This document shows, piece by piece, positions 1 through 64,000 of a stretch of 64,000 nt of DNA; the stretch's first letter is position 1; every line of letters begins with the position of its first letter. A model generated the notes under the pieces. That model saw only the letters and a list, made by a program, of their open reading frames with translations. It had not been told where the DNA came from and made no database searches. Source of the DNA: an uncultured Eggerthellaceae bacterium. Lineage in GTDB: Bacteria > Actinomycetota > Coriobacteriia > Coriobacteriales > Eggerthellaceae. The stretch is taken from assembly GCA_947626195.1 (NCBI GenBank), contig CANQRF010000002.1, positions 1-64,000 of the forward strand, given 5' to 3'. A program made the position numbers and the translations under genes.

Positions 1-2
1 GC

Positions 3-53
3 AAAGCCTATGTCTTGTATAAGGGTATCGCAAACTTGGATGGGAGAATCTGA
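3..53 (+). CDS. 3' end of an upstream gene (partial)
   Basis: An open frame enters from the left edge and ends KAYVLYKGIANLDGRI followed by TGA at 51-53. The short hydrophobic/basic tail looks like a plausible protein C-terminus, but 16 residues are too few to name a family. Another plus frame is also open at the left edge, so this assignment is tentative. The 126 bases after it, up to the next start, hold a weak GATGGG/CCCATC inverted repeat near 39-63 and no clear promoter. Confidence 0.3.
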   Translation, partial: KAYVLYKGIANLDGRI

Positions 54-179
54 ACCCCCATCAACTTTACGCCGTCCGGGGGCCTTTCTCGTATGACGGA
101 GCATGCGCTATCCGTTAGAATAGGCACATGAGCGTTTTCGCGGCAGCTGAGCTTTGCGTTGAAAGGGAAAGGGGGAGCG

Positions 180-1670
180 ATGCGCGATAATCTCGATGCG
201 GCGCCACGCCATGATGACGAGCGCAAACGACATTCCCTCGACTACTTGCGTCAGGCCGTGCAGGCAAATAACGAGGGCGATGCGCTTCTGGCGATGCATC
301 TTTACTTGGCGTCGTTCGAGGAAATGGCGGCGCTTCCGGGAATGCCCGATGAGGAAGCGCTCTCGGGTCTGAAGCGCGCTTGGCAGCTTGCCTGCGACCA
401 CAAAGAGCGGGCGATGGCGGAATACATCTTCGAGAAGATGGAGCCCTATCTTTCCTCCCAGGAAATAGCCTCATGCGCGGAGAAGCTGCAGATGCTCGCG
501 CTCGACAAGCTCGAGGAATTCGGGCTTTCCCGCGAAGATCTTCAGGATATGACGGAGATGATCTCGCAAGATTTCCTCGGCCTCGACGCCCATATCGTCA
601 AGGTGGAAAACCTTGGCGAATTCGGAAGGCAGGACGGTTCGATGGAACGGCTTGCCTCCGACGGGGCAGCTGAGGACGAATCAGCCGACGGCGCTTTGGC
701 GGTCATTGCGCAAGCGCTGCCCACTGCCGCGCCCGAGCAGGAGGAAGAACCGCTCAACTACGATACGCTTGTCGGGTTTGAGGGCACCGTCGCCGTCATG
801 CGCGATTTCGGCATCGGCATGCAGGACAATCCGCATTTCCAGAAGCTCGTGAAAGATCTCAACGCGCATCATGGTTTGAGCTCGATGCCGATCGTCGATT
901 CGCTTCTGTTCCGCTCTCCGGCACGTGAAGACGCCGAGCGCTTTTTAGAGGCGACGCTCGAAGAGCTGAATCTTCCGACTTTGCGCATGAACATGGAGGA
1001 GAATCCGCAGGGTGTCCCGATACTCTGCGTTACGGCCGATCCGCGCGGCGTCGTCTCGCCGCACAAGTTCAACCCCTTCCGCAACGGCTTCGAGGGAGGG
1101 GGCGTCGTGGTGCTGCAAGACGTCGATCTCTGGCAATCTCCCATGATCGACTTGCCGGACGATCCGTCGGGCTTTTTTATTGCGCAGATCTCGCGTGGAG
1201 CCCGTGAGGCCATCCAGTTCATACGCTCGGCGGTGGAAAACCCCGACGTCTACGTGCTTGCGACCGCTTCGAGCGAGGGCGAGATAGACACCTTCTTCCT
1301 CGACATGCTCGAGCCGCTCTCGCTCATCGACATCGATTATCCGAACGCTTCGGAGCGCCGAAGCATCTGGAACGACATTCTGACCCACCATCCTTCGATG
1401 GCGGGAATCGACCGTGAGGAGCTCGTTCGCCTTTCGTCGGGTCTGCCGCGTTTCGACATCTACATGGCGGCACGCGAGGCAATCGAGGAGGCTTACAAGG
1501 CGGGCTTGGTCACGCGCCAATATGTCGCTGTGACGCGCGAGAACCTCTTCGACAAGCTTGCTGCCTACCAACCGCTCGATTCGGAGGAGTATCACGAATT
1601 GGAGGAGGCCGTTCTCAAGGAGTTCCGCGATACGCTTGGCGATCTGGACGACCTGTTTGAGGATGAGTAG
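180..1670 (+). CDS. AAA+-like protein lacking a Walker A motif
   Basis: A 496-residue protein of unknown function. ATG at 180 is chosen because a purine-rich ribosome site (GGGAAAGGGGGAG) lies just before it; an in-frame TTG at 159 would place that site inside the gene. Residues 1-190 are helical and acidic. From about 195 (YDTLVGFEGTVAVM) the order of elements resembles an AAA+ module: SLLFRSPAREDAERF at 241-255 stands where the P-loop would be, VVVLQDVD at 309-316 resembles Walker B, VYVLATASSEG resembles sensor 1, and a helical lid follows with GLPRFDI. The GxxxxGKT motif itself is absent, so ATP binding is doubtful. The acidic C-terminus ends DDLFEDE. The AAA+ reading is inference from pattern and order only. 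Confidence 0.6.
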   Translation: MRDNLDAAPRHDDERKRHSLDYLRQAVQANNEGDALLAMHLYLASFEEMAALPGMPDEEALSGLKRAWQLACDHKERAMAEYIFEKMEPYLSSQEIASCAEKLQMLALDKLEEFGLSREDLQDMTEMISQDFLGLDAHIVKVENLGEFGRQDGSMERLASDGAAEDESADGALAVIAQALPTAAPEQEEEPLNYDTLVGFEGTVAVMRDFGIGMQDNPHFQKLVKDLNAHHGLSSMPIVDSLLFRSPAREDAERFLEATLEELNLPTLRMNMEENPQGVPILCVTADPRGVVSPHKFNPFRNGFEGGGVVVLQDVDLWQSPMIDLPDDPSGFFIAQISRGAREAIQFIRSAVENPDVYVLATASSEGEIDTFFLDMLEPLSLIDIDYPNASERRSIWNDILTHHPSMAGIDREELVRLSSGLPRFDIYMAAREAIEEAYKAGLVTRQYVAVTRENLFDKLAAYQPLDSEEYHELEEAVLKEFRDTLGDLDDLFEDE

Positions 1671-1712
1671 CCGGGGCGCACGCACCGACGGCGCAGTGCG
1701 CAATCTGCCTGA

Positions 1713-2621
1713 ATGAACGAACCTTCCGTGGAAGAGAAGAAATCACGACCTCAATTTTGGAACGATGCGGCGCCCACGCCCGATGAGTTTTGCGCGCTCG
1801 TTTGGGAAGAGGGTAAGCGTCATGAGCGGCAGTTGCCGTGGCGCTGTATCGACGACGCCTATGCGGTGCTCGTTTCCGAGGTGATGCTCCAGCAGACGCA
1901 GGTGAGCCGCGTGCTCTCCTATTGGGAGCGGTTCTTGAGGCTTTTCCCGACCCTCGATGCGCTTGCGTCGGCTTCGCCGACCGACGTGCTACTTGCTTGG
2001 AAGGGGCTCGGTTACAACAGCCGCGGGCTTGCCTTGAAGCGAACGGCGGACATCTGCGCTGAGAAGTGGCAGGGAAATCTTCCCCGCACCTATGGGGAGC
2101 TTGTCTCGCTTCCCGGCATCGGCCCGACCACGGCGGCGGGCGTGCTCTCGTTTGCCTATGAGCTACCGTCGGTTTATTTGGAGACGAACGTGCGCACGGT
2201 GTTTCTCCACGAGCTGTTCGCAGGGCGCGAGAACGTTCGCGATCGTGAGATCGTTCCCTATGTGGAATACACCTGCTCACGGGACGATCCGCGCGGTTGG
2301 TACTACGCGCTGCTCGACTATGGGGCGTACTTGAAGGCGCAGGGTGCGAAGGACCATCGGCGTTCGGCCTCATATGCGCGTCAGAGCGCCTTTGAGGGCT
2401 CGCGGCGGCAAAAGCGGTCGTTCATCCTCGATGCCGTGGTGGGCACGTCGGCACCGGTGGGGGCGCGCGATGTCTATGAGCGATTGAATGAGGCTGAGGC
2501 GAAGGCGGGAAGAGACCGTGTGGAGCCGGAGGAATTTCATTCGATTGTGAACGATTTGGTGGGAGAGGGGTTCTTTACGCGCGATGGCGAGGGAGAAGAT
2601 GCCGTGCTAATTCCGTGGTAA
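1713..2621 (+). CDS. mutY: MutY-like HhH-GPD DNA glycosylase without Fe-S cluster motif
   Basis: A 302-residue base-excision repair enzyme of the HhH-GPD superfamily, expected to remove a mispaired base (adenine opposite 8-oxoG in MutY). Seen: LPWR at 41-44, SEVMLQQTQV with the putative catalytic Glu56, the helix-hairpin-helix LPGIGPTTAAG at 133-143, and ETNVRTV at 157-163 where MutY has an Asp-Gly-Asn-Val core. Two things are odd. The second catalytic acid is Glu157 rather than Asp, and the four-cysteine iron-sulfur loop that normally follows the GPD region is missing; the chain runs into a basic RRSASYARQS segment. Cluster-less MutY relatives are known. The start has no strong ribosome site and lies 42 bases after the preceding gene. 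Substrate specificity is uncertain. Confidence 0.75.
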   Translation: MNEPSVEEKKSRPQFWNDAAPTPDEFCALVWEEGKRHERQLPWRCIDDAYAVLVSEVMLQQTQVSRVLSYWERFLRLFPTLDALASASPTDVLLAWKGLGYNSRGLALKRTADICAEKWQGNLPRTYGELVSLPGIGPTTAAGVLSFAYELPSVYLETNVRTVFLHELFAGRENVRDREIVPYVEYTCSRDDPRGWYYALLDYGAYLKAQGAKDHRRSASYARQSAFEGSRRQKRSFILDAVVGTSAPVGARDVYERLNEAEAKAGRDRVEPEEFHSIVNDLVGEGFFTRDGEGEDAVLIPW

Positions 2622-2633
2622 GAGGAAATCTTC

Positions 2634-2661
2634 TTGCACCTGATGAAGGGTTCGCTATAAT
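2634..2661 (+). promoter_or_regulatory. sigma-70-type promoter for tRNA-Asn
   Basis: TTGCAC at 2634-2639, a 16-base spacer and a perfect TATAAT at 2656-2661, about 34 bases before the tRNA 5' end. It overlaps the short gap after the glycosylase gene. Confidence 0.65.
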
Positions 2662-2695
2662 AACGAGTTGCGCAAACGCGCGTGACATATGATGA

Positions 2696-2771
2696 TCCTC
2701 GGTAGCTCAATTGGCAGAGCATCCGGCTGTTAACCGGAGGGTTGTAGGTTCGAGTCCTACCCGGGGAGCCA
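2696..2771 (+). tRNA. tRNA-Asn (GUU)
   Basis: A full 76-base cloverleaf with encoded CCA. Acceptor strands TCCTCGG and CCGGGGA pair, the discriminator is G, the D arm contains TAGCTCAATTGGCAGAGC, the anticodon loop is CTGTTAA (anticodon GTT) and the T arm is GTAGGTTCGAGTCCTAC. An intrinsic terminator follows. From the anticodon loop onward the gene is duplicated at 10870, which makes this a candidate integration target. Confidence 0.95.
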
Positions 2772-2846
2772 TGAATTTCCCGACTCAGCAAACCTTGCTG
2801 GGTCGTTTTGTTTTCAGCAATCAAGTGTTGGGTAGGACTCGAACCT
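2727..2846 (+). repeat. Direct repeat copy A: tRNA-Asn 3' half, terminator and flank
   Basis: About 120 bases starting in the tRNA-Asn anticodon loop recur 8143 bases downstream at 10870-10989 in the same orientation with a few substitutions. The copy keeps the tRNA 3' half, the terminator hairpin and the flank to TCGAACC. At 2830-2846 the flank carries GGGTAGGACTCGAACCT, the exact reverse complement of the T-arm segment at 2746-2762. The rest of the gap to 3015 (2847-3015) shows no gene or clear promoter. Confidence 0.85.
2782..2814 (+). terminator. Intrinsic terminator of tRNA-Asn
   Basis: Stem GACTCAGCAA / TTGCTGGGTC (one G-T pair) with a 3-base loop, followed by GTTTTGTTTT. The same hairpin is repeated in the truncated copy near 10925. 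Confidence 0.8.
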
Positions 2847-3015
2847 CGCAGCACCCGAAAACCTCTGCCATCTATCTCCCATCGCCTTAATTGGCCGATT
2901 GGCGCAAAAGATTGGCCATGAGGTCTATGTTGCGGAATGCGGGTCGTTTTGCTGCGGGATTCGCGCTAGATTAACGATGAGCACGTACACCTGAATCAGG
3001 GAACGGGGGAAAGCT

Positions 3016-3516
3016 ATGGCAGAGCTCGGCGACGTGGTAAGAATCAACTATGCGGGCAGGCTCGAGGATGGCCGCGAGTTTGAAAGCAGCTGGCGAACCG
3101 GAGAGCCCCTTGATGCCAAGCTCGGATCGGGGCGGCTTCTTCCGCAAGTGGAGCAGACCTTGTGCGAGATGCTTCCGGGGGAGCGGCGAACGCTGCGGCT
3201 TGCTCCCGAGCGTGCTTACGGCATCTACGATGAGACCCTGATTCAAACCATTCCCCTTGACAGATTGCCGAATGCCGATCAGCTACCTGTCGGCGATTAC
3301 ATTGAGATCAAAACCGCCCGAGGAACGATTCGCGCAAAAGTGCTTTCCGTCGGGGATAATGGCATTGTCTTGGATCTCAACCACGAACTCGCGGGGGAAA
3401 CGGTGATCTTCGATCTGGAGCTGTTGGCGATCATCCATGAGACGGCGATCCATAAGGAGCTTCATCCCGAGGGCTGCACTTGTGGCTGCGATCGGCTGAA
3501 AGAGCAAATTGGGTGA
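3016..3516 (+). CDS. slyD: SlyD-type FKBP peptidyl-prolyl isomerase
   Basis: A 166-residue cytoplasmic prolyl isomerase/metallochaperone. The FKBP fold is interrupted by an insert-in-flap domain in SlyD order: GDVVRINYAGRLEDGREFESS at the N-terminus, AYGIYDETLIQTIP at about 68-80, and the conserved return strand LNHELAGETVIFDLELL at 121-137. The tail carries C154, C156 and C158 in GCTCGCDR, a short version of the SlyD metal-binding tail, which in other bacteria delivers nickel to metalloenzymes. GGGGGAAAG precedes ATG at 3016. It is the first gene inside the tRNA-bracketed segment, upstream of a molybdenum enzyme locus, so a role in metal supply or folding there is possible but only inferred. 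Confidence 0.85.
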   Translation: MAELGDVVRINYAGRLEDGREFESSWRTGEPLDAKLGSGRLLPQVEQTLCEMLPGERRTLRLAPERAYGIYDETLIQTIPLDRLPNADQLPVGDYIEIKTARGTIRAKVLSVGDNGIVLDLNHELAGETVIFDLELLAIIHETAIHKELHPEGCTCGCDRLKEQIG

Positions 3517-3581
3517 CGGTCGTTTCCGTCAATAGCCTGTCAAGACTTTGATTGGCCGAAAGCAAGGGAGGAGTAAGCGCA

Positions 3582-3992
3582 ATGTGCTATGCGGCATCGT
3601 GTAATCCCTCTTGCGGCCAATGTCGCCCCAAGCGCATTTTCACGGTGCATTGTCCCGATTGCGGCGCTCCTCGGGAAGTCACCCGCGAGGAATATCTCAT
3701 CCTCTTCGACCTTCCCCATCGAAAAAATCCCATAGAGCGGAAGCTTATCGAAAGGGGAGCGGGAGAAACGCCCTATTGCAAGGGTTGTGGCCGTGATCTC
3801 ACGGAGACGGTGAGGGGGGCGATCGTTCCGGCTCCATGTCGCGCTCAGCGGATCCTGTGCGGCTTTCCCTGCGGACGCTCCAGCGAACCCGAACGGGAGG
3901 GGGCAATGCCTTGCCCGACCATGGTGCCTTTGCAAAGGCTTGATATTTCCCATCAGGAACGGGAGGATCGAGATGAAGCATTGCCGTTATGA
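3582..3992 (+). CDS. Cysteine-rich zinc-ribbon-like protein
   Basis: A 136-residue protein of unknown function. ATG at 3582 follows GGGAGGAG; a TTG at 3552 is a weaker alternative. Cysteines are dense at C2, C7, C11, C14, C24, C27, C66, C69, C86, C93, C97 and C111; CPDCG (24-28) with CKGCG (66-70) could form one zinc ribbon and CNPSCGQC (7-14) contributes to another site. The last 20 bases overlap the start of the sensor kinase, suggesting co-transcription. The tail is rich in Glu and Arg. It could sense metal or redox state for the two-component system, but that is speculation. Confidence 0.65.
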   Translation: MCYAASCNPSCGQCRPKRIFTVHCPDCGAPREVTREEYLILFDLPHRKNPIERKLIERGAGETPYCKGCGRDLTETVRGAIVPAPCRAQRILCGFPCGRSSEPEREGAMPCPTMVPLQRLDISHQEREDRDEALPL

Positions 3993-5106
3993 GACCCTCC
4001 TTGCACTCAGCAAGGCCATGCGCTGGTCAGCTGAGCCGGAAATGGTGTACCAAGGGTTCGTCGATGTGTGCGTTGAATACCTCGAATGCGACGTCGCCCA
4101 TCTTCATCTTTTGGAGCCCGATGGAAAGACCTTCCACCACCTCGCGTTCCATGACGGTCAAGTCGATCCCGACTATTACATGAAGCCGCTGACAACAAGC
4201 GTCGGACGCATGGCGTGGATGATGGAGACGGGCGATTTGATCGTGATGGAGGACTACGCCCACCCGCATGCCGATGACGTGATACCTGAAGTGGCCGTCG
4301 AGGCGGGATTTCGCAGCGCCGTCAGCATTCCGCTCTGCTCTTCGTCGGGCATCCTCGGCATGCTCTCCATCGTCTATAAGCGGGACTTGCCGTGGCAAGA
4401 CGATGATCGAAGCTATCTCTTGGACATCGGATCGGTGCTGGGAACGTTCATCCAGCGAATTCAGATGCAGAAGAAAGATCTCGAATTTCAAGTGCTCAGG
4501 GAACGCAAGCAGCTCAGCAGCGAAATTCATGATAACGTCTCACAGATGGTGAGCGCGCTGGCAATCCATGCAGACATCGCGCAGGATTGCTTTGAGAACG
4601 ACGACCATGAGATGCTCGGCGAAAAATTGAAAATAATAACCGATCAAGCCCGCCAGATCACGAAGGTGCTGCGCGAGGAGATGCTCTCGCTTCGGACCCC
4701 GATCGATTCGTGCGAGAGCGTCACGGACGTTTTGTCAGACATATTGGATCGGTTCAACGAGCAATGGGACATCAACGTCACCTTTGAGAGCGCCATGGAT
4801 TCACCGCCGAAGCTTTCTGACTATACGCGGCTCCAGTTGGTGCGCATCGTCAACGAGAGCCTCCAAAATATATTGCGCCATGCGCGGGCTCATAACGTCA
4901 ACGTGCGCATGATGCGGCGAAACAGCCACGTGCGTATCGATATTGTCGACGACGGTGTGGGCTTCGATATTGAAAACGTGGCTCCGGAGCGTCTCGGCAT
5001 CCGTATCATGCGTGAGAGAGCGGCCGCCGCCGATGGCCGCCTGAGCGTCGTCTCTGGTTGCGATGGCACCACGGTGTCCCTCGAATTTCCTGTTGTGCGC
5101 GGTTGA
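3973..5106 (+). CDS. Cytoplasmic GAF-domain sensor histidine kinase (NarX/LiaS class)
   Basis: A 377-residue sensor kinase. ATG at 3973 follows GGGAGGATCG inside the end of the preceding gene. Residues 15-160 read as a GAF sensor (ECDVAHLHLLEPDGKTF, then AGFRSAVSIPLCSSSGILGML). A short coiled coil leads to a HisKA_3 box SSEIHDNVSQ with phospho-acceptor H186, and then an HATPase domain with NESLQNILRHA, DDGVGFD and GIRIMRERA. There is no transmembrane segment or signal peptide, so the ligand or redox cue is sensed inside the cell. It lies directly before a NarL-type regulator, with only 11 bases between genes. The cue is probably related to the downstream molybdenum enzyme. Confidence 0.88.
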   Translation: MKHCRYETLLALSKAMRWSAEPEMVYQGFVDVCVEYLECDVAHLHLLEPDGKTFHHLAFHDGQVDPDYYMKPLTTSVGRMAWMMETGDLIVMEDYAHPHADDVIPEVAVEAGFRSAVSIPLCSSSGILGMLSIVYKRDLPWQDDDRSYLLDIGSVLGTFIQRIQMQKKDLEFQVLRERKQLSSEIHDNVSQMVSALAIHADIAQDCFENDDHEMLGEKLKIITDQARQITKVLREEMLSLRTPIDSCESVTDVLSDILDRFNEQWDINVTFESAMDSPPKLSDYTRLQLVRIVNESLQNILRHARAHNVNVRMMRRNSHVRIDIVDDGVGFDIENVAPERLGIRIMRERAAAADGRLSVVSGCDGTTVSLEFPVVRG

Positions 5107-5117
5107 TGGAGGCAGCA

Positions 5118-5816
5118 ATGGGCAACGACGTGACCCGCATTCTTTTGGTGGACGACCAGGTCCTTTATCGCGAGGCACTCCGCGGGTTGATCGATCGGTG
5201 GGACGAATTCGAGGTCATCGGCGAGGCATCCGATGGCAAGGAGGCCATCGATCTCGCGCTTTCCCTTGAGCCGGATTTGATACTGATGGATATTCGGATG
5301 CCTGGGATGGATGGCATCACGGCGGCTCAGGCGGTGCTCACCCATAAGCCCGACCTGCCCATTGTGATGCTGACGGTCGAGGCGGATGCTTCCCGGGTGT
5401 TCGACTCGCTCCAGATCGGCGTGCGGGGCTATCTTCTCAAGGACACACCGGCCCGAAAGCTCCGTGATCGTCTTCGAGCGGTCATGCAGGGCGAGGCGAC
5501 GCTCTCTGAATCGGTGACCGGTTCGGTGTTCGATGAGTTCGCCCGCCTGCGATTGGGTGATGCGTGCACGGTCCCCGACATGGGGCGCCGTCCGACATGG
5601 CATGGGTCAGACCAGCTCACGGCACGGGAAAAGGATGTATTGCGGCTCGTGGCGCAGGGCAAATCGAATGAGGACATCGCCTCCGAGCTCTATCTGAGTC
5701 TCGGCACCGTCAAAAAGCAGATTTCCGCCATCATGATGCGTTTGGGATTGGATAACCGCGTGCAGCTGGCGGTGTATGCGGTGAGAGCTGGATTGGATAA
5801 AAGCACGCATTCGTAA
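5118..5816 (+). CDS. NarL/LuxR-family response regulator
   Basis: A 232-residue regulator paired with the kinase just upstream. The receiver domain has the acidic pair VDD at 11-13, phospho-acceptor D58 in LILMDIRMPGMDG, T86 and K108. The C-terminal LuxR helix-turn-helix is LTAREKDVLRLVAQGKSNED followed by LYLSLGTVKKQISAIMMRLG. GGAGG lies 5 bases before ATG at 5118; an ATG at 5106 overlapping the kinase stop (TGATG) is also in frame. Its likely target is the promoter region 5817-5966 of the oxidoreductase operon, by position only. Confidence 0.9.
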   Translation: MGNDVTRILLVDDQVLYREALRGLIDRWDEFEVIGEASDGKEAIDLALSLEPDLILMDIRMPGMDGITAAQAVLTHKPDLPIVMLTVEADASRVFDSLQIGVRGYLLKDTPARKLRDRLRAVMQGEATLSESVTGSVFDEFARLRLGDACTVPDMGRRPTWHGSDQLTAREKDVLRLVAQGKSNEDIASELYLSLGTVKKQISAIMMRLGLDNRVQLAVYAVRAGLDKSTHS

Positions 5817-5876
5817 TCTGAGGCACGTTGTTGTGTCCATTCGGCTCTGCTCTTTGGGCCGTTAGAGGCTTATATC

Positions 5877-5905
5877 TTGCGCGCTCGCTCCCTAAACTTT
5901 ATCTG
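5877..5905 (+). promoter_or_regulatory. Possible promoter of the molybdenum oxidoreductase operon
   Basis: TTGCGC at 5877-5882, a 17-base spacer and TATCTG at 5900-5905, in the 150-base gap between the response regulator and the oxidoreductase. The match is modest. The gap is the natural place for regulator binding, but no clear repeat was seen. Confidence 0.3.
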
Positions 5906-5966
5906 AGTCGGTTTGGATCTTCATAAAGCAGACCCGAAAGCGATGGTCTCAGAGAGAGGAGCGCTG

Positions 5967-8687
5967 ATGAGCGACTTGAAAACGACGGTGCAAAGCATCG
6001 CATGCGGCGGCACGGGTGGTGACCTCACCTATGTCGACAGCAAAGATGGCAAGATCGTCCGTATTCGTCCCGTCCACTATCTCGATAAGTACACAGAGGA
6101 GGAACTTGAGCCCTCGATGTGGACGATCAAGGTGGGGGACAAAGAGTTTCGCCCTGGGCTGAAGGCGGCCCCGAACTATTTCGCACTCGCCTACAAAAAC
6201 CGTGTGTACTCCAAAAACCGCGTGAAGTATCCTTTGAAGCGCGTGGACTGGGAACCCGGCGGTGATCCTGACAAAATCAACGCAGCCAATCGCGGCAAAT
6301 CCAAGTTCAAGCGCATCAGCTGGGATGAGGCCCTCGATATTATGGAGTCCGAGATCAAGCGCATCATCGACACCTATGGCCCCTATTCAGTGCTGACGAT
6401 CGGCGAGGATGGTCACCGCGAATCGAAGAACCTGCATGCCGGCGGCGGCATGCACTCGACGCTTATGAGCAAGCTCGGCGGCTACACGCGCGAAGTGCGC
6501 ACCCCCGACTCCGTGGAAGGTTGGTACTGGGGCGCCAAGCATTTCTGGGGCTCGGGCTGCAACAAGGGCCTCGGCATGCCGGCACCTCCGCAGACAGGCT
6601 ATAATCCGTGGCACGTGCTGCGCGACATCTCCGAGCATTCGGAAATGATCGCCTTCGCGGCCGGTGACTGGGAGCTCACCCAAAACTATGCGTCGCAGAT
6701 GTGGTCTCGGCTCATCAAGTTCTGGGAAGAGTGCGGCAAGGAGTTCGTCGTCGTTGACCCGTTCTGCAACTACACTGCCGTCTGCCATGACACGATGAAG
6801 TGGATTCCGATTCTGCCGAATACCGATGCGGCCCTCGACTTCGCCGTCATGTACGTTTGGATCACCGAGGATCTCTACGACAAGGAATACGTCGAGACCC
6901 ACTCCGTCGGCTTCGACAAAGTGAAAGCCTATGTGCTTGGCGAAGACGAAGAGGGCATCCCCAAGACTCCCGCTTGGGCCGCTGAACGCACAGGCATCCC
7001 CGAATACACCATCAAGGCTTACGCACGCAACCGCGCAAAGCTGGTGACCGCGGCGGTGCATTTCAGCTCCGGCACCATCAAGGGCCCCTACAGCTTCGAG
7101 CCGGGGCGTACGGCAGCCTATTTGCTCGGCATGCAAGGGCTGGGCAAGCACGGTGTCCAGATCGCCTATATGAATGCCTCGCTCATCGGCAAGGAGACCA
7201 TCGCTCGATCCACGTCGGCGCCGTTCAGCATGGCGAACCAATGCCGCATGTTCTATCCCTCGGAGCAGAAGATCCCACGCACGCTTGTTGCCGAAGCCCT
7301 GCTCGAGGGCCATGCCGAATGGTATGGGTCTCCCGCCATCGTCTACGTGGAGACGTCGGAGCAATTCCAAAAGAACACCTATCCCACCACAGCCGAGTCC
7401 TATGCCGCCGCATTGGGTACCGCCTCTCCGGAAATGGCTCGCGCTCAAGGCAAATCGGTGGAGGAGATGCAAGCCGCCATCGACTACAAGCTCAATCACA
7501 TGCCCAAGTTCTCGAAGATCCATATGCTGTGGTCTGAGAAGCCCTGCAATATGAACTGCTGGGACGGCGGCTTCCGCTATCAGGATGCCATCCGCACCAA
7601 TGAGGTGGAGTTCTTCGTCACCAACCATCAGTGGCTCGAGAATGACTCGCTGTTCGCCGATCTCGTCTTGCCGGTCACCACTTGCGTCGAGGACGACGAT
7701 ATGATGGGCGGCTCGATGGTCGTATCGCTGCGCTCATCGGCTATCACGCCTCCGGGCTGCGATCGGGTGGGCGAGTCGAAGTCCGACTTCGAGATCGCCT
7801 GCGAGATAGGCGAACGTTTCGGCGTGCGCGACCAAATCGATATGGGCATGACCTATGCCGAGTGGCGCCAATTCGAATATGACAACTCCCGTCTCGGAGA
7901 GGAGATCACCTGGGAAGACCTCAACGAGAAGGGCTTCTACTTCCCGAAGCAGGATCCCAATCAGGACATGCTGCCACCGGGAATGTATGGCTTCTATAGC
8001 GATCCTGAGGCAAACCCGCTCGACACGCCCACCGGCAAGCTTGAGTTCTGGTCCGAGGCGCTGGCCACGCATTTCCCCGACGACAAAGAGCGCACTCCGA
8101 TGGCCCGGTGGACGATCGGCGGTCCCGAATCCGAAGGCTGGAGCCACGATGAGACGCTCTGGGGTGAGCGGTGCAAGGATTACCCGCTCTTGCTCGTCGC
8201 CAATCCGGCCCGTTGGCGCGTGCATGTTCAGGGCGATGACATCATGTGGTTCCGCGAGTTCGAGACGATGAAGGTTGAAGGCCCGGATGGCTACAAATAT
8301 GAGCCCATCTGGATCAATCCGGTTGACGCTGATGCGCGCGGCATCAAAGCCGGCGATATCGTCAAGATCTATAACAACCGTGGCACGATTCTGACCGGCG
8401 CGCGGATCTCCGAGCGCGTCATTCCGGGCGCCGTGGTCATCAACAAGGGATCGCGCGTGGATCCGATCGCCCCCCATCTCGATCGCGGCGGTGCGGCCAA
8501 TCTGATCTGCCCCGAAAACCAAGTGTCGAAGAACTGCCGCGGATTTGCCGTATCGGGCTATCTCGTTGAAGCGGCCAAGGTCCAATCGGCTGAAATGGAT
8601 GAATGGAAGCGCGATTATCCGGAGGCGTTCGCCCGCGATTACGATCCGGCTATCGGCATCAACTACAACTCGTGGGTCGTCGACTAG
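5967..8687 (+). CDS. Molybdopterin oxidoreductase, pyrogallol hydroxytransferase-like large subunit
   Basis: A 906-residue bis-MGD enzyme of the DMSO reductase superfamily. ATG at 5967 follows GAGAGAGGAG. It resembles the large subunit of pyrogallol-phloroglucinol transhydroxylase along its length as I recall that sequence: TPDSVEGWYWGAKHFWG (D181, S182) matches the region whose Ser binds Mo and whose Asp is catalytic there; H150 lies near the catalytic His; PTGKLEFWSEAL, NPVDADARGIKAGDIVKIYNNRG and LDRGGAANLICPENQVSK match the C-terminal cofactor domain. There is no N-terminal CxxC iron-sulfur motif and no Tat signal, so it should act in the cytoplasm with its ferredoxin-like partner encoded next. 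Gut catechol dehydroxylases belong to the same wider group. Likely substrates are phenolic or catecholic compounds; the exact one cannot be read from the sequence. Confidence 0.85.
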   Translation: MSDLKTTVQSIACGGTGGDLTYVDSKDGKIVRIRPVHYLDKYTEEELEPSMWTIKVGDKEFRPGLKAAPNYFALAYKNRVYSKNRVKYPLKRVDWEPGGDPDKINAANRGKSKFKRISWDEALDIMESEIKRIIDTYGPYSVLTIGEDGHRESKNLHAGGGMHSTLMSKLGGYTREVRTPDSVEGWYWGAKHFWGSGCNKGLGMPAPPQTGYNPWHVLRDISEHSEMIAFAAGDWELTQNYASQMWSRLIKFWEECGKEFVVVDPFCNYTAVCHDTMKWIPILPNTDAALDFAVMYVWITEDLYDKEYVETHSVGFDKVKAYVLGEDEEGIPKTPAWAAERTGIPEYTIKAYARNRAKLVTAAVHFSSGTIKGPYSFEPGRTAAYLLGMQGLGKHGVQIAYMNASLIGKETIARSTSAPFSMANQCRMFYPSEQKIPRTLVAEALLEGHAEWYGSPAIVYVETSEQFQKNTYPTTAESYAAALGTASPEMARAQGKSVEEMQAAIDYKLNHMPKFSKIHMLWSEKPCNMNCWDGGFRYQDAIRTNEVEFFVTNHQWLENDSLFADLVLPVTTCVEDDDMMGGSMVVSLRSSAITPPGCDRVGESKSDFEIACEIGERFGVRDQIDMGMTYAEWRQFEYDNSRLGEEITWEDLNEKGFYFPKQDPNQDMLPPGMYGFYSDPEANPLDTPTGKLEFWSEALATHFPDDKERTPMARWTIGGPESEGWSHDETLWGERCKDYPLLLVANPARWRVHVQGDDIMWFREFETMKVEGPDGYKYEPIWINPVDADARGIKAGDIVKIYNNRGTILTGARISERVIPGAVVINKGSRVDPIAPHLDRGGAANLICPENQVSKNCRGFAVSGYLVEAAKVQSAEMDEWKRDYPEAFARDYDPAIGINYNSWVVD

Positions 8688-8709
8688 ACGCCGCTTAGGA
8701 GGAACGATC

Positions 8710-9489
8710 ATGTCTAAAGTCTTTTATATCGACTTGCAGAAATGCACCGGATGCCGCAACTGCCAGATCGCCTGCAAGGACGAGTTCTGCGGCAATTCGT
8801 GGTTGCCCTATGCAGCTGAGCAGCCGGAAATCGGCCAATTCTGGCTCAAGGTGAACGAGAAGGAACGGGGCGCGGGCTCGCATGTGCGTGTTTCCTATAT
8901 CCCCTTCATTGGCGCTCAGACGCAGGCCATTGCCGAGTATGCCCCGGAGGTTTTGATGGATCGCGACGATGGCCTCATCGTGATCGAGCCGGAGAAGGCC
9001 AAGGATCGCAAAGACATCGCCGAGAAGTTCGAAGGCGTCTACTGGAACGAAGAGCTTTGCATTCCGCAAGGCTGCTGCGGGTGCGCCCATCTGCTCGATG
9101 ACGAGGATTCGCCGATCCGCATCCCCCGATGCGTCGACAACTGCCCTGTTGAGGCCATCCAATTCGGCGACGAGTCGGAGTTCGATCTTGCCCATGCCGA
9201 GCGCCTTGACGAAAAGTCCAATGTCTATTACAAGGCACTGCCGCAGACATTCATCGCCGCAACGGTGTACGACCCGAAAGAGATGGAGATCGTCGAAGGG
9301 GCGAAGGTCACGGCGAAAAGCGCCGACGAGACCTTTGAGACGAGCACGAACATGTGGGGTGATTTCTGGTTCAAGGAGATTCCGGCGGCTGATTATACCG
9401 TGACGATTGAGAAAGACGGAAAATCCAAGACCCTTTCGGTTTCGACCCTTGAGAAAGACCAAGGGCTACCCGACATCGCGTTTGAATAA
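8710..9489 (+). CDS. Ferredoxin-like small subunit, hydroxytransferase type, with C-terminal beta domain
   Basis: A 259-residue partner of the molybdenum subunit, starting 22 bases after it behind AGGAGGAAC. C12, C15, C18 and C22 form CTGCRNCQIAC; a second group is C117, C122, C123, C125, C141 and C145 in CIPQGCCGCAHLLDD and RCVDNCP. Residues from about 175 (ATVYDPKEMEIVEGAKVTA) form a Cna-B-like beta barrel, an unusual tail also present in the transhydroxylase small subunit. Compared with that protein as I remember it, the CxxCxxxxC motif and a further Cys before YWNEE are missing (here YIPFIGAQTQAIAEY and AEKFEGVYWNEE), so one of three expected 4Fe-4S clusters is probably lost. It would carry electrons to or from the Mo site. 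Confidence 0.85.
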   Translation: MSKVFYIDLQKCTGCRNCQIACKDEFCGNSWLPYAAEQPEIGQFWLKVNEKERGAGSHVRVSYIPFIGAQTQAIAEYAPEVLMDRDDGLIVIEPEKAKDRKDIAEKFEGVYWNEELCIPQGCCGCAHLLDDEDSPIRIPRCVDNCPVEAIQFGDESEFDLAHAERLDEKSNVYYKALPQTFIAATVYDPKEMEIVEGAKVTAKSADETFETSTNMWGDFWFKEIPAADYTVTIEKDGKSKTLSVSTLEKDQGLPDIAFE

Positions 9490-9504
9490 GAACTGTTGAA
9501 CAGA

Positions 9505-9537
9505 TCGGGGTGGTGCGAGAGATAGGCACCACCCCGA
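9505..9537 (+). terminator. Strong hairpin after the oxidoreductase pair
   Basis: Perfect 12-base stem TCGGGGTGGTGC / GCACCACCCCGA around a 9-base loop, followed by GAGATTTCTCTT. The weak U-run suggests partial termination or 3'-end stabilisation, separating the two enzyme subunits from the small genes downstream. Confidence 0.6.
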
Positions 9538-9562
9538 GAGATTTCTCTTGAAGGATTCGTCT

Positions 9563-9817
9563 ATGTGTTTCAGACCAGCAGAAATCACGATGAAGACCTG
9601 CCCGCAGTGCGGAGCTACGAACAAGCCGGTGGCGAAAGTTTGTGCCGAGTGCGGCGCAGAGCTCGACAATACGAAGATTGACTTCGATGCCGATCAGGCG
9701 GCTCTCGATGCCGCGAACATGATGCCGAGGCAGCCGCAGCCGCCCGCTCCTTCGGGCGCTCCGAAGCCGCCGGAAGCGCCGAGGGCAACCCCGAAACCAC
9801 CTTCAATGGATGCCTAG
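9563..9817 (+). CDS. Small zinc-ribbon protein with proline-rich tail
   Basis: An 84-residue protein. ATG at 9563 has GAAGGA at good spacing; ATG at 9590 is an alternative with poorer context. CPQCGATNKPVAKVCAECG is a classic zinc ribbon of two CxxC pairs. The second half is Pro/Ala-rich (QPQPPAPSGAPKPPEAP) and probably disordered. It lies between the oxidoreductase genes and a VOC-fold gene, probably in the same cluster. Function is unknown. Confidence 0.65.
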   Translation: MCFRPAEITMKTCPQCGATNKPVAKVCAECGAELDNTKIDFDADQAALDAANMMPRQPQPPAPSGAPKPPEAPRATPKPPSMDA

Positions 9818-9825
9818 GAACTGCA

Positions 9826-10122
9826 ATGGAGCGCGCTGATGTGCTCCGTGCGTTTCGGGAGTCTTTCGGTGAGAACGAGATAACCATCAAAACGATTGAT
9901 CCCGTATCGTTGCACCTGATCGCGCTTGACGGCCATCGCTATGCGGAGCGCGAGGATCACACGATCGTGCGCGTTGACGGATGCGATCCGCTGCCGGTGC
10001 GCTTTTACACCACCGCATCCCACGGGGGAGGGCTGACCCTCAAACCCCGCTTTGTCTATCTTGATGGTGCATGGCGAAGCGCCATCGATGGCTCGCGGGA
10101 AACTGATACGGGAGATGAATAG
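9826..10122 (+). CDS. Conserved-looking small protein, unknown function
   Basis: A 98-residue protein with no motif I recognise, starting 8 bases after the zinc-ribbon gene with AGGAA upstream and ending 12 bases before the VOC gene. The sequence alternates strands and polar turns (EITIKTIDPVSLHLIALDG, VRFYTTASHGGGLTLKP), consistent with a small beta-rich fold. Tight spacing implies it is translated with its neighbours and acts in the same pathway. Confidence 0.55.
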   Translation: MERADVLRAFRESFGENEITIKTIDPVSLHLIALDGHRYAEREDHTIVRVDGCDPLPVRFYTTASHGGGLTLKPRFVYLDGAWRSAIDGSRETDTGDE

Positions 10123-10134
10123 GAGGATTTTGCC

Positions 10135-10668
10135 ATGTATGAGACGATTTTGAACAAATACGGGCCCGATCAGCTGTCCTATACGGTCAAAGACATCGAT
10201 GCCGCCGTTCAGGAATTCTACGAGCTGTTCGGCGCTGGCCCGTTCATCAAAATGGGGCCGATGCACTATGAATCCTGCGAGGTTCGCGGCGAGGCGGCCG
10301 ATCCTGAGATCGTGATAGCCCTTGGCATGTGGGGCCCGATGCAGGTGGAATTCGTGCAGAAGCTCAACGACGAGCCAATGCTTTTCGATGAGTGCGGCTA
10401 TGGATTCAACCATGTCAATGTCATCGTCGACAATTTCGATGAGGCGATCAAGTTTCTTGAAGAGAAGGGCTATGCCGTCGGTCAGATGATGACCTCAAGC
10501 GGCAAGCCGATTGCCTATGTGGATACGGCGGTCGATGGCAATATCGGCCATCACCTTGAGATCCACGAATACAATCCGGTGATCGAGATGACCAAAAAGG
10601 CCCGCGAGATCTGGGACGGCAAAAGCCCTTGGATCGATCTCCAAACCGTCATCGCCGCGATGCAATAG
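10135..10668 (+). CDS. VOC superfamily (glyoxalase/dioxygenase fold) protein
   Basis: A 177-residue protein behind a strong AGGAGGA site. Two beta-alpha-beta-beta-beta modules are visible: DQLSYTVKDIDAAVQEFYELFGAGPF at the N-terminus and FNHVNVIVDNFDEAIKFLEEKGYAVG from about 100, ending GHHLEIHEYNP. The His of the second module and the Glu of HLEIHEY are in metal-ligand positions for the fold, but the first-module His is replaced (QLSYTV), so metal binding may be altered. VOC proteins include isomerases, epimerases and ring-cleaving dioxygenases; in an anaerobe next to a hydroxytransferase-like enzyme, isomerisation or binding of an aromatic intermediate is a reasonable guess. Confidence 0.8.
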   Translation: MYETILNKYGPDQLSYTVKDIDAAVQEFYELFGAGPFIKMGPMHYESCEVRGEAADPEIVIALGMWGPMQVEFVQKLNDEPMLFDECGYGFNHVNVIVDNFDEAIKFLEEKGYAVGQMMTSSGKPIAYVDTAVDGNIGHHLEIHEYNPVIEMTKKAREIWDGKSPWIDLQTVIAAMQ

Positions 10669-11181
10669 TGCGATTATACCGTTCAAGCGATACAACCTTC
10701 AGAGTTTGAGGGAATCGAGTTGTCTGCGGTACGAATCAACAGTAGGTGCATAAATAAGTGCGCCTCTGCGACAAAACTTGGCGCAAAGTAACGCAATCTG
10801 CGAAATGCCGACATGCGCTGAACTGGTAATTTGTCTCAGACTGCGCTACTTTGCCACCCGGAACGGCCTCTGTTAACCGGAGGGTTGTAGGTTCGAGTCC
10901 TACCCGTGGAGCCAGAAAACTTCCGGCTCAGCAAACCTTGCTGGGTCGTTTTATTTTCAGCAATCAAGCGTTGGGTAGAACTCGAACCGCGAGGTCGCAA
11001 CAGCGCAGTGCGCTGTTGCGTAAGGAGCGCGAAGCGCGACGTATGAAAATGCAAGCGAAGCGCAGCATTTTCGAGTTCGAATTCAACTCTGTTTCCTGAT
11101 GCTGTCCCATAGTCGCACCATGTGAAGGTCTTATACGAGGTAATCTGTGCTTTATACAGAGCTTCGTTGGAAGGCAGCAGC
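10669..11181. other. Intergenic region with truncated tRNA copy and hairpins
   Basis: A 513-base gap. 10669-10869 is lower in GC and shows no gene. 10870-10989 is the truncated tRNA-Asn repeat. 10996-11091 is a row of inverted repeats: a perfect 12-base-arm palindrome at 10996-11020 (CGCAACAGCGCA / TGCGCTGTTGCG), GAAAATGC / GCATTTTC at 11045-11052 and 11065-11072, and near-palindromic GAGTTCGAATTCAACTC at 11073-11089. No protein-coding signal is convincing. Confidence 0.6.
10870..10989 (+). repeat. Direct repeat copy B: truncated tRNA-Asn 3' half plus terminator
   Basis: Matches 2727-2846: CTGTTAACCGG at 10870-10880, the T arm GTAGGTTCGAGTCCTAC, GCCA at 10911-10914 and the hairpin before GTTTTATTTT. 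One substitution (CCGTGGAG for CCGGGGAG) changes the acceptor strand, and the 5' half of the tRNA is absent, so it cannot make a tRNA. The inverted T-arm element at 10973-10988 is also kept with one mismatch. This is the pattern left at the far end of an element inserted at a tRNA gene, or of a segmental duplication. Confidence 0.8.
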
Positions 11182-11703
11182 ATGAAAGTGCGCAATGGAA
11201 CAAATAAGAAGAGAAATGATCCCGAACCCCGAATCGTGCAAGAGCCTCCCTTAGTGGTGAATTGCATATGCTGTAACTGTGATGCAGTTTTCAGCCCATT
11301 CAAAGTAGCAGGTTCATACCTTGAGAGAAAGTGTCCGTCCTGCGGAAAAGCCCTGACCGAAGACGATTACGATGCAGCTGCCGCGGCTATAATAACGGAG
11401 ATAGATGCCTTGCGCAGCCAGCGAGAAGAGCTGCGAGACGAGGCGAAAAAATGGGACGTTTGGGCATTCCGATTCAGATTTGCCGTATTCTTCCCGTTGC
11501 GCCGTTTCTTCCAGAAAAGGGCAAAGGCCGCGCGAGATGGAAAGGCGAAACTCAAAAGGCATATTAAGGCCAAGCAAAACCGGCTCAACGCTCTCGCGAA
11601 ATCGCGTTATTATACGGAAGAATGGTTCCAGCGCACCCATACGCCACTTCAGAGAACAGTTGTTGACCCATATACGATAAATCTGCCAGCACTATTCCTT
11701 TGA
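11182..11703 (+). CDS. Zinc-ribbon, coiled-coil protein, probably frame-disrupted at its end
   Basis: A 173-residue protein. ATG at 11182 follows TTGGAAGG; an earlier in-frame GTG at 11122 is less likely. CICCNCDAVFS (C28, C30, C31, C33) and CPSCG (C51, C54) form a zinc ribbon, followed by a charged helical stretch (ITEIDALRSQREELRDEAKKW) and a basic region. GC content is lower than in neighbouring genes. The frame stops at INLPALFL just where the +1 frame becomes open and reads QHYSFERVYEQVVYVSPL into the next short gene, so the two look like halves of one original protein. No family recognised. Confidence 0.55.
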   Translation: MKVRNGTNKKRNDPEPRIVQEPPLVVNCICCNCDAVFSPFKVAGSYLERKCPSCGKALTEDDYDAAAAAIITEIDALRSQREELRDEAKKWDVWAFRFRFAVFFPLRRFFQKRAKAARDGKAKLKRHIKAKQNRLNALAKSRYYTEEWFQRTHTPLQRTVVDPYTINLPALFL

Positions 11704-11803
11704 ACGGGTTTATGAACAGGTCGTTTATGTCTCACCGCTCTCGTTTACCACAGATTGTCTTTCGTTTATCGACAACGTCAATGTCAGCGAAACGGGGTTA
11801 GAA

Positions 11804-11998
11804 ATGACCGATTTCATCGACATTATCGAGAAAGAGTGCTACGAGCTTGATGGAATAATCGACCAAAGCGCCCTCGACGCTCTCGGGGAATCGCTCCTTC
11901 AAACATACGGCGATCTCAATCAAAAGCGCAACCATCTCCATGCAGAGCGACTGAGATACCTTAACGATAGCAGATCCCCAAACAACCGTGCCATGTAA
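11804..11998 (+). CDS. Short helical protein, likely 3' part of the preceding broken gene
   Basis: A 64-residue frame starting at ATG 11804 with GGGG seven to ten bases upstream. The same frame is open without interruption back to about 11684, overlapping the end of the zinc-ribbon gene. Translation of that extension gives coherent sequence (FERVYEQVVYVSPL, then DCLSFIDNVNVSETGLEMTD), supporting a frameshift. The visible protein is acidic and helical (DIIEKECYELDGIIDQSALD). Whether it is translated alone is unknown. Confidence 0.35.
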   Translation: MTDFIDIIEKECYELDGIIDQSALDALGESLLQTYGDLNQKRNHLHAERLRYLNDSRSPNNRAM

Positions 11999-12079
11999 GG
12001 CTTGCACTGCAATGCAGCACGCCAACCTCCGTCTGGGCATGTTGAGTATTATCGCCTGATTTTCTCAGAAAATTGCTAA

Positions 12080-12125
12080 ATTACGGCCTTAAAATCGCAA
12101 ATTTATGCGAATATAAGGCCGTAAT
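12080..12125. promoter_or_regulatory. 46-base nested palindrome before the first AAA_14/DUF4143 ATPase
   Basis: Perfect arms ATTACGGCCTTA (12080-12091) and TAAGGCCGTAAT (12114-12125) enclose a second palindrome TCGCA-aattta-TGCGA on the same centre. It ends 27 bases before the ATPase start. A smaller palindrome ATTTTCT-C-AGAAAAT is just upstream at 12059-12073. There is no U-run, so it is not a typical terminator. The symmetry suggests an operator for a dimeric or ring-shaped DNA-binding protein, possibly the ATPase itself. A second, unrelated palindrome stands in the same place before the other ATPase. Confidence 0.6.
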
Positions 12126-12152
12126 CTTCATCCGGGTTTGTTAGGGGGATTA

Positions 12153-13454
12153 GTGGAGCGCTTTCTCATGAGCAAGCTGATTGCATGGAAGGGCAAACCG
12201 CATCGCAAGCCCCTCATCCTCAACGGTGCGCGCCAAGTCGGTAAGACATGGCTTTTGAGGGAGTTCGGCCGGACTCAGTTCAAAAACGTCGCGTATGTGA
12301 ATTTAGACGACAACAAAAGAATGCGTGAGCAGTTCGAGTTAGGCTACGACATCCTCCGCATAATCTCCGCTATCCAATTCGAGGCGGGGGAGGTCGTTTC
12401 GGAGAACGGCACGCTCATCATCCTCGACGAGATACAAGAGTGCCCGAAGGCGCTCACCTGCCTCAAATACTTCTGCGAGAACGCACCTCAATACGCCGTC
12501 GCTGCGGCGGGATCCCTCTTAGGCATAACCGTGCATGAGGGCACCGGCTATCCGGTGGGAAAGGTGGAGACGCTTGATCTCTATCCGCTTCATTTTCGGG
12601 AGTTTCTCGTGGCGACGGGCAATCGGGCGCTCTGCGATCTCGTCGATTCCGGCGACACCGCTCTCATAAACAGCTTCTCCAGCAAACTCATACCGCTCCT
12701 TCGCCAGTACTACTACGTGGGAGGAATGCCCGAGGCGGTGAACTTGTTTTTGGAGCGCGGCCTTTTAGAGGATGTGCGGGATGTGCAAAAGGAAATCCTC
12801 CGCGGCTACGAGCGAGACATCTCGAAGCACTTGGGAAGAACTGAGACCGAATACGCGCTCGCGGCATGGCGCTCTATTCCGTTTCATCTCGGTCGCGAGA
12901 ATAAGAAGTTCGTCTTCAGCCGCATCGCGGAGGGGGCGCGGGCGGCGAACTATCGCTCTGGCATCACGTGGCTCACGCAAGCGGGGATTGCGACGCTTGT
13001 CCGCAGAATATCGAAGCCCGGCATCCCCTTGGCCCCCTATGCGGACGACACGGCGTTCAAGCTCTTCTTGGTCGATGTCGGCCTCCTCGGCGCGATGGCG
13101 CAGTTGGATAAGGAGACGGTCATTGGCGGCGGCGAGATCTTCGAGGAGTTCAAGGGCGCCCTCACCGAGCAGTATGTTTGCCAGCAGCTCATTTCGGATT
13201 GCGGCCTCGTTCCCTATTATTGGTCAGCCGAGAACTCGTCGGGCGAGATCGATTTTCTGGCACAGGCTGCGAGCAGCGTCTTTGCCATCGAGGTAAAGGC
13301 GGAGGAGAACCTTCGATCGAAAAGCCTTCGCGCGTTCAAGGATTCCCATCCCACAATCAAATCGGTGCGGTTCAGCCTTTCGGGTTATCGTGAGCAGGAT
13401 TGGATGCGGAACGTTCCGCTGTACGCGATGTCGAATGTGGGGCTTTGGGGTTAG
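12153..13454 (+). CDS. AAA_14/DUF4143-type ATPase with nuclease-like C-terminus
   Basis: A 433-residue protein. GTG at 12153 (ERFLMSKLIAWK) matches where such proteins usually begin; ATG at 12168 is an alternative. Walker A is GARQVGKT at 25-32, Walker B is LIILDEIQE, and AAAGSLLG resembles sensor 1. The middle part (VGGMPEAVNLFLE, ERDISKHLG) is typical of the AAA_14 plus DUF4143 family. Near the C-terminus GEIDFLAQ and FAIEVKAEEN give the D...ExK pattern of a PD-(D/E)XK nuclease-like fold. These ATPases are abundant in anaerobes, their roles are poorly known, and some resemble mobile or defence components. It converges with a second, divergent member of the same family 18 bases away. Confidence 0.85.
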   Translation: MERFLMSKLIAWKGKPHRKPLILNGARQVGKTWLLREFGRTQFKNVAYVNLDDNKRMREQFELGYDILRIISAIQFEAGEVVSENGTLIILDEIQECPKALTCLKYFCENAPQYAVAAAGSLLGITVHEGTGYPVGKVETLDLYPLHFREFLVATGNRALCDLVDSGDTALINSFSSKLIPLLRQYYYVGGMPEAVNLFLERGLLEDVRDVQKEILRGYERDISKHLGRTETEYALAAWRSIPFHLGRENKKFVFSRIAEGARAANYRSGITWLTQAGIATLVRRISKPGIPLAPYADDTAFKLFLVDVGLLGAMAQLDKETVIGGGEIFEEFKGALTEQYVCQQLISDCGLVPYYWSAENSSGEIDFLAQAASSVFAIEVKAEENLRSKSLRAFKDSHPTIKSVRFSLSGYREQDWMRNVPLYAMSNVGLWG

Positions 13455-13472
13455 AAGTATAATGCCGCTTCT

Positions 13473-14687
13473 TCAGATTGCCCAGATGGGAACGGCCTGC
13501 ACGTTTTGCGCAATCATGCTCGGCCTCGATATTTGGCAGATAACGTGGCCGAAGCCAACCTCGTAATCGGGGATTCCCTCTAGGCAGGCAAAATTCTTCA
13601 CGGCATCTTTTCCCACTAGGGCGCTTGTCTTGACTTCCACGGGATGGAGCACGTGGCCGTTCTGTATGACGAGATCTATCTCGTGTTTTTTCAGGTCGCG
13701 GTAAAACCAGATGTCTCGTATCTCCGCGCCAGCATTCATGTAGCTCTTGATGATCTCCGACACGACGAACGTCTCAAATATCTGGCCCGCGGCTGCGCCG
13801 TTTCTCAGTTGATCCGGCGTCGTCCATCGTGTGAGATAGGAGACAAGACCCGTGTCCATGAAATATATTTTCGGAGCCTTGGCTACGCGCTTGCTGACAT
13901 TTTGCGAAAAAGGATAAACGAGGTGGACGATGCCGCTTGCGCGGAGGATCGAGACCCACGATTGTACGGTCTTGGAATCGACGTCGATGGCGTTTGCAAT
14001 ATCGGATGCATTGAAGAGCTGGCCGGTGCGTGCCGCGCATGCGATCATGAAATCGAGGAACTTTCTCTCGTCCTTGATGTTCACGAGCGTTCTTACATCA
14101 CGTTCGAGATAAGAATGAACGTAGCTCGACCAAAACCTGTCCCACGGTATCTCGTCGACGAAGAGCCGCGGCATGGAGCCCCGTTGAATATGCGACCAGA
14201 CATCTATTCTGTTCCCGTTGCTTGGGGTCGTTTTCTCGATCTTAGCCGGTATATAGGGATGGGGAGTGGCTGATTCATCAAATATCTCGCGAAAGGAGAG
14301 CCCCGACATTTCCAAAATGCCTATTCTTCCAGCAAGAGATTCACTTACACCTTGCATAAGCTCGTATGTTTGGGAACCTGTCAGGGCTATTTGCCCATAG
14401 TCGTTCGATTGATCAACGACGAATTTGATTGTTTGGAAAAGCGACGAGACGCGCTGTATTTCATCGATGATCAACGGCAAGTCATTGGTCTGGAAGAAGA
14501 GAACGGGATCAGTTTCGGCCAGTCGATAGGCGAGAGGGTCTTCCAATGAAACGAAACAGTAGTCTTTCCCCACGCTTTCCATAAGCACGGTCGTTTTGCC
14601 AACCTGCCTCGCTCCTAAAACGAGCACGACTTTGAACTGGCTCAACATCTCCTTGATAGTCGATTCGATTTCCCGTCGAATGTACAT
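13473..14687 (-). CDS. Second AAA_14/DUF4143-type ATPase
   Basis: A 404-residue protein transcribed toward the first ATPase. ATG at 14687 (MYIRREIES) follows AAGGTG; an upstream start would add nine residues. Walker A is GARQVGKT at 25-32, Walker B LPLIIDEIQ, then ALTGSQTYEL. SGLSFREIF, SYLERDVRTLVNI and FMDTGLVSYL are family landmarks. The C-terminal HEIDLVIQ and LHPVEVKTSA supply D...ExK as in the first protein. The two ATPases differ strongly in sequence, so they are not a recent duplication. A perfect 15-base-arm palindrome stands just upstream of the start. Confidence 0.85.
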   Translation of the reverse strand: MYIRREIESTIKEMLSQFKVVLVLGARQVGKTTVLMESVGKDYCFVSLEDPLAYRLAETDPVLFFQTNDLPLIIDEIQRVSSLFQTIKFVVDQSNDYGQIALTGSQTYELMQGVSESLAGRIGILEMSGLSFREIFDESATPHPYIPAKIEKTTPSNGNRIDVWSHIQRGSMPRLFVDEIPWDRFWSSYVHSYLERDVRTLVNIKDERKFLDFMIACAARTGQLFNASDIANAIDVDSKTVQSWVSILRASGIVHLVYPFSQNVSKRVAKAPKIYFMDTGLVSYLTRWTTPDQLRNGAAAGQIFETFVVSEIIKSYMNAGAEIRDIWFYRDLKKHEIDLVIQNGHVLHPVEVKTSALVGKDAVKNFACLEGIPDYEVGFGHVICQISRPSMIAQNVQAVPIWAI

Positions 14688-14735
14688 GGCCGCACCTTCT
14701 TTCACGCGCAATTCGCATGTAGTTTAAAGTATAAC

Positions 14736-14770
14736 GGTTAATATTTGGAGTTGTGCTCCAAATATTAACC
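14736..14770. promoter_or_regulatory. 35-base perfect palindrome before the second ATPase
   Basis: GGTTAATATTTGGAG (14736-14750) and CTCCAAATATTAACC (14756-14770) are exact reverse complements around TTGTG. It starts 49 bases upstream of the ATG on the minus strand, in the promoter zone. No U-run follows. It parallels the palindrome before the first ATPase in position but not in sequence. Confidence 0.6.
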
Positions 14771-14844
14771 AAATACATGGCGAAGGTAGTAGCCACACGG
14801 GGAAGATCGTGACCGCTTGCGCTAAATGATTTCGAACGTTGGGC

Positions 14845-16185
14845 CTATTCGGGGATGCCCTCGCCGAAGAGAAGGTAGCACTCGGGATAGGGAAGGGCGG
14901 CGCGGGCTTGGTCGCGAAGGTTGTTCATCCCGCTCAAGAACTGCCGATACATCACCACGACGAGATAGCATCCCTTGGGCGTCAACGTGAGCTCCTCGTC
15001 ATTGTCGGTGGCGAAGGCGCCGTTGAGGCGCATGAAAGCCATCTCTGCCGGCAGACCCTTCTCCACCGAGCAGCCGAAATCTCGTTCAAAGCTCCGCTTG
15101 TCGAGGCGCAGCTTGTAGAGGTCGAGCAGGAAGCGATAGCGCATGAGGTCGCGGCGGCTCATGACGGTCTTTCCCATGAGCGGCATCTCGCCGCGTGCGA
15201 TGGCCTCGTTGTAGCGGTCGATGCTGAAAACGTTCACGTAGATGCAGCCATCGAGATGGGTGATCGAGCCGCTTCCGATGGCGGGGTATTCCTCGTAGTT
15301 CACCTGATATTCATCGATGTGCTGCTCGCCGGCTTGGGCGTTCGTGGAATGCTCGTCTGCTTCGGTGGTTTTCGCCTCGGTGCGCTTCTTCGTCTCATCG
15401 GAGTTGTTGCGGGTGAACGTCCAAAGGGTCGAGCGCCTGAAGAGCGGGTTGTCTCCGCCGGCGAGCACGCCGTCAACGATCTCGTAGAAGCGGCGCTCGC
15501 GGTCGTAATCGAGCTTGCCCAGCGTCGCGGCCATCTTCTTCGTGGTTGACGCCGACACGTAAAGAGGCGAGAACGTGGCCTGACGGGCGCCGCAGAGTGC
15601 GATTTTCTTCAGATCATCGAAAAGGATGTCTTCGGTTTGCGTGGGGAAGTTGAAGATCATATCGACGTTGAGGGAGTCGAAATAGGGAAGGGCGCCCTCG
15701 ATGCCGGCAAGGATCTCCTTCGAGCTTCCGTACTTGTCGTAGCGATCCATCTGCTTCAGCAGGTCGTCGTTGAAGCTCTGCACGCCCACTGAGAGCCGCT
15801 GAACGCGCCCGGTGAGTTTTTCCAAATAGGGTCTCGCCAGATGGTTCGGGTTCGTCTCGCACCCCACCTCGCGGATGTTGAATATGTCGCGCGCGAGGTC
15901 GAGCGTTTCGCAAAGCTCATCGATCATGACGGTGGGGGTGCCGCCGCCCACGTAGATGCTCTCCACGTTGTAGCCGAGGTCTTTCACCATGAGCATCTCT
16001 TTGCGCATGCTCGCGAAATAGGGCTTTGCGATCTCCTCGCGGAAGGGGTAGCGGTTGAAGCTGCAATACGGGCAGAGGCGCTCGCAGAAGGGGACGTGCA
16101 TATAAAGCATCGTCGGCCGGTTGGATTTCGCCGGCGGAAGCGAGGTCTCATTGGTGGGGTTGAGCGCGAGCTCGCATTCGGCCAA
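14845..16185 (-). CDS. HemN/HemW-like radical SAM protein
   Basis: A 446-residue radical SAM enzyme of the oxygen-independent coproporphyrinogen oxidase family. The cluster motif CERLCPYC gives C34, C38 and C41, followed by SIYVGGGTPT and RLSVGVQSFND, then the family core FDSLNVDMIFNFPTQTEDI and a HemN-type C-terminal domain (MSRRDLMRYRFLLDLYKL). The family includes porphyrinogen oxidases, heme chaperones (HemW) and anaerobic heme-degrading enzymes (HutW/ChuW); I cannot separate these from sequence alone. TTG at 16185 is used here, but no ribosome site fits it. AAGGAG at 16231-16236 points to an ATT codon at 16224 in frame, adding 13 residues. A charged insert (KKRTEAKTTEADEHSTN) interrupts the middle. 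Confidence 0.8.
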   Translation of the reverse strand: MAECELALNPTNETSLPPAKSNRPTMLYMHVPFCERLCPYCSFNRYPFREEIAKPYFASMRKEMLMVKDLGYNVESIYVGGGTPTVMIDELCETLDLARDIFNIREVGCETNPNHLARPYLEKLTGRVQRLSVGVQSFNDDLLKQMDRYDKYGSSKEILAGIEGALPYFDSLNVDMIFNFPTQTEDILFDDLKKIALCGARQATFSPLYVSASTTKKMAATLGKLDYDRERRFYEIVDGVLAGGDNPLFRRSTLWTFTRNNSDETKKRTEAKTTEADEHSTNAQAGEQHIDEYQVNYEEYPAIGSGSITHLDGCIYVNVFSIDRYNEAIARGEMPLMGKTVMSRRDLMRYRFLLDLYKLRLDKRSFERDFGCSVEKGLPAEMAFMRLNGAFATDNDEELTLTPKGCYLVVVMYRQFLSGMNNLRDQARAALPYPECYLLFGEGIPE

Positions 16186-16349
16186 CCGATGGACGATGCC
16201 GGTCAGTAAACGTTCGGATAAAATGGCGTGCTCCTTATGTGACAGGTACTGAATATGTTGTGTAACGCAAGGATTCTAGTACAACGCAAGAGGCGACGTG
16301 GGAAAAAGTGTCCCCATCCATGAAGTCATCAACTGTCGTGATTCATCGA

Positions 16350-16442
16350 TTGTCGCTCTCCCGCAGAAGAGCTTTTCACGATCGCAGTTTCCCGCACAAG
16401 AGCTTTTCACGACCGCTGCTCCCCGTGCAGGAGCTTTTCATC
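16350..16442. repeat. Three degenerate 31-base tandem repeats
   Basis: Units at 16350-16380, 16381-16411 and 16412-16442 share CCCGCA(G/C)AAGAGCTTTTCACG with substitutions. They fill the gap between the 3' end of the LytTR regulator and the radical SAM gene and touch the regulator stop codon. There are no spacers, so this is not CRISPR. The remainder of the gap (16225-16349) shows no gene. Confidence 0.6.
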
Positions 16443-17254
16443 AAAGGTAGCCCTCCTGCTTAAGGATTTCCTTGACGTGTGTGTATTTCTTCTCGGGAAT
16501 CGGCAGCTCGGTGCCGTCGGTGAGCGTCGCTGCGAAACGTCGGAGCTCGCTTATCGCCGAGGGGTTCACGAGATAGCTCGCATGGATGCGCAGCAAGAGG
16601 TCGGGATATTTCTGCTCGAACTGCGGAAGGGTGCCGTTTATCGTGATAGGGCCTTTTTTCGTATGCACGATGAGGTGCGAAGTGCGCTTTATCGTCTCGA
16701 TGTAGAGAACGTTATCCAGAAGAAGGCGATACATGTTGCCGTTTGTCGCCTTCACCGTGATTCGCGTGTCGGGCCTGCTCTTTTCGTCGTCCGTCTTGAA
16801 GAGCGACTCGTAATGCACGGGGTAGATGGTATCGCGCCGGTCGTATGGCCAGAAATTGCTGATGTGGATGAGCGAGATCTCGGCGCGAGGTTGCCATCCC
16901 CCCCCCCTCGTGCTTCACGCGCCTTTCCCGCCAGGTGAAATGCAGCAACTGGTCGTGGAGAAAGGTCTTGCCGCTCGGGTAGTGCGTGGAAACCTCATAG
17001 TGCAGGAGAACCTCCTGCACGTTGGCAGCAGGGGAAGCGCACGTCGCCTCAATATCGCCCATGGTGAAGGTGAGGTTGTGGCTTTCCGCCATCCATGTGT
17101 CGATGAGCTTCTGCTTTCCCTGAATGTATTGGCGCTTGGCGGGGCCGAGCCACAGCACGTCTTCCCCGATGCTCTCGAAGAACGGCTCGAGGTTGTTCTC
17201 GTAGTATTCGGTGATGATGAAAATCGAACGGGAAATCACATCGTCCGCTTTCAT
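16441..17254 (-). pseudogene. SnoaL-LytTR transcription regulator, frameshifted at a G10 tract (possible phase-off state)
   Basis: Two adjacent minus-strand frames form one protein interrupted by a single base. The first, from ATG 17254 (after GAGG), encodes a SnoaL/NTF2-like ligand domain (MKADDVISRSIFIITEYYENN to FLHDQLLHFTWRERRVKHEGG). It then meets ten consecutive G on the coding strand and slips into an unrelated frame that runs to 16712. The other frame resumes at the tract with WQPRAEISLIHISNFWPYDRR and encodes a complete LytTR DNA-binding domain (TINGTLPQFEQKYPDLLLRI, HASYLVNPSAI) ending at 16441. Nine G would restore one 270-residue regulator. Poly-G tracts mutate easily, so this may be reversible phase variation, a fixed mutation, or a base-calling error. 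Next upstream is a LysR gene. Confidence 0.75.
16898..16907. repeat. Homopolymer C10 (G10 on the coding strand)
   Basis: Ten consecutive C within the SnoaL-LytTR reading frame, exactly where the frame breaks. It is the longest single-base run I noticed in the window, in a setting where chance runs of this length are rare. Confidence 0.9.
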
Positions 17255-17361
17255 GGTGCCTCGCTTCCGTAAGACGCACTGCATTGGCGAGTACTCACGA
17301 TAGCGCTCTTATGGATTGTTTCGTGCGAAAAACGGTCGAAAAGCAGAATTTGAACGCTCCG

Positions 17362-18261
17362 CTATTCGATGATACCGAGCATTGTCTTCGCGGCATCGAG
17401 AAAGGCATTCGCCGAGGGCGATAACGGGCGGTGGCGCATCCATACGATGTCCGATTCCACTTCCAAGCGCGGCTCAAAGGGGACGAATCGAAGAACATTC
17501 GCCTCGGAGACCCTGATCTGCTTCTCCAAGGAGACCACGCTGCCAAATCCCTCGGCAGCGAAAAGGGTGGCGTTGAAGATGAGATTATAGGTGGCCACCA
17601 CGTCGAGCAGCTCGTAATCTTCGCCGAACCATTCGATGAACGAATTGGAGGTGAGGTTCTTTTGCATGGTTTGCTCTGAGAGTATGAGCTTCTCGCCAAG
17701 AAGATCGGCCTTCGTCACCGACTTTTTGCTTGCAAGAGGATTGTCTTTGCGCATGAGCAGTCCCCAGGTGTCCTTTTCGGGAATGCGCAGATGGCCGTAA
17801 TGGGAGAGATCGGCCGGTTGGATGAGAATGCAGAAATCGAGGAGGCCGCGATCGAGCATATCCACCAGAATGTCGGCATTGCCGTCATAGATACGATAGC
17901 AGATGCCAGGATGTTCTTCTTGAAGCTCGCTGGCAACTTGGGCGATGAAGCATGAGGTGTATGACTCGCCGACGCCGATGCTGACGAGTCCCGCTAGCTC
18001 GTCGGCTGTCTCGGAGAGATCGGTTTTGATCGAGTCGGCCATATTGAGGATGGCTTGCGCCCGCTCGCGCAGGTGGCGCCCTTGCTCGGTCAGGGTGAGG
18101 CCCCGCGGTTCGCGTGTGAAGAGCTTCGCTCCCAATTCCACTTCGAGGTTCTTGATCTGGCGAGAGAGGGCGGGCTGCGTGACGTAGAGCGATTTAGCTG
18201 CGCGCACCAAATTGCCCTCATTGGCCACCGCGAGAAAGTATCGTAAGCTGCTGAGCTCCAT
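17362..18261 (-). CDS. LysR-family transcription regulator
   Basis: A 299-residue regulator. ATG at 18261 (MELSSLRYFLAVANEGN) follows GAGGTG. The winged helix-turn-helix is AAKSLYVTQPALSRQIKNLE with the usual LysR C-terminal half (TREPRGLTLTEQG), then a two-lobed inducer domain (LVSIGVGESYTSCFIAQVA, LLDFCILIQPADLSHYG, DTWGLLMRKDNPLASKK). It lies downstream of the exported flavin reductase on the same strand and upstream of the LytTR gene. Regulation of the reductase is likely by proximity, although LysR genes are more often divergent from their target. Confidence 0.9.
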   Translation of the reverse strand: MELSSLRYFLAVANEGNLVRAAKSLYVTQPALSRQIKNLEVELGAKLFTREPRGLTLTEQGRHLRERAQAILNMADSIKTDLSETADELAGLVSIGVGESYTSCFIAQVASELQEEHPGICYRIYDGNADILVDMLDRGLLDFCILIQPADLSHYGHLRIPEKDTWGLLMRKDNPLASKKSVTKADLLGEKLILSEQTMQKNLTSNSFIEWFGEDYELLDVVATYNLIFNATLFAAEGFGSVVSLEKQIRVSEANVLRFVPFEPRLEVESDIVWMRHRPLSPSANAFLDAAKTMLGIIE

Positions 18262-18441
18262 ATCGGTCACCTCGTTTTCGGAAACCCCGCCGGCATTTTG
18301 CGAGCTTCGAATTTGATGCCCCCTGAATCCCCTTGGCATGGAGATTCACGCCAAGAATCTCTATAACGCGGAACAGACCGGATCCTCGCGCATGAAACCA
18401 TGACGTACGATCCGATCTGTTCCCGAGGAGGGCCTATGATT

Positions 18442-18514
18442 GGAATGCCGCCGTTTCCATTATAGAGAACCGAGAAGCCTACGCTTCCGCACTTTCTCGT
18501 GGCAGCGGCATTCC
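18442..18514 (-). terminator. Long-stem structure after the flavin reductase gene
   Basis: GGAATGCCGC (18442-18451) and GCGGCATTCC (18505-18514) form perfect 10-base arms; an inner CGAGAA / TTCTCG pair suggests a branched stem. It begins 12 bases past the reductase stop on the minus strand. No U-run follows the far arm, so termination is only probable. The rest of the 18262-18526 gap holds nothing else recognisable. Confidence 0.45.
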
Positions 18515-18526
18515 GGAAAAATAAGA

Positions 18527-20473
18527 TTATGCAGCTTGCTCAAGGCAATCGGCAACACCGGAGATGATAGCGTTGCTGGTCATGGTCGCACCGCTTACCA
18601 CATCGACGTCGGCGCTGTTCGCCGCGACGATGGCCTCAGGGAGCGCTTCGATGGCCATGGTTCCGATGCCTTGCGTCTCGTTGTTTTCTCCCACTTCCAC
18701 GGAAGCGATCTTGCCGCCCGAAATGGTCACGGTCACCGGAACCGCTCCGTCTTTGCCATCGTAGGCCGCCTCATAGGTTCCGTCGGTGTATGTGGCGTCG
18801 GAAGCTGCGACCGGTGTCGCTTCGCTCTGGGCGCCACTCTCGGGCTCAGGTTCCATAACAGCGTTTGCGGGGTCGAAGTTCGCGGCATTGGCGCCGGCCT
18901 GCCAGCCCCATGACAGAGCTTGGTCGAAGCCGCCGTAATACACGAGGCCCTCTTGCTCGGCGTAGCTGCCGCAAACAACGCCTGCCGCATAAAGGCCGGG
19001 GATGACGCGGTCGTCGTCGGTCAGCACTTCGCTATCGACGCTGGTCTTCACGCCGCCGAACGTCACGTAATACTGAGGGGTGATGGGGAAGGCGAAGAAC
19101 GGCGCCTGTTCGATCTTTGAAACCACGGTCACATCGCGGCCCCAGTCCTCGTCGGTGCCCGTGTCGATGAAGCCGTTGTAGCGTTCGATCTCGTCAAGGA
19201 ATCCCTGCACGTCGCAGTTCATATGTCCTGCGAGCTCTTCCAGCGTGTCGGCTTGGTAGTAGACGGTGCCATCTTTCGTCATGACCTCGGCGTCTTCGTA
19301 TATGACGTGGGCATCGAAACGGTTGTCGAAGACATAGAAGGCGGTTTGGGCGGTCTGGCGGGAGGTTTCACGACCGATGCCGTAGTTCACTTGGTCTTCG
19401 TTCATGAAGCGCTTGCCTTCGAGGTTCACGGCAATGGCAGGGTCTGCCGGTGCGAGCGCGCCATCGTAATAGCCGAAGAGATAGAGGCGTCCTTCAATGG
19501 TATCCCAGTTGCGTGAGCCGGTGCCGCATGGCTGCCAGTTCAGGCCGAGATCCATGCCCCTGAAGCCGGCTCCGATGTTGCGGGCCATTTTATGGCCATC
19601 TCCGGTGAGGTTCATCGAGCCGGTGGTGGAGAGCTGGGCGACTTCGCGCCCGTAATACTGGCTGATCATATCGCGGGACGCGCAGAATGTGCCGGTGGCG
19701 AGGACGACGCCGTTGTTTGCATGAACGGTGATGGTCTTGCCCGTATCGGATTGGTAGGCCTTGACGCCGGTCACCACGCCGTTTTCGTTCTGGATGAACT
19801 CAACGGCCTCGGTGTTCAAGAGCGTTTCGCAGTCGTCCCACTCTTTGATGGTGTTGTAGAGCGAGGTCATGATCGGCTCGTTCTCGGCATGCCAAGTGCG
19901 ATAGGTGGGAGTGTATTCGGTGGCAAGGGCACGACCGAGGGAAACGCCCGTCCACTGAACGCCGGCATTATCTTCGAGCCATTGGCCGACGGGCGCCCAA
20001 AGCTCCATAAAACGGCGTGCGAAGGGGAACTCGGTGGTGGGGAAGTCGCGGCCGAGCTGGCCCATGTAAGACACCCAATGGGTGGCCTTCCAGTCTTCCA
20101 GATAGCTGTCGAAGTCGTCACCGTTTTCGCCGGCATGCTCGTCGGGCCAGAAAGCGAGAATGTCATTGTGGCTCGTGATGGAATCGCCACCGGTCATCGC
20201 GGCCTTCTCAAGCATGATGGAGGTCTTGCCGGCCTCATGCGCCGAGACGGCGGCCATCTGCCCTGCTCCGCCAGCGCCGACGATCACGACATCGGCCGTG
20301 TAATCGTAGGTTGGTTCGGATCCGGCAACTTCAGCCGAGGGCGTTGATCCGGATGTCTGCGATTGAGATGGCGAGCACCCCACCATAGAAAGGCCGGCGC
20401 CCGCAGCGGCGATCGTGCTTGCCGTCAGAGCGCCTTTGAGAAAGTTTCTGCGTGATAACGATTTCATTTTCAT
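18527..20473 (-). CDS. Tat-exported lipoprotein flavin reductase (FAD_binding_2 plus C-terminal FMN_bind)
   Basis: A 648-residue extracytoplasmic reductase of the fumarate reductase/urocanate reductase type. SRRNFLKG at 7-14 is a twin-arginine signal and GLSMVGC ends at lipobox C33, so it should be folded before export and lipid-anchored outside. ADVVIVGAGGAGQMAA at 61-76 binds FAD; GGVKTSVDSEVL and the final GGFDQALSWGWQAGANAA are family landmarks. After an acidic linker the C-terminal FMN-binding domain ends with DVVSGATMTSNA, where T630 is the probable covalent FMN site attached by an ApbE transferase. No heme motif is present, so electrons probably arrive through FMN. The acceptor is an organic molecule I cannot identify. 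GGGAG precedes ATG. Confidence 0.9.
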   Translation of the reverse strand: MKMKSLSRRNFLKGALTASTIAAAGAGLSMVGCSPSQSQTSGSTPSAEVAGSEPTYDYTADVVIVGAGGAGQMAAVSAHEAGKTSIMLEKAAMTGGDSITSHNDILAFWPDEHAGENGDDFDSYLEDWKATHWVSYMGQLGRDFPTTEFPFARRFMELWAPVGQWLEDNAGVQWTGVSLGRALATEYTPTYRTWHAENEPIMTSLYNTIKEWDDCETLLNTEAVEFIQNENGVVTGVKAYQSDTGKTITVHANNGVVLATGTFCASRDMISQYYGREVAQLSTTGSMNLTGDGHKMARNIGAGFRGMDLGLNWQPCGTGSRNWDTIEGRLYLFGYYDGALAPADPAIAVNLEGKRFMNEDQVNYGIGRETSRQTAQTAFYVFDNRFDAHVIYEDAEVMTKDGTVYYQADTLEELAGHMNCDVQGFLDEIERYNGFIDTGTDEDWGRDVTVVSKIEQAPFFAFPITPQYYVTFGGVKTSVDSEVLTDDDRVIPGLYAAGVVCGSYAEQEGLVYYGGFDQALSWGWQAGANAANFDPANAVMEPEPESGAQSEATPVAASDATYTDGTYEAAYDGKDGAVPVTVTISGGKIASVEVGENNETQGIGTMAIEALPEAIVAANSADVDVVSGATMTSNAIISGVADCLEQAA

Positions 20474-20659
20474 CTCCCTCTCTTGTCGAGCTCAATTCCT
20501 GGCGATCGCTTTCCTCTTTGCTTTCGCCACGTTCAATATTACGTTCCTCAACTGGGATAATCCATTTCAGATAAGTAATATCGACCTATGCAGAATTGTT
20601 ATATCGCCCCGAGGGAGACGGCCTTTGACGGCCTTTTCAAGCCGATTTCCATGAATGAG

Positions 20660-20689
20660 GGCCGTTGATCAGTGCAGTGAACAACGGCC
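20660..20689. repeat. Hairpin after the MFS-CBS gene
   Basis: GGCCGTTG and CAACGGCC pair as 8-base arms with a 14-base loop in the 270-base gap 20474-20743. It lies 3' of the MFS-CBS gene on the minus strand, but without a U-run. The remaining gap is AT-richer and presumably carries the reductase promoter; I could not fix its elements. Confidence 0.4.
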
Positions 20690-20743
20690 TATTCTCTTGC
20701 TCGTCCGATATGTTCTTCTTCCCTATAAGCTCGGGAAGCTGGC

Positions 20744-22657
20744 TCATGCAGGTGAGTCGAGAGAGAAGCTCTTCATCGTGTCCATCGTGGCACGGATGAT
20801 GTCGGAGCGCGAGATCGTGCCCACGAGCTTGCCATGCTCCACGACCGGCATCTTCTTGATGCGGCGGTCGGCGAAGATGCGGCAGACATCCTCGAGCGGA
20901 ATGGAGGTCTCCACCGAGATCGCGTCTTTTGTGGCGATGCGCATCACGTTGAGCTGAAGCAGGTCGGCGATACGGTCGGCGAATTTCTCGCGGTCGTTGT
21001 ACTGGAAGAGCATGTTCGTGGAATCGAGGATGCTGTGATCTTGGCGCGCGATGTATTTCATGATGTCGCCATCTGAGATGAAGCCGACCACCTGCAGATC
21101 GTTGTCGACGACGGGAAGGCCGGAGGTGCGGCGCTCGGAGAGCACGCTCGTCACGGCGCTGATGGAATCCGTTGCGTATACATAATAGGGGTCGGCGTTC
21201 ATGAAGCGCCCGACGCTGAAAGTGCCGTCTTCCTCGCGGGGAACCTCCTCCAAAACGGCATTCGACTCAGGCGATTCGGTAAGCTTGCGGTCGCGCACGA
21301 TGAAACAGGCGGCGATGAGCAAAACCGCGACGATCGCCACAACGGCGATGAAGGCGAAGTGGTATCCCTCCATCGCTGCCTCCTGTGCGGGAAGGGCGGG
21401 GGAGAGCACGGCCGGCAGAGCCGAGAGTGAGACGAGAAGGGCGGTTCCCATGGAAACCGTCACTTGGTTGATGGTGTTCGAGACCGCGTTCGCATGTTGG
21501 ATCATGCGATTGTCGAGCGAGTTGATGCCCCAGGTGTTGAGCGGTGTGGTGACGAACTGCATTCCGAGTGCGTAGGCCGTGTTAAAGAGCGCGATGAAGA
21601 GCAGCGAGGTTTCGAGGCCGAAAAGCGAGTAGCCGATGCCGCCGACGAGCGCCACGCAAACGCCTGGTATGACGAGCCGGCGTGCGCCATAGCGATCGAA
21701 GAGGCGTCCGGCGATGAGGCCGCAAACGGCGCCGATGACCGCGCCGGGAAGCAGGACGAAGCCTGTTTGAAGGGCGGAATATCCGAGTGTGTTCTGAATG
21801 TAAATCGGGATGAGCACGCCCGTGCCGATCATGATGGCCTGGAATCCCGCGACGATGATAACGGCATTGCGGAAATTCGAGGTCTTCAGCACTTCGATGC
21901 GAAGCAGTGGGACGGGAAGGCGCAGTTGGCGGCGCACGAACAAAACGAGAAGCGCCGCGCCAACGACGATGAGCGCGACGCAAAGCGCGAGCTGGTTTCC
22001 CGAGGTGATCGACGAGAGGCCATAGAGGAGGGCGAGGAGCCCTGCGAGGCTCAAGATGACCGAGGGCTTATCAAAGACGGTGCGCTCGAAATCGCCGTAG
22101 TTCTTGAGAATGATGGCAGCAACGATGACGACGACGGCCATGAGGGCGGCGACGAGGAAGAACTGAGCGCGCCAGCCGATCGTGTCGACAAGGATGCCGG
22201 CGAGGGAAGGCCCGATGCAGGGTGCGAAGCCGATGACGAGCCCTGAGAGCCCCATTGCCGAACCACGTCGTTCGCGGGGGAAGATGATGAGAAGTACGGT
22301 CATCACCATGGGCCAGACGATGCCGGTGCAGGCTGCTTGGATCATGCGTCCCGCAAGCAAAAGGGGAAAGATAGGTGCAAGGCTTGAGAGAAGTGTTCCG
22401 ATGACGAAAAGCGACATGCCGCCGATGAAGAGCTGGCGCGTGGCGAAACGTCCCATAAAGTAAGCGGAGAGCGGAAACACGATGGCCTCGACGAGGGAGT
22501 AGCCCGACGTGAGCCACTGCACGGTGGTGGCGTCGATGCCCATGTCGTTCATGATGACCGGTAGCGCGGGGGAGAGAAGCGTTTGATTCAAAACGGCGAC
22601 GAAGGCGCCGGAAAGAAGCACTCCCACCATGAGGAGCTGTTGACGTGTGAGACCCAA
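20744..22657 (-). CDS. DHA2-family MFS exporter fused to a CBS domain pair
   Basis: A 637-residue membrane protein. The N-terminal 440 residues are an EmrB/QacA-type drug:proton antiporter: LLSGAFVAVLNQTLLSPALP, the motif-A-like loop FMGRFATRQLFIGG, GLVIGFAPCIGPSLAGIL (motif C type) and about 12-14 membrane spans. After the last span (FIVRDRKLTESPESN) comes a soluble tail with two CBS motifs, VGRFMNADPYYVYATDSISA to VGFISDGDIMKYIA and LNVMRIATKDAISVETSIPL to LVGTISRSDIIRATMD. CBS pairs bind adenosine nucleotides, so transport may be gated by energy or c-di-AMP-like signals. TTG at 22657 fits AAGGATAGG upstream; TTG at 22684 would add nine residues. The fusion is unusual for this transporter class. 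Confidence 0.8.
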   Translation of the reverse strand: MGLTRQQLLMVGVLLSGAFVAVLNQTLLSPALPVIMNDMGIDATTVQWLTSGYSLVEAIVFPLSAYFMGRFATRQLFIGGMSLFVIGTLLSSLAPIFPLLLAGRMIQAACTGIVWPMVMTVLLIIFPRERRGSAMGLSGLVIGFAPCIGPSLAGILVDTIGWRAQFFLVAALMAVVVIVAAIILKNYGDFERTVFDKPSVILSLAGLLALLYGLSSITSGNQLALCVALIVVGAALLVLFVRRQLRLPVPLLRIEVLKTSNFRNAVIIVAGFQAIMIGTGVLIPIYIQNTLGYSALQTGFVLLPGAVIGAVCGLIAGRLFDRYGARRLVIPGVCVALVGGIGYSLFGLETSLLFIALFNTAYALGMQFVTTPLNTWGINSLDNRMIQHANAVSNTINQVTVSMGTALLVSLSALPAVLSPALPAQEAAMEGYHFAFIAVVAIVAVLLIAACFIVRDRKLTESPESNAVLEEVPREEDGTFSVGRFMNADPYYVYATDSISAVTSVLSERRTSGLPVVDNDLQVVGFISDGDIMKYIARQDHSILDSTNMLFQYNDREKFADRIADLLQLNVMRIATKDAISVETSIPLEDVCRIFADRRIKKMPVVEHGKLVGTISRSDIIRATMDTMKSFSLDSPA

Positions 22658-22867
22658 AACGTACCTATCCTTCTCTTGAGGCAATGTGTGTTACTTTAGG
22701 GGGCTGAACTGCGGAAACGTTGGTTTCAACGCATGAGTTCCCATCCGAAGGACAATTATTGCTCACAAGAAAGACCCCTTGTCGCAAAATCACCACAATT
22801 CCATTACCAATTTGTTGAAAACCTCGTTTGCCGCAACCCTATCCGATGGCAAGAGAACGGCGAGCGA

Positions 22868-23200
22868 ATGATAACTGAGTATAATGCTCAGAAAAAGTTC
22901 GAGGAACCTATTGAGGAGCCTGTTGGTATGCGGATGTGGATAGATCGAGACGGCCGTTTGCTCACTGACGAGCAGCTATTGAGGCTTGTTGCCTATAAGG
23001 GTTCTCTTGAAGAGGCGCTCAAAGAAAAAGGCGATATTCGCCTTGTGTCTTCTGGCGGCGATCGAACCTCTTCAACGCATGAGCTTTCATCAAATGAAAA
23101 GCCTTCACTGCGGGCAGGCCTCAGCAAAGCAGAGAGCAAGGTAAGTTCTCATCGTAAGCTCGTTGATTATCTGAAAGAGGACGAGTCGCATGGAGAATAG
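22868..23200 (+). CDS. Small protein overlapping the Fic gene
   Basis: A 110-residue, charged protein with no family I recognise. ATG at 22868 is preceded by GGCGAG; longer in-frame starts exist from 22733 but have poorer sequence character. The middle (MRMWIDRDGRLLTDEQLLRL) is compact and the C-terminal half is Ser/Lys-rich and helical (KLVDYLKEDESHGE). Its last 11 bases overlap the Fic start, implying coupled translation, the usual layout for a toxin partner or adaptor. It lacks an obvious inhibitory motif of its own. Confidence 0.5.
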   Translation: MITEYNAQKKFEEPIEEPVGMRMWIDRDGRLLTDEQLLRLVAYKGSLEEALKEKGDIRLVSSGGDRTSSTHELSSNEKPSLRAGLSKAESKVSSHRKLVDYLKEDESHGE

Positions 23201-23960
23201 TCTGATAGCCGAGGCGTATGGGCGTCTTTGCGCATCATGGGGCTCTCTCAAAGAAGACGAAAGGGATCTTCGCCTCGAACGCTTCAAGGTGGTGTATTCC
23301 TATAATTCGGGTTCGCTGGAAAATCCTGAGATTACCTACCATGACACAGCGGAGGTCTTCGACAAAAACAGTATTTCAAATTTTTCAGGAGACGTGCGCA
23401 CTATCTACGAGATTACCAATTTGAAGCATGCGTGGTCCTGGCTTATGGATGCGGTGTGCTCAAATTCGCCCTTCACTCTCGCGATGCTGCTTGATGCGCA
23501 CCGCGTGTTGACGGCGGAAACCTACGACGAAGATCGTTGGGCGAAAGGCGAACGGCCTGGAACATTCAAGCGCGGTGATTACCGTGTCGCCGATAACGTG
23601 GGGCTACCTCCCGAAGAGGTAGAGCCTGCGGTCAGGGAGCTTCTTGAGGAAATGGCTGAGGCCATGAAAGCTCACGGAACCTCGGCAAACGCTTCGAAAA
23701 ATGCGTTGACGATAGCCGCCTATGCGCATGCCCGCTTGGTGGATATTCATCCTTTTGCTGATGGCAATGGGCGCGTCGCGCGGCTGTTTATGAATTATGT
23801 TTTCATGGCTCTTAAAAGGCCGCCGTGCTCGATCAGTGTCGACGACCGCATGGCCTACTTCGGGGCGCTCAACGCCTTTCATGTGACGCGGGATCTTGCG
23901 CCGTTTAAAACGTTCCTGCAGGTACAAGCGCTGAAAACGTGGAACGACGAGGTTGTTTAG
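23190..23960 (+). CDS. Fic-domain protein (AMP transferase type, N-terminal inhibitory motif)
   Basis: A 256-residue Fic enzyme, expected to transfer AMP (or another phosphate-linked group) to a Ser/Thr/Tyr of a target protein. The active loop is HPFADGNGRVAR at 187-198, fitting HxFx(D/E)GNGRxxR. The flap PGTFKRGDYRV is at 123-133. SGSLEN at 40-45 fits the (S/T)xxxE(G/N) inhibitory helix placed at the N-terminus, as in class II Fic proteins whose activity is self-blocked through the Glu. The gene follows a small overlapping partner and its stop overlaps the stop of the convergent next gene. Targets are unknown. Confidence 0.9.
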   Translation: MENSLIAEAYGRLCASWGSLKEDERDLRLERFKVVYSYNSGSLENPEITYHDTAEVFDKNSISNFSGDVRTIYEITNLKHAWSWLMDAVCSNSPFTLAMLLDAHRVLTAETYDEDRWAKGERPGTFKRGDYRVADNVGLPPEEVEPAVRELLEEMAEAMKAHGTSANASKNALTIAAYAHARLVDIHPFADGNGRVARLFMNYVFMALKRPPCSISVDDRMAYFGALNAFHVTRDLAPFKTFLQVQALKTWNDEVV

Positions 23961-24490
23961 GCGGCGAGCATTTTCTGCCGAAGTTCGAGGGCCTTGGAGA
24001 AGAGCATCTTGGCGCAGGGGCCGACGATGAAAAACGAGACGATAGTTGCGCTGATGTAAATAATGGGAAGGATGCCCAAATAGGAGCTAGCGAATGTCGA
24101 GAGGCCGCTCAAAGACTGAGACATGAGCACGCAACTTACCGCCGTGCCGAGTGCGCACATGATGGTTGCCATGAACGCGACGTTTGTGAGCACGATGCCG
24201 AGCGAGAGCTGCAATCCGCGGAAACGTGGCGCAAGGACACGACCAATGATTGCCCCGATCGGCTTCTCAAAGAGAAAGAGGCGAATGGATGCCCCGACGA
24301 GAATCATTACAGGGACGACATGTGTGAGGATGAAGAGGTACTCTGGCAGTGTCATCGAGGTGACGATGCCGACGATGCTGATCATGCAGACGCCCATGCC
24401 GACTGCCATAAACAACGTGAAAAGCACGCTCTGTTTGAAGCTTTGCGGCATCGGGCAATGGCCGATTAAGTATCGATGGTAGGAACGCAT
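23957..24490 (-). CDS. Four-span membrane protein, DUF2798-like
   Basis: A 177-residue integral membrane protein. Hydrophobic spans lie at about 18-40, 50-72, 98-122 and 138-162. Each half begins with a short basic stretch then a helix containing Met and Thr (FTLFMAVGMGVCMISIVGIV; LTNVAFMATIMCALGTAVS), a tandem pattern like small DUF2798 proteins, which I propose only tentatively. AAGGAG lies just before ATG. The gene converges with Fic, sharing three stop-codon bases. Function unknown. Confidence 0.65.
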   Translation of the reverse strand: MRSYHRYLIGHCPMPQSFKQSVLFTLFMAVGMGVCMISIVGIVTSMTLPEYLFILTHVVPVMILVGASIRLFLFEKPIGAIIGRVLAPRFRGLQLSLGIVLTNVAFMATIMCALGTAVSCVLMSQSLSGLSTFASSYLGILPIIYISATIVSFFIVGPCAKMLFSKALELRQKMLAA

Positions 24491-24793
24491 GAAAAACTCC
24501 TTCGTGACGTGCGTATTTGATTGTTGCTTGGGTTTTCATGTTGATTCTCTCAATGGCGGGCAAGCAAAATTTGCCGCACGACGAGAAGGATGTGTGGACC
24601 TCAAACCAACACCTCATTGGGCATTTATCGTAGCACAACGACGCGTCAGCAACACCTGAAAAACACATTTGCCAATGACCAATCGCGTTGCCACAGAAAG
24701 CTTCCCCCTGATTCCTCTGGCATGCAATCTTGCGCGATGTTAACATTTGAGATGTGCGTGAAACGCAGCTATCGTTTAAGGAGGGTAATCATC
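24491..24793. other. Intergenic gap between divergent genes
   Basis: A 303-base gap between the membrane protein (minus) and the lipoprotein (plus). It should carry two divergent promoters, but I see no convincing -35/-10 pair, repeat, RNA or small gene in it. Confidence 0.5.
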
Positions 24794-25357
24794 ATGCGTA
24801 AACTTCTGACTGTGTTCACCGTCATCGTTGCGGTTGCTTTTTCGGCCTTGTGCCTTGGCGCTTGCAGTCAAGCACCAAGTGCTGAGCAGCAGATCCGCGA
24901 CTCTTTGACTCAAGAGCTCGATACCGTCAAGAGCCTCGATCCGGAGATCGTCTCGGCTATGGAGCAGGGCGTTGGATCGAGCGTCAATCTTGCCGACTAC
25001 GGCGTCGATTCGCAGGAATTCGTCAAATCCTATTTCGAGGGATTCGACTATACGATCGACAGCGTCACCGTCGATGGCGATTCCGCTGAAGCAACGGTTA
25101 CCATCACCTGCAAGAGCCTCTCTGATTTTCAAGCGAAAATGGAGGATGGCGCCTCGGATCTTCTCGATCAGGTGACAAACGGAGAAACGATCGAAGACAT
25201 CAATACGGCGATCGGGGATGTGGTCGTAGAGGCCATTGGGCAGACGGAGCTGGCCCAGACCGAGCCGATTACCATCGATTACAACCTCGTCAATGGCACT
25301 TGGGAGCCGAGCCTTTCCGCATCAAGCGTTTTGAGCATCGCACTCACCGAGCTGTAA
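24794..25357 (+). CDS. Secreted lipoprotein of unknown function
   Basis: A 187-residue protein behind a strong AAGGAGGG site. The N-terminus is a lipoprotein signal with lipobox LGAC at C24. The mature part is acidic and repeats short alpha/beta elements (QQIRDSLTQELDTVKSL, YFEGFDYTIDSVTVDGDSAEATVTITCKS, TEPITIDYNLVNGTW), a layout typical of small substrate-binding or cell-wall-associated lipoproteins in this bacterial group. No catalytic motif is visible. Two hairpins follow the stop. Confidence 0.75.
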   Translation: MRKLLTVFTVIVAVAFSALCLGACSQAPSAEQQIRDSLTQELDTVKSLDPEIVSAMEQGVGSSVNLADYGVDSQEFVKSYFEGFDYTIDSVTVDGDSAEATVTITCKSLSDFQAKMEDGASDLLDQVTNGETIEDINTAIGDVVVEAIGQTELAQTEPITIDYNLVNGTWEPSLSASSVLSIALTEL

Positions 25358-25389
25358 GCAGCACGATTCACAAGGCGGGGGATAGAACG

Positions 25390-25497
25390 GTGGGCTCGAA
25401 AATCGAGCCCACTTTGCTTGAAGGGTCAAATCAACTGGCGGCCAAAAGCGACCCGTCAAGCCATCACATCGAGCGCAAGCTTGATGGGTCGCTTTTT
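25390..25497. terminator. Two hairpins forming a bidirectional terminator
   Basis: First stem GTGGGCTCGA / TCGAGCCCAC (25390-25412) followed by TTTGCTT on the plus strand ends the lipoprotein gene. Second stem AAAAGCGACCCGTCAAG / CTTGATGGGTCGCTTTTT (25444-25497) has A-runs on one side and T-runs on the other, so it can stop transcription of the aldose epimerase gene from the minus strand as well. Confidence 0.75.
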
Positions 25498-25518
25498 GTG
25501 TCAAAGAGTTTGTCTGCG

Positions 25519-26433
25519 TTAGAAGGGCTGCATGGTGAAGGCGATCTCGAACGATTCGCCGGGCTGAAGGATCTTCATGCCGCGCTTATGGGCGAGCACA
25601 TCGTCCTCGTCGGTGCCGGTGGCGCAACCCGTCCAGGGCTCCACGCAAACGAAGGGGGCGTCGTTGGGCGCCGACCAGCTTCCGCAGTAGTCGAAGCCGG
25701 GGAAGACCACGCGCACGCCATGACCGCTCTTCGTTCCGCGCAGCGTGATCGTGCGGTCGGGAACGTCGTGGAAGATGATCGTGTCGATGTCGTAGGTGCG
25801 ATGCGTGAGCGGCAGCGCGTCGGCATCCTCGACCACTGAGAACAGATCATCCCAATCGATGAGGTGGTCGGCGTTCAAGGTCGGAGACTTATAGGTCCAC
25901 GGTTGGGTGAACTCGAGGCGGTAATCCTCGAAGCGCTCATCGGATGCCGGGTCGAGCGGCACGTTGAAGCCCGGGTGTCCGCCGATGGTGAACGGCATCG
26001 GCGCATCATCGTCGTTCACGACGCGATAGCGCTGCTCCACCGTGTCGTCGGGGAAGATCGTGAATGTGGTGAAGAGGGTGAAACGGTAGGGATAGGCCGC
26101 GAGCGTTTCATCGTTCGACGTCAAGCGGAAAACGAGCTTGCTCGTGCTTTTCTCGATGAGATGGTGCGAGCAGAGCCGTGCGATGCCATGGAGTTGAAGA
26201 GGCGCAGGCCCGTTTCCGGTCTCGGCATGGTTGTCGCGCAAAAAGCCGATGTTCGGGAACAGGGTGGGGGAACGGTAGTCCCAATAGCGGGGGTCTCCCT
26301 GCCACAGGTACTCGAGGCCGTGGAACTTCAGGCTCTGCATCTCAGCGCCAAGCTCTGCGATTGTGATCTCAAGGCCGGTTTCCCCGATGGTGTGCTTCGG
26401 CGATGCGGCAAGTTCCTCCAGATGAGTTGTCAT
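25519..26433 (-). CDS. Aldose 1-epimerase family protein (LacX type)
   Basis: A 304-residue mutarotase-fold enzyme, predicted to interconvert anomers of a hexose or hexose phosphate. Family points: LGAEMQSLKFHGLEYLWQG near the N-terminus, the first catalytic His in LQLHGIARL, the second in TIGGHPGFNVPL, and the putative catalytic Glu in FVCVEPWTGCATG. GAGGGGGAG precedes ATG. It is followed by a bidirectional terminator and preceded by the terminator of sstT, so it is transcribed alone. Confidence 0.85.
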   Translation of the reverse strand: MTTHLEELAASPKHTIGETGLEITIAELGAEMQSLKFHGLEYLWQGDPRYWDYRSPTLFPNIGFLRDNHAETGNGPAPLQLHGIARLCSHHLIEKSTSKLVFRLTSNDETLAAYPYRFTLFTTFTIFPDDTVEQRYRVVNDDDAPMPFTIGGHPGFNVPLDPASDERFEDYRLEFTQPWTYKSPTLNADHLIDWDDLFSVVEDADALPLTHRTYDIDTIIFHDVPDRTITLRGTKSGHGVRVVFPGFDYCGSWSAPNDAPFVCVEPWTGCATGTDEDDVLAHKRGMKILQPGESFEIAFTMQPF

Positions 26434-26488
26434 AGCTCCCCCTCGTCCATACCTTGGTTACCTTGGCTCCCTGCCTCGGTTTTCTCCC

Positions 26489-26522
26489 AATAAAGAAACG
26501 CGCCCCTATTATAAGAGGCGCG
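26489..26522 (-). terminator. Intrinsic terminator of sstT
   Basis: On the minus strand, CGCGCCTC and GGGGCGCG pair (one G-T) around TTATAATA and are followed by TTTCTTTATT. Confidence 0.7.
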
Positions 26523-26563
26523 CCAGCTTTCGTAGTTTTCAACTCGCTATCAGTTGATTTCGA

Positions 26564-27865
26564 TCAATCGATCTCGTCGAGCGAGAAGTTGTCGCGCCCG
26601 AGCTTGGGTTCTTTGCCGGCCTTGATCTGCGCGCGGTAATCCGCCGTTGCGGTGAACACCACGTCGGAAGAGGAGTTGAGCGCGGTCTCGCACGAATCCT
26701 GAACGACGCTGATGATGAAGCCGATGGCGATCATCTGGGACGCCACATCGCCGGTGATGCCGAAGAGCGAGCAGGCGAGCGGGATGAGCAGAAGCGAGCC
26801 GCCGGCAACGCCCGAGGCGCCGCATGCGGAGACCGCCGCGAGGACGGAGAGGATGATGGCGGTGAACGGATCCACGGGGATGCCGAGCGTGTGGCAGGCG
26901 GTCATTGTCATCACCGTGATGGTGACGGCGGCGCCGGCCATGTTGATTGTGGCGCCCAAGGGGATCGAGACCGAATAGTTATCGGGGTCGAGGCCGAGCT
27001 TGCGGCAGAGCTCCATGTTGACGGGGATGTTCGCTGCGGAGCTGCGGGTGAAGAACGCGGTGATGCCGGAGTCCTTCAAGCAACGCAGGATGAGCGGATA
27101 GGGGTTGCGATGCACGAACACATAGACGAGGATCGGGTTCGTGACGAAGGCGATGAAGAGCATGCAGCCGACGAGAACCGCCATGAGCACGCCGTAGTCG
27201 ATGAAGATCTCAAGGCCGTTCTGCGAAACCGACGCATAGACGAGGCCCATGATGCCGAAGGGAGCGAGGCTGATGACCCAGCGCACGACCTTCGAGATGG
27301 CGTCGGAGACCGCGCCGAACACATCTTTCGTATTCTGGCTTGCGGCGCGTAGCGCGATGCCGAGGACGACGCCCCAAGCGAGGATGCCGATGTAGTTGGC
27401 GTTTGAGAGGGCTTCGACGGGATTCGAGACGATGTTCATGAGCAGCGTCAAGATGACCTCGCCGATCCCTTGGGGAGCCTCGCCTGTCTCCACGGGCTGG
27501 ACGAGCTGCACCGTTGTGGGGAAGATGAAGCTCGCAGCGACGGCAACCACGGCAGCGATGAACGTCGAGAGAACATAGAGGAGGATGACGGTTCTCATCG
27601 ATCCTGCCGCCTTCGCGTTGCAAAGGGCGCTGATCACGAGGAAGAAGACGAGGATCGGCGCAACGGCCTTCAACGCTCCCGTGAACAGCGATCCGAAGAG
27701 GATGAAGAGCTCGTTGAAGAACGACACGACGGGTGCCGTCTGGAGCGGATCCTCAAGAAGCGGCTTGAAGATAACGGCGATGATGGCGCCGATGACCAAA
27801 CCGATGACGATACGGAGGATCAAGCTCGTATCGTTGTACTTTTTCACGACATCTTTGAAACTCAT
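26564..27865 (-). CDS. sstT: Serine/threonine:sodium symporter
   Basis: A 433-residue transporter of the dicarboxylate/amino acid:cation symporter family, taking up serine and threonine with sodium. Landmarks: the long hydrophobic N-terminal half, SSAANIPVNMEL (hairpin-1 serine motif), GATINMAGAAVTITVMTMT (the NMxGT-like sodium/substrate motif) and VQDSCETALNSSSDVVFTA near the C-terminus. LTTR- or T-box-like control was not seen. GAGG precedes ATG at 27865. The 229-base upstream gap (27866-28094) contains the tRNA-Gly terminator and no clear promoter. Confidence 0.92.
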   Translation of the reverse strand: MSFKDVVKKYNDTSLILRIVIGLVIGAIIAVIFKPLLEDPLQTAPVVSFFNELFILFGSLFTGALKAVAPILVFFLVISALCNAKAAGSMRTVILLYVLSTFIAAVVAVAASFIFPTTVQLVQPVETGEAPQGIGEVILTLLMNIVSNPVEALSNANYIGILAWGVVLGIALRAASQNTKDVFGAVSDAISKVVRWVISLAPFGIMGLVYASVSQNGLEIFIDYGVLMAVLVGCMLFIAFVTNPILVYVFVHRNPYPLILRCLKDSGITAFFTRSSAANIPVNMELCRKLGLDPDNYSVSIPLGATINMAGAAVTITVMTMTACHTLGIPVDPFTAIILSVLAAVSACGASGVAGGSLLLIPLACSLFGITGDVASQMIAIGFIISVVQDSCETALNSSSDVVFTATADYRAQIKAGKEPKLGRDNFSLDEID

Positions 27866-28054
27866 GGAAACCTCAATTCCCCAAAAGCGAGTACGTTCGG
27901 CTTATAGGGCAAAACCGCCAAGGCGTTTTTGCTCGATAAGCGGTGCTTTCGCCCCGATTCTAACGATACGCTGGGAAAATCGCTTTAGCATGATGGAGAA
28001 CGGGGCGTGATACGCGGGTTTCCGGTAGGAAATCGCGTGCTAAAGGCGTTGTAA

Positions 28055-28085
28055 GGCAAAAAAGAAGGGGAACATGACGTTCCCC
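28055..28085 (-). terminator. Intrinsic terminator of tRNA-Gly
   Basis: Minus-strand stem GGGGAAC / GTTCCCC with a 5-base loop followed by TTCTTTTTTG. Confidence 0.8.
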
Positions 28086-28094
28086 GCATTTTCA

Positions 28095-28170
28095 TGGAGC
28101 GGACAACGGGGTTCGAACCCGCGACCCCCACCTTGGCAAGGTGGTGCTCTACCAGCTGAGCCATGTCCGC
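28095..28170 (-). tRNA. tRNA-Gly (GCC)
   Basis: A 76-base cloverleaf with encoded CCA: acceptor GCGGACA / TGTCCGC, D arm GGCTCAGCTGGTAGAGC, anticodon loop TTGCCAA (anticodon GCC), T arm CGGGTTCGAACCCCG, discriminator T. Confidence 0.95.
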
Positions 28171-28182
28171 AAGCAAGGCGTT

Positions 28183-28211
28183 ATGATAATTGATTGCCTC
28201 ACACCGCGCAA
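28183..28211 (-). promoter_or_regulatory. Promoter of tRNA-Gly
   Basis: On the minus strand TTGCGC, a 17-base spacer and TATCAT, with the -10 ending 13 bases before the tRNA 5' end. Confidence 0.55.
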
Positions 28212-28305
28212 GAAGCAATTTTAAAGAGCATCTTTTCGCTTTGCGCACTATCTGTTAATATATCGCGTTGCCTCGAGTTGCACCATTGATGCAGCTTGAA
28301 AATGC

Positions 28306-28380
28306 GGGCGCTTAGCTCAGGGGGAGAGCGCTTCCCTGACACGGAAGAGGCCACAAGTTCAAATCTTGTAGCGCCCACCA
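28306..28380 (+). tRNA. tRNA-Val (GAC)
   Basis: A 75-base cloverleaf with encoded CCA: acceptor GGGCGCT / AGCGCCC, D arm TAGCTCAGGGGGAGAGC, anticodon loop CTGACAC (anticodon GAC), T arm ACAAGTTCAAATCTTGT. Confidence 0.95.
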
Positions 28381-28389
28381 TAAACGACA

Positions 28390-28426
28390 GCAGGTCAGCG
28401 TGCTTTTTGCGGCTGGCCTGCTTTGT
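28390..28426 (+). terminator. Intrinsic terminator of tRNA-Val
   Basis: Stem GCAGGTCAGC / GCTGGCCTGC (one G-T pair) followed by TTTGTT, 10 bases after the tRNA. Confidence 0.7.
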
Positions 28427-28443
28427 TAAAGACAGGATGTGCC

Positions 28444-30429
28444 GTGGCCTTCAGGGAAAGCAAAGAGGAGCGGGAACGGAAGCGCGCTGAGAACAACCTC
28501 AAGAATGAAGGTCGTCGCCTGCAATCGCGCGAGCATTTTATCGTCTTAGGCATTCGCTATTATGCAAAATACTATCTGCTCCTCTGGATAGGGGCCGTGG
28601 CGTTCGTGTTCGCCTTCCTACCCGCGCTTGAACCAGTCGTCAATTATGATTTCACGCGCTTTTTCGCTGGCTCGACGCTCACGATCTCGATCACGACGAT
28701 CACGCTTGCGCTTCCCACCGCGCTCAATATCATCCTCGACCGCTATGCGAAATACACGAACCGCTATATCATCAATATCCTCGTGCAGCGGTTTCCCATA
28801 TCGCTTCTCACGCTTTCGGCGTTCACGTCGTTGATCGTCTCGATGCTGGTGGCGAGCGGGATACTGGGAAACTATTTCTCCCCGACGGGCCTTTCCACGG
28901 TTGCGGCGGCGCTCCTTCTCATGATCTACTGGGCGGGTGTGTGCATCATCTATCTGTTCATCGTCATCGAGAAGATGGTTTATTTCGTCGTGAACGCGCC
29001 GGAGGCCGTGCTGGAGAAGCTCGAGTTCGGCGTCTATAGCGCCTTGGATTTGAGCAACAAGGAGCAATATGCCCATTTCCGCAGCCAGCTCGCCTCGATT
29101 AACGACATTGCGGCGACGCTCGTCGAGCAGTCGACGGGGCGCGATGTCGTTATCATCCGATGCCTTGACGCGTTGCGTTCCATCCATAGGCTCTATCTGG
29201 CGAAGGGCATTCCCGAAACAGACATCGAGAAGCGCAAGCTCGAGTTCAAGGCGGTCCATGCGGTCGATCAGGAGCTCGTGCGCATCTATCGTGCTGCGGC
29301 GACGGCGAAAAACGAACACGCGACGCTCTCGATCGTCAATACGTGGTGCCTTATGGTGCGCGACGCGGTGGAGGCGGGCGCCGACAACCTCTACATCGCC
29401 GAGATGATGAACAAGATACAGCGCTTCCAATCCTATGCGGAGACCTCATTTGTCGAGGTCATCGAGGAGCAGGTATACACCGATTGGTACTTCCTCCTGG
29501 CGGGCCAGCTCCAAGATTTCGCGGGCTCGGTCATGCCGTTCACGCGCATCGCGTCGGTGCGCGAGCTCTCTTCGGCGCTCAGGCGGATCACGACGAACAA
29601 CGATGAGAACCTCTTCCTGCATTTCATGCGCACCGCGTCGAACACCGACCTCGACATCAACCTCGAAGGGTTGAACCGCATCTGGCTCGGGCTTCTCGAT
29701 CGCTCGATTCTCATCTACCTCACCTGGCTCATTGAGAACGAGCCGCGTGACGCGATGGTGTATCTCAACTACCTGCGCATCTACTCCGCACGTCGCAGCA
29801 ACTGGATGCGCTCGGTCATCAGCGACACGCCCGAGCGGATCGATGAGCTTCTGCGGCTGAGCGCCGTCGCCGAGTCGTTGGAGAGCGCCCGGAGCGAGCG
29901 CGATCTCTCGTCGCTGCGCTCCTATACGGAGGAAATGGAAGATGTGGTGCGCACCCATGCCGTGGAAAAGCCCGGCGGCCATGCCGTATCGATCATCGAC
30001 GATGCCGAGGATATGAACGTCGGACGAACGGAGACGGTCTCGGTGGTGACGAAGCTCGTCGCCGACCAGGGGCTTCCGACGCATACGCCGCTCGATGATG
30101 AGACGCGGAAAGTCGTGCAGACGCAGACGGCGAATATTACCGACAGCGATCCGCGGTTGCTCGACAGCACCTCGGCGATGATGGGGCTTCCCGTTTTAGA
30201 CGGCAACGAGGAGCAGGAGCCCTCGCGCGTTTTGGCCTACCTCGTCTTTTTCAAAAACGCCCATATCTCGCAGAAGGATTTCAAGGGAAACTCGCGGCTT
30301 GCCGACCAGATATTCGAGCAGGGGGAGCGCCTGAAGGGGCAGATCGGGAAAGACGCAGGTCTCGCCCATAAGGTGGCGCTTGCCAATCGCGCCGCCGGTG
30401 CGAACGTGCTTGACCTCATTGATGATTGA
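28444..30429 (+). CDS. Large membrane protein, unknown function
   Basis: A 661-residue protein. GTG at 28444 follows AGGATG; a TTG at 28423 is an alternative. After a charged start (RESKEERERKRAENNLK) there are four membrane spans at about 44-62, 75-97, 119-140 and 150-175, then some 480 soluble residues, mainly helical, presumably cytoplasmic. The tail contains a Thr-rich linker (HTPLDDETRKVVQTQTANIT) and a basic C-terminus. No catalytic motif or family is recognised. The gene lies only 17 bases after the tRNA-Val terminator and has no obvious separate promoter, so read-through may drive it. Confidence 0.7.
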   Translation: MAFRESKEERERKRAENNLKNEGRRLQSREHFIVLGIRYYAKYYLLLWIGAVAFVFAFLPALEPVVNYDFTRFFAGSTLTISITTITLALPTALNIILDRYAKYTNRYIINILVQRFPISLLTLSAFTSLIVSMLVASGILGNYFSPTGLSTVAAALLLMIYWAGVCIIYLFIVIEKMVYFVVNAPEAVLEKLEFGVYSALDLSNKEQYAHFRSQLASINDIAATLVEQSTGRDVVIIRCLDALRSIHRLYLAKGIPETDIEKRKLEFKAVHAVDQELVRIYRAAATAKNEHATLSIVNTWCLMVRDAVEAGADNLYIAEMMNKIQRFQSYAETSFVEVIEEQVYTDWYFLLAGQLQDFAGSVMPFTRIASVRELSSALRRITTNNDENLFLHFMRTASNTDLDINLEGLNRIWLGLLDRSILIYLTWLIENEPRDAMVYLNYLRIYSARRSNWMRSVISDTPERIDELLRLSAVAESLESARSERDLSSLRSYTEEMEDVVRTHAVEKPGGHAVSIIDDAEDMNVGRTETVSVVTKLVADQGLPTHTPLDDETRKVVQTQTANITDSDPRLLDSTSAMMGLPVLDGNEEQEPSRVLAYLVFFKNAHISQKDFKGNSRLADQIFEQGERLKGQIGKDAGLAHKVALANRAAGANVLDLIDD

Positions 30430-30464
30430 AATTCTGGCGCTGTTCGGAGGAACGCAAAAAACCA

Positions 30465-30549
30465 TGGTGCGGGCGAAAGGACTTGAACCTTCACGAGTTT
30501 CCCCACCAGAACCTAAATCTGGCGCGTCTGCCTATTCCGCCACGCCCGC
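30465..30549 (-). tRNA. tRNA-Leu (UAG)
   Basis: An 85-base class II tRNA with encoded CCA: acceptor GCGGGCG / CGCCCGC, anticodon stem CCAGA / TCTGG around TTTAGGT (anticodon TAG), a variable arm containing TGGGGAAACTCGTG and T arm AGGTTCAAGTCCTTT. Confidence 0.93.
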
Positions 30550-30853
30550 ACATTTCCCCACACATCTGGAGCATTCGCTGCGTTTTGCGTCGTTCGTATG
30601 ATAGCAGAGGGAAGGCCCGGCTGAAGAGAGAAGCCTTAGCGGGTCGGGTGCAGGCACCCTTCCGTCGTGGCATTCGTGTCCCGCGGCCGATTCTCCCTTA
30701 TTGAAAGAACTTCGTGGATATTGCAGACTTTCACCGCTCAAAAGCGATACGGCGCACTGAATTGCCAACAATGGGGTATTATGTGAGGTTGCAGTTAAGG
30801 GGGAATCCGTTTTAGCTGTGGATAAATGAGAAGACACGATGGAGGATGAATAC
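30550..30853. other. Gap upstream of trigger factor
   Basis: A 304-base gap between tRNA-Leu (minus) and tig (plus). It contains a GGGTGC/GCACCC inverted repeat near 30649-30660 and an AT-richer stretch before tig that should hold the promoter, but no convincing -35/-10 pair or gene. Confidence 0.5.
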
Positions 30854-32323
30854 GTGGAAACGAAAGTCGAATCCTTGGAAAACAACCGAGTGAAGGTTGA
30901 GGCAACCGTCGAAGCCGCCGATGTTGATCGTCGCATGGCTCAAACCTATAAAGATTTCGCGCATCGCTACCGCTTCCCCGGCTTTCGCCCGGGCAAGGCG
31001 CCGCGTCAGGTGATTGACAGCACCGTGGGCGCCGATGCGGTTCGCGCGACAGTGACTGAAGCGCTTCTCAATGAGGCGTACCCGACCATCATCGACGAAA
31101 ACGACATCTACACGATCGGAAACCCGACTTTCGACAATCCCGATGCCATGGTGGAATCCGGCAAGCCGTTCACCTTCAGCTTCACAGTGGACGTGGTGCC
31201 GCAGCTCGAGCTTTCCTCCTATGACGCCGTGGAGATCGAGCTTCCTCCCGAGGAGACGACCGATGAGGAAATAGAGCTCGAGCTTCAGGGATTCCTCGAG
31301 CATTATGGGCAATATCAAGACGAAGAGGACACGGCCGAGGTCACCGAGGACAGCTACCCCGAGTTGGCGTTGAAGGCAACCAATGCCGCAGGCGAGATGA
31401 TCGCGACCATCGATACCGAGGGGCGCATCTACCATATGGGAAGCGGCTTGTTCCCCGCGGCGTTCGACAAGGAGATCCTCGGCATGAAGAAAGGGGATAC
31501 GAAGAAGTTCACCCTTGACGTGCCCGAAGACGACGCCTCGCCCATGACGGTCGGCTATGCGGGCGCTTCCATCGACATCGAGGCAACGTGCACGGTGGTC
31601 AAGAAGCGCGTGCTGCCCGAGCTGACCGACGAATGGGTGGAAGAGACGATGGGCTTCGAGTCCGTCGCCGATCTGCGCGAGGGCATCGCATCTTCGGTGA
31701 AGAGCCAGAAGGACATGCTCATTCCGCGGATGAAGGAAGGCGCTTGCCTGATTGAGCTCGCGAAGCGCCTTGAGGGCGACGTCCCCGCCTCGATGACCGA
31801 AGATGAGGAGACGCATCTTCTGCAAGACTTCTTCACCCAGCTCCAGCAGCAGGGTATGAGCTTCGACACCTACCTGCAGCAACAGGGCCTCACGAGCGAC
31901 GGCTTCAAGGAAGATGTGAAGAAGCAGGCGCTCGACAACGTGAAGCAAGAGCTCGCGCTCGATGCTTGGGCGCGCCATTTCAACATGGAGGCGAGTGCCG
32001 AGGAGATCACGCATGAATTCGAGGTGGCCGGCGTTGAGGATCCCGGGCAAGCCGAGAAAGAATGGCGTGACGAGGGCCGTATCCATCTGGTGCGTCAGGG
32101 CGTGTTGCGCGCCAAGGCCATGCGCGATGTGATGGACAAGGCCCAGGTGACCGAGCTTGCCGTCGGCGATGCGAAGAAGGAAGAGAGCGCCGAGGAGGCC
32201 GAGAAGAAACCCGCGAAGAAGGCCAGCACGCGCAAGACGAGCGCCAAGAAAACCGCAGCTGCCAAGAAAGACCCCGCCGAGGAGCCGAAGGCAGACGAGG
32301 CATCTGAAAACGAGTCGGAGTAA
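30854..32323 (+). CDS. tig: Trigger factor chaperone
   Basis: A 489-residue ribosome-bound chaperone and prolyl isomerase. GTG at 30854 after GGAGG gives METKVESLENNRVKVEATV, matching the usual trigger factor N-terminus; ATG at 30839 would add five residues. The ribosome-docking signature GFRPGKAP follows, then an FKBP-like PPIase domain from about 150 and the helical C-terminal domain (EEETHLLQDFFTQLQQQGMS). From about residue 430 there is a Lys/Ala-rich extension (KKPAKKASTRKTSAKKTAAA) ending in acidic residues, not part of the core fold. It leads the tig-clpP-clpX set, a conserved order. Confidence 0.95.
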   Translation: METKVESLENNRVKVEATVEAADVDRRMAQTYKDFAHRYRFPGFRPGKAPRQVIDSTVGADAVRATVTEALLNEAYPTIIDENDIYTIGNPTFDNPDAMVESGKPFTFSFTVDVVPQLELSSYDAVEIELPPEETTDEEIELELQGFLEHYGQYQDEEDTAEVTEDSYPELALKATNAAGEMIATIDTEGRIYHMGSGLFPAAFDKEILGMKKGDTKKFTLDVPEDDASPMTVGYAGASIDIEATCTVVKKRVLPELTDEWVEETMGFESVADLREGIASSVKSQKDMLIPRMKEGACLIELAKRLEGDVPASMTEDEETHLLQDFFTQLQQQGMSFDTYLQQQGLTSDGFKEDVKKQALDNVKQELALDAWARHFNMEASAEEITHEFEVAGVEDPGQAEKEWRDEGRIHLVRQGVLRAKAMRDVMDKAQVTELAVGDAKKEESAEEAEKKPAKKASTRKTSAKKTAAAKKDPAEEPKADEASENESE

Positions 32324-32386
32324 ATAAGATAAGAAAAGATAAGGAAAAAGATAAAGAGAGAAAGCAACGACGTTAAGGGAGAGCAT

Positions 32387-33025
32387 ATGAGTTTATTGCG
32401 AGCAAACAACGCCTTGATACCTTATGTTATCGAGCAATCGCCGCGCGGCGAGCGCAGCTACGACATCTATTCGCGCCTGCTCAACGACCGCATCATCTTT
32501 TTGGGTGAGCAGATCGACGATCATGTGGCCAATTCGGTGGTGGCGCAGCTGCTTCATCTGGAGAGCGCAGACCCTGACAAGGACATCTCGCTCTACATCA
32601 ACTCCCCGGGCGGCTCGGTGACGGCCGGTCTTGGGATTCTCGACACGATGAACTTCATCAAATGCGACGTATCGACGATCTGCATCGGCGAGTGCGCCTC
32701 GATGGCCGCCGTCTTGCTCTCGGCTGGAGCGCGCGGCAAGCGCATCTGCCTGCCGAATTCGATGGTGCTCATCCACCAGCCGTCCGGCGGCGCGCAAGGC
32801 CAGCAGACCGAGATCGCCATCGTGGCGGACTTCATGCTGAAGACGCGCCAGCGTCTCAACAAGATCCTCGCAGATAACACGGGGCAGACCCTTGAGCGCA
32901 TCCAGCTCGACACTGAGCGCGACAACTACATGACCGCCGAGGAAGCGAAAGCGTATGGCTTGGTCGACGAGATCATCGCTCATCACGGCGTAGCGGTGGA
33001 AAGCAAACCAAGCGAGAAAGAGTAA
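32387..33025 (+). CDS. clpP: ATP-dependent Clp protease proteolytic subunit
   Basis: A 212-residue serine peptidase that forms the double-ring ClpP chamber. The triad is S105 in [10 protein letters not shown]130 in VLIHQPSGG and D179 in LDTERDN; spacing agrees with the family. [14 protein letters not shown] is the oxyanion region. GGGAGA precedes ATG, after a purine-rich 63-base gap from tig. It lies 3 bases before clpX, the partner unfoldase, so the two are co-translated. Confidence 0.96.
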
Positions 33026-33028
33026 CGC

Positions 33029-34528
33029 ATGCCGCAAAACGGTGGCTTTGATAGCTTCAACGATGAGATCCGCTGCTCGTTTTGCGGACGACCCCGCAGC
33101 ATGGCGGAGGAATTCATCGCCGGCCCCGATGGCATCTATGTCTGCGACGATTGCATCGCATCGTGCGCGGGCGGCCTTCTTCACGATATGGGTCTGCGGT
33201 TTCTCGAAAAGGGGGATATTGCGAACGAGCTCTCTGAGTTGATCATGGGAGTGAGCGAGCAGCCGGCCGAGGAGCCCCATCTCACCTTCTCGACGCCGCA
33301 GCAGATGCCTCCTCGGCAGTTGTTTGACGAGGAGGCCCCGAGCGAGCCGCCTTCGCGGAAGCGCTCATCGAGGCGTCGCAAGGGGGCCAATCAGGCTCCC
33401 GCCAATCAGGCGCAGCAGAATCTTCCCACGCCGGAGGAGGTGCTGCGCGCGCTTCCCAAGCCGCGTGCCATCTACGAGAGCCTTTCGGAGCACGTGGTGG
33501 GCCAGGAGGAGGCGAAGCGCGCGCTTTCGGTCGCGGTGTACAACCACTACAAGCGCATCAGTTTGGGTGCGAGCATCCATGAGGGCGACGTCGAGCTCTC
33601 GAAGAGCAACATCATGCTCTTGGGGCCGACGGGCTCGGGCAAGACGCTTCTTGCGCAAACGCTCGCGCGCACCCTGCAGGTGCCATTTGCCATCGCGGAC
33701 GCAACGACGCTCACCGAGGCCGGCTACGTTGGCGAGGATGTGGAAAACATCCTCCTGAAGCTCATCACGGCGGCGGACTTCAACATCCCGCGCGCCGAGA
33801 TCGGCATCATCTATGTGGATGAGATCGACAAGATCGCCCGCAAGGCGGAGAATCTCTCGATCACGCGCGACGTCTCGGGCGAGGGCGTTCAGCAAGCGCT
33901 TCTCAAGATCGTCGAGGGCTGCGATGCGAGCGTGCCCCCGCAAGGCGGGAGAAAGCATCCGCAGCAGGAACTCATCCCCATCAACACGACGAACATCCTC
34001 TTCATCCTCGGTGGCGCTTTCGTCGGCTTAAGCGACATCATCGGCCAGCGCATCGGCAAGCGCACGCCGGGCTTCGCAGCAGAGCTTCCCGCATCGCGCA
34101 AGGTGGAAGAGGCCGAGCTCCTCTCGCAGGTTCTGCCCGAGGACCTTCATAAGTACGGGATGATTCCCGAGTTCATCGGCCGCATTCCTGTCATCGCCTC
34201 GCTCTCGGAGCTCTCGGAGGACGATCTCGTGCGCATTCTCACCGAACCGAAGAATGCGCTGGTCAAGCAGTATCGCCGCTTGTTCGAGTTTGAGAACTCG
34301 AATCTCATCTTCGAGGAAGGCGCCCTCCGTGCCATCGCCCATGAGGCTGCCGATCGCGGCACGGGCGCACGTGGCCTTCGCTCGATTTGCGAGCGCGTGC
34401 TGCTCGATGTGATGTACGACCTTCCCGAGGTCGGGAAGGCAACGCAGGTTGTGGTGCATGAGAGCGATGTCCAAGGCGAAACGGTGCCCGAGATCGAGGT
34501 CCTCGCCGAGAAGAAAGCGAGCGCGTAA
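33029..34528 (+). CDS. clpX: Clp protease ATP-binding subunit ClpX
   Basis: A 499-residue AAA+ unfoldase that feeds proteins to ClpP. The zinc-binding domain uses C16, C19, C39 and C42 (CSFCGRP, CDDC). A linker longer than usual, rich in Arg/Lys and Gln ([20 protein letters not shown]), joins it to the ATPase. Walker A is GPTGSGKT at 199-206, Walker [11 protein letters not shown], followed by [14 protein letters not shown] and the FVGLSDI region; GRIPVIASL and [12 protein letters not shown] mark the C-terminal part. Confidence 0.96.
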
Positions 34529-34576
34529 CGCAAAGCAGCTGACAAAAATGCAGGAAAGCCCGAGGAAGAACGAAAT

Positions 34577-37288
34577 ATGACGGATACCGAGCAACGAAAC
34601 GAAGCAAAAAAAGAGGCAGCGGAAAGCTCATCGATGGGATACACCTTTTCCGACGTCGAGCGACCGCTTTTCCTTGCCTGGAAGGAAGCGGGCTATTTCC
34701 AGCGCAGCCCTGGGCGAGGCGTCCATAAGGATGAATCCTATACCGTCGTCATCCCGCCGCCCAACATCACGGGCGTTTTGCATATGGGGCACGCGTTGAA
34801 CGACACGATCCAAGACGCCTGCATTCGCCATGCGCGCATGCAGGGGTATCAAACGCGCTGGATTCTCGGAACCGACCATGCGGGGATTGCGACGCAGACC
34901 AAGGTCGACAAGCATCTTGCCGAGCAGGGCATCAATCGGCGCGAGATAGGCCGCGAGGCGTTTTTGGAGGCATGCCAGGAGTGGCGCCGCGATTACGGCA
35001 CGCGCATCGTCAACCAGATCGCCCAGATGGGATGCTCATGCGATTACGATGATGAGAAATTCACCATGTCGCCGGAGTTCTCCGCGGCGGTTCGCAAGGT
35101 CTTCGTCGACTGGTACCACCAAGGGCTCATCTACCGCGGCAAGCGCATTGTGAACTGGTGTCCGAGTTGCACGACGGCAATCGCCGACGACGAGGCGGAA
35201 TACGAGCCTGAGCAGGGAAAGCTCTGGTATCTGCGCTATCCACTGAAGAACCCGCGGCCTGATCGCGAATACCTCATCGTCGCGACGACGCGCCCCGAGA
35301 CGATGCTCGGGGACACAGGGGTCGCGGTCAATCCCAAGGACGAGCGCTATAAAGACCTCGTGGGGGAGACCGTTGTTCTGCCCATCGTCGATCGCGAGAT
35401 CCCGATCTTCAGCGATTTCTACGTGGACGCGGAGTTTGGAACCGGTGCCGTGAAGGTGACGCCGGCCCACGATCCGAACGACTTCGCGATGGGTGCGCGC
35501 GCAGGGCTCGAGACCATCAACATCCTCGATGAGACGGCCCATGTGGTGGAAGGCTACGGAGAGTTCTCGGGCATGAGCAGGGAAGAGGCCCGCAAGGCCA
35601 TCGTCGCTGAATTCGAGCGGCTCGGCCTTCTCGATCATATCGAGGACCATGACCATTCGGTGATGCATTGCTATCGCTGCCACACCGCGCTTGAGCCGTG
35701 GCTCTCCGAGCAATGGTTTGTGGCGGTCGATGAGCTGAAACGGGCCGCCGCTGCGCCAGTTGAGGACGGCACGATCGAGTTTTTCCCCGCACGGTGGAAG
35801 CAGGTCTACCTCGACTGGCTCGAAAACCTCAAAGATTGGTGCATCTCGCGCCAGCTCTGGTGGGGGCATCGCATCCCGATGTATTACTGCGACGAATGCG
35901 GCTGGATGGATGCGAGCGTCGATGAGATCGATGTTTGTCCCACGTGCGGCGCGCCCGTGCGTCAGGACGAGGACGTGCTCGACACGTGGTTCTCCTCGCA
36001 GCTCTGGCCGTTCGCGACCCAAGGCTGGGCCACGGAGGGGAACGACTCGCCTGAGCTCGTGAAGCACTATCCGACCCAGATGCTCTCAACGGCGCGCGAC
36101 ATCATGGGGCTTTGGGTGGCCCGCATGGTGATGGCGTCGGAATACTGCACGGGGGACATCCCCTTCCAGCAGGTGATCATCCATCCCACCGTCATGGGAG
36201 CCGACGGCAAGCCGATGAGCAAATCGCGCGGAAACGGCATCGATCCGCTGAAGCTCATGGCGGATTACGGCGCCGACGGCATGAGGTTCGGCCTGCTCAC
36301 GCAGGTGACGGGCTCCCAGGCGATCCGATTCGACTATCAGAAGATCGAATCGGCGCGCAACTTCGCCAACAAGATCCGCAATGCAGCCCGCTTCGTGATC
36401 ATGAACCTCGAAGGCTACGAATCGGGCGAGCCGGAGCTGCGGACGCTTGCGGATCGATGGATCTTCTCACGGCTCGCGGGCCTTGTGGAAACGGTCGACG
36501 AAGCATATGCGACCTACGATTTCGGCGAGATGACGCGCGCGCTCAATGGGTTCTTCTGGAACGAGTTCTGCGATTGGTACATCGAATTCTCGAAGGCGCG
36601 TCTGCACAAAGACGCCGATCCTGCCGATCGCCTCGCATGCCAGCGCAACCTCGTCTTCATCCTCGATCAATCGCTGAGGCTCTTGCATCCCATCATGCCC
36701 TTTGTGACCGAAGGGATCTTCCAGGAGCTTCCTATCTCCCATGAAGAGGAGCCAATGCTCATCGGCGCCGAATGGCCCGATGCCGAGCGCCTTTCCGTCT
36801 ATGCCGATCCAGCGGCCGAGCGCGAGATAGCGCTCGTATGCGAGGTCGTGGGCGCTATTCGCTCGACCCGCGCACGCTACAAGATCGCACAGCGCGAGCA
36901 GCTCTCTGTGGTGGTGAAGGCGGCGGGCGATGTGGCGGGGGCCTTGGAGGACAACCGCGGACTCATCGAAAGTTTGGCAACGACCGCCTCGCTTCTCATC
37001 AGCGAAAATGCGGAGAAGCCCGCAGAGGCGAGCGCTTATCTGGGCTCTGAGCTCGAGGTCTACACCGTTTTGAGCGGCTATGTGGATTTTGCCGCCGAAC
37101 GCAAGCGCCTCGAGAAGGAGCAGAACGCCGCCGTCAAGGAGGTCGAGCGTCTCGAGAAAAAGCTCTCGAACCCAGGGTTTCTCGCGAAGGCGGCGCCCGA
37201 GATCATCGAGAAGGATCGCGGGAAGCTCAACGAGGCGAAAAGCATGCTCGAGCGCGTGCGCGGGGAGCTCGACGAGCTGGCCGTATAA
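34577..37288 (+). CDS. valS: Valyl-tRNA synthetase
   Basis: A 903-residue class I aminoacyl-tRNA synthetase that charges tRNA-Val. HIGH-type motif is [14 protein letters not shown], the KMSKS motif is [11 protein letters not shown], and [11 protein letters not shown] and GRDIMGLW-type sequence ([13 protein letters not shown]) identify the valine enzyme. An editing domain lies between ([17 protein letters not shown]). The C-terminus is the coiled coil typical of ValS ([20 protein letters not shown]). GAGGAAG precedes ATG. It follows clpX by 48 bases, probably in one transcript. Confidence 0.96.
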
Positions 37289-37424
37289 GGGTTTGATTGA
37301 GGAAGGCAATGGTGCGTTTCGAGGTCGTCGCGCCCGTTTGCTATAATGCGGCAGAAGCTCTTGCGAAGGGCCGATGGCAAAAGCCCCTGCGAGCGATGAG
37401 GGATACGGAAAGAAGAGGTCTGTT

Positions 37425-37961
37425 ATGAGCGAACTGGTAGAGCAGCTGGTCACGCCGGAAGTGCGTGCTGCCTTCACCGTAGTCGTTGTTTTGCTTGTCG
37501 TTTTGTACGTGCTTTCAATCATCTGGGTGGTGCGCGATGCCTATCTGCGCGGAACGCATTGGTACGTCTGGGCGATCGTCGCCTTGGTGCCGCTCGTCGG
37601 CGTGATCGCCTACTGCCTGCTCAGGCCGCCGCTGCTGCAGATCGATCGCGACGAGCAGGAGCTCGAGATCGCGTTGAAGCAACGGCAGCTCATGCGCTAT
37701 GGCGAATGCGCCACCTGCGGCTATCCAGTTGAGGCCGATTACGTCATCTGCCCGAATTGCAAATCGCAGCTGAAGAACCTCTGCGGATCCTGCCATCACG
37801 CGCTCGACCCTTCTTGGACCGTATGTCCCTATTGCGCGACGCCCGTCGGCTCGCCGGCTCCCACACATGCGACGCGTCCGCGCGGCTCTTCGGGACGTCC
37901 GGCACGCAGCCGTGCGGCGAATCCCGCTCCGGCAGATAACAATATGCGAGCAGCACAATAG
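37425..37961 (+). CDS. Membrane protein with double zinc ribbon
   Basis: A 178-residue protein. ATG at 37425 follows AGAGG. Two membrane spans (about 15-36 and 47-66) precede two zinc ribbons built from C95/C98 with C109/C112 and C120/C123 with C134/C137 (CATCGY, CPNCKS, CGSC, CPYCATP). The tail is basic and disordered (RPRGSSGRPARSRAA). It is located between valS and thrS and ends 12 bases before thrS. The topology suggests a membrane-tethered nucleic-acid or protein-binding module facing the cytoplasm; no specific function is known to me. Confidence 0.7.
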   Translation: MSELVEQLVTPEVRAAFTVVVVLLVVLYVLSIIWVVRDAYLRGTHWYVWAIVALVPLVGVIAYCLLRPPLLQIDRDEQELEIALKQRQLMRYGECATCGYPVEADYVICPNCKSQLKNLCGSCHHALDPSWTVCPYCATPVGSPAPTHATRPRGSSGRPARSRAANPAPADNNMRAAQ

Positions 37962-37973
37962 AAGGTGAATATC

Positions 37974-39887
37974 ATGAAAGTAATTCTTCCCGACGGTTCG
38001 GAGATCGCGGCGGCAGATGGTGCGACGATCGCCGATGTGGCGGCCTCTATCGGCTCCGGCCTCGCGCAAGCGGCGCTTGCCGGAAAGATCAATGGCGCGA
38101 TGGTCGATTTGTCGGCAACCGTCCACGATGGCGACCATGTGGAGATCATCACGAAGAAGAGCCCTGAAGCGCTTGGGCTCATGCGCCATTCCGCGGCTCA
38201 TGTGATGGCCGAGGCGGTGCAAGAGCTCTATCCGGGTGCCCAGATCGGCTTCGGTCCCGAAACCGAGGACGGCTTCTTCTACGACTTCTCGTTGCCGCAG
38301 CCTCTCTCGACCGACGATTTCCCCGCCATCGAGGAGAAGATCGCCGAGATCATAGCCCGCGACGATCCGTTTGTCCGTGAAGTTGTCTCGCGCGAGAAAG
38401 CGAAGGAGCTTTTTGCGGATCAGCGCTTGAAGAGCGAGCATATCGACGATCTTCCCTCCGATGAGGAGATCTCAATCTACCGCCATGGTTCGTTCATGGA
38501 TCTCTGCCATGGCCCGCACCTGCCCTCCGCGGGAAAGATCGGCCCGCTCAAGCTCATGAAGACGGCGGGCGCCTATTGGAAGGGCGATGCCGAGAACGAG
38601 ATGCTCACGCGCATCTACGGCACGGCCTTTTTCAGCAAGAAGGAGCTGGAGGAATACCTTCATAATCTTGAAGAGGCAGAGAAGCGCGATCATCGCAAGC
38701 TTGGCCGCGAGCTGGGGATTTACACGATGGATCCGATGGCGGGCGTGGGGTTGCCGATGTATCTGCCCAAGGGCGCGCGCGTCATCCGCCTTCTGCAGGA
38801 GTGGCTGCGCCGCGACCTCTACGACCGCGGCTATGTGGAGGTCATCACCCCGCATATCTACAACGCCGATGTGTGGAAGACGAGCGGGCACTACAACTTC
38901 TACCGCGACAACATGTATTTCTTCGAGATCAACGAGGGCACGGAGGATAATCCGCGCCCGAGCGAATACGGTGTGAAGCCGATGAACTGCCCAGGGCACG
39001 TGATGCTCTACAAGAGCGAGCTGCATTCCTATCGCGACCTGCCGCTGCGCCTCTTCGAGTTCGGCACGGTGTACCGCCACGAGATGAGCGGCGTCGTGCA
39101 CGGGCTTTTGCGTGCCCGCGGATTCACCCAAGACGACGCGCACATCTTCTGCCGCCGCGACCAGGTGGTCGATGAGGTGGTTGCGATCCTCGATATCGTG
39201 GATTACATCATGACGACCTTCGGCTTCACCTATATGGCGGAGATCTCCACCCGCCCCGAGAAGTCCATCGGCACCGATGACATGTGGGAGTATGCCACCA
39301 CCTCGCTTGAGGAGGCGTGCCGCCGCCACAACCTTGAGTTCGATATCAACGAGGGAGACGGCGCGTTCTATGGCCCGAAGATCGACATCAAGGTGAAAGA
39401 TGCGATCGGGCGCACGTGGCAGTGCTCCACCGTGCAGATCGACTTCAATATGCCCGAGCGCTTCGAGCTCACCTATCGCACCGAGGAAAACACCGAGGAA
39501 CGCCCCTGGATGCTCCATCGCGCGATCTTCGGCTCGATCGAGCGCTTCTTGGGCATCCTCATCGAGCACTATGCGGGCGCGTTCCCGCTGTGGCTCGCGC
39601 CGGTGCAAGTGGCCGTCATCCCGATCGCCGATCGTCATATGGCGGCGGCAGCCGAGTTCGCCGGCGAGATCAAGGCGGCGGGCGGACGTGCGGAGCTCTA
39701 CAGCCAAAACGAGCCGATGCGCGTGAAGATCGCGAAGGCGCAGAGCCAGCGCATTCCCTATATGGTGGTGATGGGGGATAAGGAAATCGAAGAGGGCGTC
39801 ATCAGCGTTCGCGAGCGCAGCGAGGGCGACCTCGGCAAATGGGACCGCTCGAAGTTCCTCTCGATTATTCGCGAAGCCGCTCTCTGA
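37974..39887 (+). CDS. thrS: Threonyl-tRNA synthetase
   Basis: A 637-residue class II synthetase. ATG at 37974 follows AGAAGGTG; a GTG three codons earlier is in frame. It begins with a TGS domain (MKVILPDGSEIAAADGATIAD), then the editing domain with HSAAHVMAEAV, then the catalytic core with motif 2 (FGTVYRHEMSGVVHGLLRARG), FTQDDAHIFC and motif 3 (MLHRAIFGSIERFLGILIEH), and the anticodon-binding domain (PVQVAVIPIADRH). Confidence 0.96.
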   Translation: MKVILPDGSEIAAADGATIADVAASIGSGLAQAALAGKINGAMVDLSATVHDGDHVEIITKKSPEALGLMRHSAAHVMAEAVQELYPGAQIGFGPETEDGFFYDFSLPQPLSTDDFPAIEEKIAEIIARDDPFVREVVSREKAKELFADQRLKSEHIDDLPSDEEISIYRHGSFMDLCHGPHLPSAGKIGPLKLMKTAGAYWKGDAENEMLTRIYGTAFFSKKELEEYLHNLEEAEKRDHRKLGRELGIYTMDPMAGVGLPMYLPKGARVIRLLQEWLRRDLYDRGYVEVITPHIYNADVWKTSGHYNFYRDNMYFFEINEGTEDNPRPSEYGVKPMNCPGHVMLYKSELHSYRDLPLRLFEFGTVYRHEMSGVVHGLLRARGFTQDDAHIFCRRDQVVDEVVAILDIVDYIMTTFGFTYMAEISTRPEKSIGTDDMWEYATTSLEEACRRHNLEFDINEGDGAFYGPKIDIKVKDAIGRTWQCSTVQIDFNMPERFELTYRTEENTEERPWMLHRAIFGSIERFLGILIEHYAGAFPLWLAPVQVAVIPIADRHMAAAAEFAGEIKAAGGRAELYSQNEPMRVKIAKAQSQRIPYMVVMGDKEIEEGVISVRERSEGDLGKWDRSKFLSIIREAAL

Positions 39888-39915
39888 GTTCCGCCGTTTT
39901 GACAAACGGCGGAAC
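39888..39915. terminator. Stem-loop after thrS
   Basis: GTTCCGCCGTTT / AAACGGCGGAAC form 12-base arms around TGAC right after the thrS stop. No U-run follows, so termination strength is uncertain. The rest of the gap to 40099 shows no gene. Confidence 0.5.
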
Positions 39916-40099
39916 AAGCTGTCGCTGCGGGCGTTTCGGGCGCTCCATCTTCCCCCTTATGCACTTACCTTCATTGGCGGAGCCAACTCAGCCGTGCGGC
40001 GGGGGAATCTGAAGCACCGGAAACGCCCTCGCTTTCTCACTGGCGAACCTGTAAGACAAAATGCCCCTTCGCCCGAGCGGGACGATAAAGCAGGCGTCT

Positions 40100-41632
40100 C
40101 TACGTGTCTTTGTCCTCGAGTTTTTCTTCGGCTTCTTCGATTTCCTCTTGCTCGTCAAGGGCGGCTGTGAGGGCGTCGCGGTCCTCATCGACATACACCG
40201 GCTCGATGGTGAAGGTTTCCTCCACCGGCGAGTCGCTGTCGAGCGGCGTGAGGGTGACCGTCTGCGGAGCGTCGCCCAGCTCGCTTTCCACTTGCTCGTC
40301 CGTCTGAATGCGGAATTGGTGGATCTCGTGTCTCATCAGACGCTGCCGTTCGCGGTCGGCCTCATGGCGCATAGCCTCCATGACGCGATGCGAATGGAAG
40401 TGGGCTCCCGCCTTTTTCGGCTCGGCGGCGATCTTCTTCGCGAGTGTGATCGGCTCGGCGTCGGCGGTGCGCAGAAGGAGCTGGCCGACGATCGGCATGA
40501 TGAGCACGGTGATGCCACCTGCCGCCACGAGCACCGATCCGGTTGCCTGCGTCATCGCCTCAGCCTGAATGGCGACCGTCGTCACGGCGACGATAAGTGG
40601 AAGGGCGGTGGTGCAGTAGATGGCGACCGTGAGACGGCTGCGTGAGCTCATCGAGCGCGTCTGCTTGTCGGTTGAGAGCGAGACGTAGATGGGCAGCGCG
40701 CGCACGAAAAGCAGCAAGACGATGAAGACGATGAGAAGCGTCGGGTTCTCCGCGACAGCCCCGACGTCGATCTGGGTGCCGGAGTAGATGAAAAACAAGG
40801 GGATGAAGAAACCGAACGCGATGGCATGGAGCTTGTTCTCCATCGCGTCGTTTCCCTCGGGAATTACATAGCGCAGGATGAAGCCCGCCGCGAAGGCCCC
40901 GAGCACGATGTCGAGATCGAAGACGGCTGAGATGGCGGTGAGGCCGACGAGCAGAAGCACGGCCGCACGGACGATCATCTGGGAATTCGTCTCGGCATTC
41001 GCCGTGATGAAGCGAAAGACGTATGAGCCGGCGGTGCGCGCCCGCTTCGGCAAGACGCCGGCAAGCACCGCGATAAGAAGGAAGCTCGCCAGCACGACGA
41101 CCGTCACCCATTCTGCCCTTGTCGAAAGGAGCAGGGTGATCGCCAAGACGGGGCAGAGCTCGCCCCATGTGCCATAGGAAAGAATCGATTGGCCGATCTC
41201 GGTTGCGAGGACGCCACGTTCCTGCAGGATGGGAAGCAGCGTGCCGATTGCCGTTGTGGTGAGCGCTATCGTCACCGCAAGCCCCTCGAGCGAGCGAGCC
41301 GCGAACGCCGGCCAGGCGAGCACGACGAGGAAGGCGAGCACGAACGTGAAAAGCCACGTAATAAGGCCGCGTTTACCCTGATGGCCCGTGAGGATCTTAG
41401 GGTCTATTTCATAACCCGCTAAGAGGAAAAGAAACCCTAACCCGAGATCATTTAAAAGTGAGATCGCGCCGTCGACGTCAACGATGTTGAGGACATAGGG
41501 GCCGACGAGCATGCCGGTGACGAGGAGGAGCACCGTCTCCGAAATGAAGTTGCCAGGGATGAGCTCGCATATAATAGGGCAGATAAACGCAAGGAGCGCA
41601 ATTATGGCAAGCGTGACGAGCTCTGCAGTCAA
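40100..41632 (-). CDS. CPA2-type cation:proton antiporter with acidic tail
   Basis: A 510-residue membrane protein of the monovalent cation:proton antiporter-2 family. TTG at 41632 follows AAAGGAG. About 12-13 spans fill the first 400 residues, with DLGLGFLFLLAGYEIDPK and LTTTAIGTLLPIL in the positions of the family's transport core, and FIPLFFIYSGTQID later. Unlike KefB/KefC it has no RCK/TrkA-N domain; instead a 110-residue cytoplasmic tail that is first His/Arg-rich (HFHSHRVMEAMRHEADRERQ) then strongly acidic (DEQEEIEEAEEKLEDKDT). A perfect -10 (TATAAT, minus strand, 41670-41675) lies 38 bases upstream. Confidence 0.85.
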   Translation of the reverse strand: MTAELVTLAIIALLAFICPIICELIPGNFISETVLLLVTGMLVGPYVLNIVDVDGAISLLNDLGLGFLFLLAGYEIDPKILTGHQGKRGLITWLFTFVLAFLVVLAWPAFAARSLEGLAVTIALTTTAIGTLLPILQERGVLATEIGQSILSYGTWGELCPVLAITLLLSTRAEWVTVVVLASFLLIAVLAGVLPKRARTAGSYVFRFITANAETNSQMIVRAAVLLLVGLTAISAVFDLDIVLGAFAAGFILRYVIPEGNDAMENKLHAIAFGFFIPLFFIYSGTQIDVGAVAENPTLLIVFIVLLLFVRALPIYVSLSTDKQTRSMSSRSRLTVAIYCTTALPLIVAVTTVAIQAEAMTQATGSVLVAAGGITVLIMPIVGQLLLRTADAEPITLAKKIAAEPKKAGAHFHSHRVMEAMRHEADRERQRLMRHEIHQFRIQTDEQVESELGDAPQTVTLTPLDSDSPVEETFTIEPVYVDEDRDALTAALDEQEEIEEAEEKLEDKDT

Positions 41633-41669
41633 AAGGGCTCCTTTGTCGAGTTAGCAGTGGCAAGTCGCT

Positions 41670-41675
41670 ATTATA
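41670..41675 (-). promoter_or_regulatory. -10 element upstream of the antiporter
   Basis: TATAAT on the minus strand; the matching -35 (TTCTTG 16 bases upstream) is weak. The remaining gap to 41910 also has a plus-strand TATAAT at 41743-41748 that may serve trxA, without a clear -35. Confidence 0.4.
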
Positions 41676-41910
41676 GCCGCGCTGCCTTAGCCAAGAACGT
41701 GAATAAAATCTTTCTGTCGCACCTTTACGGTGATATATGACGTATAATGCCCGAGCCTGTTGTCAAAACGTGCTTTAGTGACTGTTGACCCTCAGTTTTA
41801 TGGCAAACGCGCAACGGGTGGACGACTATTCGCCCATCGCTCCGTGAGGTTTTTACAATGACGGCAACGAAATAACGTAGGTCTATGTCGGTTATCCGAG
41901 GAGGCTCATC

Positions 41911-42222
41911 ATGAGTGAAATTATTGCAACCGCCGACTTTCAGGATAAGGTATTGGATGCGAAGGGCCCCGTGCTCGTGGACTTCTTCGCCACATGGTGT
42001 GGGCCGTGCAAGATGCTCGCGCCGACGATCGATGCGCTGACGACCGAGCTTGCCGGCAAGGTTGCCGTTTACAAGGTCGACATCGACGAGAGCCCCGATC
42101 TTGCGGCGCGCTACAGCGTGAGCGGCGTTCCCACCCTCATGCTCTTTGAGAACGGCGCGGTGAAGAACCATATGGTAGGGGCTCAGCCGAAGCAGAACAT
42201 CCTCGCCATGATCGGCGCATAG
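41911..42222 (+). CDS. trxA: Thioredoxin
   Basis: A 103-residue thioredoxin with active site WCGPC (C30, C33), the cis-proline turn GVPTLMLF and DFFATWC strand. GAGGAGG precedes ATG. It is followed after 5 bases by its reductase, so the pair forms a cytoplasmic disulfide-reducing module. Confidence 0.96.
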   Translation: MSEIIATADFQDKVLDAKGPVLVDFFATWCGPCKMLAPTIDALTTELAGKVAVYKVDIDESPDLAARYSVSGVPTLMLFENGAVKNHMVGAQPKQNILAMIGA

Positions 42223-42227
42223 CGGCC

Positions 42228-43139
42228 ATGATCGACGTTGCCATTATCGGGGCGGGTCCTGCGGGGCTCGCCGCCGCTTTATATGCGACCCGCGCCGGCC
42301 TTGAGGCCACGCTCTTCGAGCGCATCTCCTTCGGCGGGCAGCTGGCGCAAACCGAGCATCTGGAAAACTATCCAGGATATGTGCTTTCCACGAGCGGATT
42401 CGATTTAGCGCTTGCCATGCATGAGCAAGCTACCTCCTTCGGCGCTCAGACGGTGACCGAGGAAGTGACGTCGGTCGATCTTGCCGCCGATCCGAAGAAA
42501 CTCGTCACGCCCTTCGGCGAATATGAGGCACGCAGCGTGATCATCGCCACCGGTGCGCGCCCGACCCATCTCGGCCTCGAAGGCGAGGAAGAGCTTGCGG
42601 GGCATGGCGTCTCCTACTGTGCCACCTGCGACGGGAATTTCTTCCGCAATCGCGACGTCGTGGTTGTCGGGGGAGGAAACACCGCGGCGGCCGACGCCAT
42701 CTATCTCTCGCGGATCTGCCGGAAGGTCTACCTTGTCCATCGGCGTGACACGTTGCGCGCGACGGCGATCTACCATGATCGTCTGCGCGGGTTGGAAAAC
42801 ATCGAGTTCTGCTGGTCGTCCGAAGTGGTGAAGCTCTTGCAAACCGATGGGGCGCTTTCAGGTGTGACGATCCGCGACCGCTTAACCGATGGGCTGCGCG
42901 ATCTTGATGCCTCGGCGCTCTTCATCGCGGTGGGGACGACGCCAAACAGCGAGTTTCTCAATGGTGCCCTCGAAATCAACCAGGCGGGCTACATCATCGC
43001 CGACGAGAGCGGCATCACCTCCATCCCCGGCGTCTTTGCTGCGGGAGACGTGCGCACGAAGGCGCTGCGCCAGGTGGTCACCGCCGTCGCTGATGGTGCG
43101 GTATGTGCCGAGGAGGCCGCGGCGTATCTCGCCAGCTAG
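42228..43139 (+). CDS. trxB: Thioredoxin reductase
   Basis: A 303-residue flavoprotein that reduces the adjacent thioredoxin using NADPH. FAD site GAGPAGLAAALYATRAG, redox pair CATC (C131, C134), NADP site VVVGGGNTAAADAIYLS with HRRDTLRA, and C-terminal FAD motif GVFAAGDVRTKALRQVVTA. The usual GGGDSA of the NADP site reads GGGNTA. The GTG-free ATG start lies 5 bases after trxA. Confidence 0.95.
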   Translation: MIDVAIIGAGPAGLAAALYATRAGLEATLFERISFGGQLAQTEHLENYPGYVLSTSGFDLALAMHEQATSFGAQTVTEEVTSVDLAADPKKLVTPFGEYEARSVIIATGARPTHLGLEGEEELAGHGVSYCATCDGNFFRNRDVVVVGGGNTAAADAIYLSRICRKVYLVHRRDTLRATAIYHDRLRGLENIEFCWSSEVVKLLQTDGALSGVTIRDRLTDGLRDLDASALFIAVGTTPNSEFLNGALEINQAGYIIADESGITSIPGVFAAGDVRTKALRQVVTAVADGAVCAEEAAAYLAS

Positions 43140-43241
43140 GCAAGGCAAATTCGCAACGATCCGCGCTGCGGTGAACCAGAGGCGGCGGTGTTCGCTTTGC
43201 GCATAGCGGCGCTTCGCGACAACCTGCTGCCTCTTCCCCTG

Positions 43242-43268
43242 TTGCCAAAATTCAAAATCGCTTACAAT
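43242..43268 (+). promoter_or_regulatory. Possible promoter of prfA
   Basis: TTGCCA at 43242-43247 and TACAAT at 43263-43268 with a 15-base spacer, 41 bases before the prfA start. Confidence 0.4.
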
Positions 43269-43308
43269 CAGCGCAAGGCAAATTCCACGTAAAAGGATTG
43301 ATAGACGC

Positions 43309-44391
43309 ATGCAAGAAACGAACATGAGAGAAAAGCTCACCAAGCTCAGCGACGCCTACGACGAGCTCCAGGCGAAGATGGGAGATCCCGCCGTCATCGC
43401 CGATCAAAGGGAATACAACCGCCTCGCGAAGGAGTATGCGAGCCAGGGGCAGCTCGTCACGAAGGCGCGCGAGTATCTACGCGCGACCGATGACCTCGCC
43501 GCTGCGAAGGAAATGCTCGAAGATGCCGACATGAGGGAGTTTGCGCAAGAGGAGATCGCGCGCATCGAAGCCGAGCTGCCGACGCTCGAGGAGGACATCA
43601 AATACATGCTCATTCCCGAGGATCCCGCCGACGAGAAGGACATCATCGTCGAGATCCGTTCCGCCGCAGGCGGCGACGAGGCGGCGATCTTCGCGGGCGA
43701 CCTCTATAAGATGTACACGCGCTTCGCACAGGAGCATGGTTGGAAGACGGAGACGCTCGACGTTTCGCCCTCCGAGGCGGGCGGCTATAAGGAGATCCAG
43801 TTCAAGGTGAAGGGCGATCATGTGTATTCGCTCATGAAGTTCGAGAGCGGCGTCCATCGCGTTCAACGCGTGCCGAAGACGGAGAGCCAAGGGCGCATCC
43901 ACACCTCGACGGCGACGGTGGCGGTGTTGCCTGAGGCCGATGAGATCGACGTCGAGATCAACGAGGGTGACCTGCGCATCGACGTCTATCGTGCAGGCGG
44001 CCCCGGCGGCCAATGCGTCAACACGACCGACTCCGCCGTCCGCATCACGCACCTTCCCACGGGGCTCGTCGTGCAATCGCAGGACCAGAAATCGCAGCTG
44101 CAGAACAAGATCGCCGCGATGAGCGTCTTGCGTGCGCGCCTCTATGAGAAGATGCTCGCGGAGCAGCAGGCAGCCGAGGGCGCGGAACGTCTTGCGCAAA
44201 TCGGCACGGGGGATCGCGCCGAGAAGATCCGCACCTACAACGGCCCGCAGGATCGGGTGACCGACCACCGCATCGGCTACAACGGCACCTATAACGGGGT
44301 TCTTCTGGGGGCCGGCGGCGCGGGGCTCGATGAGCTCATGGTTGCGCTGCAGGCGGCGGATCGCGCGCGCAAGCTCGAGGCCGCTGTTTGA
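43309..44391 (+). CDS. prfA: Peptide chain release factor 1
   Basis: A 360-residue class I release factor recognising UAA and UAG. GGQ (233-235) lies in [19 protein letters not shown], and the PxT codon-recognition tripeptide is PKT at 189-191 in [15 protein letters not shown]. The GGQ glutamine is the target of PrmC, encoded next. ATG at 43309 has AAAGGA at long spacing; ATG at 43324 is an alternative. Confidence 0.95.
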
Positions 44392-44496
44392 TGAATGAAG
44401 CTGGGTGCGGCGACGTTATCGCCAAGGTGCGCTTTCGGTCACAGGCGGTCTTTGCAAGGGCAGATGCTCTCCGGCAGGTTTCAAGGATGATGCGGC

Positions 44497-45393
44497 ATGG
44501 ATGAGAAGCGGCAACTCGGCGATCCTCTGCGGATGAGAGAGGCGCTTTCCCGCACGACGCGTGCCCTGAAAGATGCCGGCGTCGTTTCTGCTGAGGCGAA
44601 TGCCCACGTGCTGGTTGCCCATGTTCTTGGACGGGAAAAGGCCGAGCTGCTGCTCTATGGCGACGACCTGCTCAGTTCCGCCCAGCGCAAAGCGTTGGAC
44701 TGCCTTGTGGAGCGCCGAATTGCGGGAGAGCCTCTGCAATATATCACGGGGAAGGCGCCGCTTCGCCTCATCGAGCTCGACGTCGCTTCCGGCGTCCTCA
44801 TACCGCGCCCCGAGACGGAGATCTTGGTGGGCGAGGTCCTCACGTGGCTCTCGCAGCAGGAGAGGCCGCGCTTTCGCATCGCCGACATCGGCTGCGGGAG
44901 CGGCGCGATCGCCTGCTCTCTCGCCTTTGAGGATGCGCGCATCACCATTGATGCAACTGACATTTCGCCGATTGCCGTCGAGACGACACGCAATAATGCC
45001 TTAAGGCTCGGGATCGCCGATCGCGTTTTCGTTTACGAAGGAAATCTCGGCGAGCCGCTCGGTGAGGAATCGTGCAAGGTATATGAGGCGGTCGTTTCAA
45101 ATCCTCCCTATATTCCGACGGAGGTTCTCAGAACTCTGCCTTCGGAGGTTATCGGGCATGAGCCCCTGCTCGCCCTTGATGGCGGCGCGGACGGACTCGA
45201 CGTCTTCCGCGCTCTTTTGCCGTGGGCGCATCGCGCGCTTGCCTCCGGCGGGCTTTTCGCGGTCGAGCTCTATGAGGGGTCGGTGAGGAAAGCGGAAGGG
45301 CTCGCAAGGGAGGCGGGCTTTCAGGAAACGCGCCTTGTCAGCGATCTTGCGGGGCGTGATCGTGTTCTTCTCGCCTGGAAAGGCGAAACGTGA
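44497..45393 (+). CDS. prmC: Release factor glutamine methyltransferase
   Basis: A 298-residue SAM-dependent enzyme that methylates the GGQ glutamine of release factors. SAM-binding motif IADIGCGSGAIACSLA, catalytic VVSNPPYIP and the helical N-terminal domain with EPLQYITGKAPL and VLIPRPETE are all present. AAGGATG precedes ATG. It follows prfA by 105 bases, the usual functional pairing. Confidence 0.95.
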   Translation: MDEKRQLGDPLRMREALSRTTRALKDAGVVSAEANAHVLVAHVLGREKAELLLYGDDLLSSAQRKALDCLVERRIAGEPLQYITGKAPLRLIELDVASGVLIPRPETEILVGEVLTWLSQQERPRFRIADIGCGSGAIACSLAFEDARITIDATDISPIAVETTRNNALRLGIADRVFVYEGNLGEPLGEESCKVYEAVVSNPPYIPTEVLRTLPSEVIGHEPLLALDGGADGLDVFRALLPWAHRALASGGLFAVELYEGSVRKAEGLAREAGFQETRLVSDLAGRDRVLLAWKGET

Positions 45394-45429
45394 TAAGAGC
45401 TGACGGTGATGATGGGAGAAAGTGAGCAT

Positions 45430-46290
45430 ATGGATATTCATGACGCGGGGCCGAGGAAAAGCCTCGATGAGATGCTTGATGAGGCGGCCCATAAACTCGA
45501 TAAGGCGATCGACGGTAGCAAGCCGCAAATAGGCGTGGTGCTCGGTTCGGGGCTCGGCGGGTTCGCTGAGCAGATCGAAGATGCAATCACGGTCCCGTTT
45601 GCCGACGTTCCCTTCATGCGGAAGAGCACGGCGGCAGGCCATGTGGGGCGCTTCGTCGCCGGTGAGGTCGAGGGCATGCGCGTGATCGCCATGCAGGGGC
45701 GCCTCCACGGCTATGAGGGCTACACGTCCCAAGAGGTGGCGTTTCCCATCTGGCTCATGCGGCGCTTAGGCACCGAGACGCTCATCACGACGAACGCCGC
45801 CGGCGCCATCAACGAAGCCTATCATGTCGGCGATTTCTGCGTGATGGCCGATCATATCAACCTCACGGGAAGAAACCCGCTCGTCGGGCAGGATGCGAAC
45901 GCGTTCGCGCCGCGTTTCATCTCGCTTTACGAGGCGTACGATCCACGTCTTCGCGCCCTTGCCCTCGATGCGGCGCGCCGTCTCGGCATCGCGGCCCACG
46001 AGGGCACCTATCTCGGGCTTTTAGGCCCGAGCTTCGAAACGCCGGCCGAGATCAGGGCGTTTCGCACGCTTGGCGCCGATACCGTTGCCATGTCGGTCGT
46101 CGAAGAAGTGATCGCGGCCCGTCATGTGGGCATGAGGGTGCTCGGGATCTCGCTCTGCACGAACATGGCCTGCGGCATCGAGGGGGCAAATCCCGATGAC
46201 GACGAAGTGCGCGATGTGGGGGAGTGGAAGGCCACGGATTTCGACCGGCTGATGCGTGGGATCATCGTCGGCATCAAGGGCATCGCGTAA
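45430..46290 (+). CDS. punA: Purine nucleoside phosphorylase (trimeric type)
   Basis: A 286-residue enzyme that splits purine nucleosides with phosphate. Landmarks: IGVVLGSGLGGFAEQI (phosphate-binding), GHVGRFVAGEVEG, MQGRLHGYEGYTSQEVAFP, TTNAAGAINEAYHVGDFCVM, GPSFETPAEIRAFR and the Asn-region SLCTNMACGI. ATG at 45430 is preceded by GTGAG; earlier in-frame ATGs around 45406-45412 would add up to eight residues. Confidence 0.92.
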   Translation: MDIHDAGPRKSLDEMLDEAAHKLDKAIDGSKPQIGVVLGSGLGGFAEQIEDAITVPFADVPFMRKSTAAGHVGRFVAGEVEGMRVIAMQGRLHGYEGYTSQEVAFPIWLMRRLGTETLITTNAAGAINEAYHVGDFCVMADHINLTGRNPLVGQDANAFAPRFISLYEAYDPRLRALALDAARRLGIAAHEGTYLGLLGPSFETPAEIRAFRTLGADTVAMSVVEEVIAARHVGMRVLGISLCTNMACGIEGANPDDDEVRDVGEWKATDFDRLMRGIIVGIKGIA

Positions 46291-46343
46291 GACGCTGACG
46301 CCGCCCCGAATCATAGCGTTTTCGTTTTGCCCGATGTTTTGGC

Positions 46344-46371
46344 TTGTCAAAAAAAGAGAAGACCCTATACT
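46344..46371 (+). promoter_or_regulatory. Promoter of the ilvDBNC leader
   Basis: TTGTCA at 46344-46349, a 16-base spacer and TATACT at 46366-46371. It places the start of transcription near 46378, giving a leader of about 270 bases before ilvD. Confidence 0.7.
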
Positions 46372-46377
46372 GTTGCC

Positions 46378-46648
46378 GACAACCATATAACGTAATGCGT
46401 TGACGAGGAAAAGTAGGGGCTAGCCCATCTCAAAGAGAGTCGGCGGTTGCTGCAAGCCGATGGTGGGTGTTCCGAAAGCCGCCTCCGAGCAGTTTCGATG
46501 AACGTCCTTGCGTGCCGTGAACGATCTTCGCGCACACGGGAGGGCCAGTAGCTGAGACCGGCGACTTCCGTTACCAGTCGATGCGGGGCAAGGCTCCGCG
46601 GCCTCCTTTCGATGTCAGCGCACTATGATGGATCGAGAGGAGTTTTTT
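46378..46648 (+). promoter_or_regulatory. T-box-like leader of the ilv operon
   Basis: The leader has several T-box features in order: GACGAGGAAAAGTAG (the AGUA loop-E side), AGAGAG at about 46434, the apical stem TCGGC-GGTTGCTGCA-AGCCGA, then GAAAGCCGCCTCCGAGC where the specifier strand and its conserved GAG follow, and CCGTTACCAG later. A canonical UGGNACC tRNA-end-binding bulge is not exact; AAGGCTCCGCGG occupies the place. The downstream hairpin at 46603-46642 covers the ilvD ribosome site. By family knowledge such leaders sense uncharged tRNA, here probably tRNA-Leu, -Ile or -Val given the operon. I could not fix the specifier codon. Confidence 0.55.
46603..46648 (+). terminator. Hairpin masking the ilvD ribosome site, with U6 run
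   Basis: CTCCTTTCGAT (46603-46613) pairs with ATCGAGAGGAG (46632-46642) with one G-T pair; the second arm contains the ilvD Shine-Dalgarno. Six T follow before the ATG, so the same stem could act as translation sequestrator or as intrinsic terminator. Confidence 0.65.
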
Positions 46649-48334
46649 ATGTCTGAGCTACGAAGCGCCCAGATAACCCAGGGCGTGGCGCGCGCGCCGC
46701 ACCGCAGCCTTCTCAAGGCCGACGGCATCACCGATGAGGAGATGAAGCGCCCGCTCGTCGCCGTCTTCAATTCCGCCAACGACATCATCCCCGGCCACCG
46801 CAACCTCGATAAGATCGGCGAGGCCGTGAAGGCCGGCATCTACATGGCGGGCGGTGTGCCGTTCGAGATCTCCACGATCGGCATCTGCGACGGCATCGCG
46901 ATGAACCACGACGGCATGCACTACTCGCTCGTGTCGCGCGAGGTCATCGCCGACTCGTTGGAATGCGCCGTGCAGGGCCATGCCTTCGACGCGCTCGTCT
47001 GCATTCCCAACTGCGACAAGATCGTGCCGGGCATGATCCTCGGCGCGCTGCGTGTGAACATCCCGACGGTCTTCGTCTCCGGTGGCCCGATGCTCGCGGG
47101 TCATCAGCGCGGCGGCTGCGGCCCGACGACCGATCTCAACACGCTTTTCATCGGCGCGGGCGAGGTGGTTGCCGGCACGATGAGCGAGGAGGACCTCACC
47201 TACTATGAAAACACCGCCTGCCCGACGTGTGGCAGCTGCTCGGGGCTCTTCACGGCAAACTCGATGAACTGCCTCTGCGAGGCGCTCGGCATCGCGCTTC
47301 CCGGAAACGGCACGATCCCCGCGGTGTATTCCGAGCGCATCCGCCTCGCCAAGGAGGCGGGCATGAAGGTGATGGAGCTGCTTGAGAAAGACATCAAGAT
47401 CGGCGACATCGTCACCGAGGCGGCCATCCACAACGCGATGGAGTGCGATATGGCCTTCGGCGGCTCCACGAACACGGTGCTCCATCTCACGGCGATCGCG
47501 CGCGGCGCCGGCCATCCGATCACGATGGACGATTGGGAGCAGGCGAGTGCACGGACGCCCCACCTCGTGAAGATCCAGCCCTCCGGTCCGCGTCCTCTTT
47601 CCGACCTCTACGAGGTCGGCGGCGTGCCCGTGGTCTTGGGCGAGCTCGACAAGCTCGGCCTGATGGACCGCAGCGCGATGACCGTCATGGGTACGATGGA
47701 GGAATATCTTTCCTATCTGCGCGAGCACTGCGCTGGTGCCGACGGCGAGGTCGTCCGCACGAAGGACAATCCGTTTTCGCCGGTGGGGGCTCTCAAGGTG
47801 CTCTACGGCAACATCGCGCCGGACGGCTCCATCGTGAAGAAGAGCGCCGTCGACCCCACGATGCTCACCCATAAAGGGCCGGCGCGGGTCTTCGAGAGCG
47901 AGGAGGAAGCCTGCGAGGCGATCAACGGCGGCAAGATCCGCAAGGGCGATGTGGTGGTCATCCGCTATGAGGGCCCGAAGGGCGGCCCCGGCATGCGCGA
48001 GATGCTCACGCCGACGGCAGCGATCGTGGGGATGGGGCTCTCCGATTCCGTCGCGCTCATCACCGACGGACGCTTCTCCGGTGCCACGAAAGGCCCCGCC
48101 ATCGGTCATGTGAGCCCGGAGGCGGCGGCAGGCGGCCCGATCGCGCTCATCGAAGAGGGCGACATGATTCTTGTCGACATCGAAAACGGCGTTTTGTCGC
48201 TTGAGATAAGCGACGAAGAGCTTGCGCGCCGCAAAGCTGCCTGGCAGCCGCCGGCGCCGAAGCACAACCACGGTGTGCTCGCGAAATACGCATCGATGGT
48301 CTCATCGGCCGATAAGGGGGCTTATATCGCATGA
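46649..48334 (+). CDS. ilvD: Dihydroxy-acid dehydratase
   Basis: A 561-residue iron-sulfur dehydratase, third enzyme of valine and isoleucine synthesis. ATG at 46649 lies 6 bases after GAGAGGAG; an earlier ATG at 46625 would fall inside the regulatory hairpin. Cluster and active-site motifs: [27 protein letters not shown], and [39 protein letters not shown] marks the C-terminal active-site Ser. It overlaps ilvB by four bases (ATGA). Confidence 0.96.
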
Positions 48335-50364
48335 ACGAAGAGATGAACAACGGGCAGCTTGACGAGCGCGGCGTACGCACGGCACAGACGGTCGGCGCTC
48401 CCCGGGGGCTCGGCTCGAAGAATCCCAAGCAGGGAAAGGAGCTCACGGGCGCCGAGGTCGTCGTCGCCTCGCTTGAGGCCGAGGGCGTCACCGACGTCTT
48501 CGGCTATCCTGGCGGTCAGGCGATCAAGATATACGACGCGCTCTACGATTCCACCCAGATCAACCATATCCTCGCCCGCCATGAGCAGGCGGCGGTGCAT
48601 GAGGCCGACGGCTATGCGCGTGCGACGGGCAAGGTGGGCGTCGTCATCGTGACGAGCGGCCCGGGCGCCACCAACACGGTGACCGGCATCGCCACCGCGT
48701 ACATGGACAGCATCCCGCTCGTCGTCATCACGGGGCAGGTGCCGCGCGCGGTCATCGGCACGGACTCCTTCCAAGAATCCGACATCGTGGGCATCACGAT
48801 GCCGGTGGTGAAGCACAGCTATCTGCTTCAATCGGTGGACGAGATGGCAAGCACGTTTCGCGAGGCGTTCCATATCGCCTCGACGGGACGTCCGGGGCCT
48901 GTGCTCATCGACATCCCCTCGGACCTCAACAGCGAGCGGGTGATCTTCCATTATCCGGACAAGGTGAACCTCGCCTCCTACAAGCCGACGTATAAGGGCA
49001 ACATCAAGCAGATCAGGCAGGCGGCCTCACGCATGGAGGAGGCGAAGCGTCCGGTGCTCTATGTGGGCGGCGGCGTGATCTCATCGGGTGCCACCGACGA
49101 GGTGCTGCGCGTCGCCGAGCGCCTACAGATCCCCATCGTCACGACGCTCATGGGCAAGGGCGCCATCCCTGCGAGCCATCCGCTCAACTTCGGCCCCGTG
49201 GGGATGCACGGATCGAAATACGCGAACCTCGCGATGACGGAAAGCGATCTCGTGATCGCCGCCGGCGCGCGTTTCTCCGATCGGGTGACGGGGCAGCTCT
49301 CTCGGTTCGCGCCCCATGCCGAGGTCATCCATATCGACATCGACCCTGCGGAGATCGGCAAGGTCCGCGAAGCACAGATCCCGATCGTCGGCGATCTGAA
49401 GGGCATCTTCGCGCTCATTGCGGCGCAGATCGCCAATGAGGAGGCGCCCGTGCAAACGCAGGAATGGGTCGCGAAGCTCAACGGCTGGCGCGAGCGCTAC
49501 CCGTTCTACCATCCGGCGGTGGGGGACGACCCCGACGAGATCGTGCCGGAGCGGGTGATGGCGGAGCTTTCCGCGCGCCTTGATCCCGCGCAGTCGATCG
49601 TCGTGACCGAGGTCGGCCAGCATCAGATGTGGGCAGCGCAGTTCATCGACCGTGAACGTCCGCGGACGTTCCTCACGAGCGGCGGCTTGGGAACCATGGG
49701 ATATGGCTTTCCGGCGGCCATCGGGGCGAAGGTCGGGCGGCCCGAGGCCCAGGTGGTGTGCATCGCCGGCGATGGATCCTTCCAGATGAACAGCCAGGAG
49801 ATGGCGACGGCCGCCATCAACAAAATAGGCGTCAAAGTGCTCATACTCGACAACCGCAGCTTGGGCATGGTGCATCAATGGCAGAAGCTCTTCTACAACG
49901 AGCGCTACTCGCAGACGCTGCTCGATCCCATTCCCGATTTCGTCAAGCTCGCCGCCGCCTACGAATGGGAGGGCGAGCGGATCGAGAAACCCGAAGAGCT
50001 CGTCGGCGCGCTTGAGCGCATGCTTGCAAGCGAGGGGCCGTATCTGCTCGACATTGCCATATCGCGCGAGCAGAACGTCTATCCCATGGTCGCCCCGGGC
50101 TCGGCCTTAAACGACGTCATGGGCGCCATCGACATCGCGGTCGGGGCGGTTCGGACGGGCATGCCCGATGCGGTGCCTGCGCATCAGCCGGCCGCCGACG
50201 CAGCGCCGAAGGATGCGCCATCGCCGTGCGCGCAGATCGACGAGCAATTCGGCGGACGTTGGCAGAGCGACCCCGCCGACACGGGCACGCGCATCGGCCA
50301 GCATCTGGCGAAGGCGACCCCGCAAGAGCCGTCGCATACGCAGGAAGGAGGGGAGGAACAATGA
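48331..50364 (+). CDS. ilvB: Acetolactate synthase large subunit, with N- and C-terminal extensions
   Basis: A 677-residue thiamine-diphosphate enzyme catalysing the first common step of branched-chain amino acid synthesis. The catalytic Glu region is [20 protein letters not shown]/quinone-site motifs ([17 protein letters not shown]) and the ThDP/Mg motif [15 protein letters not shown] with NNRS-type ([12 protein letters not shown]) are intact. About 40 residues precede the core and some 77 Pro/Ala/Asp-rich residues follow it ([33 protein letters not shown]), longer than the usual 560-590. It overlaps both ilvD and ilvN by four bases. Confidence 0.95.
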
Positions 50365-50843
50365 AGCATATTCTCTCTGCACTCGTTGAGAACAAGCCTG
50401 GCGTCCTCTCGCGCGTGACGGGCCTCATCTCGCGGCGCGGCTTCAACATCGAGAGCCTCGCCGTCGGCCCGACCGAAGACGCCACCAAATCCCGTGTGAC
50501 CGCCATCGTCAATGCCGACGAGGTGGCCTACGAGCAGATCACGAAGCAGCTCCACAAGCTCATCAGCGTCTACAAGATCTCCGATCTCACGAACGACAAC
50601 GCGATCGAACGCGAGCTCGTGCTCTTCAAGGTGGCGGCCTCGCCCGAGCGCCGCGGCGAGGTGGTGGAGGTCTCCAACATCTTCCGCGCGAAGATCGTCG
50701 ATGTGGGGAAGAACTCGCTGACGATCGAGGCGACGGGGGACGAGGCGAAGCTCAAGGGCCTCGAGGATCTTTTCCGCGCCTACGGAATCAAGGAGATCGT
50801 CCGCACCGGCAAAATCGCGATGTCGCGCAATGCGAAGGAATGA
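50361..50843 (+). CDS. ilvN: Acetolactate synthase regulatory subunit
   Basis: A 160-residue small subunit with an N-terminal ACT domain (HILSALVENKPGVLSRVTGL, SRRGFNIESLAVGPTED) that binds valine for feedback control, and a C-terminal domain (ELVLFKVAASPERRGEVVEV, LFRAYGIKEIVRTGKIAMSR). GGAGGGGAGG precedes ATG at 50361, which overlaps the ilvB stop. Confidence 0.95.
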   Translation: MKHILSALVENKPGVLSRVTGLISRRGFNIESLAVGPTEDATKSRVTAIVNADEVAYEQITKQLHKLISVYKISDLTNDNAIERELVLFKVAASPERRGEVVEVSNIFRAKIVDVGKNSLTIEATGDEAKLKGLEDLFRAYGIKEIVRTGKIAMSRNAKE

Positions 50844-50867
50844 CCGGTCAAGGTTGATATACAATAA

Positions 50868-51896
<1,029 letters not shown>

Positions 51897-51933
51897 GATC
51901 CGTGTGTAGGCTCCATCGACGCACGAAAACGCA

Positions 51934-54057
51934 TTGCCTCAGCTGAGAGAGACGTTTAAGCACCAAGGAGCGCGACTGCTTGCATTCGCGCTCCTTGTCG
52001 TTGTGCTCGAGCTCACCCTTTTCAATCTTCCCTATTGGACAACAAGGTCGCTTACGCCCGAGATAGTCGCCGGCACGACGCATATGGTCGTGGGCGAGAA
52101 CGCCGGCGAGATCTCCTATGCGGACTCCTTCGGTGCGCCGGCGGTGGAGGAGGAGAGCGAAGGCGATGCGCTCGACGTCTTTTCCGACGCCACCGAAAGC
52201 GCCGAGCAGGCGTTTCGCAATGCGGTCCCGTCTTTCACCGTGACCTTCGATGAGCCGCGCGACGTCTCGACGCTCAGCATCCGAACGTCGGCGACGGCCA
52301 CCTTCGCCATTCGCCTGTTCGATGAGGGCAACCAGGTCGAGGGCGCGCCGTTTGAGTTCACCGTGACGCCGAACCCTGCGCAGGGCCACATCTTCCAGCT
52401 GCATGCCTATGGGAAGGTGCACGAGATCACCTTCGAGCTCATCGCCTCGGAGGCGTATTCGCGCAATCCCGAGATCCCGCCGGTGCTCACCGTCTATCAG
52501 GTGGATGTCGACACGCCGATACCCTTCACCTTCTGCTGGCTGCGCGTCGTGCTGTTGTTCTCGGTGCTTGCGTTCGTGAGCATCTTCAATCCGCGCTCTC
52601 GGCTCGCGTCGGTTCGCCTCGGCTCGCCTGGGGCCACCCGCGCGATCGTCATCGTGACCGGCGTCATGATCGCGATATTCCTCGTTGCTTGCTTTGTCCA
52701 GACGAACTACACGCGCACCTTCTCGTTTGGCTGGCAGGGCCTTTCCTATATCCACCCCGACCGAACGCAGGCGGAATATGCCGACCTCGCGCGGGCGCTC
52801 GCCCATGGGCAGGTGTCGCTTCTCTACGATCCGCCGACCGAGCTCGGCCATCTTTCCAACCCCTACGATTATGGGGCGCGCCTGAGCCAGCACCTGAGAT
52901 CGGTCTGGGATCTGGCCTACTATGAGGGGAAATACTACGTCTATTTCGGCGTTTTGCCGGCGCTAGTCTTCCATCTGCCGTTCTATCTGCTGACGGGAGC
53001 GGATTTCCCGACGCCTGTGGCCGCGATGATCATGATCGTCGTCTTCCTCATCGGAGTGAGCTTCTTCTTCTGCCGGCTGGTGAAGGAGTTCTTCCCACAG
53101 ACCTCGCTTCTCATGGTGATGCTTCTCATCGTCGCGCTCGACTTCTCCTCGCTTATCATCTACTGCTCGCGTCAGCCGATCCTCTACACGCTTCCCGTCA
53201 TCATGGCGCTTGCCTGCCTTGTCTGGGGGGCGGCATGCTATCTCGTTGCCTTGAGGCGCCCGCTCTTCATCATCGGTGGATCGGTGCTGCTCGCCTGCAT
53301 CGCCGCGGCGCGTCCGCAGATACTTGCCTTTTGCGTCCTTCTCGTCCCCCTCGGGTTCAAAGTCCTCAAACGGCAGCCCTCGAGAGGAAGGAAGATCGGC
53401 GTTCTTGTGGGGGCGCTTGCGCTTTTTGCCGTCGCATTCGCGCTGCTCGGCTGGTATAACGCCGCGCGTTTTGGCTCGCCCTTCGATTTCGGCTCCGCCT
53501 ATAACCTGACCGGCAACGACATGACGCACCGTCCGTTTTCCCTTGAGGCGGCGGCGCTCTATCTCTTCTACTATTTCCTCCAACCGCCCGCCATCGATCT
53601 CACCTTCCCCTATGTCCATGCGACGCCCTTCGACGTGTCGTGGGCGGGATGGCTCGTGCGTGAGGACATGTTCGGCGGCCTCCTCATGATTTGCCCGCTC
53701 GTGCTCTTTGCCATAAGCCTCATCTGGTCTGACGCCCGAAAGCTCAAGCTCTTCTCCCTCGTTGCGATGCTCTTCGTCGTCATCGTCGCGCTCTTCGACG
53801 GCATAGCCGCCGGCTTGTTGGCGCGCTATCAGATGGACTTCGGCTTCGTGGCGGCCCTCGTCGGAGCCGTCGCGGTGCTCTACTGGGATAAGCGCGGCGC
53901 GGGCCTCAGCGATTCTGGCGCCCTTGAACGGCCGCTCGTCCGCTTGGTGAAAGCATGTGTGCTCATCACCACCCTCGTGTGCTTGGGAATCATCTTCACG
54001 CCCTACAACTCGGGCGTTTGGAACCTCGATTACCTCGTCGCCACCATGTCGCTCTGA
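51934..54057 (+). CDS. Polytopic membrane protein, possibly GT-C glycosyltransferase-like
   Basis: A 707-residue membrane protein. TTG at 51934 opens the frame with no good ribosome site, so the start is uncertain. A first span (LLAFALLVVVLELTLFNLPY) is followed by an exported 130-residue beta-rich domain (SFTVTFDEPRDVSTLSIRTS), then about ten more spans. An external loop SYIHPDRTQAEYADLARALAHGQ with PYDYGARL resembles the acidic loop of dolichyl-phosphate-type mannosyltransferases and related GT-C enzymes, but no diagnostic motif settles it. It might add sugars to cell-surface polymers. Confidence 0.6.
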   Translation: MPQLRETFKHQGARLLAFALLVVVLELTLFNLPYWTTRSLTPEIVAGTTHMVVGENAGEISYADSFGAPAVEEESEGDALDVFSDATESAEQAFRNAVPSFTVTFDEPRDVSTLSIRTSATATFAIRLFDEGNQVEGAPFEFTVTPNPAQGHIFQLHAYGKVHEITFELIASEAYSRNPEIPPVLTVYQVDVDTPIPFTFCWLRVVLLFSVLAFVSIFNPRSRLASVRLGSPGATRAIVIVTGVMIAIFLVACFVQTNYTRTFSFGWQGLSYIHPDRTQAEYADLARALAHGQVSLLYDPPTELGHLSNPYDYGARLSQHLRSVWDLAYYEGKYYVYFGVLPALVFHLPFYLLTGADFPTPVAAMIMIVVFLIGVSFFFCRLVKEFFPQTSLLMVMLLIVALDFSSLIIYCSRQPILYTLPVIMALACLVWGAACYLVALRRPLFIIGGSVLLACIAAARPQILAFCVLLVPLGFKVLKRQPSRGRKIGVLVGALALFAVAFALLGWYNAARFGSPFDFGSAYNLTGNDMTHRPFSLEAAALYLFYYFLQPPAIDLTFPYVHATPFDVSWAGWLVREDMFGGLLMICPLVLFAISLIWSDARKLKLFSLVAMLFVVIVALFDGIAAGLLARYQMDFGFVAALVGAVAVLYWDKRGAGLSDSGALERPLVRLVKACVLITTLVCLGIIFTPYNSGVWNLDYLVATMSL

Positions 54058-54148
54058 TCATGGCGGGCGGCTCGCCGCGCAAGAGCCAGGCCATGTCGGA
54101 CGAACTTCTTGGGGAAACTTCTCCGTCGGTTTGCTACCGCACGAAAGT

Positions 54149-54178
54149 TTGCTTTCTCGCCTTGCGTGCATCTATGGT
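54149..54178 (+). promoter_or_regulatory. Possible promoter of serC
   Basis: TTGCTT at 54149-54154, an 18-base spacer and TATGGT at 54173-54178, 37 bases before serC. Modest match. Confidence 0.35.
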
Positions 54179-54215
54179 AAAAGGGAGACGACGTGAATGA
54201 CGAAGAGGAGTTCCC

Positions 54216-55298
54216 ATGAAACGTGTGTTTAACTTTTCTGCTGGTCCGGCCATGCTTCCCGAGGAGGTCTTGCGCGAAGCGCAGGCCGATATGCTCGACT
54301 ATAAGGGCAGCGGGATGTCGGTAATGGAGATGAGCCATCGTTCCGCCGAGTTCAAGGAGATCATCGAAACGGCAGAGCAGGATCTCCGTGACCTTCTCTC
54401 CATCCCCGAGAACTATCAGGTTCTCTTCCTCCAAGGCGGAGCGACGCAGCAGTTCGCGGCCATTCCGATGAATCTCATGCGCAAGAAGAAGGCGGACTAC
54501 ATCGTCAGCGGCTCATGGTCGAAGAAGGCGTTCAAGGAAGCGAAGCTCTATGGCGAGGCGAACTGCGTCGCGAGCTCGGAGGACGGCAACTTCTCCTATA
54601 TTCCCGACGTGGATGCGCTCACCTTCAACGAAGATGCCGACTATGTCTACATCTGCCAGAATGAGACCATCTACGGCACGACCTACCATAAGCTCCCCGA
54701 AACGGGAGACGTGCCCCTCGTCGCCGACGTCTCGTCGATGTTCCTCTCGGAGCCGATGGACGTTTCGCGCTATGGGCTCATCTTCGGCGGCGTTCAGAAG
54801 AACATCGGTCCGGCGGGCGTGGTGATCGTTATCGTCCGCGACGACCTCGTCCATGATGATCCCCTGCCTTTCACGCCGACGATCATGCGCTATGCGACGC
54901 AGGTGGAGGCGAAGAGCCTTTCGAACACTCCGCCCTGCTACGGCATCTACATCTGCGGGCTCGTGTTCAAATGGCTGAAGGGCATCGGCGGACTCGCCGC
55001 GATGCAGAAGCGCAATATCGAAAAGGCGAATCTGCTCTACGATTTCCTCGACCAATCGGAGCTTTTCCGCGCGACGGCGCGCAAGGAGGACCGATCGCTC
55101 ATGAACGTGCCGTTTGTCACGGGAAGCGACGAGCTCGACGCCCTCTTCGTGAAAGAGGCGAAGGGCCATGACATCGTTTCGATCAAAGGCCATCGCAGCG
55201 TTGGCGGTATGCGTGCCTCAATTTACAACGCGATGCCACGCGAGGGCGTTGAGGCCCTTGTGGCTTTTATGGAGGAGTTTGAGAAGGCGCATCGCTAG
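54216..55298 (+). CDS. serC: Phosphoserine aminotransferase
   Basis: A 360-residue PLP enzyme of serine synthesis (also usable in pyridoxal synthesis). FNFSAGPAMLPEEVL at the start, LFLQGGATQQFAAIPMNL, the PLP lysine in FGGVQKNIGPAGVVIV, TPPCYGIYICGLVFKWLK and the C-terminal GHRSVGGMRASIYNAMP are all characteristic. GAGGAG precedes ATG. No serA or serB is nearby. Confidence 0.95.
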   Translation: MKRVFNFSAGPAMLPEEVLREAQADMLDYKGSGMSVMEMSHRSAEFKEIIETAEQDLRDLLSIPENYQVLFLQGGATQQFAAIPMNLMRKKKADYIVSGSWSKKAFKEAKLYGEANCVASSEDGNFSYIPDVDALTFNEDADYVYICQNETIYGTTYHKLPETGDVPLVADVSSMFLSEPMDVSRYGLIFGGVQKNIGPAGVVIVIVRDDLVHDDPLPFTPTIMRYATQVEAKSLSNTPPCYGIYICGLVFKWLKGIGGLAAMQKRNIEKANLLYDFLDQSELFRATARKEDRSLMNVPFVTGSDELDALFVKEAKGHDIVSIKGHRSVGGMRASIYNAMPREGVEALVAFMEEFEKAHR

Positions 55299-55344
55299 GC
55301 GTATCCAATGCCGCATGGCTCTAGCAAAGGGCCGATCTTTGTGG

Positions 55345-55425
55345 CATAATACCTACGTTCGGCGCGAGAGCGCCGCCAATACTTTCCGATTATGAAGAAA
55401 GTGGGCTTGCCCCGCTTTCTTTTTT
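55345..55425 (+). promoter_or_regulatory. rimP-nusA leader: -10 box, GNRA hairpin and terminator-like stem
   Basis: CATAAT at 55345-55350 (preceded by TGTGG) is a plausible -10 with a poor -35. Then come GGCGC-GAGA-GCGCC (55361-55374), a hairpin with a GNRA-type tetraloop, and a stem AAGAAAG..GGGC / GCCC..CTTTCTT (55395-55421) followed by a T-run. The last is a good intrinsic terminator placed between the promoter and rimP; it may end serC transcripts, attenuate the nusA operon, or both. Confidence 0.5.
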
Positions 55426-55460
55426 GTAAGGACGCAAACGAGATTTGCAAAGGAGGGCTT

Positions 55461-55931
55461 TTGCTCACGGCGACGGAAACAAAGATCCTTCGCGCCTTGG
55501 AGGAGGCCGCGCCCGATCAGGAGGTGGAGGTCGTGCTTGTCGAGATCGTCGGCTCAAGGCGCAACCCCACCATACGTGTCTACCTTGACACGGAGGGCGG
55601 TGTGAGCTTCGATGAGCTGACGCGCGCGCAGACATGGATCAACGAGGTGATGGAGCGCATCGATCCGTTTCCGGGCGCCTACATGCTCGAGGTGTCGTCC
55701 CCCGGCATCGACCGGCCGCTCCGCACGCCCGAGCACTTCTCGCGCTTTGCGGGAAAGACCGCGCAGATCGCGATGGTCGAGCCGATCGGGGGACGGGCGC
55801 GCTTCACCGGCACGATCGTTTCCGCCGACGATGAGCGAGTTGTGCTGGCCGTCGACGGCGAGGACATGGAGCTGCCCTATAGCGATATGAAAAAGGCCCA
55901 TTTAAAGGGAGAGATAGACTTTAACTCTTAG
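55461..55931 (+). CDS. rimP: Ribosome maturation factor RimP
   Basis: A 156-residue protein needed for 30S subunit maturation. TTG at 55461 directly after AAAGGAGGG is preferred; the ATG at 55392 would read through the terminator-like stem. Family core: VEVVLVEIVGSRRNPTIRVY, LDTEGGVSFDELTRAQTWI, YMLEVSSPGIDRPLRTPEHF and VVLAVDGEDMELPYSDMKKA. It leads the nusA-infB cluster, its standard position. Confidence 0.92.
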   Translation: MLTATETKILRALEEAAPDQEVEVVLVEIVGSRRNPTIRVYLDTEGGVSFDELTRAQTWINEVMERIDPFPGAYMLEVSSPGIDRPLRTPEHFSRFAGKTAQIAMVEPIGGRARFTGTIVSADDERVVLAVDGEDMELPYSDMKKAHLKGEIDFNS

Positions 55932-55954
55932 GACGAGAAAGGAAGCAGGGAGTC

Positions 55955-57175
55955 GTGGCGACATCAGAGTTGATAGAGGCATTGCAGACGCTTGCCCATG
56001 AGCGCAAGATCGATGAGTTCTATTTGATTGAGCGGCTTGAGGCATCGCTGGCAAAGAGCTACCAGCAAATTCTCCATCTCGAATACGATGCACGAGTGAC
56101 GATCGATCGCCAATCGGGGCATATCTATGTCTATGAGCTCGTTCCGGAAGGAGAGCCCGATCCCGAGACGGGGGAGTACGCTTCCTTCACCGAGCGCGAT
56201 GTCACACCGGAGGATACGAGCCGCATCGCGGCCCAAAACGCGAAGAGCGTGATCGCCTCCCTCGTACGGGAAGCGGGAAGGCAGTCCATCTATGAGGAGT
56301 TCTCCGATCGCGTGGGAGATCTCGTGACGGGCACCGTCTTGCAGGGCACGCCGGAATTCACGATCATCAAGATCCGCGATGGCGTGGAAGCGGAGCTGCC
56401 GCACTACGACCTGAAGCGCAACCCGAATGAGAGCAACGAGCGCCCCGCCAACGAGCACTACCATCACAACCAACGGTTGAAGGTGCTCATCATCGACGTC
56501 CGCGCTCCGGGAAACGATGTTGCGCGCGTGAGGGGAGAGCAGGCGCGCCCTGCCATCGTCGTCTCGCGCACCCATCCCGACTTGATCCGCCGCCTCTTCG
56601 AAATCGAAGTTCCCGAGATCTACGACGGCACCGTTGAGATCAAATCGATCGCCCGCGAGCCCGGCGCACGCTCGAAGGTCGCGGTGTTCTCGCGTGAGCC
56701 GAATCTCGATCCGGTCGGAGCATGCGTGGGGCCGAAGGGCAGCCGTGTCCGCATGGTCGTCGAAGAGCTGCGAAACGAGCGCGTCGACGTAATCCAATAC
56801 AGCGACGATCCGGCGGTCTATGTGGCGAACGCCCTTTCTCCGGCGAAGGTGACCCACGTGAGCATCGATCAGTCGAACAACTACGCGACGGTCATCGTCC
56901 CCGATGGCCAGCTGTCGCTCGCCATCGGCAAAGAGGGGCAAAACGCCCGTCTGGCTGCCCGTCTGACCGGTTGGCACATCGACATCAAGAGCGCGAGCTT
57001 CGCAGGCGGCTCCTATGACGATGAAAATGTCCTCATCGACGAGGATGAGCCCGAGGAAGCCGATGCGCTCTGCGCCTATGTCGGCGAAGACGGCGTGCGC
57101 TGCCGCAACCATGCGCGCGAGCACAGCCGCTATTGCGGCGTCCACGCCGCCATGGAGGACGAAGCGGGCCGCTAA
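55955..57175 (+). CDS. nusA: Transcription factor NusA with Cys/His C-terminal extension
   Basis: A 406-residue RNA polymerase-associated factor. GTG at 55955 follows GGGAG. N-terminal polymerase-binding domain ([20 protein letters not shown]), S1 domain ([20 protein letters not shown]), KH1 and KH2 ([39 protein letters not shown]). After an acidic linker the protein ends with C373, C383, C394 and H397 ([20 protein letters not shown], then YCGVH), a C-x9-C-x10-C-x2-H pattern that looks like a small metal-binding module not present in standard NusA. It overlaps ylxR by one base. Confidence 0.94.
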
Positions 57176-57456
57176 TGGAAAATCGCGCTCCGCATAAGCA
57201 TGTGCGCAGCTGCGTTGGCTGCGGAAAGAAGGCCCGGAAGACCGAGCTTTTCCGCATCGTGCGCTCTGAGGAGGGGGTCCTTTTCGACCCGACGGGGCGC
57301 AGGGCCGGTCGCGGCGCCTATGTCTGCAGCCTCGCCTGTTTGGAGAAGGCGCAAAAGGACAAGAAGCTCGAACGGGCCTTACGTGGAGCGGTTACTCAGG
57401 ATGAAGTTGGTATTCTCGGTAGCGAGATCGCACGTGCGGTCTCGATGGCGGAATAG
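57175..57456 (+). CDS. ylxR: YlxR/RnpM family RNA-binding protein
   Basis: A 93-residue protein starting on the last base of the nusA stop (TAATG). The YlxR core is visible: RSCVGCGKKARKTELFRIVR and FDPTGRRAGRGAYVCSLACL. Family members sit between nusA and infB and bind RNA, with an RNase P modulating role described in Firmicutes. Confidence 0.9.
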   Translation: MENRAPHKHVRSCVGCGKKARKTELFRIVRSEEGVLFDPTGRRAGRGAYVCSLACLEKAQKDKKLERALRGAVTQDEVGILGSEIARAVSMAE

Positions 57457-57470
57457 AGTGGGAGATTTCT

Positions 57471-60400
57471 ATGGCAAGTATGCGTGTCTTTGAGTTGGCG
57501 AAGGAGTTCGACATGTCGAGCAAAGAGCTGCTCGATCGGCTCCATGAGATGAAGATACCGGCGAAATCGCACGCAAGCGTCCTTGCTGACGCCTATGTCG
57601 ACAAGATTCGCAAAAACCTCGAGCCCGAGATCAAGCAACGGGCCGGGCAGCTCGCTGCCGAGGAGGCCGCCGAGCTCGAGAAAGAGCAGGCCGAAGAGGC
57701 GAAGCGGAAGGCCGACGAAGAGGCAGCCCGACGCGCTGCGGTCGAACATGAGCTCGCGGAACGTGAGGCCGCGCGTGCCGCGCGCACGGGCGCCCCCGAG
57801 GCACCGGCCGAGCAAGAGGCGAGCAAGGAGAAGGCAGAGCCCGAACCGAAGCGCCGCATTGCGCCGAAGATGTCTTCGGGCTTTGAAGCGCTGGCCTCCC
57901 AGATAGAGAGTGAGAAGGAGCGCGTTGCCAAGGCCGCCGCGGAAGCCGCCGCTTTGAAGCGCGCCCGCGAAATCGCCAAGCAGGTTGCGAAGAAGCAGGC
58001 GGTCGAGGAGGCCCTCAGGCAGCGCAGCAACCGAAAGGGCAACGCGTCAAAGTCCTCAGATGCCACGGCAGCAGCAGGAAAGACCGCGCGCACCGTTCCG
58101 GCTCCGAGTCGCAAATCGTCATTCGACACGCTTCTTTCGCAGATAGAGAGCGAGCAGCAGCGCATCGCCTCCGAGAAGGCCGCACCGAAGCCGGCGCCGA
58201 AGCGTGCCGCGCAAGGCGAGGGGAAGCGCGCGCCGCAGGCTGACGGAGCAAAACGGCAGGCAGAGGCGCGGGCCGGTCGGGAGAACGAAGCGGATGCGAA
58301 GGCCGCGCGCCAAGGCGGGAAAGCGAAGCGCCCCCAACCGAGCGCCGATCAGGCGGGCGGAGAGCCGCAGGCGAAGGCCGCTCCGGCTCAACGCGTCGCG
58401 GCAGGCGCGCCAGAGCTCTCTGCGGGCCCGAAAGGCGGTTCGCGTGGTTCGCGCCGTCATGGCGAGAACGTGAACGAGGATGCGGAAGGCCGTCGTGGCC
58501 AACGGGGCGGTGCCGGAAAACGAGGGCGCCGTTCGTCGGGCGGACGCGATGGCGGATACGATGAGCGAAACGAAGATCGCTACGCACAGATGGCGGTGCA
58601 GGCAGAGAAGCTGCAGCGCGATCGCGTTTTGGCGGAGGCCCGAGCGGCGGTGGCCGCGGCTGCGCCGCAAGAAGGCGAGGGAAGGCGAAAGAAGCGTAAG
58701 GAGAGGCGAGAGGCCGCGGCGCGCGAGCGGGCCGAGCTGATCGCCATCGAGCGAGGGCTCGATCCGTCGCTTGTGCTCGATGATTCGGTTGTGGAGATCC
58801 CCCAGGGCGCCACGGTGGCGAAATTCGCGGAGGATCTCAACGTCGCTCCCAACGACGTTATCAAACGCCTCTTCCTCCTCGGCCAGCAGCTGACGCTCAC
58901 GCAATCGATGAGCGACGAGCTGATCACGCTCATCGCCGAGGACATGGGGCGGCGCGTGCGCGTCGTCTCCCCCGAGGAAGAATACGCCGTCGTCTACAAC
59001 GACACCGAGGAAGACTTGAAGCCCCGCCCGCCGGTCGTGACGGTCATGGGCCATGTCGACCACGGCAAGACCTCGCTTCTCGACGCCATTCGCCATACGG
59101 GCGTCGTCGCGAGCGAGGCCGGCGGCATCACGCAGCACATCGGCGCCTCGGTCGTCAATATCGACGGCAGGCAGATCACGTTCATCGATACGCCCGGCCA
59201 TGAGGCATTCACCGCGATGCGTGCCCGTGGCGCCCAGGTGACCGACGTCATCGTGCTGGTCGTCGCGGCTGACGACGGCGTCATGCCGCAGACCATCGAG
59301 GCGATCAACCATGCGAAGGCGGCGGGAGTGCCGATCGTGGTCGCCGTGAACAAAATCGACAAAGACGGCGCCGACCCTTCGCGCGTCCGCCAAGAGCTCA
59401 CGGAATACGAGGTCATTCCCGAGGAGTGGGGCGGATCGAACATGTTCGTCGACGTGTCGGCGAAAAGGGGCCTTCACATCGACGATTTGCTCGAGACCAT
59501 CCTTCTTCAGGCCGATGTGCTCGAGCTGAAGGCCAATCCCGATGCCTATGCGACGGGATTCGTCATCGAGGCGAATCTCGATAAGGGGCGCGGTCCGGTT
59601 GCGACCGTGCTCGTGCAGCGCGGGACGCTCCACCCGGGCGACTATGTGGTGGCCGGCACGGCCTATGGGCGCGTGAGGGCGCTCATCGATCCGCGGGGCG
59701 AGCATGTGGAAGCGGCGCTTCCCGCCGATCCGGTGGAAATCCTCGGATTGAACTCCGTGCCGACCGCCGGCGACGAGTTTCGCGTATTCGCCGACGAGCG
59801 CGACGCGCGCAAGCTGGCCGAAGAGCGCGCGCTGCGTGCACGTCTCGCCGAGCAGAAGAGCCGTGCCCATATGAGCCTCTCCGACCTCTTCAGCCGAATC
59901 GAGGAAGGCAAGCAGACCGACTTGAACCTCATCGTGAAGGCCGACGTGCAGGGCTCGATCGAAGCGCTGCGCGATGCCTTCGAGAAGATGGATCAATCGG
60001 AGGTGCGCATCAACATCGTGCACTCGGCCGTCGGCGGCATCACCGAGACCGACGTCACGCTCGCTGCCGCGTCCGACGCCATCATCATCGGCTTCAACGT
60101 GCGCCCGACCGGCAAGAGCCGTCAGCAAGCGGAGAAGGAGCGCGTCGACATCAGGCTCTATCGCGTCATCTACCAGGCGATCGAGGACATCAACGCGGCC
60201 CGCGTCGGCCTGCTTTCCCCTGACATCGTGGAAGAGGACACGGGCATGGCCGAGGTGCGTGAGACCTTCAAGGTGCCTCGCGTCGGAACGATCGCCGGCT
60301 GCTACGTCGAAGAGGGAACGATCAGCCGCGATGACAAGGTGCGCATCGTCCGCGACGGCACGGTCGTCTTCGAGGGAGAGATCGCGAGCCTCAGACGTTT

Positions 60401-60527
60401 CAAAGAGGACGTGAAGAGCGTCCGCTTCGGCTACGAATGCGGCATCGGCATCGAAGGCTACCAAGACATCAAGGTGGGCGACGTCATCGAGAGCTACCAG
60501 GTGCGCGAGGTCGAGCGAACCGAATAG
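57471..60527 (+). CDS. infB: Translation initiation factor IF-2
   Basis: A 1018-residue GTPase that brings initiator tRNA to the ribosome. An IF2N domain ([20 protein letters not shown]) is followed by about 400 low-complexity Ala/Lys/Arg/Glu residues, a second IF2N-like region ([20 protein letters not shown]) and the G domain: GHVDHGKT at 527-534, [18 protein letters not shown] and SAKRG. C-terminal beta barrels contain [20 protein letters not shown]. The biased linker produces long spurious frames on the other strand. Confidence 0.96.
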
Positions 60528-60559
60528 GGTTCCTCGAGGTTCTGAAACGAGGCCAGGCC

Positions 60560-61018
60560 GTGAAACAGACTTCCACGAGCAGACGGTTCAACGCGCAGGC
60601 GCAGGCGGCGCTTGCGCGCATCGTCCTCTTCGAGATCGCCGATCCGCGCTTGCGGCTCGTGACGATCATCAATTGCGAGGTGAGCGTCGATCGGAGCATC
60701 TGCAACGTGTATTACACCTGCGAACCCTCTCGCTATGAGGAGGTGGCAAGTGCGTTCGACGGCGCGAAAGGCCGTATCCGGCACCTCCTTTCGCAGGAGC
60801 TCGGCTGGAAAGTGACCCCCGAGCTGCGCTTCCATCGCGATCCGAGCGTCGATACCGCGCAGGCCATCGCCAAGGCGCTCCAGCGCGAAGAGGGCAGAAT
60901 GGCTCGCTCGGATGACGACGGGGCGAATGGCGACGAGGCGGCGAAATCGGGCGTTGGCCAAGCGGTGCCCGCGAAGGGTGCGGCGTCGAGCGGAGGTGAG
61001 GATTCCCGTGATCGATAG
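60560..61018 (+). CDS. rbfA: Ribosome-binding factor A
   Basis: A 152-residue 30S maturation factor. GTG at 60560 gives KQTSTSRRFNAQAQAALARI, the expected N-terminus; upstream frame continues into infB and is ignored. FEIADPRLRLVTIINCEVSV and IRHLLSQELGWKVTPELRFHRD are typical RbfA. The last 35 residues are a polar, disordered extension (DDDGANGDEAAKSGVGQ). It overlaps the next start by 11 bases. Confidence 0.92.
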   Translation: MKQTSTSRRFNAQAQAALARIVLFEIADPRLRLVTIINCEVSVDRSICNVYYTCEPSRYEEVASAFDGAKGRIRHLLSQELGWKVTPELRFHRDPSVDTAQAIAKALQREEGRMARSDDDGANGDEAAKSGVGQAVPAKGAASSGGEDSRDR

Positions 61019-62015
61019 CACGACGAACACGACGCTTGCCGCACTCGCCGATGAGCTCTTGAAGGCGCAGGACATCGTTATCGCCGGCCACGTGAATCCC
61101 GACGGCGATTGCCTCGGCTCGCAGCTGGCGCTTTTCCAGATGCTGAGGCTGCTGGGGAAAGACGTGACCGTCGTCTTGGCACACGACGATCCTCTCCCCC
61201 GGGAGCTGTGCTTTCTGCCCGGCGCAGAGGCGTTTGTTCCCGCGCGGGCTCTCCCGGGGGCCATTGAGCTTTTCATGGCGGTCGACGCGGGCGTGCCCGA
61301 GCGCATCGGGGATGCCGATGAGCTGCGCCAACGCGCGAAGCGCACGATAACGCTCGACCATCACGGCGTCGCGTGCGGAATGAGCGATCTGAACTACTCC
61401 GATCCCGATGCGGCGGCAACCGCACTCCTCGTTTGGGATCTCATCAAGCTCCTTCCCCTTGAGCCGTCGGCGGAGGCGGCGACCTGCACGCTGACGGGGC
61501 TGATCACCGACACGGGGAGCTTCCGCTATCAAAACGCCGATGCGAGGGCCTTTGAGGCGGCGGCTGAGATGGTGCACACGGGGGCCGAGCCGGCGGAAGT
61601 CGCGAAAAACCTCTACCAGAACAACAGCCTCGCCTCGCTTCTCCTTGAACGGGCGGCCATTGAGCACCTGCGGCTGCTCGATGACGGGACCATCGGCCTC
61701 TCATGGGTCTCGATGCAGGATATGCAAGATTGCCATGCCCAGCGCTCCGACGCCGAGAACCTTGTGAACGTCGTGCGCTCGATCGCCGGTGTCCGTGTGG
61801 CGTGCGTGCTGCGCGACAGGGGATCCGAGGTTCGGGGGAGCCTTCGCGCAAAAGACGCCACCGACGTCTCCGCTCTTGCGCGAGCGCTCGGCGGCGGCGG
61901 CCATCGCGCCGCAGCGGGATTCACCATCAAGAAGGGCCTTCCCGAGGCCATCGAGTTCATCGAGCAGGAGCTTCTCCGGTTCTTTTCGGGCGACATGTCA
62001 GGAGAGCGCTCTTGA
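61008..62015 (+). CDS. nrnA: DHH-family phosphoesterase (NrnA-type)
   Basis: A 335-residue DHH-DHHA1 protein, likely an oligoribonuclease and/or pAp phosphatase. GTG at 61008 follows GGAGGTGAGG inside rbfA. Metal motifs: GHVNPDGDCLGSQLAL, MAVDAGVPER, TLDHHGVACGM and LTGLITDTGSFRYQN; the DHHA1 domain has GGGGHRAAAGFTIK. The genomic slot between rbfA and truB is typical. Confidence 0.9.
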   Translation: MIDSTTNTTLAALADELLKAQDIVIAGHVNPDGDCLGSQLALFQMLRLLGKDVTVVLAHDDPLPRELCFLPGAEAFVPARALPGAIELFMAVDAGVPERIGDADELRQRAKRTITLDHHGVACGMSDLNYSDPDAAATALLVWDLIKLLPLEPSAEAATCTLTGLITDTGSFRYQNADARAFEAAAEMVHTGAEPAEVAKNLYQNNSLASLLLERAAIEHLRLLDDGTIGLSWVSMQDMQDCHAQRSDAENLVNVVRSIAGVRVACVLRDRGSEVRGSLRAKDATDVSALARALGGGGHRAAAGFTIKKGLPEAIEFIEQELLRFFSGDMSGERS

Positions 62016-63076
62016 AACGAGGGCAATCAGGGCTTTCATTTGTCCTCGGCATCGACAAGCCAATCGGCATGACGTCCCATGACGTCGTCAACCGCGTCCG
62101 CTCCATCTTCTCCGAGAAGCGCGTCGGCCATGCCGGCACGCTCGATCCCGCGGCGTCGGGGGTCTTGCCCGTCTGCGTGGGCTCGGCGACGAAGCTCTGC
62201 TCGTACTTAGGCGATGATCGGAAGAGCTACCTCGCCCGCATCGTGTTCGGCACGGAGACGGCGACCGACGATGCCGAGGGGCAGATCGTCAACGAAGGGG
62301 GAGTGGAGCCCTGCGTTGACGACGCCTCCTTTGCGCGCCGCATGCTCCTTCGTTTCACGGGGCGTCAAAGGCAAACGCCGCCCCGCTATTCGGCTATCAA
62401 GCGAAACGGCGTCAAATCGTATGAGGCGGCACGGAAGGGCGAAGCGTTCACGTTGGAAGATCGCGAGGTCGTCGTCTATGAGGCCAATCTCATTGCCGTT
62501 CACGATGAGAGCGATGATTTACCGGTTGCCGCTGATGGGGACCCTGCCGGCGCAAGTAGCGAAAGGTTCGTGGCGTGGGACGTCGAGTTCAGCGTCTCAA
62601 AGGGAACCTACATCCGATCGCTTGCCCGCGACATCGGCAGAGCATGCCATACCTATGCCCATCTCGGGGGGTTGCGGCGCCTCAGCGTGGGCTCCCTCTG
62701 GCTCTCGGATTGCGTGACCCTCGAGACCCTATCGGAGGTTCGCGAGCGGGCGGCCATTGATCCCCTCGTTCTCTTAGGCGTTCGCTATGCCTTTGCGGAG
62801 GGCTCGCTTGCCCGCTCGGTGGAAAACGGCGCGATCATCGGCGCGGGGATGGTGCAGCTCATGCGACCGAAGAAGCCAGATGCGGGCGCGATCGGCTCCA
62901 CCTGCGTTCCCGATGTCCGCAAAAGCGGGGAGCTGCCCATAAACGGTGAGAAAATTGCGCTTTTGGTTGACAATAAGCTTCGAGCGCTCTATGCCTATAA
63001 CGAAAGGCGAGACGTATTCGAGGCCGTGACGGTGTTTCAGATAGGGGTAAGCCGTGGCTCACGTATATCGGGTTGA
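62012..63076 (+). CDS. truB: tRNA pseudouridine-55 synthase
   Basis: A 354-residue enzyme that makes pseudouridine 55 in the tRNA T loop. TTG at 62012 follows GGAG and overlaps the nrnA stop. Catalytic D45 is in GHAGTLDPAASGVL; PPRYSAIKRNGVKSYEAAR and SKGTYIRSLARDIG are family motifs. About 40 residues near 185 (HDESDDLPVAADGDPAGASS) are an acidic insertion. Confidence 0.94.
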   Translation: MKRGQSGLSFVLGIDKPIGMTSHDVVNRVRSIFSEKRVGHAGTLDPAASGVLPVCVGSATKLCSYLGDDRKSYLARIVFGTETATDDAEGQIVNEGGVEPCVDDASFARRMLLRFTGRQRQTPPRYSAIKRNGVKSYEAARKGEAFTLEDREVVVYEANLIAVHDESDDLPVAADGDPAGASSERFVAWDVEFSVSKGTYIRSLARDIGRACHTYAHLGGLRRLSVGSLWLSDCVTLETLSEVRERAAIDPLVLLGVRYAFAEGSLARSVENGAIIGAGMVQLMRPKKPDAGAIGSTCVPDVRKSGELPINGEKIALLVDNKLRALYAYNERRDVFEAVTVFQIGVSRGSRISG

Positions 63077-63983
63077 CGAATCCTTCGATCGGGGGCTGTT
63101 TGAACGTGCGAGCTGCGCCTTCGGCGTCTTCGACGGCGTTCATCGAGGGCACCGCTTTATCATCGGGCAAGCGGTCAAGGCGGCTCGCGCGGAGAAGTGC
63201 CGCGCGGTCGTCGTCACCTTCGACATCGACCCCGATGAGCTGTTCGCGCCCGATCAGCTGAAAAAGCTCATGACGAACGAGCGCCGTCTCAGCGCGCTTG
63301 CCTCGCTCGACGTCGATGCGGTGGTTGCGTTGCCGTTCACGAGAGATTTCGCCGCGCTCTCACCCGCCGCGTTTCTCGATCAGACATTTTGCGACGTCGT
63401 GCCATCTTCGATTCACGTCGGCGCTGATTTTCGCTTCGGCTCGCAGGCGGCAGGCACGGTGGAGGAGCTCGTGCGTTGGGGCGAATCGCGGGGCATGGCG
63501 GCCTTTGGATACGGCCTCGAGCTCTTCGATGGCGTGCCGGTGACATCGACGCGCATCCGCGCCCTTCTCCAGAAAGGAGACATCGCCGCCGCGGAGACGC
63601 TCCTTTGCGCGCCCTACCGCATCGAGGGCGAGGTCCTTCATGGGCGCGCAGAGGGAAGGGACATGGGATTTCGCACGGCGAACCTCTCGATCGACCCCCT
63701 GCTGCTGGCCGTCGGCGAGGGCGTTTACGCGGCCTATGCCACCGTGGAGGGCGAGCGCTATCCCTGCGCGCTCTCGGTCGGCACGTCGCCGACCTTTGCC
63801 GATGAGGCACGGGCGAACGTCGAGGCCCATCTGATCGACTTCTCGGGCACTATCTATGGCGAGACCATCGAGATCGAATTCGTTCGGCGACTGCGCCCCA
63901 TGATGAAATTCGACTCGAAGGAAGAGCTCATCGAAACGGTGCAGGGCAACATCAATTGGGTTCGCGAGAACTTGGCGCGTTGA
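63054..63983 (+). CDS. ribF: Bifunctional riboflavin kinase/FAD synthetase
   Basis: A 309-residue enzyme making FMN and FAD. GTG at 63054 after AGGGGTAAG overlaps the truB end by 23 bases. The adenylyltransferase site is GVFDGVHRGHRFIIGQA with VPVTSTRIRALL; the kinase domain has GRDMGFRTANLSID and GVYAAYATVEGERYPCALSVG. FAD and FMN supply is relevant to the flavin reductase elsewhere in the window. The final 17 bases of the window show no further gene. Confidence 0.94.
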   Translation: MAHVYRVDESFDRGLFERASCAFGVFDGVHRGHRFIIGQAVKAARAEKCRAVVVTFDIDPDELFAPDQLKKLMTNERRLSALASLDVDAVVALPFTRDFAALSPAAFLDQTFCDVVPSSIHVGADFRFGSQAAGTVEELVRWGESRGMAAFGYGLELFDGVPVTSTRIRALLQKGDIAAAETLLCAPYRIEGEVLHGRAEGRDMGFRTANLSIDPLLLAVGEGVYAAYATVEGERYPCALSVGTSPTFADEARANVEAHLIDFSGTIYGETIEIEFVRRLRPMMKFDSKEELIETVQGNINWVRENLAR

Positions 63984-64000
63984 ACCCGAAACGATCGGGG

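Follow-up and report, generated by a model that had tools for sequence, protein, structure and literature searches.

Which reaction does the molybdenum (Mo) enzyme operon of this uncultured Eggerthellaceae bacterium carry out, and how did the operon come to lie behind a tRNA gene? Work on phenols in gut Eggerthellaceae has so far centred on the catechol dehydroxylases, and no paper on transhydroxylase-like enzymes of this family was found in the literature searched. The original prediction described the locus as a pyrogallol hydroxytransferase-like operon with its own two-component system and as a candidate for gut phenol or catechol metabolism. The window analysed here, a stretch of 64,000 nucleotides, belongs to a 1.83 Mb genome in 33 contigs that is 92.8% complete, hence an incomplete MAG. 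The reading we tentatively prefer, with a confidence falling slightly short of even, is that of a self-contained operon behind a tRNA-Asn gene, which encodes a cytosolic Mo enzyme of the resorcinol hydroxylase/transhydroxylase type, operates by the mechanism proposed below and spreads horizontally.

Organization of the operon

Nine genes on the + strand follow one another head-to-tail, from the FKBP gene (3016) to the VOC gene (10668) (Table 1). Domain searches agree with the predicted GAF kinase (HisKA_3, HATPase_c) and NarL-type regulator 5' of the enzyme genes, and the zinc ribbon, 98-aa and VOC genes lie 3' of the small subunit, all inside 9490-10668, as had been claimed. However, the interval originally assigned to the locus, 5967-10668, is too short, as the conserved unit extends from the FKBP gene at 3016 to the repeat at 10870-10991.

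Table 1 Features of the unit and its borders, in window coordinates.
Feature	Position	Strand	Evidence or remark
tRNA-Asn (GTT), probable insertion site of the unit	2696..2771	+	ARAGORN; intact
Direct repeat, left copy (tRNA-Asn 3' part and terminator)	2727..2848	+	122 nt, 91% identical to 10870-10991
SlyD-like FKBP with Cys/His-rich tail, first conserved gene of the unit	3016..3516	+	PF00254; SlyD-type PDB matches, residues 5-143
Small Cys-rich protein (MCYAASC...)	3582..3992	+	Homologues in the G060 and G017 loci
Cytosolic sensor histidine kinase (GAF, HisKA_3, HATPase_c)	3973..5106	+	Domain matches
NarL-type response regulator	5118..5816	+	Domain matches
Mo-bisPGD large subunit of RhL/PgtL (transhydroxylase) type, 906 aa; H150, D181, S182	5967..8687	+	Sequence and structure matches
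Small Fe-S subunit, eight cluster-type Cys (two [4Fe-4S] expected), C-terminal beta domain	8710..9489	+	
Small-subunit segment in its cluster-less version (IGAQT...EKFEGVYWN); the other version is CxHCxxAPC...CPY	8881..9048	+	
Single zinc ribbon, conserved MCFRPAE start, Pro-rich tail	9563..9817	+	PF13240
98-aa protein, undescribed family	9826..10122	+	Alignment of homologues; no Pfam/NCBIfam
VOC (Glyoxalase_4) protein; conserved Q13, E72, H93, E142	10135..10668	+	Domain match, alignment
Direct repeat, right copy (tRNA-Asn 3' fragment and terminator)	10870..10991	+	

The large subunit and its Mo site

The large subunit matches PF00384, PF01568 and the AhtL-like domain PF21423 above their cut-offs, the last with 29.7 bits against a cut-off of 27. 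Its best solved match by phmmer is pyrogallol transhydroxylase 4v4c (300 bits, 2.5e-88), while acetylene hydratase scores 51 bits; in the profile search, transhydroxylase reaches 554 bits (3.2e-165) and acetylene hydratase 87. This difference in profile score places the enzyme beside the resorcinol hydroxylase/transhydroxylase family and not among the catechol dehydroxylases. The AlphaFold model (pLDDT 87.9) also finds 4v4c as its best Foldseek match (E 1.4e-67), and structural alignment with VIA-align gives transhydroxylase a Z of 36.8 (rmsd 2.4 over 793 residues), a small margin above DMSO/TMAO-type reductases at Z 34-36. With 4v4c best by phmmer, profile, Foldseek and structural alignment, the proposed relationship to pyrogallol hydroxytransferase is well founded.

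The Asp-Ser pair (D181, S182) and H150, on which the original prediction relied, align to D174, S175 and H144 of the Mo site of pyrogallol transhydroxylase and do not vary among 38 homologues, the most distant of them at 43% identity. The N-terminus (MSDLKTTVQSIACGGTGG...) contains a single Cys, and inspection of its sequence revealed neither a CxxCxxxC motif nor a twin Arg or Tat signal, in agreement with the claim that both an Fe-S motif and a Tat signal are lacking. In a survey of the superfamily, transhydroxylase and resorcinol hydroxylase fall together; both are cytoplasmic, have a Ser ligand and act on phenols (PMC10100899). The features of this RhL/PgtL group are all present in the large subunit, namely Ser at the Mo-ligand position within Asp-Ser, the His, and no N-terminal [4Fe-4S] cluster or export signal. 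Judged from its sequence, the enzyme is a member of the resorcinol hydroxylase/transhydroxylase-type family and a new version of that kind.

The substrate pocket of transhydroxylase presumably includes Y152, R153, W176, W354, Y404, C557 and Y560. None of these seven positions is kept in the large subunit, where they are occupied by A, G, V or gaps, and the loop carrying Tyr404 is absent in the profile alignment. With these putative pocket residues lost, the substrate need not be pyrogallol. An identity as pyrogallol transhydroxylase itself was rejected, since nothing beyond the Mo-site trio has been kept, the putative pocket residues are lost and the Cys of the third cluster are absent.

A second suggestion was kinship with the catechol dehydroxylases of gut Actinobacteria. 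It holds at the level of the bis-MGD superfamily but is otherwise weak: gut catechol dehydroxylases cluster near acetylene hydratase and apart from transhydroxylase (PMC7028382), whereas the profile scores given above put the enzyme closer to transhydroxylase. Membership among the catechol dehydroxylases was rejected on these scores, in which acetylene hydratase stands in for verified dehydroxylases. The neighbourhood typical of catechol dehydroxylases, with a LuxR- or LysR-type regulator and an MFS gene, is not matched either, since the unit encodes the GAF kinase/NarL pair and no MFS protein. In Gordonibacter sp. 28C, the ellagic acid (eam) cluster was sought, for use as a verified dehydroxylase reference, via its decarboxylase family, which gave no confident identification.

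The small subunit and loss of the third Fe-S cluster site

The best match of the small subunit is the small subunit of transhydroxylase, including the C-terminal domain, where PF13620 is found; the distinctive C-terminal beta domain was thus predicted correctly. Fer4-type matches fall below the Pfam cut-offs. The transhydroxylase small subunit has twelve cluster Cys, and the four serving the third cluster (CxHCxxxPC and the Cys of CPY) are all missing here. As they are missing together, two [4Fe-4S] clusters are expected in the window's small subunit. This loss of one of the three transhydroxylase cluster sites had been overlooked in the original prediction.

The number of Cys in the segment around the third cluster differs between collected homologues, being eight, four or essentially none. 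In divergent subunits, the cluster-less segment is 62-75% identical to that of the window, whereas the remainder of these proteins is just 46-52% identical; against cluster-binding versions, the cluster-less one shows about 25-44% identity. The two versions are discordant with the large-subunit tree, as in genome G112 (locus L054), in which a cluster-less segment is paired with a large subunit grouping among three-cluster relatives, and the small-subunit tree implies a minimum of two changes between versions. From these sequences, the pattern is most simply explained by segmental exchange, the alternative being strong functional constraint on the segment.

The Gordonibacter orthologues (L044/L045), with large subunits 84-85% identical to that of the window and the same operon, have kept the third cluster. 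If both enzymes share one reaction, the third cluster is therefore dispensable, which favours, without proving, a chemistry that needs no long relay. The two-cluster small subunit may serve as a test of the need for an Fe-S relay in transhydroxylase chemistry.

Distribution and phylogeny

At least one member of the enzyme family was found in 52 of 138 genomes of the bacterial family at E <= 1e-50, with six copies in Gordonibacter sp. 28C, and in a class-wide draw 53 of 398 genomes had a member at E <= 1e-60. Orthologues in clade A are 64-91% identical and occur in Gordonibacter sp. 28C, Gordonibacter Marseille-P2775, Adlercreutzia murintestinalis, Adlercreutzia sp. ZJ473 and MAGs, several of which are recorded as animal-gut. 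Clade B follows at 50-59% identity and the broad clade C at 43-46%, and the window's own genome carries a second member (L070) that belongs to clade C. The genus of the window is represented by one further genome, G042, which has no family member at E <= 1e-50. The clade A tree is well supported internally; the long root branch to transhydroxylase carries no weight. No close relative was found in phage and plasmid collections, where the best matches, from rhizobial and burkholderial plasmids, reach about 31%.

Partner genes

Across Coriobacteriia, the enzyme is accompanied by the FKBP, the zinc ribbon, the 98-aa family and the VOC protein. Of roughly 30 clade A loci searched by tblastn, several being incomplete, VOC was found in 24, FKBP in 22, the zinc ribbon in 22 and the 98-aa protein in 17. 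The two-component pair was present in 10-12 of these loci, and the regulator type is not constant among orthologues, being TetR in some. The predicted operon-specific two-component system does exist in the window, and induction of a cytosolic operon by its substrate is plausible. Further genes of orthologous loci encode a TetR regulator, an MFS transporter, an SDR or a Zn dehydrogenase, and the Gordonibacter orthologues are adjoined by an MFS gene.

The FKBP is probably a maturation chaperone. The 98-aa protein has no match in Pfam or NCBIfam; it is predicted to be mostly beta (model pLDDT 89), and its best solved fold, at Z 3.5, is not meaningful. The activity of the Eggerthella lenta dopamine dehydroxylase requires adjoining accessory genes, most of which are not needed for expression (PMC11887054). 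By analogy, it is reasonable to regard the FKBP, zinc-ribbon and 98-aa proteins as putative maturation factors. The four conserved residues of the VOC protein may form a metal site.

Bracketing repeats and probable horizontal acquisition

On one side of the FKBP-to-VOC unit is the tRNA-Asn gene, and on the other a second copy, 122 nt long and 91% identical, of the 3' part of that gene with its terminator. The two copies share an exact core of 36 nt that occurs nowhere else in the window (0 expected by chance). G042 shares the upstream genes, at 83% DNA identity, as well as tRNA-Asn, but has an integrase relic (PF00589, 37.5 bits) behind them, which makes tRNA-Asn a used insertion site.

Comparable arrangements occur elsewhere. 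A related operon in G113 (L056) has tRNA-Ala on one side and, on the other, 50 nt that repeat the 3' end of this tRNA and the terminator at 94% identity. The orthologous unit of G060 (L038) is found between two terminator-type repeats (69-78 nt, 82%), and the wider cluster in G029 (L052) is bracketed by a 61-nt, 98% terminator-like repeat. The clade C paralogue in the window's own genome is flanked by two copies of the last 137 nt of one gene (97%), and G011 (L064) shows a 286-nt repeat at 98%. Under a rule of at least 90% identity over at least 50 nt with one copy on each side, repeats bracketed 6 of 33 enzyme loci, and the 40 control regions, drawn entirely from same-family genomes, gave none (Fisher p = 0.0065; 5 of 33 and p = 0.016 without the doubtful L077), p-values that are indicative only, because the rule was set after cases had been seen and the loci are related. 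Several repeats were rejected as insertion evidence: those of L058 and L077 are intergenic repeat families, though L077 passes the numeric cut, that of L062 pairs tRNA with tRNA, and that of L054 reflects paralogous genes.

The bracketing repeat could instead have arisen by local duplication, or be a second tRNA-Asn remnant present by chance, with no insertion involved. No integrase was found among the ORFs between the repeats or by a motif scan of the enzyme loci, and the GC content does not deviate, both of which suit such an origin. Yet the repeat begins at the anticodon arm and extends through the terminator, as in tRNA-borne islands; the integrase relic of G042 sits behind the same tRNA-Asn and upstream genes; three further genomes have the unit or a wider cluster between 3'-end or terminator repeats; and the control regions have no such repeats at 90% identity. 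We therefore consider a chance or duplication origin quite improbable, and the unit was probably acquired horizontally.

Reaction and substrate

Two other readings concern the chemistry. The enzyme could be a reductive dehydroxylase that removes a hydroxyl group, uses its substrate as an electron sink and is supplied by a ferredoxin-like soluble donor via the small subunit, as are the soluble catechol dehydroxylases of the Gordonibacter type. Such enzymes are abundant in the host family, the soluble ones likewise combine the lack of a Tat signal with a small 4Fe-4S partner (PMC7028382; PMC12771579), and two cluster sites remain in the small subunit. Yet the large subunit is far in sequence from acetylene hydratase and from the other Mo enzymes encoded at Gordonibacter sp. 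28C loci, scoring 38-58 bits against the latter and 658 against a paralogue; furthermore, the unit has no gene for an electron donor or membrane anchor, and the relay has been shortened rather than extended. On balance, a reductive dehydroxylase seems a possible but doubtful interpretation.

Alternatively, the substrate might be a non-aromatic polyhydroxylated ring or polyol, e.g., a cyclitol or quinate-type compound; the Zn dehydrogenase, SDR and VOC protein encoded at orthologous loci would then act in the same pathway. The Zn dehydrogenase adjoining orthologues is nearest to ketose reductase/sorbitol dehydrogenase, and the SDR to ketoreductases and gluconate 5-dehydrogenase; such polyol- or gluconate-like dehydrogenases would suit a non-aromatic ring as well. 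Of 12 genomes searched, 5 contain the Zn dehydrogenase, and in four of these it adjoins a clade A or B operon. However, the window's unit contains neither gene, nothing related to the Zn dehydrogenase is found in its genome at E <= 1e-15, and both characterised relatives of the Mo enzyme act on phenols (PMC10100899), so that we judge a non-aromatic substrate unlikely. Phloroglucinol reductase is itself an SDR (PMC10470551), which makes an SDR neighbour compatible with a phenol substrate; a role of the SDR beside orthologues as a phloroglucinol reductase was not supported, none being named among its 60 best PDB matches.

A phenolic substrate is likely, as deduced solely from the two characterised relatives. 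The original assignment to phenol or catechol metabolism thus draws strength from the kinship with transhydroxylase, and is weakened by the loss of pocket residues and the polyol-type dehydrogenases beside orthologues. In the tentatively preferred transhydroxylase-type mechanism, the substrate, probably a polyhydroxylated (phenolic) ring, would enter the cell, where the GAF kinase/NarL pair would sense it and induce the operon. Maturation of the enzyme may be aided by the FKBP, zinc-ribbon and 98-aa proteins; its Ser-ligated Mo, together with H150 and D181, would shift a hydroxyl group on the substrate in a reaction without a net requirement for a long electron relay. The product could then be isomerised or hydrolysed by the VOC protein, and the unit would transfer horizontally between Coriobacteriia.

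Significance and comparison with known systems

Transhydroxylase-like enzymes represent a second Mo enzyme family in the same gut bacteria. It could be speculated that Coriobacteriia harbour a large family of these enzymes on integrase-less single-operon islands behind tRNAs, terminators and gene ends, that an exchanged segment switches the third cluster, and that the window's enzyme transfers a hydroxyl group on a substrate new to the family, although in its entirety we find this picture rather doubtful. The bracketing repeats would explain in concrete terms why single metabolic units are patchily distributed in Coriobacteriia. Gordonibacter sp. 28C is a cultured, transformable strain (PMC9734109), and as it carries an orthologue, at L045 9664-12366, the substrate question is directly testable.

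Among known systems, the pyrogallol-phloroglucinol transhydroxylase of Pelobacter acidigallici (AthL/AthS, PDB 4v4c) resembles the window's enzyme in fold, in the Ser/Asp/His Mo site, in the absence of an N-terminal Fe-S cluster, in its cytosolic location and in a small subunit with a C-terminal beta domain. It differs in sequence (~26-30% identity), in having three cluster sites in the small subunit instead of two, and in its operon partners. The resorcinol hydroxylase RhLS of Azoarcus anaerobius, a Ser-ligated, cytoplasmic, hydroxylating RhL/PgtL member, is likened by its description (PMC10100899). The Gordonibacter- and Eggerthella-type catechol dehydroxylases share the bis-MGD superfamily and the bacterial family, and the Gordonibacter type is also cytosolic with a small Fe-S partner; unlike the window's enzyme, they are related to acetylene hydratase and often have LuxR-type regulators and MFS neighbours. 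Finally, the unit resembles tRNA-borne genomic islands in being inserted at the 3' end of a tRNA gene and accompanied by a direct repeat, but at ~8 kb it is a single operon with no integrase inside, and other copies of the enzyme unit differ further from such islands by using gene 3' ends and terminators.

Flanking genes and related loci

The zinc-ribbon proteins of the operons share a conserved start, the MCFRP motif, which is found in the window (9563-9817), in the Gordonibacter loci L044 and L045 and in L039, L054 and L063. Behind the right repeat, the copy of the 3' part of tRNA-Asn, lie two AAA_14/DUF4143 ATPase genes, each of which is a PADLOC hit to PDC-S01, a candidate defence group; the pair may be part of a second insertion at the same tRNA-Asn site.

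At L070, the second enzyme locus of the window's genome, the repeat consists of the final 137 nt of a neighbouring gene, including the stop codon, and its two copies are 97% identical. Besides the enzyme, the segment between them encodes a membrane protein and an MFS-like protein.

Features of the window and of related loci
Feature	Location	Strand	Remarks
AAA_14/DUF4143 ATPase gene	window 12138-13454	+	shortly 3' of right repeat
Second AAA_14/DUF4143 ATPase gene	window 13473-14711	-	shortly 3' of right repeat
FAD/FMN-binding reductase	window 18527-20473	-	Tat-like leader
Bracketed segment with second transhydroxylase-like enzyme	L070 (G000:C15) 6674-14474		two flanking repeat copies
Clade C transhydroxylase-like enzyme and Amidohydro_2 protein	L135 (G067:C5) 12520-17329	divergent	near each other

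The FAD/FMN-binding reductase, which has a Tat-like leader, is probably exported, and it is a typical candidate for respiration with an organic acceptor. A LysR-like gene lies near it.

In the cultured relative Gordonibacter sp. 28C, a search with the molybdopterin dinucleotide-binding domain gives 76 hits in the single 3.9 Mb genome. At L135 of this strain, the Amidohydro_2 protein carries a Tat-like leader; conceivably, it forms a decarboxylase/hydroxyl-transfer pair with the clade C enzyme.
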